Part shown: piece after piece, positions 1 through 64,000 of the stretch
Layout of the letters: each line of letters opens with the position of its first letter
Numbering within the stretch: the stretch's first letter is position 1
NCBI GenBank assembly: GCA_037349105.1
Contig: JAYJMM010000124.1
Coordinates: 2,216,001 to 2,280,000 of the forward strand
Reading direction: 5' to 3'
From: Limnomonas spitsbergensis
Lineage: Eukaryota; Chlorophyta; Chlorophyceae; Chlamydomonadales
DNA: 64,000 bases
Position numbers and translations under genes: made by a program
Notes under the pieces: model-generated
Seen by the model: only the letters and a program-made list of their open reading frames with translations
Told to the model about the DNA's origin: nothing
Databases searched by the model: none

Positions 1-1740
1 GAGCGTGGGTGGTTATGTAGCAGTAGGGATGGTCGCGGGGATATGTTAAATAGGAGTAGGGTTGGTAGTGGCACAGGGGAGCGACTGCCTGTTTGCTGGC
101 TGTGTGGAGGGGGTCGTGCACGCTTCTTTTACTTGAAGTCAGAGGGTGCTTGCCAGTCCTCATTAGGACCTCTGAGCCCTCCTCCCAGCCTGTTTACCTG
201 GATCTAGGCCGAGGCTGGCTGTACCGATGTGGCTTCCTCCTGGCCGCGAGCCGTCACGCTTTGCTCTCTGGAAGCTTCTCCAGTGTGTGGCGTTAAGCCT
301 TGCCTTTGCTCCGACCGCGGTCTCTCCCACTCACGCCTTTGCATTCTGGCTGCCAGGGCGGCTCTCTGATGTGAAAGAATGAATGAGAACCAGGCCCGGA
401 GAGGTGGTGAGGGGAAGAAAGAGGTTGGCGTCGGCCGAGTCTTGAGATGTTGACAAACCGTTGTGAATAGTAGGCCCCAGGACTCATGAGGCTTCCCTTG
501 TCTTTCTTGCTTGTGCCACTTTTCTTTTTTGTTTGTGTTCCCTGGCTGGGTCACCAACTCACCATGCGCCCGATTGAAGCCATTCTTGTTGCGATAATGA
601 GAGGCGTGCTACGTAACATGACCTTTTGTCTTGTTGCTCGACCAGTGTCGTTGAACCTGTACCCCAGTGCCCCAAAAGAGACCACGGTTAGCAGATCTGG
701 ATCTTTTAATCGCAAATCTATATCTGTTAACCGAAGAAAGCTGTGTTGTGCTTTTGTGTGATGTGACGGATGGAAAGATGCAGGTGCCCACATGCGTTAT
801 GGGGCAAGCCGGGTATCTTTGAGGTTATGCTTAACAGGGGAAGCACGTTGATGCCAATTGGATCATGTCCCGAGCATTTGTAAGCATGGTGAAGTTGCAG
901 GTCCATGACTTCACACCTCTGGGACCTGCTTAAATAAAGCTCAGTTACATCGGCAAAGTTGCAGGTATGATATGCTGCACGGTGCGATGTCTTGGGCGCT
1001 CTATCCTGAGTGATGAAAGACTCTTTATTTGTCTAAACTGTGTTGGGAGTCCTCGTCATCAAGCCAGTTTCTAACGGGCGGGACAGTTAATGACGTTAAA
1101 CCTCTGGGCCTGGCCGAAAGAGAAAGCGCGGCCAGGTCGGCAGTGGGCGGCGCAGTGGGTGAGCGCACCGAAGCGGAATTGCAAACCAGCCCCATATTAA
1201 GGATGTATACACCTAACAGCCCGATTCTGATTGGCGGAGGAAACAAGTGTGGAGGAAAAATACGAAAGTTTTCGAAAGTTCCTCCACCCGTTCCTCCACC
1301 CCTGTTCCACGAGACGTGAGATGGAGGAAGAATGGCGAAGGTTGGAGTTCTGTACGGGAGATCTTCACAGCGCTCTTTCCTGCCGCCTGTTTCATTTATT
1401 TCGTGCATTCTTCCTTGCAGTGTATATCATTGCTGCATATCGTTCTGTTCTTCTCTCTAGCAGACCGACTATGGATGTCGCACATTATTTTTGTGGCTGT
1501 AGATCGCTCGCAGTCTTGTGTGACTGTAGATCGCTCGCTCCATCATCGAAAGAGCCGTCGTTTGCTCCCTTCATCCACGCCAAATCGCCGCAAAGACATC
1601 AAAAGTTAAAGAAAGAACTTGCGATTAACGTCATATAGAAAGGAAAGGGCGCAGAAATTATCTCGGCCACGCTGGCAATGAGCTCAATAGTTCAATAGTT
1701 CCGCGGACCCCCCCCCCTCCGCGGAAAAGAATGCGTTCCT

Positions 1741-1819
1741 CCACCCTTTCGAAAGTTCCTCCACCCGTTCCTCCACACCTGTTCCACGAGATCGGGTGGA
1801 GGAACTTTCGAAAGGGTGG
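1741..1819. repeat. Perfect 26-bp inverted repeat
   Basis: Arms 1741-1766 (CCACCCTTTCGAAAGTTCC...) and 1794-1819 are exact reverse complements separated by 27 bp. The same arm sequence occurs imperfectly at about 1255-1300, so 1240-1850 may be a small MITE-like element; no target duplication was identified. Confidence 0.7.
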
Positions 1820-1950
1820 TTTCGAAAGTTCCTCCACGCATCAGAATCGTGCTGTAATGGCCTCTAAAATGGGCTTTGAAACACCTGGAATAGAGGTTGC
1901 TCATCCGTTAATAGCCTCATGCGGTCGAGCGCTCAGCAGGGCCCACTGGG

Positions 1951-2165
1951 CCAATGACGGTACACCTCTGGGCCCGCTCAAAAGCTCGGCCGCGTGGCGC
2001 CCAACTGTTCAGAAGGGAGAAAAGAAGACGCTAAAAGCTCGGCGTGCGCCTTTCATAACCTTCTGCCCACCTGTCAATGACGCTACATCTCCGGGCCCTG
2101 CTCAAGAAGGCTCGGCCGCGTGGGTGCCCAACTGTTCAGGAGGTAGAAATGAAGGATCTAAAAGA
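1951..2165 (+). repeat. Two copies of a short dispersed repeat
   Basis: Two adjacent copies (1951-2040 and 2074-2165) of a repeat of the form CAATGACGnTACACCTCTGGGCCC followed by GCTCGGCCGCGTGG and GCCCAACTGTTCAG. Related copies lie near 1087, 2271, 4820, 27640, 30080 and 36969 on this strand, and on the opposite strand near 21895-21955 and 29975-30037. It lies between genes or inside introns. Its class is unknown. Confidence 0.7.
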
Positions 2166-2589
2166 AGAGGGAACAAAAGGAGAGACCGGAAAGGCAAACA
2201 CGTCCGTCACCTCAGCTCCTCTAGAAACTGGCCCTCAAATATGCCTGCAACAGCATCCACAAAAGCAAGTCAATAACATTACACATCTGGGCCAAGCTGA
2301 ATAGCTCAGCTGCAAAAGCAAGTGCATCCGACCCCTGCTCGGCCTGGTACAGCTGGTGGAAGTTTGCGGCACCCTCTGGGGGACCTGCCCACCCTCACTC
2401 CCGTACCTGCCCACCTGTGACAGCTTTGGTCCGAAAGCAAAGCATGATGCTCTCATCTTCATGAAAGTTCAAACCTAAAGAAATGCATGCATCGTCGCAA
2501 ACCATTCAAATTCATTAGCAAATTTGTTCTGACTATTCGCGGTTGGCCTGGACACTGATGACCCCTTTAGACTTACGAAGACCAGTTTA

Positions 2590-2790
2590 GAACAGTGCAT
2601 ACCCGCTGGGCCCTGCTGAACGCTGGCCACGTGGGGCTGGTAGGGAATGACTAGGCTCAATTCCAGCTACCATGCACAGCCTGGGCCATGGTGCAGCCAT
2701 GCCATCCTCCTATGTGAGGGGGCAGGAACATGGAACCCGGCGCTCTAGGCGGGGGGAGAGAGAAGATCGTGAAGCAAGTTCGATCCCCCA
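2590..2790 (+). repeat. Dispersed repeat, copy 1 (possibly SINE-like)
   Basis: About 190 bp that recur at 10205-10420 inside a THG1 intron. Shared blocks include GCATACCCGCTGGGCCCTGCTGAACG, GCTACCATGCACAGCCTGGG and GGAACATGGAACCCGGCG. The 3' part contains GTTCGATCCC, like a tRNA B box, which suggests a tRNA-derived element. An A box was not convincingly seen. Confidence 0.55.
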
Positions 2791-2950
2791 ACCTTACGAA
2801 GACCAGTAAGTAGTAAATCAGTAAGCCACCAAGCCCCCATAATCATCCAAGACAGCCATTGCACCCTCTTGTTCAAAACCATTAAAAACATCTCCTAGGT
2901 CCGCAGCCCTCCACCACGGATGATATCGCGGCGCCTCAGCCCATCTCGAG

Positions 2951-5900
2951 CTACTGGAGGAGCTTGGGGTGGTCGTTCCACAGCCCTTCCCTACGGATGA
3001 TATCGCAGTGCAGCACTGTCGGCTCACTTCGCTCACGCTCCACTGGCTGTCCGTCCGCGCCTGTCTTGACAAACACACGCCGCTTCTGACGGATGACAAC
3101 AGAGCCCTGGGGAAGGTTGGTCAAGCCTAGTTATGGGTTTAGGGTTGGACGGATGACAACAGAGCCCTGGGGAAGGTTGGACAAGCCTAGTTTAGGGTTT
3201 AGGGTTGGACGGATGACAACAGAGCCCTGGGGAAGGTTGGTCAAGCTTAGTTTAGGGTTTAGGGTTGGACGGATGACAACAGAGCCCTGGGGAAGGTTGG
3301 ACAAGCCTAGTTTAGGGTTTAGGGTTGGACGGATGACAACAGAGCCCTGGGGAAGGTTGGACAAGCCTAGTTTAGGGTTTAAGGTTGGACGGATGACAAC
3401 AGAGCCGTAGCGAAGGTTGGACAAGCCTAGTTTAGGGTTTAGGGTTGGACGGATGACAACAGAGCCCTGGAGAAGGTTGGACAAGCCTAGTTTAGGGTTT
3501 AGGGTTGGACGGATGACAACAGAGCCGTGGCGAAGGTTGGACAAGCCTAGTTTAGGGTTTAGGGTTGGACGGATGACAACAGAGCCCTGGGGAAGGTTGG
3601 ACAAGCCTAGTTTAGGGTTTAGGGTTGGACGGATGACAACAGAGCCCTGGGGAAGGTTGGTCAAGCCTAGTTTAGGGTTTAGGGTTGGACGGATGACAAC
3701 AGAGCCGTGGCGAAGGTTGGACAAGCCTAGTTTAGGGTTTAGGGGTGGACGGATGACAACAGAGCCCTGGGGAAGGTTGGTCAAGCTTAGTTTAGGGTTT
3801 AGGGTTGGACGAATGACAACAGAGCCCTGGGGAAGGTTGGACAAGCCTAGTTTAGGGTTTAGGGTTGGACGGATGACAACAGAGCCCTGGGGAAGGTTGG
3901 TCAAGCTTAGTTTAGGGTTTAGGATTGGACGGATGACAACAGAGCCCTGGGGAAGGTTGGACAAGCCTAGTTTAGGGTTTAGGGTTGGACGGATGACAAC
4001 AGAGCCCTGGGGAAGGTTGGACAAGCCTAGTTTAGGGTTTAAGGTTGGACGGATGACAACAGAGCCGTAGCGAAGGTTGGACAAGCCTAGTTTAGGGTTT
4101 AGGGTTGGACGGATGACAACAGAGCCCTGGAGAAGGTTGGACAAGCCTAGTTTAGGGTTTAGGGTTGGACGGATGACAACAGAGCCGTAGCGAAGGTTGG
4201 ACAAGCCTAGTTTAGGGTTTAGGGTTGGACGGATGACAACAGAGCCCTGGGGAAGGTTGGACAAGCCTAGTTTAGGGTTTAGGGTTGGACGGATGACAAC
4301 AGAGCCCTGGGGAAGGTTGGACGAGCGAAGCGTGGGGCACAAGGTTGGAGACAAACGGGCCCGGGCTGTTCTTCTGTGTATGCCGCTCGGGATTATAGGG
4401 TCGGACGAGCGGGGCGTGGGGGCACAAGGTTGGAGATGAGCGGGCAGGCACACCCGGCCTGTTTTTCTGTGTTTACTGCTCAGGTTTCCTAGGGTTGGGC
4501 GGCTGGCCTCATACTTAGGTAAGTCCAAGCAAAAGAAAGAGAAAGTGGGCGAGCAGGAGATTGGACAAGCGGGGAGTGGGCAAGAAGAGCAGAGATGAAC
4601 AAAGGGGGGAACGGGACAAGCAGATCCCACAGGAATAATGGGAGGGGGGAGCAGGGGTCAGGTGGGCATGAGCGGGGTTGAGCGGGGATGGGCGGGGATG
4701 GGGTGAGTGGGAAGTAAGGTCAATGGAAGAAAGAAAGCTATGCCCTGTGGGGGGCGCGAGAGTGAAGGTAACAGCGCAGCCTGGGCCGAAGCCACATCCG
4801 CTCCGTTACCGTAAGGTCAATGACATATGACCACTGGGTCCTCCCCAATAAGGCTCGGCTGTGCGGGCGCCCAACTGCTTGGTCGAGAGAAAAGGAACGT
4901 TATGGCAAGAGAGAAGAAATAATGAGAGGAAGACACAGGATAAGGATAATACCCTCCCCCGCGCAAAGGAAAGGCAGTGGGAGCCAATGTGTGGAGGTGA
5001 GTGCAGATGGTTGGCGAGAAATGGAAACAAGCGGGGACAGGCAGGGTTCAGCTAAAATGAGCTAAGATGACCATGGAAGAGCCTCCTGTTCGAAAAGTCA
5101 GGAGGCTATTTTCCTCCTGACTTTCAAACAGGAGTCTCTTCCTGTTTGGAGAGTCTTCTGAATTTTCAAACAGGAGGCTCTTCCTGTTTGAAGGCTCGTC
5201 CTGCTTGGGGCTGTACCATCTGAGCTGATGCCGACCCACTCCTCAAAGTGGTTTAGCTGAGCGTAGCAATTTGTTTTATTTATTTATTTAGCCAGGCATG
5301 GAGGAGCGCCACACACTATATTTTGAAGCGCTTACACAATTTTGACCTTTTCGAACAGCTACGGCGGCGTGTAGCCGTGCTGTACTTAAATATCTGACTT
5401 GTCTTTGCCACTACGGATCGTCGCAACACTCCCACACCGTTTTGAACGGCTATGACAACGTGCTGTACATAAGATCTGACTTGTCTTTGCCACTGGGGAT
5501 CGGCGCACCACTCACACACCTTTTTGAACTGCTCTGGTAGGGCGTTGTAGTTTATGCCGAATCGCGTGAACAGCAGCTCATTCTTGAACTCAGCGTCAGA
5601 GCCCTTCGCAACAAAGAGTTCAGGGTTTGAAGTAAAGAAAGGTCAAGGTAAACTCAACTTCATAGCCCTGCGTGACCAAGGGTTCAGGGGATGGGAACTT
5701 GGGGTTAAGGTGAACTCTTTAAATCAGTATCAAAGCCCTTGGCGACAGAGTGTTGAGGGTTTGACGTAGAAATGTCCAGATCCACTCAGCATCATAGCCC
5801 TGCGAAACCAAGGGTTCAGGGGACGGGGACTTGGGGTTAAGGCTATCACTGAACTCAAGTGTCAAAGCCCTAGCCAACAAATTGTAAAGGGTTGAAGGTA

Positions 5901-8900
5901 AAAATGTAAGATCCACTCAGCATCATAGCCCTGCGCGACCAAGGGCTCAGGGGATGATAACTTGGGGTGAAGCTTACACCAAACTCAAGTGTCGAAACCC
6001 TGCGCGACCAAGGGCTCAGGGGATGAGGACTTGGGGTAAAAAGCTTAACGCCGAACTCAAGTGTCAAAACCCTGCTTCACCGATGGTTGGTTGGCCAGCG
6101 TGTTAACTTGCAGTCTGCGTCAGAGGCATGCTCGACATAGGATTTGGGGTTCAGGGTTAAGCTGGACACAGCAAAGTATCTCTGGGAAACAAAAGGTATG
6201 CCCCTCCTACCTACAATGGCATGTACATCTCATCTCCATCCACGAGCATACAGCTAAATGTACACCATGACACAGATCCAAGCACCGGCGTCAATCAGGT
6301 ACAAAGATCCCCCAGGGCTTTCTGTGGCTCAAAATTTGATCTAGATCCAGGCTCAAAGATCCCGCAGGGACCCCACTGGCTTAAACACATATCTAGATCC
6401 ATGCTGTCTACACCCACAGATCAGCCTGGGAGGGGCCAACCCGTCAGCATCTCAGCTTCAGCCCATGCTCTTTATTATTCCATACTTGTTTCAATCGATG
6501 GATGCCTGAAAGCGTAAATCTTAAACCCTGAACCGAAACGTCGTTGCAGGACAACTCATTTCGTTACCTACCAGTAGTAATAATTGCACATGTTCTGTGC
6601 CTGTGACTGCGCATGGGAAACGTGCTCCTGCTGATACGGCATCAACACCACAACCACTCAAAGCAGCTAAACAAAATGCCAGGGGGGTCAAACCAGCTCT
6701 GTGTCCACAAACAGCACATGCATACGGCTGACCGAGTGGCTTCCTTAATCCACGCCCCAGAGTATATTGATTTATAACCGGTATTTAATATCATTAATGA
6801 TTTATTATTCATTGCTTACTTAATGTCAGTTGCCAGTCGTATGAACGCTATTGCAGGGAAACGGTTTTGACTCTTGAAGCGAGTCTTGGCTGCAGCCATG
6901 TTCACACCATAACCACACCTACCTTGAGCTCCTCCTGGGCCTGAGCAGGCGTCATCCCGCCCTTCTGCACCAGCGCCCAGAAGCACGTGTTGTACTGCAA
7001 GGGGGGGTTCCACACATTTATACGTATTGAATTGCAATGGGAGATTTCACACATTTACACGGGTGGTACTGCAATGGGAATTTCACACATTTACACGTGT
7101 TGTATTGCAATGGGAGATTTCACACATGTACGCATATTGTACTGCAGCATGGAATCTGTGAAAGACGCTGGCATAGACCCGCCCTTCTGCACTATATCCC
7201 AAACAATCTATGGCAGCCTGTTGTACTACAACATACAAGGTCACACGTATTGTACTGCAGCAACATATGACAAACACATTACTCTGCACACCGGGATGGG
7301 AAGTTTATCACACTACACTGCAGCCTCCCTCAAGCTGCCTCACCAGTACACTCCCCCACCCACCAGCCGCCTGTCCACCCGCAGATACCCCCACCTGGTT
7401 GTTGATGTGCATGTCCACCACTTGCCATGTAGAGCAGCCAACCGCTCTAACAAGCTGCCTCACAATTAGACTCCTCCGCCCACCAGATCACTAGATTTAG
7501 CCCCTCCACCCGCAGATACCCCCACCTGGTTGTTGAAGTGCATGTCCACCACTTGCCATGTAGAGCAGCCAACCACTCTCACTAGCTACCTCACAATTAG
7601 ACTCCTCCACCCACCAGATCACTAGATTTAGCCCCTCCACCCGCAGATACCCCCACCTGGTTGTTGATGTGCATGTCCACCACTTGCCCTGTAGAGCAGC
7701 CAACCACTCTCACTAGCTACCTCACAATTAGACTCCTCCGCCCACCAGATCACTAGATTTAGCCCCTCCACCCGCAGATACCCCCACCTGGTTGTTGAAG
7801 TGCATGTCCACCACTTGCCATGTAGAGCAGCCAACCACTCTCACTAGCTACCTCACAATTAGACTCCTCCACCCACCAGATCACTAGATTTAGCCCCTCC
7901 ACCCGCAGATACCCCCACCTGGTTGTTGATGTGCATGTCCACCACTTGCCATGTAGAGCAGCCAACCACTCTAACAAGCTGCCTCACAATTAGACTCCTC
8001 CGCCCACCAGATCACTAGATTTAGCCCCTCCACCCGCAGATACCCCCACCTGGTTGTTGATGTGCATGTCCACCACTTGCCCTGTGGAGCAGCCAACCAC
8101 TCTAACAAGCTGCCTTACAATTAGACTCCTCCGCCCACCAGATCACTAGATTTAGCCCCTCCACCCGCAGATACCCCCACCTGGTTGCTGATGTGCATGT
8201 CCACCACTTGCCCTGTAGAGCAGCCAACCACTCTCACTAGCTACCTCACAATTAGACTCCTCCACCCACCAGATCACTAGATTTAGCCCCTCCACCCGCA
8301 GATACCCCCACCTGGTTGCTGATGTGCATGTCCACCACTTGCCCTGTAGAGCAGCCAACCGCTCTCACTAGCTACCTCACAATTAGAATCCTCCGCCACC
8401 AGATCACTAGATTTAGCCCCTCCACCCGCAGAAACCCCCACCTGGTTGCTGATGTGCATGTCCACCACTTGCCCTGTAGAGCAGCCAACCACTCTCACTA
8501 GCTACCTCACAATTAGACTCCTCCGCCCACCAGATCACTAGATTTAGCCCCTCCACCCGCAGATACCCCCACCTGGTTGCTGATGTGCATGTCCACCACT
8601 TGCCCTGTAGAGCAGCCAACCACTCTCACTAGCTACCTCACAATTAGACTCCTCCGCCCACCAGATCACTAGATTTAGCCCCTCCACCCGCAGATACCCC
8701 CACCTGGTTGCTGATGTGCATGTCCACCACTTGCCCTGTAGAGCAGCCAACCACTCTCACTAGCTACCTCACAATTAGACTCCTCCGCCCACCAGATCAC
8801 TAGATTTAGCCCCTCCACCCGCAGAAACCCCCACCTGGTTGCTGATGTGCATGTCCACCACTTGCCCTGTAGAGCAGCCAACCACTCTCACTAGCTACCT

Positions 8901-11900
8901 CACAATTAGACTCCTCCGCCCACCAGATCACTAGATTTAGCCCCTCCACCCGCAGATACCCCCACCTGGTTGCTGATGTGCATGTCCACCACTTGCCCTG
9001 TAGAGCAGCCAACCACTCTCACTAGCTACCTCACAATTAGACTCCTCCACCCACCAGATCACTAGATTTAGCCCCTCCACCCGCAGATACCCCCACCTGG
9101 TTGCTGATGTGCATGTCCACCACTTGCCCTGTAGAGCAGCCAACCACTCTCACTAGCTACCTCACAATTAGACTCCTCCGCCCACCAGATCACTAGATTT
9201 AGCCCCTCCACCCGCAGATACCCCCACCTGGTTGCTGATGTGCATGTCCACCACTTGCCCTGTAGAGCAGCCAACCACTCTCACTAGCTACCTCACAATT
9301 AGACTCCTTCGCCCACCAGATCACTAGATTTAGCCCCTCCACCCGCAGATACCCCCACCTGGTTGTTGATGTGCTTGTCCACCACTTGCCCTGTAGAGCA
9401 GCCAACCACTCTCACTAGCTACCTCACAATTAGACTCCTCCGCCCACCAGATCACTAGATTTAGCCCCTCCACCCGCAGATACCCCCACCTGGTTGTTGA
9501 TGTGCATGTCCACCACTTGCCCTGTAGAGCAGCCAACCACTCTCACTAGCTACCTCACAATTAGACTCCTCCACCCACCAGATCACTAGATTTAGCCCCT
9601 CCACCCGCAGATACCCCCACTTGGTTGCTGATGTGCATGTCCACCACTTGCCCTGTAGAGCAGCCAACCACTCTCACTAGCTACCTCACAATTTGACTCC
9701 TCCGCCCACCAGATCACTAGATTTAGCCCCTCCACCCGCAGATACCCCCACCTGGTTGCTGATGTGCATGTCCACCACTTGCCCTGTAGAGCAGCCAACC
9801 ACTCTCACTAGCTACCTCACAATTAGACTCCTCCGCCCACCAGATCACTAGATTTAGCCCCTCCACCCGCAGATACCCCCACCTGGTTGCTGATGTGCAT
9901 GTCCACCACTTGCCCTGTAGAGCAGCCAACCACTCTCACTACCTACCTCACAATTATACTCCTCCACCAGATCACTAGATTTAGCCCCTCCACCCGCAGA
10001 TACCCCCACCCCACCTGGTTGTTGATGTGTGTGTCCACTTGTCGCCAAGCAAGGTAGTCCTTCACAATGTTCTCCGCGGGGTACAACACCGCCCTGCCGT
10101 CAAACACTGGGGAGGCCAGCATGGGCCTGACGAGCAAGTCAGGGAGTGAAGAGCTCAGGGGTGAGGGTTTAAGGACTGCAAATATATGGGCGTCTGAATC
10201 AGGAGGAGTTCAGAACGGTGCATACCCGCTGGGCCCTGCTGAACGCTCGGCCACGTGGGGCTTATAGGGAATGACTAGGCTCAATTCCAGCTACCATGCA
10301 CAGCCTGGGCCATGGTGCAGCCATACCTTCCTCCTTGTGAGGTGGAAGGAACATGGAACCCGGCGTTGTAGGCGGGGGGAGAGAAGATTGTCTGGCGGGT
10401 TCGATCCCTGAATCGGGGGGAAGTGTGGGCATTTGATCCCCTGGGAAGGTCCAACGGTGTGGAAAGCACTCACTTGTTTCCCAAGATCCCCCCCCCTTAT
10501 GTTTTCCCAACGCTAAAATGCCTGAACTTGCATTGTACGGTTGGTATCAAAGGCTCGACTAAGAAAGGGCAACCTCGGAGAACAAGGCTCACCTTTCAGC
10601 GCCCATCAGGTCGGCCCATTGGCGGACGTAGTGGGAAGTGAAGCATGAAGTGACCAGAGAGACCAACTTGGAACTGCGGCGACCTGAGGAGAGGAAAGCG
10701 AGGTGTTGCGTGCATGTTAGGGTCTGGAGGTGCCAAACTGGCCTGACAAACCAGCTTGGAGATGCGACAGTCTGAGGAAAAGAAAGAGCAGGGGGCGATT
10801 AGTACGACATGCATGTTTAGGGCCTGGAGGTAAATAAGTGGGACGATACCAGCTTGGAACTGCAGCGGCCTGTGGACAGGAAAGCGAGGTGATGCCTGCA
10901 TATTAGGGTCTGGAGGTGCCCAAGTGGCCAGATAAATCATCTTGGAATTGCGACTGTCTTAGGGAAAGAAAGAGCAGGGATCAAGAATACCAAGGGCTTG
11001 GGTGGTTAAGGGTTTAGGGTAAAGAGTTAAAACCCTAAAGAAAGAGCGGGGATCAAGAATAACACGAGCATGTTAAGGGATTTGAGATGCTGCCCACAGT
11101 GCATTATAAATTAATTAGTAAATCAATACGCAAACAAGTGCGTGGGTAAAGGAAGCTGCCCATTAGGCCAAACTATGGGAGATGGATACTGTGCGTTACA
11201 CAATACACACATCAATACCTGTTCAGGCAAGCCCTGGCAAGCACGCGTTTCTGGAAGGAACCAGATAATTTTGATCAATAGGGTCTAAGGGGAACAAATC
11301 GTAGCGGATCGTATGAAGCTACAAATAAAGCAATTTCAGACACTCTCTCCTGACATGCGGATATCTGTCGGGTTTGACAAAAAATGCAAACATTATCTTG
11401 CTGGCCAAAACCAAAGATGCCCTCTTCATGTCTGTTTGTGCCTGAAGGGTACAAATCCCCAGACCCTTATACACACAATTTTCAAAACTCTCACACAATA
11501 CGAGTGTACCCAGGAAAGGGCCCATCACGCTTAAAGCCTGAGCCCAAAGATCTACACCCGCGTCCTCACCATATATGCTGGTGTCTTTGTGGAAAACGAA
11601 GCTGAACTCGTCGCTCTGACCAAACGCGATGCGGATATCAGGGAACTCAGACAGAACTGCCTGCGACGTCAAAACAGAAAATAAATTGGGAGTAAGGGGC
11701 AGGAATACCGCAGCATAACACGACACGCAGCTGCCAGGGAACCCTGGCTGCACGGCCTACCAGGGGCGTGCATTGGCATGGGAGTTGGATGTTCCACAGG
11801 GTTAGGAAGGCTGTTGAGGCCTGGAGGGGGTAAATTTACACCGCTGCACACACATCACTCCCACATCACACTTGTCACACACTCACACATCCGCCTTCTG

Positions 11901-21305: not shown

Positions 21306-22373
21306 TGCACCTTCAAATCATTATTTGAGTGCAATGTGACCAAGTTGTGCGGATTGAGTTGGAGGCCGGTTGAGCCGTTGGAGGCAGCATGTTTTATGAC
21401 CATAGGGGCAACTTACGCTCTGAGGGGCATATGATGCGGCTCTTAGAGGCAGGTTAGGCACTGGGAGGCAGGTTAGGCACTAAAAAGCAGGTTAGGCCCC
21501 TGTCAATGATAACTGGTCAAGCAACAGGCTGTGCTGCTACGCCTTCCAGTCTGTCGATGAGTGTCTGTGGCCATCCCTACAACGAGGGTTTATGAGGTTT
21601 ACCATGGTTATTACTTATAACTTTCCAGAGTATTTGTTCCCAAGTTTTCCACACATCCAGATGATCCAAGGGAGTGCATGAGGCTGTGTTTGCAGACCAG
21701 TAGTGATGCCGACTGGAAGGGGATTGGTATCTTGTGCAAGCTACTGGTCTTGACATTGGTAGGGCGATGTAGGGAAAATCCCCTATCACAGAGGCAGGTC
21801 ATGCGTTGATATTACTTTTACAAGCACCGGAACGGTGCAATGAGTCTCCGTACCATCGAAACATAACGAACATGATCTTTACTTCTGGTAGCTCTGCCCA
21901 TGCGGCCGAGCCTTTTTGAGCAGGGCCCAGAGGTGTAACGTCATTGACTTCTGGTAGCTCCGCTACTACAGTATCAGAAATGTACTAGTACTACTGAATG
22001 GGATTTGTTGCTACCGGTCTGCCAATGATAGGCATTTTTTACTGTAACCCCTAATGGGCATGTGGATGATTATTAGCTTTTCTTCATTTTTTTTCTGACA
22101 GAGTGTTTGGGATTGAAGCTCGGCCAGCAGAGATAGGGCATGGGTGTGAGGCAGGGTTGGGCGGCAGCAGTCGGACTTAATGTTGAAGACGTGGATGGAT
22201 GTCAATGGGGTGCGGACAATTATGGGGATAATCTGCCCCTAAGGGCAAAACCTGCCTTTAAGGGTATGACCAGTTGCCTCTAGGGGCATAACCTGCCTCT
22301 AAGGACACAACCTACCTCTGACTCAATCCGCAAAACCTGATCACATGCAGTCCATGATTCTTGAAGGTACACA
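21306..22373. mobile_element. About 1.07-kb element with long imperfect terminal inverted repeats
   Basis: The left end (CACCTTCAAATCATT...GCAATGTGACCAAGTTGTGCGGATTGAGTTGGAGGC) matches the reverse complement of the right end (TACCTTCAAGAATCATGGA...GCATGTGATCAGGTTTTGCGGATTGAGTCAGAGG). Inside each end is a series of TTAGAGGCAGGTTATGCCCC-type subterminal repeats in opposite orientation (about 21405-21490 and 22215-22315). No coding capacity and no certain target duplication, so probably a non-autonomous DNA element. It lies directly after the kinase stop codon. Confidence 0.6.
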
Positions 22374-22721
22374 TGAAGAGTAAAACCGAGATGTGCCCAT
22401 TTCTGCATGTCAAGGCATACACTTATTAAGACATGCTAGGCATGCATGCCCTCCTCTTTGCTTACGGCAGAGAGGATATGAAGCTTTCATGTATACCATA
22501 ACTCAAAGAAGGCACCTCCTCAGAAGCAGTAGCCGGAAGCGGACCTTTCTGCTGGACAGCGTTAAGCATGATCGTGCGGTTCTCCTGTGCCGTGTTTCAA
22601 CTGAGGGTATATACACCCCGAGGCTTGGGCGTTGGGCGTCTCGTCAGCCTGTACTTTCCAAAATTCACGCCGCATCAGCGTTCACTTTTATTTTCCTGTC
22701 AACGTTACACAACTAGATTGA

Positions 22722-25700
22722 ATGAACTTGTGCGATATGCGGAAGAGCTGCGTGCAGCTCATGTCTGGTGGCTCGAGTCTGGCGGGCAGCATTCGGGTAT
22801 CGGCTCCCGCGACCGTATCATCTAGACGTCAGGCCTACAGCCTGGGAGTGTCGTCATCAGTCCGAATGGTGAGCCCACTCCTGGAAACCTTTGATACGCT
22901 CGCTGCACCATGCCGCGCTTTCCACTGTAGATTTGCTGCATTCATGCATGTAACCTCCCCAGCCATCCATGCAATGGCATATCCAGCGTGACTACAGCAC
23001 ACTACCGATAGATGTATGCCCGAACTACATGCCTCCCACTTCCCACTCACCCCTGGCTGGCTCGCACACACTTTTATAAACTCTTAATCTTTGTCATCGC
23101 CACAGGCTGCTTTCAGTCACATGGACTCGGTCGACCTCAACCTCAAGGTAAACAGGACTAACTTACAACACCGTCGATTGATCAGAAATCGAGAGCAAGC
23201 ATGACCAGCTAAGGGGATAGACTTGCATGGCATGCCCATGATGAACCCACCACTTGATCTTTACGTGATCAGGAGCGCGTTCCTTGCCGCCTAGAAGAAA
23301 CCTTGTGTATATGAGGGATAAAGCGATGAGCCCCACTATCCTAGGGTTCTTTGTTTATTATGTTGTGCATGTGATGGAATTCTTGGGGGCATGGCGGAAA
23401 TGTGAGAGCGTACATGCATGGGTAAGCCACAAAAAATACGGGAGGGGGCCTGTTTCTGAAGCCTTTAACCTGCCCCTTGCTGGTAGTTTGAGTCAAATTT
23501 CCGTTTAATGCGGATGGACTCAAGCAAAATGATAGTGTGAATGATGAAGGGCCCACTTGATCATGTCACTCAATGCCCATTGGACCATGTATGTGCAACT
23601 TCGGTCTAAGATTGGATTTCATAATGCTTGAAGGAGAATACGCGTCGGGTGCGGGCGCCAATTAAGAATGACATCCTCGAGCCACACACCTTCACTGCAG
23701 ACGTGCAGTCTTTTAAGGTGAGAGCCACAGGTTTTAGAACTGGGGTGCCGGTGAGAGCCACAGGGTTTAGAACAGGGGTGCCAGTGAGAGCCACAGGGTT
23801 TAGAACTGGGGTGCCGGTGAGAGCCACAGGGTTTAGAACAGGGGTGCCGGTGAGAGCCACAGGGTTTAGAACTGGGGTGCCGGTGAGAGCCACAGGGTTT
23901 AGAACTGGGGTGCCGGTGAGAGCCACAGGGTTTAAAACTGGGGTGCCGGTGAGAGCCACAGGGTTTAGAACAGGTGTGCCGGTGAGAGCCACAGGGTTTA
24001 GAACTGGGGTGCCAGTGAGAGCCACAGGGTTTAGAACTGGAGTGCCGGTGAGAGCCACAGGGTTAAGAACTGGGGTGCCGGTGAGAGCCACAGGGTTTAG
24101 AACTGGGGTGCCGGTGAGAGCCACAGGGTTTAGAACAGGGGTGCCGGTGAGAGCCACAGGGTTTAGAACAGGGGTGCCGGTGAGAGCCACAGGGTTTAGA
24201 ACAGAGGTGCCAGTGAGAGCCACAGGGTTTAGAACAGGGGTGCCAGTGAGAGCCACAGGGTTTAGAACTGGGGTGCCGGTGAGAGCCACAGGGTTTATAA
24301 CTGGGGTGCCGGTGAGAGCCACAGGGTTTAGAACAGGGGTGCCGGTGAGAGCCACAGGGTTTAGAACAGGGGTGCCGGTGAGAGCCACAGGGTTTAGAAC
24401 AGGGGTGCCGGTGAGAGCCACAGGGTTAAGAACAGGGGTGCCGGTGAGAGCCACAGGGTTTAGAACAGGGGTGCCGGTGAGAGCCACAGGGTTTAGAACT
24501 GGGGTGCCGGTGAGAGCCACAGGGTTTAGAAGAGGGGTGCCGGTGAGAGCCACAGGGTTTAGAACTGGGGTGCCGGTGAGAGCCACAGGGTTTAGAACTG
24601 GGGTGCCGGTGAGAGCCACAGGGTTTAGAACTGGGGTGCCGGTGAGAGCCACAGGGTTTAGAACTGGGGTGCCGGTGAGAGCCACAGGGTTTAGAACAGG
24701 GGTGCCGGTGAGAGCCACAGGGTTTAGAACTGGGGTGCCGGTGAGAGCCACAGGGTTTAGAACAGGGGTGCCGGTGAGAGCCACAGGGTTTATAACTGTG
24801 GGTGAGAGCCACAGGGTTTAGAACAGGGGTGCCAGTGAGAGCCACAGGGTTCAGAACAGGGGTGCCGGTGAGAGCCACAGGGTTTAGAACTGGGGTGCCG
24901 GTGAGAGCCACAGGGTTTAGAACAGGGGTGCCGGTGAGAGCCACAGGGTTTAGAACAGGGGTGCCGGTGAGAGCCACAGGGTTTAGAACAGGGGTGCCGG
25001 TGAGAGCCACAGGGTTAAGAACAGGGGTGCCGGTGAGAGCCACAGGGTTTAGAACTGGGGTGCCGGTGAGAGCCACAGGGTTTAGAACAGGGGTGCCGGT
25101 GAGAGCCACAGGGTTTAGAACTGGGGTGCCGGTGAGAGCCACAGGGTTTAGAACAGGGGTGCCGGTGAGAGCCACAGGGTTTAGAACAGGGGTGCCGGTG
25201 AGAGCCACAGGGTTTAGAACAGGGGTGCCGGTGAGAGCCTCAGGGTTTAGAACTGGGGTGCCGGTGAGAGCCACAGGGTTTAGAACAGGGGTGCCAGTGA
25301 GAGCAAAGAAAGAAAGTAAGAAAGCTACGCTCCGTGGGGGGCGTGAGAGTTAAGGAAAAAGCGCAGCCGGGGCCGAAGCCATATCCGCGCCATTCCCGTG
25401 AGAAAAAGAAGACACATCATAATTGATTACATACGGCGGCTTACGGTTCTGATTTGTTTTCCGGTAAGAGCATAGACAGCTGCTAGTTACGACCCTAGCT
25501 GTATGCCTGTATCTAAACTGTATTTTGTGACATGCAGGTTGGTATTCTGGACGCTTTTTCAACTCGTGGAGATCTTTGGATTGTATTTGTTTCTTCCGAT
25601 TCCTGTGAGAAATTATAAGGAATGGAAGGATTACAAAGGGGGAGGGGAGGGGAGAAAACTGCGCCACCCTGGCTATGGGCATGTTGGTTCCGGGAACATC

Positions 25701-27549
25701 GTAGGTTGGGGCCGAAGCCACATCCGCACCGTTACCAACAAGCGAGAGCGGCGGCTTTATATTGTTTGAGACCAATTAAGGACACCGACAAGCTCACATG
25801 TAGTGGAATTTAAATACTACAGAGCAGGGCCGTTTTCAGTGTTATCTGAATAAATCTTGGTGAAAGGAATGTGGCAAGTTGCTGAAGAGCGTGTTGCACT
25901 GCCGTCGCAGGCGCTGAAATATTCCCGATCCTAATAAGAAAGAAAGAAAGCTGGAAAGAAAGCTAATTGATCCTTATTGATTTTATCGCTTTTGTTACCT
26001 TGCGCCTGGACCTCGTCTTCGCCGAATTATTTGTTTAGCTACCACTTTGGTTTGGACTCGGTAACTACTGAATAATCTCAGCTACAGGGACACTGATCCG
26101 AGGGATCAACTTTCCGCATGCTACAGCCAACACACGGAGCCAGATAGTACTGTGATTGTGCTTTTACCCTTTTGGAATCCTGGGGTTTTGACCTTTTGGA
26201 ATCCTGGGGTGTTGATTGTATTATTAACCACCTAAGTAATTGCTTCATATATGATTGCCAATATGTACTAATGACAATATTTTAAATTGTGTGCCCATTA
26301 CCCCAAGATTGGAGATGTGGTTGAGGGCGTGGTGTTGAGCATCAAAGGAAACGTAGCGTACGTGGACCTTGGAAACGGAAATATCGGGTGCTTAAACCAA
26401 GGCGAGATCAGTCACAAGCGCATCGTCAAGATCGACACGGTCTTACAAGAGGGGGTTAGGCTCAAGGTGCATGAGTGAGAAGGGATTTAGTTGTTATGAT
26501 AGTGGGGATGTGAGTGGGGTGGTGTACGTGGCGGAACAAGCGCCATCGACACGGTCTTACAAGAGGGGGATAAGCTCAAGGTGCATGAGAAGGGATGCGT
26601 GGGGGTGAATAAGGAGGCATGTGACTGAGTGAGATATACGAGGTTGAAGACTTGGGCGAGTACGGTATATAGGGTTTAGGATTCAAAAATAGCGTTACCC
26701 CAACCCCTAAATTCCAAATCCTACCAAAATCTCAAAGTGTTTTGTCATGTAGGTCATGATTTGGAAGCTTGATCCGGAACTAGGCCGCGTTACGCTTTCA
26801 ACAAAGAAGCTGGAGCCCTCATCCGGTGACATGTTGAGAGACCCACAACTTGTGTTTGAGAAGGCTGAGGAAATGGCAGCGCGGTACATGGGATCCTTAC
26901 TTGTGAGTCTAATTACGTAATTTAAGCATGCAAACATTTTCAATTATCTTATGCTTAGTTTTCCCTTTTGTTCTGGTAAGCAACTATATGAAAAACAATT
27001 GAATGAGACTACAAATACATACAATATGTGGGGGGTTTTAATACCCTGAGGTTCTCACAACAAGCTTTTCGGCCTGTCGATTCAGCAACCATAACCAAAC
27101 ACGAAGCGGGCAAAGTTGATGATGACCCATCAAGTGCAACATTTTAAGGGTTCACACTTATTTTGGCAAGCAGGCGTTTTCCGGTTAAACTTTCTCCAGC
27201 ATTTTGTCTTCTTAATCTGACTTGAAATTGTTTCTTGTAGGTAAAGGAGCGCAAGCAGGCAGGATTATTGGCCAACAACAAACAGGGGACCAACATCTCC
27301 AACGCAAGATTGCAAGATTCCAAGGTAGGGTATTGGGTAACTGAAAATGACAGTTTCAAGGCAATTAGCCTGTGCACAGTACCAGGCCAAGGTTGCCAAC
27401 TACTGATGGTGTTTCAAGACCCTAGCTATTATTTGTCAGCCTTTTTGGGCTACGTTGTCCACCTGCCTGCTGCATGGCAAAACTGCACATGCAGTGGTTG
27501 GAATGCAGACATGCTCCAGTTGTATCACAGGTTTGTGTCACGCAGCTGA
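22722..27549 (+). CDS. Plastid ribosomal protein S1-like protein
   Basis: Exons: 22722-22868 (49 codons, Ser/Arg/Ala-rich, transit-peptide-like, [20 protein letters not shown]), 23106-23147, about 23634-23717 ([11 protein letters not shown]), 26308-26466, 26753-26902, 27241 to 27324 or to the stop at about 27549. All recognised junctions are phase 0. Exons 4-5 give one S1 RNA-binding domain ([40 protein letters not shown]) and the C-terminal signature of plastid/cyanobacterial S1 ([35 protein letters not shown]). Known plastid S1 proteins have three S1 domains; I find only one, although intron 3 spans 2.6 kb. Either a single-domain paralogue or unrecognised exons. Expected role: mRNA binding on the small plastid ribosomal subunit. 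Intron 3 is dominated by a 33-bp array and intron 4 has a junction copy. Confidence 0.75.
23718..25305 (+). repeat. 33-bp minisatellite starting exactly at a splice donor
   Basis: About 48 units of GTGAGAGCCACAGGGTTTAGAAC(T/A)GGGGTGCCG. The first unit begins at the donor of S1 exon 3 (CTTTTAAG/GTGAGAGCC), so every unit carries a donor-like GTGAGA. One unit is shortened near 24800. Because 33 is a multiple of 3 the array stays open on both strands for nearly 400 codons; those ORFs are artefacts. Confidence 0.95.
25307..25400 (+). repeat. Dispersed repeat (copy of 4736-4830)
   Basis: AAGAAAGCTACGCTCCGTGGGGGGCG... to GGCCGAAGCCATATCCGCGCC matches 4736-4810 with about 85 percent identity by eye. 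A partial third copy is at about 25700-25740. Confidence 0.65.
26530..26600 (+). repeat. Copy of the S1 exon 4 donor junction
   Basis: ATCGACACGGTCTTACAAGAGGGGGATAAGCTCAAG/GTGCATGAG repeats the end of exon 4 and its donor (26431-26475) about 110 bp downstream, with few differences. Confidence 0.9.
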
Positions 27550-30500
27550 TTAACGCAGAAGCAGTATTGAAGTGGTAGCAACGAAGTCGACGAACTGAAA
27601 CAATTTACTTGGTGTCACATTTCCTGTATACGGTATCGAGTATGTTACACCTTTGGGCCCTCAACTCATGTATGCATGCAACGGCCCATGTTGCAATGAG
27701 GGTATCCTTGCAAGACAGCTGAGCAGTACACGGCAGACGTTGTTCATCAACTAAAAATGAAGGAAACACCGCACAGTGGGTGCTGGAAAGCAGGCAGAAA
27801 GACGGCAAGCAACAGCGCCCTACTGTAAATCCACATAAGGTCCGTGCAGTAAAATAAACGAAATTTTCGCCGCACAGCAAATAAAAGAATGGCCGCACAG
27901 CCGCGAAATTTTAATCCAGTTTCAATTACATTTTCGGGCTGCAGGTACCGGTACTTTAATTTAACGTCGCACATCCGTTGAATAATGTTAATTTCCGCTC
28001 GCGCAGCACTTTCAGCCGGTACATAAAAGTCAGTGAAATTGTTGTGCGTCCAACTGGCCTGTTCGGCACTGCTGCCACCCTCACACTGGCCTTCTCAGTT
28101 TCTCAAGTTCAGCAGCGTCCGCATCCTCACTTTCCGTTCCTTCCTCGCCTCGCGCGCCTGGCTGGTCCTGCTCGTCCTTGCTGAGCACACTAGATTGGGC
28201 AGATCGGCTATAGATGGTTGTTTCATTGGCGCATTAATACCGGATGCAATGAGCCGCATCACCCTGATGTGACAGACCGTAGAACTGTTGTTAACTATCG
28301 CTGACCGAGCATAATCCCGTTAGTTAACAACGGTTGTACGGTTTGCCACGTCAGGTAAGAGGCGTTAGCGAGCCGAGCAGGTTGTATGCCAACAAGAACT
28401 AATTAATTTTGAGCAAAGTCCATCTGAATCTACGGGACACGACTGCGGGCAGAGACAAGTAAGTAACATTTCGGATTTATAGTGTTCCACCAGGAGTTCT
28501 CACGTTTGGTTATCTGCTCTTAACGTCCTCTTGTAGCTGAAGGTGCACGCATAAGTGGTAATTATTTGCCCTTGCACAGATTGTGGAATGACTAAATATT
28601 GAGGGCAACGAAATTGCTGTCAGTTTACCCCCCTGGCTTCAAATTAAAGGGCATAAAGCTTAGCCGATGCATGAAGCCCATTTTATGACTAGGAAGACCT
28701 CCCTCATTTAGTATCGCATTTTCCCATGCTGAAATAAAGGCATAAGGCCACTGTGCATGGGCAGTTTTTGTGCCCGAGGCCGGGCAAGAATGGCAACGAA
28801 CCTTGTTTCGAATTCGCACTGTGAGTTATGATTGACCCGTTTTATTTGAGGTCGCTCACTGTGGCATGACGGAAATCTCATTGAGAGGTTCACTTGAGCT
28901 CTGGTTTTTGTGGGGAACTGACATGGTCCAGCCCAAGTCTAGCATCCTCAAAGTCAGATTGCCGCAAAAACAGCCAGCTTTAACGGGAGCCCCCCTGCCC
29001 CCTCTTTAAAAATTACCCCCCATGGATGAGACCGGGGGGGATAAAACGACTAGTTGTAGCAATTCAAGGGCTAACCCTGAGCATTACACAGTGAAGGGAA
29101 AATGTATGTATGGATGGGGGAGGCCTGGGAGGTAGGGCATGATGAATGGGCTTCCACTCATGCTTGTCTTCGCGCTGCTGGAATCAAGTTCTACATGTGG
29201 TCGGGGTTCAGTTTCACTCTGTCACCTTGGGACTAACTAATCTCGCATTACTCAAGTTGTGTTTTGTCATGAGCGCAGCAAATCAGTCGAGATATGATGA
29301 CGGAGAAATTGGCTGGTACCAAGTTGCCTGACGATGACGAGTTGACAGGGCTACCAAATGAATCAACAAACCTCAAGCTCAACGAGTGAAGGGAAGCTTT
29401 CCCTAATGCCCCAGAAGAAATCACAAAAGTGGCGAGCCTAGCGAGCCTTGCTAGGCCCTTGGATCAAGCGACACAGGGTTTATCTCTGACATGGAGGAGA
29501 CAACAAAGGGTTGATGAACATGCTTGGGAATGCCGTAATTGGGTCAAGTAAATAGTTGTGCACGATTGTAGTAAAATCCGACTAATACACGCTTGCATGT
29601 ATGGACCAATTTACGCTACACGCTTGCATGTGGACCAATTCATGTTCGCCATGTAGATGCCAGGTTTTCAATGAGCAACCCCTTATATATTTGCATGTGG
29701 TGGTTCAAACGTAAAGCCTACAGAACCGCTGGGTGCTCGAGCATAAGATTTGCAACATCAGCCAAATCTAGCCCATGTTTTTTGAATCCTTGACTTTTCC
29801 ACTCATACGGATAGGGCGGGCGGGCTCCGTTATTTTTCTTGTTTTCTTCTTTTAGTCACATATTTTCCACTTATTGACCTAGTTTAGTTTGAGTTGTTTC
29901 CTCGTCGCAAGCCGGATGGTTTAGGTACGACCTATGGTTCGCATTTACTTAGTCCACACCCATTTTCCTCCCTTCTGAACAGTTGGGCGCCCACGCGGCC
30001 GAGCTTTGTGCGGGCCCAGAGGTGTAACGTTATTGACTTAGTCCACACCTACTGTAAATGCAATCAACGGTTCATGTCATGACGTTACACCTCTGGGCCC
30101 TGCTAAAAAAGATCGGCCGCGTGTGCGCCTAACTAAAGGGGGCAAACAAAAAAACGAGAAGGGGAGAAAAAAGTGAAATGACAGACAGAAGGCTGGAAAA
30201 GAAAGGCGAAGGAAGGCAACGGTTCATGTATTTATTTATGTTGGTGGCTTGCATAGGCCATGTCTTGCATGCATGGGTGCATCACTAGATGCATTGATGG
30301 CATGCTGCGGAGCAGATGGACAAAATTTGTGGGTGGCGGGCGTTAGTGGAGCTCAAGGTTACTCCGCCCCATCCAGCTCAACCAGTATGGTGGCCCGAAC
30401 GAGAGCACGTGGGCATACCAACCTTATTTTGCGGGGTAGGTGGTTAGCCATCCCAACAACGTACACAAACACTTATAAATGTTTGCGGTCACTCCGACCA

Positions 30501-31584
30501 GCCTCCCAACTGACAACAAGCCAGAAAATGTGCTGCCTAGACACTGTATAAGATGGCAAAGGGCAAAGGAAGGCCCTAGGGCACGGCCCCCCACTCACAA
30601 AGACACAAATCAGAAACTAGCTGCCATATGGCCCAAACCACCCCGAGGCCCACACAACACAAAAACCAGAAACATGACATGTACAACCGAAACCAGGAAT
30701 TTAGTCCCAAGGGGGCGAGGAGGGGTTCAGTGACCCAAAGGTCGAAGTTCAAGGTCAACGCATTAAGGTACGTCTCTCAGGGAGCTGCAGCTGGGCAGAG
30801 CCCCCGAAGTCCAGCGAAAAGGCGTTAATCGCATGCAAACGTCGGCATACATGTGGCCGTATTAAATATGATATTGACATGGAAGTGGAAAGCCTACCTC
30901 CAGCGCAGGAAGCGTGAGAAAATACGAAATATATTTGGGGACATGTATTTATTATTAATAACTGCCCACACAAATCCACACTTTTGAGCTAAAAGCGTAT
31001 CTACGTATCCATACGCTTTCGTCCATACGTGCGACCGTATCCACGAAAATCGTCCATACGTGAGCGTATGTGCATCACTGCTAATAATAAGCTTGTCTTG
31101 GTGGAACTACACCGCGAGGCCCAACTTACGGGCTTCCAAGAGTAGGCATGAGAGCCTGGTGTGTGGCACGCTTCCTGGGACCCAAGCAGTCATGGAAGGC
31201 AACTAACCCGGGCTCCTTTCTTTTGTGACTTTATTTACAAGGGTGAGACCGGCCGCACAACCCTATCTAAAAACATGAGACGCGAACACAAAAACAGCCC
31301 GGGTGCGCATGTGGTCCTCGTCGTCAGCCGAGCGAGAAAAGGAGAGCAGGAAACATGCATAGTTATCAACTCCATGCCTGCCATGCATGCATGCCATGCT
31401 AATATTATTGCTAGTCGTGTATTACTCTGCACGGACTGAAGCTTTTCACTAACGAACATAGTATTGACGCTTTACGAATGGTAGCTTCGCTTCACTCTAT
31501 TATGTAAGCGGCTGGTAGCTACGCTTCACTGTATCTAGTAGCTTCCAGCCGCCATGCTAGCTTTACGCCTTTCTTATCCGGATC
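27550..31584. other. Gene-poor region
   Basis: No protein family recognised on either strand. Contents: an imperfect inverted repeat at about 28271-28345 (GACCGTAGAACTGTTGTTAACTA against TTAGTTAACAACGGTTGTACGG), dispersed CTCTGGGCCC repeats at about 27640, 29975-30037 (reverse) and 30080-30140, and short CGTCCATACGTG/GCGTATCC repeats near 31000-31070. Further exons of the S1 gene cannot be excluded in the first few hundred bases. Confidence 0.45.
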
Positions 31585-32182
31585 TGACATGACTGTTTAA
31601 AAGGCCTGCCATGGCCTTCTTATACTGTGGCTTTCTGTGCCCACTTAGATTATACTTGGAATTGTTTCGATTGGACTGTTGGACCGTTGCCAGAAGTTGT
31701 AACAAGAAGAGGCTGCCACTTCCCGACTCCCCAAGCCAGCCTCCCGTTCCAAGCTTCTGTTCACTCGTAAGTGACATACAGTCCTGTCTCATTTGGTTTC
31801 AGAGCTACTTCTGATCCCTGCCACAAATCACTGTGGGGCCTATCACGCTCTTCGCACTCTCTGTCGAAATCTACCCGTCAGTACCATGCAGTCCAACTTG
31901 TGCGTTTTGCTTGCGCAAATGGCGCTTGCACATTCGACCTGTTCGGGATTGTTCTGTACTGGACGTCACTGCTTATTCTGCTGAACTTTACAAGGCTATC
32001 TAGTTCAGCAACTGGCCTGCTTACCTCCAGCAACGACGCACTCAAACCAGCTCTACGAACGAGTCTAGACCTTAGATTAAGCAATTCATAGTGATCTTCA
32101 CACAGAGCGATTGCGTCATCCTGCAGTTAGGTCATCTTAGCATTACGTCTCCAGGCACTGAATATTACTTTGCCTCCACGTA

Positions 32183-33840
32183 GTGTCAAAGCGCCCAGTG
32201 GACGACTCGCCATCTATCGAGGACCTCCTCGGGGACCCAGACATCGAGGATGACGAGGAGGTAGTCCCGCCCAGCAGCGCAAAGAAGACCAAGGCTGCGC
32301 CCCCTCCCAAGGCGGTCAACAACCCGTGATCGGCCTGCCCCCAGCTCAGGGTGACCAACGTTAAACTGCGCTCGACCATTGCTACACTGCACAACGGTCG
32401 CACTGAGCAGGCCAACGTGATTCAAGCCCTTCGCTCTGCCCCGGCTGCCAAGGATCCCCAGGTCGCAGAGATCTTGGTTATTCTCACCCGGCAGGTCCGC
32501 ATTGTCGAGGAGAACAGGACTCAGCTATCCAACTTGCTATGAAAGCTGTTTAGCTGAGTCCTGTTCTCCTCGACAATGCGGACCTGCCGGGTGAGAATAA
32601 CCAAGATCTCTGCGACCTGGGGATCCTTGGCAGCCGGGGCAGAGCGAAGGGCTTGAATCACGTTGGCCTGCTCAGTGCGACCGTTGTGCAGTGTAGCAAT
32701 GGTCGAGCGCAGTTTAACGTTGGCTTACGGAGAGGGTGTAAACTTTAACGACAGAGATGAATTCTTTGAACGTATCAAGTAGCACCGACGTGACCCGACC
32801 TGACCGGTTACCTTCTCTTTTGAAACTGCAACAACTGAGGACGTTTGCTGGTATCCGTGACAAGGCTGAAGATGTAGATGCATGGATCTTTCAGACTGAG
32901 CACATGTTTGGACTTGCTGGTGTAACAAGCGATGAACACATGATCATGTATGCTGGCCAAGCCCTAATCGACCATGCGGCCACCTGGTTCTTCTCCCGCC
33001 GAAAGGCCGACTCCCTTAGCAAAATCAGCACATGGGAGCAATTCAAATCTGGGGTATAGAAGCAGTTTCAGTTGGCAGACAAGTACGAGGTAGCAAAATC
33101 CTTTCTCTTCAAGCTGAACCAGGGCAAGGACTCGGTGCAGATGTACACGGATAGATCGGTTCCTTCATCTCATGGTCATTGTGGGTGATGTGACGGAGAA
33201 AGACATAGTATTCCTATACAAAGAGGGTCTCAACGCACAGCTCTGGGTAGAGGTTGATGCTAGGCGGCCGGGTTCTCTAGAGGAGACACTTGAGCTGGTG
33301 GAACGCCTGGAAAACATCCATGTCGAAAACGGGTGGCAATACCAAGGTAGACACAGCGGTCAGGGTTCTCCGGGCGGGCCTACACCCATGGACCTTGGTG
33401 CCATCCACAGGCAACAACCTCAGCGCTCCTCAGGCCCTCCACCGCAGCAGCAACAACGCTCGCCGGGATTTCCTCCCCAACAGCAACAGCAGTAACGGCC
33501 GCAGCAGCAGCAGGGCATGAGGCCTCACCAACAACAGCATAACCCAAACATGCCCTCAGTTGCGGATCGTCAGGATCACTCCCGTCGCAGGGATGAGAAA
33601 CTCTGCTTCGGTTGTGGCTTGTCTGGCCACCGTTGGGGCCAGTGCCCCACACACCCTCCCCAGCCAAGGCTGGGAAACGGGCAGCATGGGGCCGTTGGTA
33701 GATCTTCAAGGGGGGAAGGCACCCCCTCCGGCTCCGGTGACACCTCGGGAGAAGAAACGGTTCGTTCCACCTATACCTAGGGCTAAACCAGTCCCTCCAC
33801 CTAGGCCGGAACCTCCACCGTTAACCTTCCGCAAGCTCAA
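32183..33840 (+). pseudogene. Gag with zinc knuckle, broken
   Basis: The N-terminal acidic region (SKRPVDDSPSIEDLLGDPDI, starting at GTG where ATG is expected) is in frame with TNVKLRSTIATLHNGRTEQA through a TGA at 32327-32329. A 172-bp inverted repeat then interrupts the frame. The Gag core follows from 32757 (WIFQTEHMFGLAGV, ATWFFSRRKA, FQLADKYEV, KDSVQMYTDR), with TAG at 33057-33059, a frameshift near 33165 and TAA at 33493-33495 within a glutamine run. A CX2CX4HX4C zinc knuckle (CFGCGLSGHRWGQC) lies at about 33603-33645. Non-functional. Gag would have formed the cytoplasmic particle of the element. Confidence 0.8.
32355..32723. repeat. Palindrome with 172-bp arms
   Basis: Arms 32355-32526 and 32552-32723 are reverse complements, identical wherever compared, with a 25-bp spacer. 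The left arm is Gag coding sequence and the right arm its inverted copy. It would form a long hairpin in RNA or a cruciform in DNA. Confidence 0.92.
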
Positions 33841-34230
33841 ATGAATGGAAAACAAGAGGACGCCAGCCTCCTCATGTTTGACATCACCATCAAGGGACAA
33901 CAATTCAAAGCCCTCATCGACTCGGGCGCGAATGGGTTGTTTTTGAGCTCAAAGGTAGTTACTGCTCTGCGACTGAAGACCGTAGTCAAAGATCAGCCTG
34001 ACGCAGTACGCTTAGCAGATGGCAACACCCTTGACAGCAGCGCCGCACTTCGGCTCGGTTTCAGACTAGACGGGCTTCGAGATGTCGATACCTTTCACAT
34101 CCTGGACCTTCCGAAATTCGATGTCGTGTTGGGTGTACCATGGCTGCGACGCATGAACCGGCGATTGATTGGAAGAAACGCACCATGACAGTCAAGCATC
34201 TTGGTCGCACACACCGCTACCACGCCGCAT
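33841..34230 (+). pseudogene. Retropepsin-like protease domain of the Ty3-type element
   Basis: FDITIKGQQFKALIDSGANG contains the aspartic-protease DSG motif (ALIDSGA). VRLADGNTLDSSAALRLGFR and FDVVLGVPWLRRMN (the flap and ILG-like portion) follow, as in Ty3/gypsy proteases. Usually the reverse transcriptase comes next; here the frame is lost near 34190-34240 and simple repeats begin. Confidence 0.85.
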
Positions 34231-34269
34231 CCGATAAGACCGGAGCGCGACTGGCAAGCTTGACAATGT

Positions 34270-35815
34270 CTGCTTTAGAGCTTATCACTGCCCTAGTCCC
34301 CCTGCCCTATTCCCTCTGCCTATTTGCCCTGTCCTAGCCCTTCTGCCCTAATCCCCCTGACCTAGTCCCCCTGCCCTAATCTCCCTGCCCTAATCCCCCT
34401 GCCCTAGTCCCCCTGCCCTTATCCCCCTGCCCTAATCCCCCCTGCCCTTATCCCCCTGCCCTTACTATCCCCCTGCCCTAACCCCCCTGCCCTTGTCCCC
34501 CTGCCCTAATCCCCCCTGCCCTTATCCCCCTGCCTTAACCCCCCTGCCTTAATCCCCCTGCCCTAATCCCCTTGCCCTAATCCCCCTGCCCCAATCCCCC
34601 TGCCTTAGTCCCCTTGTCCTAATCCTCATGCCCTAATCCCCCTGCCCTTATCCCCATGCCCTAATCCCCCTGCCCTAATGCCCCTTCCCTAACCCACCTG
34701 CCCTAATCCCCCTGCCCTAATCCCCCTAATCTAATCCGCTTGCCCTAATGCCCTTGCCCTAATGCCCCTGCCCTAATCCCCCTGCCCTAATGCCCCTGCC
34801 CTAACCCCCCTGCCATAATCCCCCTGCCCTAATCCCCCTGCCCTCACTTATCCCCCTCCGCTAATGCCCCTGCCCTAATGCCCCTGCCCTAATCCCCCTG
34901 CCCTTATCCCCCTGCCTTAACCCCCCTGCCTTAATCCTCCTGCCCTAACCCCCATGCCCTAATCCCCATGCCCCAATCCCCCTGCTCTAATCCCCCTGCC
35001 CTAATGCCCCTGCCCTAACCCCCCTGCCGTAATCCCCCTGCCCTAATATCCCTGACCTAATCCGCCTGCCCTAATGCCCCTTCCCTAAAGCCCCTGCCCT
35101 AATCCCCCTGCCCTAATGCCCCTGCCCTAACCCCCCTGCCGTAATCCCCCTGCCCTAATCCCCATGCCCTCACTTATCCCCCTGCCCTAATGCCCCTGCC
35201 CTAATGCCCCTGCCCTAATCCCCCTGCCCTAATGCCCCTGCCTTAACCCCCTGCCCTAATCCCCCTGCCCTAATCCCCCTGCCCTAATCCCCCTGCCCTA
35301 ATGCCCCTGCCCTAATGCACCTGCCCTAATCCCCCTGCCCTAATGTCCCTGCCCTAGCCCCCCTGCCCTTGTCCCCCTTCCTAATCCCCCTGCCCTAACC
35401 CCCCTGCCTTAATGCCCCGGCCTTAGTCCCCCTTCCTATTCTTCCTGCCCTAATCCCCCTGCCTTAATGCCCCGGCCTTAGTCCCCCTTCCTAATCTACC
35501 TGCACTAATCCCCCTGCCTTAATGCCCCTGCCTTAGTCCCCCTTCCTAATCTACCTGCCCGAATCTTCCTGCCCTAATGCCCCTGCCTTAGTCCCCCTTC
35601 CTAATCTACCTGCCCTAATCCCCCTGCCCTAATCCCCCTGCCTTAATGCCCCCGCCTTAGTCCCCTTTCTTTATCTACATGCCCTAATCACCCTGCCCTA
35701 ATCCCCCTGCCTTAATGCCCCTGCCTTAGCCCCCCTTCCTAATCTACCTGCCCTAATCCCCCTGCCTTAATGCCCCTGCCCTAGTCCCCCTTCCTAATCC
35801 TCTTGCCCTATCTGT
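34270..35815. repeat. CCCTAAT-rich satellite, about 1.5 kb
   Basis: More than 100 units of roughly 12-14 bp of the form CCCTAATCCCCCTG with variants (TTAACC, TTAGTC, CTTATC). The reverse strand reads (CAGGGGGATTAGGG)n and resembles a degenerate telomere-like G-rich repeat, but is not a true TTTAGGG tract. It replaces the pol region of the element to its left. Confidence 0.9.
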
Positions 35816-35997
35816 TTGCTTTATGTCCAAGCATACACGCCAGCCTCCTCTGCATGCGATTGGTCGATGTCGACCTGTCTTGTCAGTTGACACCCATCAT
35901 TGCAACGAATGGTACAGAGGCCACATGTTCTCTGCTCCCTCACAGCATGGCGTGGCTCAGTGCTTGGAAGTCTCCAGGCGCTTGGCTCCATGTTCAA

Positions 35998-36290
35998 ATA
36001 GCAAAGAGTGCCGCAGACACATGATAGCAAAGAGTGTTGCAGACACATGATAGCAAAGAGTGCCGCAGACACATGATAGCAAAGAGTGCTGCAGACACAT
36101 GATAGCAAAGAGTGCCGCACACACATGATAGCAAAGAGTGCCGCATACACATGATAGCAAAGAGTGCCGCAGACACATGATAGCAAAGAGTGCCGCAGAC
36201 ACCGACATGATAGCAAAGAGTGCCGCAGACACATGATAGCAAAGAGTGCCGCAGACACATGATAGCAAAGAGTGCCACAGACACATAATA
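35998..36290. repeat. 26-bp minisatellite, about 11 copies
   Basis: Unit ACATGATAGCAAAGAGTGCCGCAGAC. Copies are nearly identical, with one unit carrying 3 extra bases (near 36200). No exon or gene is recognised beside it. Confidence 0.9.
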
Positions 36291-36299
36291 GCAACACAG

Positions 36300-37183
36300 A
36301 GAAGCTGTTAACCCTAAAACTGCGTATGGTCATGATTATTTGCGTTTTTTTGCTGCATGCTCCATGTGCCCTATCCACTTGAGGTTTGGCCCGGGCCGCT
36401 CGAGGCTCGCAGCTCGAGGGCCGCCGTTTCGTGTACAAGACGCGCCATGGAACAGTGCGCATGTCTCTCTCAGAGCCCGTGGTCTGGCCCCCCCCGGTCA
36501 AGACACAATGTGTCTGACACATCCTGTCGAGACCAAACGTCACACTATTAGCCCACTCTTTGGCAGAAAACCGCTATAGTAGCGAACGTAATGATAGCAA
36601 CAACGCAATTCACTTGAATGGCCTGATTAGTGAAGGGTAGTCTCTATGTTGGCATGCCATGGATATGAGCTGCTTGTTTTAGTGGCCATATGTCTTTGAT
36701 AAGGACGAGTGTGTGTTTGCAATGCCATGGTGAGGGTTAGTAAAGTCATTAATGTCACATTTCAATGTTGTGCGTATGTTTTTTGTGGTTCTTGCCCTGT
36801 CATGCGGCACTGCAAAGCATAAGCAAAGGGGCGTGCGCTCGTGTGTGCACTGACTTAAGGTTGTGACTCGGAGCAGCCAACACAGCTAAGAATAAAGGAC
36901 GGTGCAGCAATCAACAACGTGACACGCTACAGCCAATGATGATGGGCTTGGAGTGACACAGCCAACATGTCAATAACGTGACACCTCTGGGCCTTTCCGG
37001 TATCTGGAGGGGTATTTTCTTTGCCCTTCGAGCTCTTCTTTGTCTTTCCTCGAGCCTTAAGTTCCTTTCCTTCTTTGTCCTTATCAGAGCCAGCAGACTG
37101 GGGTGGGGGGCCCTGGTTGTCAGGTTGTGTGCTAATTGTAATCGAGCTTTATGAAGGCTAGTCTCTTCAGGGCAGGGGATACG
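36300..37183. other. No gene seen
   Basis: No recognisable coding sequence. A CTCTGGGCC dispersed-repeat fragment lies near 36969-37000. Confidence 0.4.
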
Positions 37184-37423
37184 TGTCGCACCATAAAGCA
37201 GCAACTGCAATACTATGGTAAATACCGTGAACTCCGGCCAGGACGCCTTAGAGAGGCGTCCTCTACTCACAAATACGGTACAGCGCCGTACACTCATGCT
37301 CCTTGTACTACATACAAGAGCTGTCAACAAGATAAGAAAGGCACAGCCCTAGTAGGAGAGTCTTCCTGTCTAGGGCCTGTCTGGGTGTCCCTGTCTCGTG
37401 GGTACCGCCCCTACTACTTCACT
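37184..37423 (-). repeat. 240-bp direct repeat, left copy
   Basis: Matches 38062-38301 over 240 bp with very few differences by eye (for example TGTCAACAAG against TGTTAACAAG). Each copy begins TG, and the last CA lies 2 bp before the end. It may be part of the LTR of the large minus-strand element or a separate solo LTR. Confidence 0.85.
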
Positions 37424-38061
37424 TCGCGATGTGCGCTTCGGGTCCGTGGCGGACTTCTTTCCTCACAACAGTGAAGGACGCCTACGGGCAGACTCAGTGA
37501 CTACTCACTGGCTGCGAGTGCTCAGCGAGTTAAGCTGTGAAGCTGGATAATTGTAAGACTAGCAAATGGCTATGGGAGCGCAGGCCTTCTGGCCGTCTGG
37601 GCGCGATCCAGCAGGGCTATGTAAAGGGGCACTTACCGCACGTCACGCGGTGAGGTGGCCGAGGCGTAGTCTGCGAACTTCTGCTTCGGCAGGGGTCTCG
37701 GTCCTCAACTGAGGATTCTATCTCCTGCTATACCAGCGGAGGATGATATAGGCTTGACTTGAGTTAAGGTACTGACTTATGGGAACGCTGAAGGTCTCAT
37801 ACACGGATGACGGCCGGAGCTTGTTACAATAGAGGTCTGTCCTTTAGAAAGGGACGAAGTAACTAGTTTAGGCAATTGCCGGGATACAGGCACCCGGCAG
37901 GCCCAATTCAGAGTACGGATTATGCTCAATCACCCTGCGTAAGCGGGTTTCTAGGTCTTAGTTCAAATCAGGAGACTCCGCAGAGAAGCTGCGGAGGCTC
38001 CGTGGCCGCTAACGGCGGCTCAAACGGTTCTGTCACGTATACGGTAATATACTGTGATAGC

Positions 38062-38301
38062 TGTCGCACCATAAAGCAGTAACTGCAATACTATGGTAAA
38101 TACCGTGAACTCCGGCCAGGACGCCTTAGAGAGGCGTCCTCTACTCACAAATACGGTACAGCGCCGTACACTCATGCTCCTTGTACTACATACAAGAGCT
38201 GTTAACAAGATAAAAAAGGCACAGCCCTAGTAGGAGAGTCTTCCTGTCTAGGGCCTGTCTGGGTGTCCCTGTCTCGTGGGTACCGCCCCTACTACTTCAC
38301 T
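38062..38301 (-). repeat. 240-bp direct repeat, right copy; probable 3' LTR start
   Basis: On the minus strand the copy starts TGAAGTAGTAGGGGCGG and is directly preceded by a purine tract (GAGGAGCGGGGGGGCGAG, 38301-38320 region), as expected for the polypurine tract before a 3' LTR. The LTR may be this 240-bp unit, or the whole 38300-37184 segment (about 1.1 kb), which also ends in CA. The matching 5' LTR would lie beyond the right edge of the window. Confidence 0.6.
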
Positions 38302-39003
38302 CGCCCCCCCGCTCCTCAGCGTTAAGCCTAAAGGGCATGCGCTGGGAGCCGGAAAAAGGGGTCGGTACTGTTAGGACAAAAACTTCTGGCAATATGTACA
38401 CCACAGAGGATCATAGTATCAAAGCAATCTGCCTGGTTCAGGCCGTCTCAACCATCTGCCTGGTTCAGGCTGTTTTCAAAGCAAAACCCACATAATCTCT
38501 ACCGGCAATGCGCACATACTGCGCCGCATTCCACGCATCTCAGCTGCGCTAACATGTATGTTAATCAGAAACATCAGGTCAGGCTAAGGATAACCGCTGC
38601 TCTCGCCCCACTGCGCCATAGACGCCTGGTCTTTCAAGGCCACAGGAAATGTGCGCCGCCGCAGCGGCATTCTGCCCCCTTGAGCACTATCACTACTCTC
38701 CTCGAAGGAAGGCTTGTCGTCCATTGCTCCTGCATATGTACTACCGTAGCCTTGCTGCTGCGGTTCTTTTGAAAAACAAATTTTCCATAACCCGTTGCTG
38801 CCCTAGGTCTTGTCACTACCTAGCATAATCCGCCCTTGGCCCGCTGGCCGCCGGCCCAGCACCTGCCGTGTACTAGGACTAGACGCGCTGCGCCTGAAGG
38901 TGTATTCTGCTGCTCAGCCTCCTGCCCTTTCCCGCCGGTTACGGCGTGGGTACCGTCACATGCTCAGCGGCCTTGCCGCTCTGGGCTTGGCCTTCCCTGA
39001 GGT

Positions 39004-39580
39004 TCAGGTATCGTTGCACCGTTCAAGTGCTGATTCCTCCTCCTCCCTTGCTGCTTCCTTGGCCACCTTGGCCCTTCTGGCAACCACCCTCGGGGTGACG
39101 TTGGCCTCTCCCCGGCCAGTGGTGTACGAGATGTCGTACAACCCGTTCGCCATTGGCCTTGCCATGCCCCGCTCCATTTGCCGTGTGGCCGGGTTGGTGG
39201 CCATAACCTCCACCTCAGGTATATCCATGATGTCGGTGTTTGGGGCCGCCCTGGCTGCGCTCTGGCTCTGCAGCGGGCCCTGCTATCTCAGCGGGCCCAG
39301 CTTCCTTGTCTTCCGGCTGGCACCTCGGGCACAACCATTCGCCCTCAGGCACCTCCTGAAGTGCTGGTACCAAGCAATCCATGTGCCAACCTGTGTTGCA
39401 ACCATCGCACAACAGCATCACATCTCTGCGATCTGGAAGTTGGCACACCTCACAAGACAGGCTGTTATTGGGCCTGGTTCCACTGAAATCAATCACTCCC
39501 CTGAGATTGGGCAAGTGGCATGGAGAACAATTGACAGCATTCTCTGTTACTGTGAGGCCATCTGCCCCCTCCAGAACCAA
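39004..39580 (-). pseudogene. PHD finger at the C-terminus of the integrase polyprotein
   Basis: The frame starting near 39580 (LVLEGADGLTVTENAVNCSP) continues the integrase ORF after a small insertion that shifts the frame near 39575-39583. It then encodes a complete C4HC3 PHD finger: CEVC, CDGC, GWHMDC and CPRC, with WH in place. After another shift near 39220 a charged tail follows (MERGMARPMANGLYDISYTT and an Arg/Ala/Glu-rich helix). PHD fingers bind histone H3 tails, so a targeting role comparable to the chromodomains of other Ty3-type integrases is a reasonable inference. Confidence 0.8.
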
Positions 39581-41324
39581 TGAAGGTTCCCGTCGCCCCC
39601 AGCTGTTTCACCCTTAGAATCTCAGGCCTAGCCTTGGGATCGAGGCTGCGGCGCTCAGATGAGTACCTCACATACACGTAATCTCCCTCTGCGAAACGCC
39701 TGACCTGGGGGACATACCCTCCCCCACGGATGCGCGCATACCGCAGCTTGTCGCGGTGCTGCGCAATTTTCAGATGCTCACCCGCGACAGGCAGTGCCTC
39801 CTTGATCCTGGCCACCCTGGCCAGGAGCAGGTCTGCCGCTTCCTCCGCTGTTGCCACCTTGGCCGTGTTCCACAGGTCCGCCCCCACTCTGGAGGGAAAG
39901 GTGGGTCTCTGCCCGAACAGAACCTCGTATGGCGCCATGCGCGTGGCCTGCTGCGGCGAGCAGCGGAAGCCTAGGGCTACCCAAGGCACCATTTTGTCCC
40001 ACGACTCGTCGCTGCTGCCCTCCTCGCAGCACTTGCGCAGGCCTGCCTTGAGGGTCTGTACAGCCCTTTCGGACAGCCCGTCTGCCTGGGGGTGGTTGGC
40101 AGAAGTGGTGCGGTGATCAATGAAGCAGTCCAGCAACATGTCTTGAAATTCACCCTGGAACTCTGTTCCCTGGTCTGTCACCACCTCTGCGCAGCCCCCG
40201 AATCTTGCGACGACATTCTGAAAGAAAGCCAAGGCCGTCACATCTGACGCCTTGCTAGGAATGGGGATCAACTCCACCCACTTGGAGTAATGCTCCACAC
40301 ACACCATCACAAACCGATTGCCCCTGGGAGTGGTCGTGAATGGCCCACAAAGATCCACCCCCCATCGGAAAAACAACCCTTCGATGGGTAGCGGGTGCAG
40401 GTCGGGCTGTGTGTGATTGAACGTGGACGCCCTGGCCCTGTCACACACACCGCATTCCTGCACCACCCTTTTGACTGCTGCTCTGAGCCCCTGCCACCAG
40501 TGTTGCTGCATGACCATGAAAGCCGTGCGATGGCTGCCAAAATGGCCTGTACCCGCATGGGCTTCCTGGATCACTGCCAGCCTGTCCTCTGGCCTGGGCA
40601 CCACGCAACGTCTAACGTCGGGCATGAGTCTCATTAGTACTCCTCCCCTCTCTGACTCCCACTGGAATGGAGCGGCTCTGCGCTGTACCCTGGTCTGCTC
40701 TCCTATCTCTGTTCCTGGAGCATGTGTTTTCTCGCGGAGAAACCGCAACACAGGCTCATCGGCACACACATCCACTCTGGCCGACGGCCCTGCAGGACAT
40801 CCATGGGGTTCTTTCTCACTCCCTTTGTCCCCTGTCACATCGCTGCCAGCATCTGCTTTTGCCACAGGCGGGTTCCCACCTGGCTCTTGTGCTGCGTCGG
40901 CCCAATCTGCCGCAGCAGACTCTCCCAGGCACTGCCTGTACGACGCGGCTACTTCATCACTGCCAGAGCACGTGTTTCCTGCGGTGGCAAGGGCGTAGTG
41001 GCTGGACATTAAAGTTGCACCAAGCGCAGGATCCCTGTCCGGACCCTGCAGCCGTGCTCTGCGTTTCAACTCCTCTGGTATGATTTTAGCACACGTGAGC
41101 GCGACATTGAGCCATGCTCCTAGTGCCCATGAATCCATGCTCCTGCCCAAGGCTGCCCTCCTGGCAGCCTCTGGAAAGTCTGGGCGGGGCAATGTGGATC
41201 CCACAGCGTACCCCATGGCACGTTCACGCTCATTTGCATTGGGCTCCTGTAGGTCTCCCATGGATCTGAATACCATCCCATTTTGCCCGTTCCTGAAAGA
41301 ATATGATGCGGGAGTTGCCATCAA
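39489..41324 (-). CDS. Methyltransferase C-terminus fused to Ty3-type integrase
   Basis: A 611-residue open frame. Residues 32-70 resemble motifs IX-X of C5 methyltransferases (ERERAMGY, then ALGRSMDSWALGAWL). Residues 185-245 are the linker typical of Ty3-type pol before integrase (ADEPVLRFLR..., VMRLMPD-like). The zinc-binding H2C2 domain follows (H256, H261, C291, C294: HAGTGHFGSHRTAF, QECGVCDRA). The catalytic core has D324 (WGVDLCGPF), D384 (VVTDQGTEF) and E419 (HPQADGLSER), the D,D-34-E triad. The C-terminal part has the KLRYARIRGGGYVPQ and GDYVYVRY segments. The frame therefore carries methyltransferase and integrase as one polypeptide, where reverse transcriptase-RNase H would normally precede integrase. 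Confidence 0.88.
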   Translation of the reverse strand: MMATPASYSFRNGQNGMVFRSMGDLQEPNANERERAMGYAVGSTLPRPDFPEAARRAALGRSMDSWALGAWLNVALTCAKIIPEELKRRARLQGPDRDPALGATLMSSHYALATAGNTCSGSDEVAASYRQCLGESAAADWADAAQEPGGNPPVAKADAGSDVTGDKGSEKEPHGCPAGPSARVDVCADEPVLRFLREKTHAPGTEIGEQTRVQRRAAPFQWESERGGVLMRLMPDVRRCVVPRPEDRLAVIQEAHAGTGHFGSHRTAFMVMQQHWWQGLRAAVKRVVQECGVCDRARASTFNHTQPDLHPLPIEGLFFRWGVDLCGPFTTTPRGNRFVMVCVEHYSKWVELIPIPSKASDVTALAFFQNVVARFGGCAEVVTDQGTEFQGEFQDMLLDCFIDHRTTSANHPQADGLSERAVQTLKAGLRKCCEEGSSDESWDKMVPWVALGFRCSPQQATRMAPYEVLFGQRPTFPSRVGADLWNTAKVATAEEAADLLLARVARIKEALPVAGEHLKIAQHRDKLRYARIRGGGYVPQVRRFAEGDYVYVRYSSERRSLDPKARPEILRVKQLGATGTFIGSGGGRWPHSNRECCQLFSMPLAQSQGSD

Positions 41325-41340
41325 GCAGGGCAGCAGTCAC

Positions 41341-42474
41341 CAAGGTAGCACGATCCGGATACGCTTCTGCTCCGGTCCGCTCCGCTCCGCTTCGATACGG
41401 CGGGCTTGGAGTATCACTAGTTTGCAGTCAAAAACTTGTTTTAGGCACATCACTGGCATACATATTGGCATACAAAGACATGAAGATGGTTGCATGCCAG
41501 CAGACAGCCCCCATGCATGCTCAGATGGCAGATCCCCCCCTCTACTGGCCCCAAAGTAGCCATGCATCCATGCAGCATGCATGTATATTAGTTACCGTAG
41601 GTCTAAGGACCATGCAAATTGCTGTGGCGAAACAGTCAATGATCGACGCAGTCCCCAAATCATGAACTGTCCAAACAGTAACAACCCCAGTCGGTAGTTG
41701 CCATGCATAACTAATATCCCCTCAAGTTTCCCCCCTTGCCCTTCAAATCTGCAACCTTGCCTGATACCGTCGGTATGCAGAATTTGGCGACTTTGGCTCA
41801 GGGTTCCCCGGGTGAAGGCTGGATTTCCTTAGCTCGTGCAAAATTGCTGATCGATCGGACGATTCGGATACGTAAACACGGACGTGTTTCGTTGTTTTCG
41901 AAGTTGGTTGTTCCTTAAAACAGCCAAACTGTGCGTCCTGCCAAACCCCGCCCCTTGACGTGACGTTGATTGATCGCATACATCTTGCCCTGACACTTTG
42001 TTGCAATGGGCTAAAGGCTTCGTCCGGAGCCAAAAAGCTGGCTTGCATGTATTGCTTGCAATGCCATCGCGAATTGGAAGACAACTTGGTGGGGTCAGAA
42101 GGTTTGGGCGTTTCCCCGAGGTTATCAACGAATATGTCTAGAACTAACGTCAGCGATGTCCTCAGTTATATCGGACATGTTATGTAGGCGTAATATCGCG
42201 TGGTCGTTGATTCCCGCCCCCTATGGCGTCTAAGCATCACGTGTGCAAGTGTTGCTTGACAAAACAGCGCCTCAAAAACCAGCTGACGTTTGCCTCTGGC
42301 ACTCGTGTAAAAACCGCTAGCAACGCGCCAACGCATGGCCTGCCATGTCGCCCAGAAGGGCTGCACACAAATTTCCTGCATGGTGAGCCGGATCGGAGCA
42401 GTATTGCCGTATCCGGAGCGGAGCAGCGATCCGCTCCGGATACGAAACAGGTTTTGCCGTATTGTGCTACCTTG
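41341..42474. mobile_element. hAT-like non-autonomous element, copy 1
   Basis: Ends CAAGGTAGCAC and GTGCTACCTTG are perfect 11-bp inverted repeats, and longer subterminal stretches (GATCCGGATACG..., GTATCCGGAGCGGA) are also mirrored. A 14-bp-arm hairpin sits at 42409-42443. The element is 1134 bp, has no transposase ORF, and interrupts the methyltransferase. Its 8-bp flanks (GCAGTCAC and GGCAGCAC) match only partly. The CAAGG end fits the hAT terminal pattern YARNG. Confidence 0.8.
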
Positions 42475-43497
42475 GGCAGCACCCTCCTGGGCTGTCCTGT
42501 CACATTGATACGATACCCCCCATTGTCTGGGCATGCGACCACCTGGGCCTTGCTGCCCTTGTCCAGAATGTCGTCTACGACTCCCTCGTGGGGCCTTTCC
42601 GATGCACAAATCACATACTCAATATCCGCTAATGGCGATATTTCCCCAGTAGGTGCGCGTGCGGTGGGCGTACGACCCCACCTGCGCCGCATCAAACAGT
42701 GCAGGCGTCCCCAGGACCCTGCACACCTCATGAAAAGCATCCACACTTGCCTTTGCACTCCTCTGATTTAACTGCATCGCTACGTTTTCAATCAGGTATG
42801 CGGGCGGCCTAGGCCTCTGCAGAACCTGCAGTGTGCCCAACAGCTTGACTAACGGGAAGAAAGACTTGCTTCTTTCCCCCGCGAGTCCCCGCCCTTTGCC
42901 TGCTGACGAGAGATCCTGGCACTCCCAGCCTGCTACCATGAACCACTGGCGCCCGTCCTGGGCGCCTGCCCCCTGGAGGTGCTCCGCCGTAATGGCGTAC
43001 ACATCTTGGGGCAGCGCTCTGAATGCTTCCTCAAACGCTTTGACTGGGAGCAACTGGGGATATCGCTTGTGCAACTGCACCAGGCGACCCCCAGCGATCT
43101 CCCTCACTTCTTCACTGATATCCGCATACAGGTACCGCACCACCGGGATACCTGCCCTGAGCACCATTTCCAAACCCGAGCACATACCTCCAAAGGGCTC
43201 GAAAAGGACCACTCCCTCCGCCTCCATGGCCTGCACAGCCTGGACCGGTAGGCACATTGTGTCCACTCCTGCATGTGAGTGAGGTGGCGTCACGCGGGGC
43301 AGGTCAGACAGCACATCACTGATCATATTCCTGGCTCGTTCCCTGTTGCTGAACGCCTGCTCTGCCGTGCTGACAGGCTGCGCCTGCTCATCGTCCTCAG
43401 TGGCGGCGGATGATATCTCCTGCCCCACCGAGGCTGTCACGCAAGCTGCCTCTGCAGCCCGCAACATCTGTACTCTCCTTCTGCCCTCCTGCGCCAT
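42475..43497 (-). pseudogene. Cytosine-C5 DNA methyltransferase encoded by the retroelement
   Basis: The main frame 43497-42619 contains motif I (VVLFEPFGGMCSGLEMVLRA), motif IV (GWECQDLSSAGKGRGLAGE, with Glu replacing the usual Pro before the catalytic Cys), motif VI (YLIENVAMQ) and motif VIII (AQVGSYAHRTRTYWGN). At the end of motif VIII a one-base shift moves the coding frame to SPLADIEYVICASERP and onward to about 42475, where hAT copy 1 is inserted. The C-terminal motifs IX-X resume in the integrase ORF. Motif VIII resembles DNMT3, motif IV resembles other C5 enzymes; subfamily uncertain. Methyltransferases captured by retrotransposons are known from dinoflagellates and charophyte algae. 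Confidence 0.88.
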
Positions 43498-43499
43498 GC

Positions 43500-44150
43500 G
43501 TACATGGCCGCGCCCCTGGGCTGTGTCTCGTGCTGCCTTGTGCCAGCTGCTCCTGCCTGTGAGTGGCGCGCTGCACAGCTTTGCTGCTGCCTGCGCACGC
43601 AGATTCCTCTGGCTCCCTGTATTGCCTCATGCCTCTCCGAGCATTGGCAACCTCTCTTGCTGGGCTGTCCTCCCTGCTGTTACCTGCTTGGCTGTCCCCC
43701 CAAGTGGCTGCTCCACCAGCCCGGCCCACCGGCCCAGGCTGCTGCCTTCCTGGGGCCTGGCTGCAGCGGCTGTTGGGTGGCGACTCCCCAGGTTTCTTGT
43801 TCCACGAGGGCTGTTAGTTTCCCAGCCAACTCATCCTGAAGATCCCTGAGCGCCTGGTTGTACCCTCCCATCCTGGGGTCCGTATCGGGCTCTGGCAGCA
43901 CTCTTAGCCGGAACAGCAGACTGGATTCCTGGCCTGCTTCCTGCAAGCCAATGTCCTGCCTTCTCTGCTCGTCCAGCTGATGTACAAAGGTCGCGAGCAC
44001 TGCTGTCCAGCACCCCGTACTGTACGATGCTGGGTCCCCCCAGGGTTCCCTTGCCGTTGCCGGCACCGGCGTGCTGGGTTGGGCCTCCCCCTGGCGGTCA
44101 CTGCCTGCTCCACAGGCTGCTGCATCCCTGGAGTCTGGGGTGTGTGCGGC
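43500..44150 (-). pseudogene. Unidentified, frame-broken retroelement coding region
   Basis: Between the 673-residue ORF and the methyltransferase, overlapping short frames (44066-43680 and 43729-43397) have coding-like composition (FVHQLDEQRRQDIGLQEAGQ, GGYNQALRDLQDELAGKL). They probably form one degraded frame. No family recognised; no reverse transcriptase motif. Confidence 0.45.
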
Positions 44151-44156
44151 TGCCGC

Positions 44157-46178
44157 CTATCGCGGGTTGACCCCCACTGTGACCTGGCGCGCCCCAACCT
44201 CCAGCTCCCCTTTGCTGCTGCGCCTCTCCTCGAGCGCAGTCCTCCTCTGACTGACGCTGTTCATCCACTCTTGCTGCAGCTGTACCAACTCCTCCTCGAG
44301 GTCCTGCCCTGGACCCCCTGGTCCTGGACCTGTGTCGGTTGGCTCCTCCGTTGCATCCGCATCCCGAGCTGCTGCTCTGGTGATGCTGACCCGCTCATGG
44401 GCCGACGGGGCTCCGCCCGCATACCCCTCTTCTGATTCTGAATCCTCCACCGGTGATGGCAGCCCCTCCGAAGGGTCTTCGTTCTCCCCTCCACGCAGAC
44501 TAGCGCCCCTCTGGCTGGAGTGAAGCTCCCCTCTGCACCTTGGGTTCCCGCTGTCCAGGTCCCCTGCACTTGTTCTGCTGGCGCTGTCTTGGGGTGTCTG
44601 GGGCTCCGCCCGCTCCCAGAACTCAGTCTCCAGTGCTGACACCTCCATCTCGTCCATGGGGTCCAGCCATTCCCAGGAAGACGCTGAAGCTCCGAGTGTG
44701 GTGACAAAGGCTGCATGGATCTGTTCTGGTGGCTCGTTCGCGTCCTGGACCGGTCCATCGCTGTCGGCAGTGGGGTCCCACCAGTGGGATCCCTGTCCGC
44801 TCACGATCCAGCGCCCCAGCACCGGCTGGGTCCTTAGTTCTTCCAGCTCCTCCTCGTAGGTATCTGATCCTGCTCCTCTGAACAAGGGATGCAGCGTGCG
44901 CACCCCTGCCGGGTGCGCCTGCCTCCACAGCTGCACTGTCATGACGTCTGCCTGCCAGTAAGGTGCTATGCTGCCGGCCCTGTTGTCACGCCACGCCCTC
45001 CTCTCACAGCGCACCCACTGGTGCACGCACGCTTCTAACCGCTCCACTGCGAACGGTGAGCGCGCGAACTCCTCTTCACCTTCCCACATGGGCCCATCTG
45101 CTGGTGACCTCTGGGCCCCATATGGCCATGTGGGGCAGTCTGTCATGTCCAGCGGCGCCCACTGATCATCCACTCCCCATACGTGCCGCATGGCTGCTGA
45201 CAGCTGGCCTGGTAGCAGGACCCGTTGCATCGCCATGAGCATGACCGTCCATGTTGCTGGGTCTGCTCCCCTGGCGTGCGTGTGTGCGTGGAACTCTGCA
45301 TCATCAACTGATGCGCATTTGGTGATCGCTACGTTCCCTTCGCTCCTTGCGAACAGAAAGACTGGCATGTCATCCCGCCATGCATGCATGTGGATCCATG
45401 CCTCTGAAATGGGCATTTCTCCCTCTTCCATCTCCTCGTGATAGTAAGTTACCAGCTGCCGTACTGGGATGGCTGCCCTGGCTTCCCCAGGAGCCACTCC
45501 CCACGGTACAGCTTGACCTGCGATCATCCTGGGAATGATGACTGACGCCTCAATGGTGGCCTCACACCGCCTTGGCCTGCCGGCATGGCACAGACCTGCC
45601 TCGTCGTAGGTTCCATCCGTTGACCCGCCACCCCTTCCGTGCCCTCCTATGGCATGCACGGGCACGTAGAAAGCGCGGTCTCTGAGAGCGGGATGCTCCA
45701 TCAACTGATGGACACAGTCCTCTGCCCATGGCGTGCGCATGAATCCGGGCTGCGCGCCCTGCCACACCCCCTCGGTGCGCGTGCTATCTGGCACGTCAGG
45801 GTGCGCCTTGTCGGCTGCGTCCACCGCTGTGATGCCTTCTTTCATGGCTAGACCCACCATCTCGCTAACGCAGTATGCATAGCTGGAGTGCCGTGACCAC
45901 CCCCTCTGCATATAATCTGCCATTCTTGTGCTGGGCTGTATGAATCCCTTGGGAGCTGCGCCTAGCAAGACCGCGGTCGTAACCGCGTCCCACGGGAAAA
46001 TCAGTCTGGCCACGGCCTGCATGGCTGCCGCTATGTTTTCGCACGTCTGCGTCCTGCCTGCCAGGAGCCTGTGGTTCTGCAACCTACACAGCCCGTCCTT
46101 GGACTGTGCTGGCAGAGTGATCATGGCCTCCGAGGACGACGCTTCAGGCATCTCTTCCCCCAGGCGGTACCACTGCAC
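44157..46178 (-). CDS. Unidentified 673-residue protein of the giant element
   Basis: A long open frame with no family I recognise. The first two thirds are rich in Trp, Met, His and Ala, like a folded domain (HSSYAYCVSEMVGLAMKEG, WTVMLMAMQRVLLPGQLSAA). The last 200 residues are acidic and low-complexity (ASRTSAGDLDSGNPRCRGEL; ATEEPTDTGPGPGGPGQDLE), followed by a short predicted coiled coil (EEELVQLQQEWMNSVSQRR). It occupies the interval between protease and methyltransferase where reverse transcriptase would be expected, but lacks Y-x-D-D or other RT blocks; a lone SVDD has no RT context. Confidence 0.6.
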   Translation of the reverse strand: MQWYRLGEEMPEASSSEAMITLPAQSKDGLCRLQNHRLLAGRTQTCENIAAAMQAVARLIFPWDAVTTAVLLGAAPKGFIQPSTRMADYMQRGWSRHSSYAYCVSEMVGLAMKEGITAVDAADKAHPDVPDSTRTEGVWQGAQPGFMRTPWAEDCVHQLMEHPALRDRAFYVPVHAIGGHGRGGGSTDGTYDEAGLCHAGRPRRCEATIEASVIIPRMIAGQAVPWGVAPGEARAAIPVRQLVTYYHEEMEEGEMPISEAWIHMHAWRDDMPVFLFARSEGNVAITKCASVDDAEFHAHTHARGADPATWTVMLMAMQRVLLPGQLSAAMRHVWGVDDQWAPLDMTDCPTWPYGAQRSPADGPMWEGEEEFARSPFAVERLEACVHQWVRCERRAWRDNRAGSIAPYWQADVMTVQLWRQAHPAGVRTLHPLFRGAGSDTYEEELEELRTQPVLGRWIVSGQGSHWWDPTADSDGPVQDANEPPEQIHAAFVTTLGASASSWEWLDPMDEMEVSALETEFWERAEPQTPQDSASRTSAGDLDSGNPRCRGELHSSQRGASLRGGENEDPSEGLPSPVEDSESEEGYAGGAPSAHERVSITRAAARDADATEEPTDTGPGPGGPGQDLEEELVQLQQEWMNSVSQRRTALEERRSSKGELEVGARQVTVGVNPR

Positions 46179-46260
46179 GAAGCACCTGCTCTCTGGCGGT
46201 CTCGGCGGGTCTGGCCCTGGGCGAACACGCCCTCTGCTGCCCGACCTGTCGCGGCGGCCC

Positions 46261-47189
46261 TCACCGGCCCGGTCGACCTGGGAATCCTCTCTCCATGCAG
46301 CGGACTGACCTTCCGTCCCTGCTGCGGCCGCGCTGCGGCTCTCTGTCCGCCTCTCCCATTCCTCCAGGGTTGTACCGAGAGGTGGTATTGTGATAGGTCC
46401 TAACGGGCCCCGCCGTATCGTCCTCTTGACTCATAGCTGCTGCCCCCCTGGCCCTTGGGCGGTGAACCTGCATGCTGAGCCGATCCCGGGTCCTGGTGGC
46501 TGCTGCCGCTACCTCGCCGCCTGTGTCGTTGTTGCCCTCCGGGGTACCTGGGCAGAACATGGCAGCTTCCTCCTCACGCAATGTTAAAGGAGCCTGAGGC
46601 TCGTAGCCTTCCTCTGAGACGTTGGAGCCGTCCCCACTGGAACTGGTCTCCCATTCGTCTACTCTGTGCTGGGGTGCTGCCTCCCGCTCTAGCCTCTCAA
46701 ACTCATCCATCTGGGCATCATAGATGTCCCATTCTTTGGTGAGAAACTGCTGGAACATGCCAGGCCATCCCTCACACGGGGCCGGGCACCCCCTCTGCTG
46801 GAGGTCCATGAGAAACTCCACTGCATGCGCCATGGATCTGGATGACCCTGCGGCCGAGTACCATAGTGATTCATGGCCAGGGCTTCTACCGCCATCTGCC
46901 AGTGGTGCCTTTGCTGGGCCACCTGCCCCTCTGGCACCACCTGGAATGTTACAGGCATCGCTGCGGCCTGGTGGCCCACAATTTGTGTTGCTGCGTTCTG
47001 TTCAAATCCCTCGTGGACAGACATCAGACAAGTGTGCCTCTCTTGGCTGACCCACCTGGAATTGTATGACTGCCCTGCTGGCCCCAGCCATCCCGGCGGG
47101 CCTGGCAGCTCACTTGGGCCAGCTGCCTGCTGCTGTTTTTTCCAGTCCTCGTAGGAGACCCCCTTGGCAGCCTCATAAGCCTGCCTCAT
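46261..47189 (-). pseudogene. Unidentified retroelement ORF, frameshifted
   Basis: Frame 47189-46860 (MRQAYEAAKGVSYEDWKKQQ, VTFQVVPEGQVAQQRHHWQM) passes to frame 46833-46261 (AHAVEFLMDLQQRGCP, FQQFLTKEWDIYDAQMDEFE) by a shift near 46840, and ends at TGA where CGA would keep it open. Helical, charged, Arg-rich C-terminus. Unknown function; conserved coding composition suggests it was once translated. Confidence 0.5.
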
Positions 47190-47348
47190 GCTGTCTTCTG
47201 AGGCATCTTGGCTCCTGCCAGGTCCCCTGACTCCCCAGCCCCGTTCTGGGCCTGTTGCTGCTCGCAGTCGGTCAAAACTGGCTCCCGCGGTCCCTGCTGG
47301 GTGACTGCTGCCTTCTGCCCCTAGGCTGGTTGTATCTATCCGCGCGGT

Positions 47349-48489
47349 TCAGCCGCTGGGTTCGAGCCTCAGGTGTAGGCACCACCCGTGGCGTTCTACG
47401 CTGTGGGCTCTCTGCGCGCTCCTGCTGCGCTCTCTGGTTCCCTGGTTCTTTGCAGCATCTGGGGTTGTCCCCCCGTGCTGCGCGCGCTCCTCCACTCTCA
47501 TGGCCTCCCTGGCCCTGTCACTGCCCCCTGGTCCTTGCTGACCAGTGGCCTGTTGCTCATGTTCCTGCGGCTCCTCCTGGCCAAGACTCCCGCTCTCATA
47601 TGTGAGCGAGGTCGCGGGCAGAAGCATTACTCTGATGCACTCAGCCAGCTCCGGGTCTACTGGGGCTGACGACTGCAGCGGCTCTCCTGCCTGCTGGTTC
47701 CCAAGGGCGGTGTACAGCTCCCGCAGCTGGTCTGCACGCAAGATGTACCGCTGTTGTACCTCCGTGAGCCGTATATTGGCATCATGGAGACATGTCCACC
47801 TGACCTGCTGCAACCGCAGGTATTCGACTGTTGCCGCAGCCTGGCGGAATAGCTGCTCCTCCTTTGACCTGATGTCTTGCTGCAGCATCGTCACTTGGTG
47901 CTGCCTGCAGCCTCAGTACATGCATGTACTTCCTACTGGGCCTCTCTTCCTGGGCCTCTTCCTCATCTGAATCCTCTGGCTCTTCGTTCTCCTCCTCGCT
48001 GCCAGGCTCCCCCTGGCCGCGGTTTGCAGTTACCCCCCGCGCTCTGTCTTCTGCCTCTGGGGCGTCTTCCCTAACGCCACCATCGGCCTTCCTTGTTTGC
48101 GTGTTGGGCCCTGCCTCATCTGGCGGTGTCTTCGCAGGGATCCTGCGCGAGTTGGTGTCTTGTAACGTCCCTGGCGGCTGCTCCTCACAAGCCCTCTCGC
48201 CCCTGCCCGGTACTCGCACCTCCGAGCGCCTTACTGATCCCGAGAGTGCAGCTCTCCCAGCTGCAGCTGCCCCGAAGGCCACCCGCTGCGTTGCTCCTGG
48301 TGACGCCACCTGGGCCGCGGGGACTGCCACAACCTTCTGCAGTAGCTCCTGGATTCTCTGTTCGCACTCCTCTGGTGAGTGCTGGCCATGCGCTCCGCAC
48401 AAGACGCATGGGTGGCTTGGGCTTGACGCCAAGCACCTCCTGATGATGTCCTTTTCAGATGCTGGCCTCGCTGCTGCCTTGCGCGCCAT
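47349..48489 (-). pseudogene. Unidentified ORF with a second CCHC-like motif
   Basis: Starts MARKAAARPASEKDIIRRCL and has CVLCGAHGQHSPEEC, a CX2C...H...C motif like a variant zinc knuckle, then a highly acidic stretch (SEEENEEPEDSDEEEAQEER). The frame then shifts near 47900 to a helical domain (SKEEQLFRQAAATVEYLRLQ, NIRLTEVQQRYILRADQLRE). It is in the same frame as the upstream protease ORF, separated by TAG at 48544-48546. Confidence 0.55.
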
Positions 48490-48543
48490 TTTTGTCTCAT
48501 CGGATACCGCAGCACCGGCCCCTGCCTGTGCTGCCGCCTGGCT

Positions 48544-50277
48544 CTAGTGCTGTGACGCAGCAGCCCTGGCCTCCACCTTGCCCTCCCTGGGCACTGCAGC
48601 CTGCACCTGCCTGTGCTGGCGCGTCTTGGAGGGGTTCTCCGGTGGGCCCCTACGGCTACTCCTGCCTGCATCTGCGGCGCTTCTGCCTGCATCTGCGTCT
48701 TTACCGCGGCTCTGTCCCACTTCTTGGTCCGTCCTCATGGCGGCACCTGCGTGTGTGGCCATGGCATGCTGTAAGAGTGGCTCGTGTTCTTCCTCAACAC
48801 TGGCCGCAGGCCACCCTTCCCGTTCTGCAAATCCGCACTGGATTCCTGCCCATGCCACTGCTGCTGCTTGGTACCCCCCTGCTGGGGATGCCAGCACCAG
48901 CGGCAGCGTGAGGTCCCTGACCCCTCGTACTGTCTGGGGACCTTCTCTGGGGCGTAAGGTCAGCCTTCCTGCTGCCTCCAACACTCCGCTGTACTTGAGG
49001 AACTCCGGGTTCCCTACCAAGTGTTCATATGCATCGGGTGGCGTCTTAACGGCCCTGACCACTGTGAGTTCCATAATGGCATTGGGCCCACCGTATCCGT
49101 ACACCACATAAATGAAGAGCACCCCATACAGCAGATCTGCCCCTGCATTGTCTGTGGTACGAATTTTCTCATCCGTACGGATCAGCTCTGCCCCCATGGC
49201 GACTAACTGTTCAGCAATGTTGACGGTGATCACATGGCAGGAGCATGCAGAGTCCATGAGGGCCTTCTGAGCCACCAGGACTTTTCCTTTGACCATAAGT
49301 CCCACACATTGCTCCAGGTTGCTACTGTCGTTCTTAAAGTACTGCAGCTTTGGTGCAGCCGTGACAGCCCTGCTCTCCTGCCTGCCTTTACTGGCCTCAT
49401 CCCTGTGGTCGTCTGAACCCATGGGCATAGTGGTGAAGGACAACGATGTCAGCCTCTCGTTCAACCTGAACACATGCAGGCGGATGTCAGACATATCGTC
49501 AGCCAATTTGCTCAAAACCAGCCTCTTTGCTCCCTTCCTGGAGGCAGGTTCCATGAGCCTTTGCTCAGGTTCCTCCTCCTGGCAAGGTTCAGGCAAAAAC
49601 GACCTAGGACAGGCGTTGTGAGCCGCCTGTTTGACCCCGGCAGGTTTGGGCACCAGCCCAACCTGTGTCATGAGTGCCACCGACTCGCTGAGCATCTCTG
49701 CCATAGTCTGGTGCCAGCCCTCTGGCTCAGCCTGCCCTGTTGGGCAGCTTAGGTGCGACACGTGTGCCGCTTGCTGAGCCTGACCCCCCTGGCCAGGCCC
49801 AGGCCTTTGGTACTGCCTGTTGTTCTGATTTCGCTCGTACGGCCTGCCTGCAGCCTGTCCCTGCTGCGGCCTTGGCGGTAGAGGATACTGCTGTTGCGGC
49901 GGCCTGGCCGGCCCAGATGTGATGTCCGTAGCCAGTGGCGCAGGCCTGCGCTCATCCCTGGTCCTGGGCACCCTGCAGTCCCTGGCCAGGTGCGCCGTGC
50001 TACCACACTGGTAGCATGCCTTGGCTGCCCCCGCAGCGCCTTCTGCGCTGTAATTGGTTGCCCCGGATTGGTCTGCCCATGTAACTCCTTTGGGTTTGCC
50101 GTCAATCCGCAGTTGCTGGACAGCTGCTGAGCCTGCGGGGATCACTGCCCCTTCAAGGCGCGTCCGCATCTCCCACTGTCCCGTTCTCTCTCTTCTTGTT
50201 CTGTTGGACTGCGCCTCTCCTTGGCTAGGCCCGCTGCTGGCCATCTGCTTGAGGCTTGCACCTCCCAGGTCCCCCAT
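48544..50277 (-). CDS. Zinc knuckle and protease of the giant element
   Basis: A 577-residue open frame. A CX2CX4HX4C zinc knuckle lies at residues 88-101 (CYQCGSTAHLARDC), then a Pro/Gln-rich linker, then a retropepsin-like domain near 330-400 with MDSACSCHVI. The usual D-S/T-G has Ala in place of Gly (D342-S-A344), which would probably impair activity. It is in frame with the upstream Gag, separated only by TAG at 50296-50298, and ends at another in-frame TAG. Confidence 0.75.
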   Translation of the reverse strand: MGDLGGASLKQMASSGPSQGEAQSNRTRRERTGQWEMRTRLEGAVIPAGSAAVQQLRIDGKPKGVTWADQSGATNYSAEGAAGAAKACYQCGSTAHLARDCRVPRTRDERRPAPLATDITSGPARPPQQQYPLPPRPQQGQAAGRPYERNQNNRQYQRPGPGQGGQAQQAAHVSHLSCPTGQAEPEGWHQTMAEMLSESVALMTQVGLVPKPAGVKQAAHNACPRSFLPEPCQEEEPEQRLMEPASRKGAKRLVLSKLADDMSDIRLHVFRLNERLTSLSFTTMPMGSDDHRDEASKGRQESRAVTAAPKLQYFKNDSSNLEQCVGLMVKGKVLVAQKALMDSACSCHVITVNIAEQLVAMGAELIRTDEKIRTTDNAGADLLYGVLFIYVVYGYGGPNAIMELTVVRAVKTPPDAYEHLVGNPEFLKYSGVLEAAGRLTLRPREGPQTVRGVRDLTLPLVLASPAGGYQAAAVAWAGIQCGFAEREGWPAASVEEEHEPLLQHAMATHAGAAMRTDQEVGQSRGKDADAGRSAADAGRSSRRGPPENPSKTRQHRQVQAAVPREGKVEARAAASQH

Positions 50278-50295
50278 CTCCGGGGCAAACTTCTC

Positions 50296-51609
50296 CTACA
50301 ACACCACCTGCTGTGTGAGCACTTCAATCTGATCTTCATCAGTCATGCTGAGGTACCCGGGGACCGTCATAACAAACTTGCTGAGAGTCTTGGCTTTAGC
50401 AACCGCTGGGAGCCCGTCATGGAACAGATGCGAGACAGAGTGCCTCCTGCCGAAGTGGTCCACTGCATCCCTTGAGATCTGCAGCAATTCTGCTGTTGAC
50501 AGCACTCTGTGAGCAAATGCCTCCACCGTCTCCTCCGGCTTGACGTCAGGGTCGAGAGTAGTTTTCACACCTAGCCAGAGGTTGGAGATGGCCGTCCTCT
50601 CATCTGAGGTTGGTTTTCCCACCTCTGCCTGAACCACCTTGATCCACAAGGTGAGCAACGAGGCTTCGCAACACTGCTCCTCTTCTGGGGCAATCCACAG
50701 CCCCCTGATTCTTTCCACTTCTCTGGTAGCCCTGTCTCCTGCATGGGGCGCTGCCCTGATGGCTACCATCAGCAGCCCCACGCTAGCTGGCTTGCTGTCC
50801 CATAGCGTGACTAGCGATTTCACCAGCATTGTCATAGCTGATGGCGACTGGCACGACCCAGCGATCTCTCCGGCCACCACAGCGAGTGCTGGCGGGTCAT
50901 CTGACAGCGCCAACCTGTTGTGCGATCCCCAATATCCACACGCCTGGCAATATTTCCTGGCTGCAACCGCCCCCGGGTGCGACATATCCAACACCGGCAC
51001 GTTGCCTTGGATAGCAGGGATTTTGGTGAATTTGGCCACTCCTGCCAGTTGCCGGACCATCTGCTGCTGCAGCTGCAGATTCACCCTTGCCTGCTCCCTA
51101 TCGAGCCTTTTCATTTCCTGGTCGCTGGACTCCTGCCTGGCCCATGGCCTGCGCCTGTCCGTTCCCCCTGGTCCTGAATCCACTGATTCTGAGCGTGACC
51201 CATATCCACCCCCGCCGCCCCCTGAAGGGCTGCGATCTGGATGATATCTGTCACGTCTGTTATCATCTTCCTGTGAATGATCTCCTTGTAACGGCTGTCT
51301 GCCTGCTCTGCCTGCGGAGCTTCTACTCCCCTCAGGTGGCTGCCGCCCAGACCCACTTCTGCTTGGTCTGTCGCCAGGGTCGGACCTCCCCGGATGCGCT
51401 CTGCTGTACTCTGCTGGCCCCCTGGTCGGCTCCTGGCTTTGCCTGCTAGGCTGTTCTCGGCCATCTGCCTGCCCCCTGGGCGGTTCCTGGTTCTGCCGGC
51501 TTGGTTGATCTCTGCCATCTGCCTGCCCCCTGGACGGTTCCTGGCTTTGCCGGCTTGGCTGTTCTCTGCCATCTGCCTGTCCTCTGGGTGGTCCCTGGCT
51601 CCTGCTGTA
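50296..51609 (-). CDS. Gag core of the giant element
   Basis: N-terminal imperfect repeats of QEPPRGQADGREQPSRQS precede a Ser/Arg/Gly-rich segment and then a helical Gag-type domain (WLGVKTTLDPDVKPEETVEA, FAHRVLSTAELLQISRDAVD), with a Cys pair YCQACGYWG upstream. The upstream end is interrupted by hAT copy 2 at 51610; on the other side the same frame continues (52850-52700). Structural role inferred from position and composition. Confidence 0.65.
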   Translation of the reverse strand, partial: YSRSQGPPRGQADGREQPSRQSQEPSRGQADGRDQPSRQNQEPPRGQADGREQPSRQSQEPTRGPAEYSRAHPGRSDPGDRPSRSGSGRQPPEGSRSSAGRAGRQPLQGDHSQEDDNRRDRYHPDRSPSGGGGGGYGSRSESVDSGPGGTDRRRPWARQESSDQEMKRLDREQARVNLQLQQQMVRQLAGVAKFTKIPAIQGNVPVLDMSHPGAVAARKYCQACGYWGSHNRLALSDDPPALAVVAGEIAGSCQSPSAMTMLVKSLVTLWDSKPASVGLLMVAIRAAPHAGDRATREVERIRGLWIAPEEEQCCEASLLTLWIKVVQAEVGKPTSDERTAISNLWLGVKTTLDPDVKPEETVEAFAHRVLSTAELLQISRDAVDHFGRRHSVSHLFHDGLPAVAKAKTLSKFVMTVPGYLSMTDEDQIEVLTQQVVL

Positions 51610-52699
51610 CAAGGTAGCACGATCCGGATACGCTTCTGCTCCGGTCCGCTCCGCTCCGCTTCGATACGGCGGGCTTGGAGTATCAGTATTTTGCAGTCAA
51701 AAACTTGTTTTAGACACATACTGGCATACATACTAGCAAATAGAGACATGAAGATGGTTGCAGGCCAGCAGACAGCCCCCATGCATGCCCAGATGTATGT
51801 CCCCCCCTACGGGCCCCAAAGTAGCCATGCATCCATGCATCATGCACGCATGTTAGTTAGGACTAAGGACCATGCTAATTGCAGTTGCAAAACAGTCAAT
51901 GATTGATGCATTCCCAACTCCTGAACTGTCCAAACAGTAACAACCCATGTTGGTAGTTGCCATGCACAACTAAAATCCCCTAAAGTCCCCCCTTGCCCTT
52001 CAAATCTGCAACCTCTCCTGATACTGTCTGTATGCAGAATTTGGCGACTTTGGCTCAGGGTTCCCCGGGTGAAGGCTGGATTTTCTTAGCTCGTAAAGTG
52101 CTGAATTGCTGATCGATCGGACGACTCGAATATGGCTCGGATACCGTAGTCACGGACGTGTTTCGTTGTTTTCGGAGTTCGTCGTTCCTTAAAACAGCCA
52201 ATTAATTGATCGCATACATCTTTCCCTGTCACTTAGTCGCAATGGCTGGGCTAAAGTATACGTAAAACCCATTGGTTACTTTGATCTACGGAGTGAAGCT
52301 ACCTTGGTGCAGAAATTTCAAAAGGATGTGTCTTACCGGAGCCTGAAAACTCGAGCATGCAACGCTTGCAACGCCATCACGTATTGGAAGACAACTTGGA
52401 GGGGTCAGGGGGTTAGGGTGTTTCCCCGAGGTCATCAACGAATATGTCTAGAACGTCAGCGATGTCCTCAGTTCTATCGGACATGTGATGTAGGCGTACT
52501 ATCGTGTGGTTGTTGAAGCCACCCCCTAAGGCGTCTAAGCCGCACGTGTGCAAGGTCTGCATGGCCTACCATGTCGCCCGGAAGGGCTGCAAAAAAACTC
52601 CTGCATCGTGAGCCGGATCGGAGCAGTATTGCCGTATCCGGAGCGGAGCAGCGATCCGCTCCGGATACGAAACAGGTTTTGCCGTATTGTGCTACCTTG
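51610..52699. mobile_element. hAT-like non-autonomous element, copy 2
   Basis: 1090 bp with the same CAAGGTAGCAC/GTGCTACCTTG inverted ends as copy 1 and closely similar interior. It is flanked by a perfect 8-bp direct repeat CTGCTGTA (51602-51609 and 52700-52707), the hallmark of hAT insertion. No transposase ORF. Inserted into the Gag coding sequence of the giant element. Confidence 0.9.
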
Positions 52700-52850
52700 C
52701 TGCTGTATGCCTGCTCCCTGGGCAGCTCTTGGCCCTGCCAGCCTGGCTACGTTCCTCCTGTGTAATTCCTGGCGTAGGAATCAGACTGTGTTTCCTCTCT
52801 GGCTTCCTGCCTTCTTGGTCCGCTGCTTTGCACACTGCCTGCAGGCTCTG
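52700..52850 (-). pseudogene. Gag segment between two insertions
   Basis: A 151-bp piece of Gag coding sequence that joins the frame of the upstream Gag ORF (ends 61635) to the frame of the Gag core (starts 51609) when both insertions are ignored. It holds one in-frame TAG at 52747-52749. Confidence 0.7.
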
Positions 52851-52922
52851 TCACGAGGCAGCAGTGAACGTGAAGTTTCACTGCGCACAGAAGACACTAT
52901 AACCCCTATAAAGGGCACTTAG

Positions 52923-53462
52923 CACTCCAAAACCTCACCATGTCCATGACCAGGCTGTGTCCACATGGCTCATGTTTAAATAATCTTATGAGTCTTGACT
53001 CAAGCTATGTCCCCGGTTCATCCCTTCCCCGCAGATCTCGCGTCGAAAGCGAGCGAGTGCTACTCCAAGTGGGTGGCAGTGTTTCCTTGAAGGACGACTT
53101 TGCCGCTGAGCACTCATGGGCTTACAGCGCACCTGGAGCGCTCGGCCCTGCTGGTCAGGGACTGGTAATCGACAGTGACCGCGGCCTATCTGACCTCACT
53201 ATTTTGGAGAGAGAACGCTGCATGGGTTACATGGATAATTGCACTGCTGCGCCAGGTATTTCTTTTGCCGCCAGGCACAACCTGACTGGCAGTGCATTTG
53301 ACGCGAACTCGGTGAGTCACTTGATAGCAAGTAGCAACTGGTCTTGCCATCCGTCTCACCTGTGACCGCGGGCCCATTTCTTTCACGACTTCGGTTGAAG
53401 CCATGCCTGGTCCTGAGCTGGGGGGGGAGAGCAATCAGGAGCATCAGGAATTGCATGACAGG
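52923..53462 (+). pseudogene. Methyltransferase C-terminal fragment, plus copy
   Basis: The open frame (LDSSYVPGSSLPRRSRVESE, then DLTILERERCMGYMDN and LTGSAFDANSVSHLIASS) aligns with motifs IX-X at the start of the methyltransferase-integrase ORF (ERERAMGYAVGS, ALGRSMDSWALGAWL). The segment recurs in inverse orientation at 56221-56765 with nearly identical sequence, and its left end is preceded by CTCCAAAACCT in both copies. Confidence 0.75.
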
Positions 53463-53525
53463 ATCTGTGCATGATCCTCCCTGATTTTTCAGTCAGCCCA
53501 GGCCCTGGCAGCTGAGGACGAAGAG

Positions 53526-54545
53526 TTGTGTAACTGCCCTGACCCCTTGAACCATCTAGATGTCTGGCTGGACTCTGCTGTCATGCAGTACTTGCAGCAC
53601 CCTGACCCAGATAGTCTAGACCAGAGTACGGCCACTGAACGCCGCAGGATCTCAAGGCGATCATCGCATTTTGAGCGGACTGTCAATCAACAGTTGCACA
53701 AGCGCATGCCTGGGGGGGGACTTAAGCGCGTACCGAGAGGGCCGTCTTTGCAATACCTGCGCCCTTCTTTGGATACGCCGTGTGAGGTGTGCCTGCTGCC
53801 GGATGTTGACAGGCTGCTTGTCCTTTGTGATTCATGTAACCGAGGTTGCCCTACTTACTGCATGAATCCACCTTTGAGCAGGGTTCCGAAGGGCAGTTGG
53901 GTCTGCGAGCAGTGCAAGGCACTTGGTGCTGGCACCCCAGCCCTACTGACGCTAAGGGAGCAGGCCATGACCGAGGGGAAGCCCAGAGCCAAAAGGGTGT
54001 CGCTCAAGCCGCAGAAGGTCAGCCCATTGCCACCGCTGCCAGCGCCACGGCCGCCAGCTGCACCTTGGCTGAGCCCTGCGCCGCGGCCGGCCGTACGGCC
54101 GCGGCCGCCATCAGAACCACGAGCATTTGCAGCAGTTCCGCCCTCGGGCTGGACCAGCCGGCAACTCAACGTTGCGCAGGCTCGCGAACCGCCATCACCT
54201 CCGCGGGTGATGGTAAGGCCGCCAGAGGATCACGCGTCCTATCCGGGCGGTGAATCCTCTCAGTCAGCGGCACCCGCTACGGCAACCGTTCCACCGAGAC
54301 CTCCGAGTGGTCGGCCAGCCCGGGACCGATGGCCAAGTGTCATCACCAATTGCAACGACCCAGTGGGCAGGGCGGATTATCATTTGGATCCTATGCAGCC
54401 CGCCTCGTATCGATTCATGAGGAAGCATCACGGCCTCCACGTCATCATTGTCCACCTTGCGGCAGCACTAGCGGACATTGTGCTCGCCGTCGCAGTACAC
54501 GCAGTCCCACACGTGGTCTGCTGTTTGGTGGCAGTTATTTCCTAA
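53526..54545 (+). pseudogene. Pre-integrase linker and degenerate PHD finger
   Basis: A 339-residue open frame. Residues 15-75 (DVWLDSAVMQYLQHPDPDSL, then ERRRISRRSSHFERTV and GGLKRVPRG) match the linker normally lying before Ty3-type integrases. A PHD-like motif follows: CEVC, CDSC, CPTYC, CEQC. The usual GWHxxC reads GCPTYC, so the zinc-binding His is lost. The rest is Pro/Ala-rich. The integrase core is absent, so the ORF is a remnant although it stays open. Confidence 0.7.
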
Positions 54546-55422
54546 CGTGCTCTCCAGCGAGATTTGAGTGGCTCTGGCAACTACAGTTGCAGGGGAGGGT
54601 GGCCATTAAGGCGGTGTCTGGAGGGTCTGGGGAAGGAAGTGGGGCTGGAGCTAGGGTGTGGATTCTGGTCTTTGCTTCAAGGGAAGTCATGGGGCGCATG
54701 CTGCGATAGTGGGTGGTAGACGAATCTGTGAGTTGGGTTAGTCAGCGGGATTAGAGGGGAGTTCGGGGACTTGGGAGGAATTGGTGTGAGAAATCTGCGC
54801 AACAGAAGGGAAATGAGGAGACCGAGTTGGGGCGTTAACGCTGGCAGGTCTAGTGTATCAGAGAGTTGAGTGCAGGGGCAATGGGGAGTGTCCGGGGCTC
54901 ATAAAGCGAGGTGTGAAAAAAGAGATTTGGGGGTTGGTATGCGGATGCGCAGATTGAGGTTTGGGACGCATAATGCGTAGTTCTGAGCTGATAGTTACGG
55001 GCGCATAATGCGGAGGAAAATGGGGAGTGTCAGGGTAGGTAGGCTTGCCAATAAAGGACGCGTCGTGGAGCATGGGGTCTTGGAGCCATGACAGAGAGGA
55101 TCATCGCAGTGGATCATCGTAGATTGTCTCAAGACCTTACAAGGTTTCCCCACGAGGGTTTTCATCCTGTAATTGGTCCACTCACGGCTTACCCGTGTAA
55201 GAATCCTTGAGGTGCTAGAGTGGAGGGCACAGAGGCATTTTGACGTGCATGATATGTCAAAACATCAGCCGTAATCTCGCATGGCTGTGCCCACCTCAAG
55301 GATTAAGAGGCTATTTTTACAGTCCTCTATTAATAATTGCTCCGCCTTCTGAATTTCGGACTGGGGGGGGAGTGTCTTCTGTGCGCAGTGAAACTTCACG
55401 TTCACTGCTGCCTCGTGACAGC
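54546..55422. other. Non-coding interior of the nested element
   Basis: No ORF of note. The last 50 bp (about 55370-55420) are an inverted copy of 52851-52897 (AGTGTCTTCTGTGCGCAGTG...), directly before the LTR. Confidence 0.5.
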
Positions 55423-56220
55423 TGTCACGACGTATGGGTGCACCGCACGTATGGGTGGCTTGTACCGCTTTTTGGTTTCGGATTTCGTCTGTTTGTGGTA
55501 CTTAGAAGATGCCTGGCTAACTCCAGGCATTCTTCTCTTCTTACTCAAGTAACATACCGAAGTTGAATCACCCTGCTATCTGTAAACTGTTCTGGGATTA
55601 ACGTCCAATTGTGATATTTCGGCCTCTTATCAAGGCCAGGACACTGCACTAACAGGAGATCTCTAGTTTACACTACACTGATCCTATTTCTCCAAGACCA
55701 CATCATTCAGTAATAGGCCATGATCGTTACACTGATCGAATATCTCTAGTTAACCACTACACTTATTCGTGATCTCTAGCATCAGCTTCTCTACTTCATC
55801 CATCTCAGCTCTATCTCTCGATTAAACCCTACACTGTGAGCTTCAACAGTTCTATCTCTAGGCTATAACTCGACACTGTGAGCTGCTACCCAAGCCTTTC
55901 CTGGCTACCAAGTCGATTTACTGCACCAGCAGTCGATCCTCCTCATCAGAGAGTCGCCTCTTCGGCTCCACATTTCTCATCACTTCGGCTGGATCGACTC
56001 TCAAGTCCGTTCCACACCATTTCCTACTGTCAAAAGTCGGCTTCAGTACAACTAGCCCCAGCAGGAACGAGTTCACTTCGCTACTTTTGTCAACAGTAAG
56101 AGAGGAATCATCAAAGGTTAGTGCAGTAACCCGAGGATTAGTCGAGGATAAACTGTCTGCCAGCAGTTTATCGCTCCTGCACACGCTAGTTAACCCCTAT
56201 AAAGGGCACTTAGCACTCCA
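55423..56220 (+). repeat. LTR of the nested element, plus orientation
   Basis: 798 bp, begins TGTCACGACG and ends AGCACTCCA (TG...CA). The reverse complement of 60838-61634 (797 bp) is almost identical. A TATAAAG occurs near the end (CCCCTATAAAGGGCAC). Confidence 0.9.
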
Positions 56221-56788
56221 AAACCTGTCATGCAATTCCTGATGCTCCTGATTGCTCTCCCCCCCCAGCTCAGGACCAGGCATGGCTTCAACCGAAGTCG
56301 TGAAAGAAATGGGCCCGCAGTCACAGGTGAGACGGATGGCAAGACCAGTTGCTACTTGCTATCAAGTGACTCACCGAGTTCGCGTCAAATGCACTGCCAG
56401 TCAGGTTGTGCCTGGCGGCAAAAGAAATACCTGGCGCAGCAGTGCAATTATCCATGTAACCCATGCAGCGTTCTCTCTCCAAAATAGTGAGGTCAGATAG
56501 GCCGCGGTCACTGTCGATTACCAGTCCCTGACCAGCAGGGCCGAGCGCTCCAGGTGCGCTGTAAGCCCATGAGTGCTCAGCGGCAAAGTCGTCCTTCAAG
56601 GAAACACTGCCACCCACTTGGAGTAGCACTCGCTCGCTTTCGACGCGAGATCTGCGGGGAAGGGATGAACCGGGGACATAGCTTGAGTCAAGACTCATAA
56701 GATTATTTAAACATGAGCCATGTGGACACAGCCTGGTCATGGACATGGTGAGGTTTTGGAGCTCCACTCCATCTAAGCAACCTGCCAA
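56221..56788 (-). pseudogene. Methyltransferase C-terminal fragment, inverted copy
   Basis: Inverse copy of 52923-53462 encoding the same ERERCMGY and ARHNLTGSAF motifs on the minus strand. Its two ends read CTCCAAAACCT and AGGTTTTGGAG, a perfect inverted pair. Confidence 0.8.
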
Positions 56789-56969
56789 AGGCCGCCCAGA
56801 CCAACTGCTGGCGGTTGGGACACTATTTCCTGAAAGCGTGGTCCAAATACATGTCGGGTTAAAAGCGCTCAGAGCGCTAGTCAGGCTGTGGGACTATTGA
56901 AGGAGAACATGTCAGACAAACCAGCGCACGACACGGAGTGGGACGGGGGTCTACAACACGGAACAATTA

Positions 56970-57800
56970 TAACTCTTGAGATCTGCAAGTCAAGATCAGC
57001 ATCACAGCAGATCTGAAGGCAAGATCTGTATCACTACAGATCTAATATCAGGAGCTGCAAGTCAAGTCCCTCAGGTCAAGATCTGCATCGTTGCAGATCT
57101 GCAAGTCATTATCTGCAAGCCAGAATATAATTTACAGGCAATGTCAAGATCTGCACCACAACAGATATGCAGTTTACTGGCGAAGTCAAGATCTGCAATA
57201 CAGCAGATCGGCAATGCATGATGTGCAAGTCAGGATCTGAATCACTGCAAATCTACTTATCTGGATCTGCAAGTCATAACATGCGGGTCAAGATCTGCAT
57301 CATTAACGATCTGCAAGGCAAGATCTGTATCACAACAGATCTACTATCAGGAGCTGCAAGTCAAGTCCCTCAGGTCAAGATCTGCATCGTTGCAGATCTG
57401 TAAGTCAAGACCTGCAAGTCAGAATTTAATTTACTGGCAATGTCAAGATCTGCACCACAACAGATTTGCAGTTTACCGGCGAAGTCAAGATCTGCAACAC
57501 AGCAGATCGGCAATTCAGCAGATCGGCAATGCATGATCTGCAAGTCAGGATCTGAATCACTGCAAATCTACTTATCTGGATCTGCAAGTCATAACATGCG
57601 GGTCAAGATCTGCATCATTAAAGATCTGCAAGTCAGAAAATCCAGCATAAGCGAACAGCAAGACTGCGATATACAGCACTCGAGATCCACATCACTCGAG
57701 ATCTGCAGATCAAGATCTGTACTGAAGATCTACATCGCTCAAGATCTGTAGGTCCAGATCTGCAACACTGGGCATCTGTAATGCCAGATCTGCACCATGC
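56970..57800. repeat. Hairpin-rich AGATCTGCA repeat tract
   Basis: A roughly 300-bp unit is tandemly duplicated (starts near 57018 and 57317). It is itself made of short modules GTCAAGATCTGCATCnTTGCAGATCTGCAAGTC, in which AGATCTGCA and TGCAGATCT form perfect 9-bp stems. The reading is non-coding. It lies downstream of the nested element's gag. Confidence 0.8.
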
Positions 57801-58698
57801 AATCAGGACATGCAAGTCAGGTCCGGAAGCGCTCAAGGCATGCGTGTGAAGATACGAACAATTAAATCACGGGAGACTCGGAACTCTTGGTGAGCATGCG
57901 AGCAGAACTCAGGTGGCTAGTGGCTACGCCAATACCGATCATGGTGAACGACCAATAGTCAGCGCCACACGCCGTTGCGCCGGCGCTGATAACCTTGTCT
58001 CCTCAGTTGACCGTGACGACCATGATGGCACCAGCCCCCGTAGCTGCCACGTCCGCTGTGCAAGATCCCGAACCAACAGTAGGTCCGCTGATCAGTTGGC
58101 TCGGTGCATGGGAGCAACACATTTTTGTATTCATTTTTTTTTCTTCCAGAATAAAATGCAAGTAGACAAGAAATCAGGACAGACCTACTGTCCCCCCCCC
58201 AACCTGAGCCAAGCACATCGTTGGAGAGGGTTGCAAGCAATAAGGGCAAGACGGATTTCCTGGAAATAAAATAAAGCTACACTCCGTATCGCATGTGCAA
58301 ACAGTCAGGCACATGCTGACAGGTGTGTATAGCGGTGGGACTGGCGCGTGACTAGGCGCATGCTGACAGGTGTACCAGAAATATGATATGACAGATCACC
58401 GAGCAAGCACCGACACGTGTGAACTGTGAACAACAAGGTTGCACAACAAGTGTTAAGTGGCAGGTGATCTAGATGGTTGCACTGCAAGACAGGTGTGTGC
58501 TCCCGCATAGGATGGGTAGAAGAGCAAAATATCGGGGAGATCTTTTCAATAACTAGGTGTGACATGCGGAACCCACCACTGAAGTCCTTTTCAATGGATT
58601 GATCATGAGCCACGCTTGGGGCAGGGAACCTGGAGAACCCACATACCTCAAGCTGGCAGTGAACTTGCTTAAACCATAGAAAGCATCGGCTTTCCACA

Positions 58699-60711
58699 TT
58701 ACCGGAGGTGCGGCTTGCGTCGATCACCCGCGGCCAGGACGTCTCGTCCCGCATGGGGAAGGGGAGACCATGCCTTGAAGGGGGCAGAAGGCACACATCT
58801 GTGACGCTGGTTGCTCTGGTCTTTCTTGCTCAGACTGCCCTGTCCATCATGTTGGTCGGGGGCACCCTGGCTCTGGGCAAGAAAAGGGACAAGCTCATGG
58901 TCGTGGTCAGTCAGCATGGCCAGGGCAGAGCATGGGATTATCTGGCCACGCTCACTTGCGGCCTGGCCTGTGTCAGCCCACATCTGCCGAATCTCCCATT
59001 CCCCAATCACGTGTGTGGTGAACAGCGCGAAGCGGGGTGCATCATGCTCAACCTGATCTGCCGACTCACATGGTCGGTGATGGTCCTCGCTGCGGGGCCC
59101 GGGCGCTAGAGCCATATCGTGCGGCACTAGACCATGACCCTCAAATAGGGGGTTTTGCCATTCAAACCACGGCTCACCTGTCTGAGAACTTGTGGGGGTC
59201 CCCCCCACAGTTGTGATCGACACCTCACCTTCGGTGCGCAAGCCACACAACCTTGTGGCTAGATCTGAGGTGACCCCACGGGACCCCCGTAATTCCCTGA
59301 ACAGCTCATTCCTTACCGGGGTCTCATCGGTGGGGACTCCAGTATTTGTTTTGGGGATTTGCATGCTTCCACCCGGGTCATTCTGATGGGAACCTCGGTA
59401 AGGGGTCTGACTCACGTCAGTGGTGTTGTCCATGCCCCCCCCAAGCAATCCCTTCACCTTTTGTGCCAGAAAAGACCAGCCATCAGAAGACTCGTTGTCG
59501 GGGATGAAGGCAGAGCAACGTGCCGTACCAGCTCCGGATCCAATCTCTTGACCCTCTCCTGAGACCCGGCATGCACCCACCTGAAGTTGCACACCGTATA
59601 TTGGTGTTGGTGGCGCGGTGTCCTGCGGGAAGCCTTCCCACCCCTGGTGATGATGATCACAGGGAGGGTCCTCCCCTGACTGAGCGCTACCAAAACCCAG
59701 GTATTGCTGTGCATGCTGTACTGGCTGTTCCTGCAGCACCACTCCTGGTGGTGGCGTGCGTCCCTGATGCACACGTCCTAGCATGTCTCGCAGCAGGTCC
59801 CTCATCTCACCAATTGTGACGACGTCGTTGGCCTCAGAGGCAACGGGAACGACGGCTAAGCGGTGGTCCATGTTCAGCTGCTTACCCTGATGACAAGAGG
59901 GGTCATGCCGCCCTGTTTCCTTGCCAGAAACAGCCCCACCTGGAGGTCCCCATGATTGCATAGCCTCACCTGACACCACGCTCACGAACGAGGGGGTGGG
60001 GGTACACTCAGGAGCAACCATGTCAGCCGACGGGCGTGACACCGTGGGTGATGCATGCTTCACCTCATGCTTGAAGCCTTCGGGTACATGGTCAGCGACG
60101 GCTGAGTTGATCCGGTAAGCTACGTTACCGGACTGATGAAATCCAGCCATCATCGGGGACTCCTGCAAGGTCATTGCTGGGAGGGAAGTCTGATCCCCAC
60201 CGGGCACGGGTGCAACCTGGACCGGTGCAGGTACAGGTGACGAGCGTGCGCTGCAGCAATCGTCTTGTGCATCAAGGTATGCAGGGTTATCGACTAGCTG
60301 GTCAAACCGCTGCAGGCCCTCGTAATGAGTCCGGGTCACCTTCAAAGGGGTCAGTGCCAGCCTCTCATCCGCACTACGAATCATGTGAGCCTGCACTTCT
60401 CTTTCAGCGCGCTGCACTTCTTTTTCATCCGCAGCTTCCTGCTCGGCCTGCGCCTCGGCCGCACGCCGCACTGCATCAAGGCGGCACATTTCGCGCTGAC
60501 GGTGCTGGACTTGTTCGGCATGGAGTGCTTCCGCGGTAGCCAGTTTCCTTGCTTGAGCCTTTGACCTCATGTGAGCTTGGTTAGCTAGCACAGCCTGATC
60601 CTGGGCTAGCAACTGCCGAATGCGTTGCTCGGCCTCAGTGAGAGGCTTAGCCTCCTGTAAAGAAGGTTCCCTCCCCTGGGTAGAATGGGAATTCATCCAG
60701 GGGTTGAACAC
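58699..60711 (-). CDS. Gag-like protein of the nested LTR element
   Basis: A 670-residue open frame starting 127 bp after its LTR (60838). The N-terminal 110 residues are a highly charged coiled coil (AEQRIRQLLAQDQAVLANQA, then AEAQAEQEAADEKEVQRAER). The rest is Pro/Gly/Ser-rich with acidic patches. No zinc knuckle and no enzyme motif were seen. Position directly behind the 5' LTR and composition suggest Gag; unrelated in sequence by eye to the Gag of the giant element. The frame is intact, so the insertion may be fairly recent. Confidence 0.65.
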   Translation of the reverse strand: MFNPWMNSHSTQGREPSLQEAKPLTEAEQRIRQLLAQDQAVLANQAHMRSKAQARKLATAEALHAEQVQHRQREMCRLDAVRRAAEAQAEQEAADEKEVQRAEREVQAHMIRSADERLALTPLKVTRTHYEGLQRFDQLVDNPAYLDAQDDCCSARSSPVPAPVQVAPVPGGDQTSLPAMTLQESPMMAGFHQSGNVAYRINSAVADHVPEGFKHEVKHASPTVSRPSADMVAPECTPTPSFVSVVSGEAMQSWGPPGGAVSGKETGRHDPSCHQGKQLNMDHRLAVVPVASEANDVVTIGEMRDLLRDMLGRVHQGRTPPPGVVLQEQPVQHAQQYLGFGSAQSGEDPPCDHHHQGWEGFPQDTAPPTPIYGVQLQVGACRVSGEGQEIGSGAGTARCSAFIPDNESSDGWSFLAQKVKGLLGGGMDNTTDVSQTPYRGSHQNDPGGSMQIPKTNTGVPTDETPVRNELFRELRGSRGVTSDLATRLCGLRTEGEVSITTVGGTPTSSQTGEPWFEWQNPLFEGHGLVPHDMALAPGPRSEDHHRPCESADQVEHDAPRFALFTTHVIGEWEIRQMWADTGQAASERGQIIPCSALAMLTDHDHELVPFLAQSQGAPDQHDGQGSLSKKDQSNQRHRCVPSAPFKAWSPLPHAGRDVLAAGDRRKPHLR

Positions 60712-60837
60712 GAAATTGGGATCTGTTCGCTGTTATCGCTCACTTTTCGGCAACAGAACACGATCAGGAACCTTACTTCCGGTTTTTACTCGCCAGCAGA
60801 TTCGAAGTGATGCGAACCTGGATTCTTCTCTTCTTAT

Positions 60838-61634
60838 TGGAGTGCTAAGTGCCCTTTATAGGGGTTAACTAGCGTGTGCAGGAGCGATAAACTGCTGGCA
60901 GACAGTTTATCCTCGACTAATCCTCGGGTTACTGCACTAACCTTTGATGATTCCTCTCTTACTGTTGACAAAAGTAGCGAAGTGAACTCGTTCCTGCTGG
61001 GGCTAGTTGTACTGAAGCCGACTGTTGACAGTAGGAAATGGTGTGGAACGGACTTGAGAGTCGATCCAGCCGAAGTGATGAGAAATGTGGAGCCGAAGAG
61101 GCGACTCTCTGATGAGGAGGATCGACTGCTGGTGCAGTAAATCGACTTGGTAGCCAGGAAAGGCTTGGGTAGCAGCTCACAGTGTCGAGTTATAGCCTAG
61201 AGATAGAACTGTTGAAGCTCACAGTGTAGGGTATAATCGAGAGATAGAGCTGAGATGGATGAAGTAGAGAAGCTGATGCTAGAGATCACGAATAAGTGTA
61301 GTGGTTAACTAGAGATATTCGATCAGTGTAACGATCAGGGCCTATTACTGAATGATGTGGTCTTGGAGAAATAGGATCAGTGTAGTGTAAACTAGAGATC
61401 TCCTATTAGTGCAGTGTCCTGGCCTTGATAAGAGGCCGAAATATCACAATTGGACGTTAATCCCAGAACAGTTTACAGATAGCAGGGTGATTCAACTTCG
61501 GTATGTTACTTGAGTAAGAAGAGAAGAATGCCTGGAGTTAGCCAGGCATCTTCTAAGTACCACAAACAGACGAAATCCGAAACCAAAAAGCGGTACAAGC
61601 CACCCATACGTGCGGTGCACCCATACGTCGTGAC
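60838..61634 (-). repeat. LTR of the nested element, minus orientation
   Basis: 797 bp, 5' LTR for the gag ORF at 60711-58699. TG start at 61634 (minus strand), CA end at 60838. Near-identity with the LTR at 55423-56220 indicates little divergence since insertion. Confidence 0.9.
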
Positions 61635-62863
61635 AGCTCGTCCTGCCTGATTCCTCTTGCTGCGCACGCTTGCCTGTTCCTCAGGAATTCCTCGATGTAA
61701 TCCACCTGGGTTTCCTGGCATGTGTTTTCTTTGTCCTCGACTATGCGCAGCAATGCTAAAGATTCTTGCCTGTTTGCTCTGTGCATTGCCACGCCTTGTT
61801 CTGCCATCCTGGCCAGCGATCGGCTAGTCAACTCCGCCCTCTCGCTGGCAGCTGGGCTACTGGCTCTGGGCGCTTCCCTGCCCCTTGGCCGCCCCCTGAG
61901 GCTTGGCTCGCTGCTGACCTCGAAAACCTCGGATCTGAGCGTTGGGGTTGGAGCGGCCCTGGCCTGCTGCTGCCACCTTTGGACTTCCCTGAGCTCCTCA
62001 GGCCACTGCACTGCTGTTTCAAATCCTTCCCACGCCTGGTCCTCCTCATCATCTGGCTCGGATGCAGGTTCCTCCTGATTTCCTGTGACCTCGTTGCACC
62101 ACTCATCTGCGAAGGCCTTAACAGCCAGGGCTGCTTCGCGTCCCGCCCCTCCCTTGGACATCTGTCCAAGGGCGGCTAACAGCCGCGTCGACCTGTCTTG
62201 CCCTGTGTGGGGGATACCCATCATGGCCTTTGTTGCCCATCCCCGTAGATGATGGGCCTTGAACTCCTCAATGGCTGTGACCTGGTCCTGGAAATGCGAG
62301 AACGTCCTGGAGCAAACTTGCTTCCACAGGTTTGTTGCCCACTGCAAAATTCCTGCCCATCCGATGGGCTGCATCTGCCCCTCTGGCTCCTGTACGCCGT
62401 TCGCTGCTTCCACTGCCCCGGAGTGCTCTGGCTCTCTAGGGCTGGTATCCTGCGTCCGTGCTGGATTGTGAAAGAATCCGCGCAGGATTTCCTTGTGGCT
62501 GTCGTCTCTTCGCATCTGGCTGATAGATCCTTCCTTGGATTTCTGCACCGGTCTACCCACACTGGGCGGAAACCTGGACAGCGGCGTCCCGTAGACTGTG
62601 GATCCTGCCCCTCTTCGCACCAACACCCTGCGCGGTCGCAGCTGCTTTCTTGGGCGCAGCCCTACCTTTGGCTGCCGCCCCTTCTCCTCCTGAACTGGGT
62701 CTGACAGCTCTTCCTCGGATACTAGGTCAGCCCAAGGCTTTCCCACCGGTTCAGCTGATTTTTCACGCGGTTTTCTGCTGACCTGCGGGACCTGCCTGGT
62801 CACCGCTGGCTGGACCTCAGTCCCCTCGCGTTTAACCATTGCAGGCGCACTCCTGCCCTCCAT
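61635..62863 (-). CDS. N-terminal Gag region of the giant element
   Basis: An open frame of about 409 codons before the nested LTR interrupts it: a Lys/Arg-rich N-terminus (QPKVGLRPRKQLRPRRVLVR), then a helical Trp-rich domain (IGWAGILQWATNLWKQV, FQDQVTAIEEFKAHHLRGWA), an acidic region, and a coiled-coil-like end (SLALLRIVEDKENTCQETQV, DYIEEFLRNRQA). When the nested element and hAT copy 2 are ignored it is in the same frame as the Gag core at 51609-50296, with one TAG between. No named domain recognised; Gag assignment is by position. Confidence 0.6.
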
Positions 62864-63045
62864 TTCCTCTGTTCTTATCTGTGGTTTGTCTGGACAGTTT
62901 TTTCACGGCCTGCTAACCCCTCTGGGGCTGCGGCGCCCTCTGCTCTTTGATCGGGCTGGCTGGTCTCTTCCTTGACCCTTTGCGCAACCCTTGCCACCCT
63001 GGGCGGATTCTGCTGCGGCGTGGCCTCAGGATCACTGTTCCGCCG

Positions 63046-63456
63046 TCATGTGTCACTGCTCTGGGATACTTCCGCCGCCTGATCCAAGATCAGCTCTGGA
63101 GTTCCCGCTTGAGCCAGCCACTGCTCAAATTCCAGGCTGGTCCTGGAATCAGCGGGCACTGGACCCCCTCGACCGATGCCTTTGCGTGTCACCCTTACTG
63201 CGCCATCTGCCTGCATCCGCCCTGCCGCTCTGGGCAGGGCGCGGTCCGGTTCTGGCACCTTGCACTCCCCTGCATGTGGTTCCACTAGCCCTGCTAGCTT
63301 CTCTGCCACCAACAGGGCTTCTGCAATGAGCTCATCGCTAGCATCCATCAGGTCTACACCTGGCTCCAGCCCCCTCAGACGCCCACTCCTCTGTTGGGCG
63401 TCAGGGTGCTGGTGCCTATCAGGATTCAGATCTACGTCTGTCATTCCTACAGGCAA
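63046..63456 (-). CDS. Short ORF upstream of Gag in the giant element
   Basis: 136 residues, acidic helical (DASDELIAEALLVAEKLAGL, LEFEQWLAQAGTPELILDQA), ending at TGA in a different frame from the next ORF. Probably the start of the same Gag-like region, broken by a shift near 63040. Family unknown. Confidence 0.4.
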   Translation of the reverse strand: MPVGMTDVDLNPDRHQHPDAQQRSGRLRGLEPGVDLMDASDELIAEALLVAEKLAGLVEPHAGECKVPEPDRALPRAAGRMQADGAVRVTRKGIGRGGPVPADSRTSLEFEQWLAQAGTPELILDQAAEVSQSSDT

Positions 63457-64000
63457 TTACGAACCGCACGGTTCTGCAGTTGTGCAGGCAACACTAACCA
63501 CGGAACCTGCTAACGTTGGGCTTCTGCCTCATTTTGTTCCTACTGCTGCCTGGTGAGGGTCTGCAAGTCAGGTTGTTGGCAGGTACAGCAATCCGCAGGA
63601 TAGGCTTCGCCTTCATGCTTGTCTGCTAACTATTTGTATCTGGCGGAATCCTTCGTCGCCTTCAGCACTGCCCACCTTCTGGCTGGGCAGCTTCTAGATG
63701 TTCGCACGCCCTGCGTAGATGTAGCCTCTTGCGTTGTGTCCGCTCAGCTCTGCGGTCCTGCGGGGATGCTTGGGTCCACCAGCAAAATTTCAACCTTGGA
63801 TTTCCTATCCACAAGGTCACTTCTGTCAATGATGACAAATTGGATCCACCTGATCACAATCTTCAATCACACAGGCACTAATTGCTGGGTGTATAAATCC
63901 ACAGCCAATTCTTCAAGCCTCTCCTGGACTCAGCACTGTGTTGCCACACACAATGATTCTCAGGGTTTAACTTGGCAATCTCTCTCCGGAGATTACCACA
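63457..64000 (-). other. Leader of the giant element or flanking DNA, no gene seen
   Basis: AT-richer than the coding part. No similarity to the 240-bp repeats at 37-38 kb was noticed, so the 5' LTR, if present, is outside the window. Confidence 0.35.

Follow-up and report, generated by a model that had tools for sequence, protein, structure and literature searches.

Copies of exon margins inside the adjoining intron have been described in chicken as "exon stuttering", in which lateral parts of an exon, together with its donor or acceptor, are copied through the intron (Genome Biol Evol 2026, PMC12954441). As set out in the portions of that report drawn on here, the chicken set covers 115 genes with 236 affected introns, of which 190 are on dot chromosomes, with exon parts of 20-187 nt (median 36) and 1-44 copies; the same portions report stuttering for birds, mention gerbils as data not shown, and link it to GC-rich sequence. 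A second related case is the potato RdRp gene, where, according to the part of the account used here (PMC4974935), a tandem duplication crossed an intron-exon border, and part of the exon in its upstream copy was turned into intron. Among the open-access literature matches listed, we found no other report of the pattern and none from outside vertebrates, and absence there is weak evidence.

Here we analyse the pattern in the green alga Limnomonas spitsbergensis, at the THG1 gene and its neighbours in one window (the whole 64,000-nt stretch of DNA analysed) and at protein-kinase loci elsewhere in the genome. As in exon stuttering, a lateral exon part and its splice site are copied in imperfect tandem into the adjacent intron, with the coding exons of THG1 intact; the exon parts measure tens of nucleotides (mostly 11-52 nt here), with 1 to about 20 copies; the copies are proximal rather than distal; and the blocks, in THG1, are imperfect and tens to hundreds of bases long. 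The two systems differ in setting, as the alga has a GC content of 53-54% and shows the pattern on many contigs, whereas chicken stuttering is concentrated on GC-rich dot chromosomes (microchromosomes), which is an avian association and not a structural feature. They also differ in frequency: 20% of sampled exon edges here versus 3.4% of dot-chromosome introns in the excerpted chicken report, figures obtained with different thresholds and screens, ours being the more sensitive. The third feature of exon stuttering is extensive variation in intron length within a species; the alga is known here from one assembly. On these likenesses of sequence the algal pattern would belong with exon stuttering, and we have filed it as such. 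The potato case, so far as the consulted part describes it, differs in that a new intron arises, whereas the algal introns lengthen and THG1 shows no newly created intron ends. Ordinary intronic minisatellites share the tandem units of 10-190 bp, the variable copy number, the homogenisation and the block pattern of the acceptor-9 array, but differ in that the unit here contains coding sequence and a splice site.

The sequence-only reading from which this work started held that the nine-exon THG1 gene could be solved exactly, and the model bears this out: it lies on the minus strand (14110-2951), has nine exons and eight introns that are GT-AG throughout, and encodes 260 amino acids in frame with no internal stop. 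The protein matches the Pfam domains Thg1 and Thg1C, PDB 3otb matches residues 1-259 (E 4.5e-80), and in an alignment with 11 homologues, indels at the junctions never exceed one residue; together, these results support the exon ends (Table 1). The nearest named homologue is that of Chlamydomonas eustigma (75% identical), and a Thg1 family profile search of the genome gave a single place above threshold, within this window. The introns sum to 10,377 bp of the 11,160-bp gene, and the GC content is 52.9% for the gene and 54.1% for the window.

Table 1. Gene models, exons and junction-associated repeats in the window (positions are those of the 64,000-nt stretch).
Feature	Position	Strand	Details
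THG1 exon 1	14082-14110	-	start codon at 14110; gene model, Pfam, PDB, homologue alignment
THG1 exon 2	13149-13223	-	gene model, homologue alignment
THG1 exon 3	12331-12403	-	gene model, homologue alignment
THG1 exon 4	11570-11660	-	gene model, homologue alignment
THG1 exon 5	10593-10683	-	gene model, homologue alignment
THG1 exon 6	10015-10126	-	gene model, homologue alignment
THG1 exon 7	6923-6994	-	gene model, homologue alignment
THG1 exon 8	5520-5603	-	gene model, homologue alignment
THG1 exon 9 including stop	2951-3106	-	gene model, homologue alignment
THG1 donor 2 degenerate family	12803-13165	-	offset 173; 17 nt of exon; 200-nt match
THG1 donor 3 family	11923-12369	-	unit 119 bp; 22-39 nt of exon; copies 12183, 12064, weaker 11945
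THG1 acceptor 5 family	10659-11072	-	offset 186; 25 nt of exon; copy 10869, weaker 10771
THG1 donor 6 array	7325-10038	-	unit 131 bp; 20 intronic copies, 9882-7394; 24 nt of exon
THG1 acceptor 7 array	6984-7146	-	unit 37 bp x 4.4; 11 nt of exon
THG1 acceptor 8 family	5582-6075	-	unit about 132 bp x 3.2; 22 nt of exon; copies 5667, 5737, 5799, 5869, 5930
THG1 donor 8 family	5376-5536	-	unit 82 bp x 1.9; 17 nt of exon; copy 5437
THG1 acceptor 9 array	3088-4326	-	unit 60 bp x 20.6; 19 nt of exon; 20 intronic copies, 3166-4306
Exon 9 segment copy just past THG1 stop	2900-3006	-	offset 77; aligned piece does not span the stop
Gene model B	14891-17332	+	six exons, open and in frame
Gene B donor 16542, copied at 16880	16525-16890	+	17 nt of exon; gene without homology support
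Gene B repeat spanning stop codon	17302-17476	+	score 37 vs best 30 in 500 shuffles
Gene C, SnRK2-like kinase	18102-21264	+	gene model
Kinase C acceptor 18977, copy 53 nt upstream	18918-19005	+	29 nt of exon
Kinase C donor 19184 (GC-AG intron), copied at 19446	19160-19454	+	24 nt of exon
Gene D, chloroplast ribosomal S1-like	22722-29389	+	gene model
Gene D donor 26467, copied at 26581	26431-26596	+	36 nt of exon

Firm junction-spanning copies, scoring above every shuffle in two tests, are found at 7 of the 16 THG1 junctions (donors 3, 6 and 8; acceptors 5, 7, 8 and 9); one of these tests took the junction's own intron as target and demanded a score of at least 16 that beat all 60 dinucleotide shuffles. 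The same seven junctions reach a score of at least 30 when exon edges are compared with introns, as described below. The copy of donor 2 is well supported: a gapped self-BLAST match of 200 nt at 68% identity (59.9 bits) includes 17 nt of exon, and the score of the short query was equalled in 2 of 300 shuffles. The copy of donor 1 is weak (a 15-nt match only, with a score of 25 against a best of 22 in 300 shuffles), and the remaining seven junctions have no copy in their own intron by the shuffle-controlled test. The junctions listed in the sequence-only reading (donors 2, 3, 6 and 8, acceptors 5, 7, 8 and 9, with donor 1 as weak) were therefore right by shuffle tests and self-BLAST; its count of at least six affected introns out of eight is reached by including donor 2, and becomes seven with donor 1 as well, but the evidence is firm in only five. 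It gave 2 to 20 copies and unit lengths of about 40 to 131 bp; the measured values are 2 to about 20 copies and units of 37-186 bp. Tandem Repeats Finder places six arrays on or directly beside THG1 junctions, with units of 60, 82, 132, 37, 131 and 119 bp; they span 4,970 of the 11,160 bp, almost wholly within introns; the earlier proposals that the arrays arose separately from different junctions, and that introns grow through such duplication, are both supported.

The threonine of DTHIN is present in exon 6 and in every one of the 11 homologues, but most copies in the donor-6 array encode methionine at this position, so that it is the copies, not the exon, that diverged and were homogenised afterwards. 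A pattern of variants recurs along the acceptor-9 array and, judged by eye, suggests block duplication of several units. Most acceptor-9 units also carry the telomere-like TTTAGGGTTTAGGG (plus strand), and all 16 double copies of it in the window fall within 3088-4326. Long-read assembly may misstate the copy number of arrays of 20 copies, which is the point in favour of reading the pattern as an assembly artefact in repetitive sequence; we give that reading hardly any credence, as the copies are diverged, the coding frames are intact, and the pattern is present in four gene models of the window and at 15 of 77 kinase loci.

Three further gene models, B, C and D, were built on the plus strand, making four with THG1 (Table 1). 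Gene B has no Pfam domain, and no homologue of it was found among 7997 scored candidates. In gene C, intron 2 (donor 19184) is apparently of GC-AG type (CAG/GCAAGA), and the model there is four residues longer than plant SnRK2. Queries that joined 12 nt of intron to at most 60 nt of the exon were compared with the adjacent intron end, using a cut-off score of 30. This score was reached at 11 of 44 exon edges with their own intron, as opposed to 1 of 924 pairs with other introns of the four models (Fisher 5e-15, the distal pairs not being independent), and chance is excluded as the cause of the copies in the window. For introner elements, in which introns of different genes share similar sequence, the comparison covered exon-edge queries and gave this one distal match. 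The 11 positive edges come from all four models and from 9 of 22 introns, comprise 6 donors and 5 acceptors, and all 11 matches cross their junction; with the unsupported gene B left aside, 10 of 34 edges are positive. A shuffle criterion passes 13 of 44 edges, adding THG1 donor 1 and gene D donor 3, the latter nearly without an exon part. Two of the positives, kinase acceptor 2 (offset 53) and kinase donor 2, were found by local alignment and missed by BLAST self-comparison. At the exon 3 donor of the S1-like gene (AAG/GTGAGAG) begins an array of 48 units of 33 bp (23717-25304) that contains no exon part.

Beyond the window, the pattern was examined at protein-kinase exons located genome-wide by HMM (140 matches). 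From these, 78 loci with 1.5-kb flanks were taken in score order, with some places skipped and with repeats playing no part in the choice; one (L059) was excluded as the same gene as L004, which leaves 77, and a few others probably share genes (L014 and L028 overlap). Splice sites were placed at 91 of 154 kinase edges with a weight matrix derived from the 22 window introns, the 63 edges below the score threshold being excluded; five of the first 69 kinase cores contain an in-frame stop (L007, L015, L022, L053 and L070) and were kept, L053 being among the positives. Outside the window the sample thus represents one gene family.

At 18 of these 91 edges (20%), from 15 of the 77 loci, the adjacent intron carries a copy of the exon edge no more than about 500 nt away, and at 16 of the 18 the copy spans the junction. 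Donors were positive at 11 of 41 edges and acceptors at 7 of 50. Distal pairs between loci were positive in 39 of 4090 cases, a figure probably inflated by paralogous kinase exons, and segments 70-142 nt inside the kinase exons, used as an exon-interior control, in 2 of 90. With the score unchanged, a coarser test that dispenses with splice-site calling was positive for 23 of 138 edges and for 32 of 2070 distal pairs, and for 0 of 108 segments from exon interiors; a coarse positive at L010 proved spurious when inspected. The kinase rate does not differ from that of the window (20% vs. 25%; Fisher P 0.51). Junction copying is not confined to THG1. That gene stands at the extreme end: in the first 30 kinase loci, 4.7% of the sequence lies in tandem arrays. 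The GC content of 69 kinase loci is 53.2%.

Whether the junctions themselves attract duplication depends on how often repeats would fall on them by placement alone. According to the sequence-only reading, ordinary minisatellites have no reason to sit at splice sites; this assertion is not supported, given the weak kinase excess and the copies past stop codons reported below. In the kinase sample, 10 of 34 tandem families near an edge (units of 15-230 bp) cross the junction, compared with 6.05 expected from random placement over 512 nt (P 0.056); a family at L058 that contains exon sequence but does not span the junction was excluded from this test. The expectation rises to 8.12 (P 0.27) if introns of 300 nt are assumed, while restriction by unit length gives 10 of 28 vs. 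5.89 (P 0.046) for units of at least 30 bp and 9 of 23 vs. 5.60 (P 0.078) for units of at least 50 bp. In the window, 9 of 19 families cross (3.75 expected, P 0.003). As the window itself was picked for the pattern, the independent kinase sample weighs more.

A hand-compiled list of window families, which mixes detection methods, shows how strongly the outcome depends on the intron length assumed at founding. With array-free intron lengths, 12 of 22 families cross against 4.3 expected (P 8e-5), and with current lengths the excess reaches P 6e-7; founding introns of 300 nt give 8.4 expected (P 0.047), those of 200 nt give 10.9 (P 0.36), and the range from 100 to 200 nt runs from P 0.99 to 0.36. 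For units of at least 50 bp, the counts are 9 of 10 vs. 6.5 (P 0.067) at 200 nt and 10 of 11 vs. 5.5 (P 0.004) at 300 nt. The 12 crossing families carry 11-39 nt of exon in their units and are thus not wholly intronic. Median intron lengths of Chlamydomonas relatives are given as 198-343 bp (PMC8226300, in the part used) and the mean for Limnomonas as 788 bp (PMC11228838, likewise), a mean and medians that are not strictly comparable. Duplications of 50-190 bp in genes whose introns measure a few hundred base pairs would leave many survivors straddling borders with no targeting at all, and such a duplication would be tolerated because the outermost copy stays functional.

The exon parts are short. 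In 22 families they measure 11-49 nt, on average 0.32 of the possible length (P 0.002 vs. uniform), the two longest pieces lying outside this set; for the kinase loci alone the fraction is 0.37 (P 0.08). When 13 kinase edges were re-measured by gapped alignment, using longer stretches of exon as queries, 11 had pieces of 33-52 nt; the piece at L073 measures 86 nt, and that at L058 extends from 13 to 92 nt and does not span the junction; long exon pieces exist but are rare. The longer pieces, together with the results for units of at least 50 bp, moved the odds slightly toward targeting of junctions. Under that explanation, duplication would be directed to exon-intron junctions by transcription- or splicing-linked breaks or by polymerase stalling at borders. 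It draws on the window excess, on the hand list as a whole and on its units of at least 50 bp at 300-nt introns, on the independent lean of the kinase sample and on exon parts of mostly 11-52 nt; it is countered by the P value of 0.056 in that same kinase sample, which weakens to 0.27 if introns were then about 300 nt, by the involvement of both donors and acceptors, by past-stop copies in two of four models, and by the 24 of 35 kinase-locus families that lie in introns only. We regard targeting as unlikely. The special status of junctions, and with it the earlier idea that duplication is prone to start there, is not established: the kinase sample leans toward an excess but gives no firm evidence of targeting. 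A more specific version, in which border seeding is linked to splicing or transcription, the short exon part is the footprint of the machinery, and the mechanism is common to birds and algae, likewise seems to us improbable.

We consider it probable that the junction copies of THG1 (7 of its 16 junctions) and of the kinase loci (16 of 91 edges) are random tandem duplications that were tolerated and then expanded as minisatellites. First, a tandem duplication of roughly 40-190 bp would strike anywhere in a gene. Second, selection would remove duplications that break the message; the duplications that are found lie inside introns, straddle a single border and leave their surplus copies in the intron, lie past a stop codon, or are in frame within an exon. 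Third, some families have grown to 20 copies that are closer to each other than to the exon, presumably through expansion and homogenisation. Fourth, the spliceosome would still take the outermost site, probably by exon definition, as the exon stretch in most decoys is limited to 11-52 nt; the rarity of longer pieces would have the same explanation. Tolerance is supported by the local, junction-spanning position of the copies, by a crossing rate in the kinase loci close to the neutral one, by the copies past stop codons, and by hits at both donors and acceptors with few in exon interiors (0 of 108 and 2 of 90); the window excess, the short exon parts, the kinase lean, the offset of 142 in gene B described below, and start codons without copies (0 of 4 gene models) speak against it.

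The ends of the coding sequence bear on this reading. Coding-sequence copies past the stop codon occur in two of the four models, one being the unsupported gene B; that of THG1 scores 40 against a best of 25 in 500 shuffles. Such copies indicate that the pattern is not specific to splicing. The junction-crossing copies of the window above shuffle level sit on the intron side. A single exon-internal tandem duplication was found in the supported genes, in exon 4 of the kinase, and its offset of 57 preserves the frame; gene B exon 3 holds a weak exon-only pair whose offset, 142, is not a multiple of three.

We examined 64 decoys in THG1, B, C and D, of which 56 keep their GT/GC or AG and 8 have lost it, and found that 63 of the 64 would cause a frameshift or a stop if used. 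Since nearly all decoys break the frame, yet the THG1 protein is conserved with no inserts at its junctions, the outermost splice sites are presumably the ones used in THG1. The shortness of the exon part may then reflect selection against decoys with enough exon for recognition; a bias of breakpoints near junctions would fit equally well. The same decoys speak to the earlier idea that repeated splice sites were selected as a buffer or regulator of THG1 splicing. The 56 retained dinucleotides, the GT kept in 20 of 20 donor-6 copies and the array of the S1-like gene (23717-25304), where 33 of 48 donor-like sites keep the frame, the true one included (32 of 47 decoys), would suit a buffer; conservation, however, is predicted without selection from the mutual similarity of array copies, AG is retained in 15 and lost in 5 of 20 acceptor-9 copies, nearly every examined decoy is disruptive, and the same pattern occurs in other kinases and in the S1-like gene. 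A selected buffer is unsupported and, in our judgement, very unlikely. Use of decoys in the S1-like array would insert multiples of 11 residues.

The inclusion of AG/GT borders in the duplicated units also recalls the Rogers model, in which an intron is born by tandem duplication of an exon segment containing AGGT, and the sequence-only reading had offered this as a possible origin. The intron ends do not support the proposal: none of the eight THG1 introns has a donor region that resembles its acceptor region, only 1 of 22 introns was flagged (48 nt, in the unsupported gene B), and the copies sit within introns instead of at both ends. Intron birth by this route is highly improbable here.

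If the assignment to exon stuttering is right, the phenomenon extends to many genes of a green alga with ordinary GC content and is likely a general route of intron growth where tandem duplication is frequent. The arrays supply natural constructs that set a single true splice site against up to 20 near-identical decoys, and would allow a direct test of exon definition; the placement test provides a quantitative null for claims of repeats on splice sites.

Beyond the gene models, the window contains an array of 108.6 units of 14 bp (34288-35810) and a neighbouring one of 11.3 units of 26 bp (35998-36294). A long minus-strand open reading frame (39489-41336) resembles, by eye, a retroelement integrase, and more retroelement-like reading frames lie beyond it. 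Oppositely oriented, near-identical reading frames at 52874-53365 and 56321-56893, together with another inverted pair (55862-56242 and 60834-61196), suggest by eye nested or inverted mobile elements.
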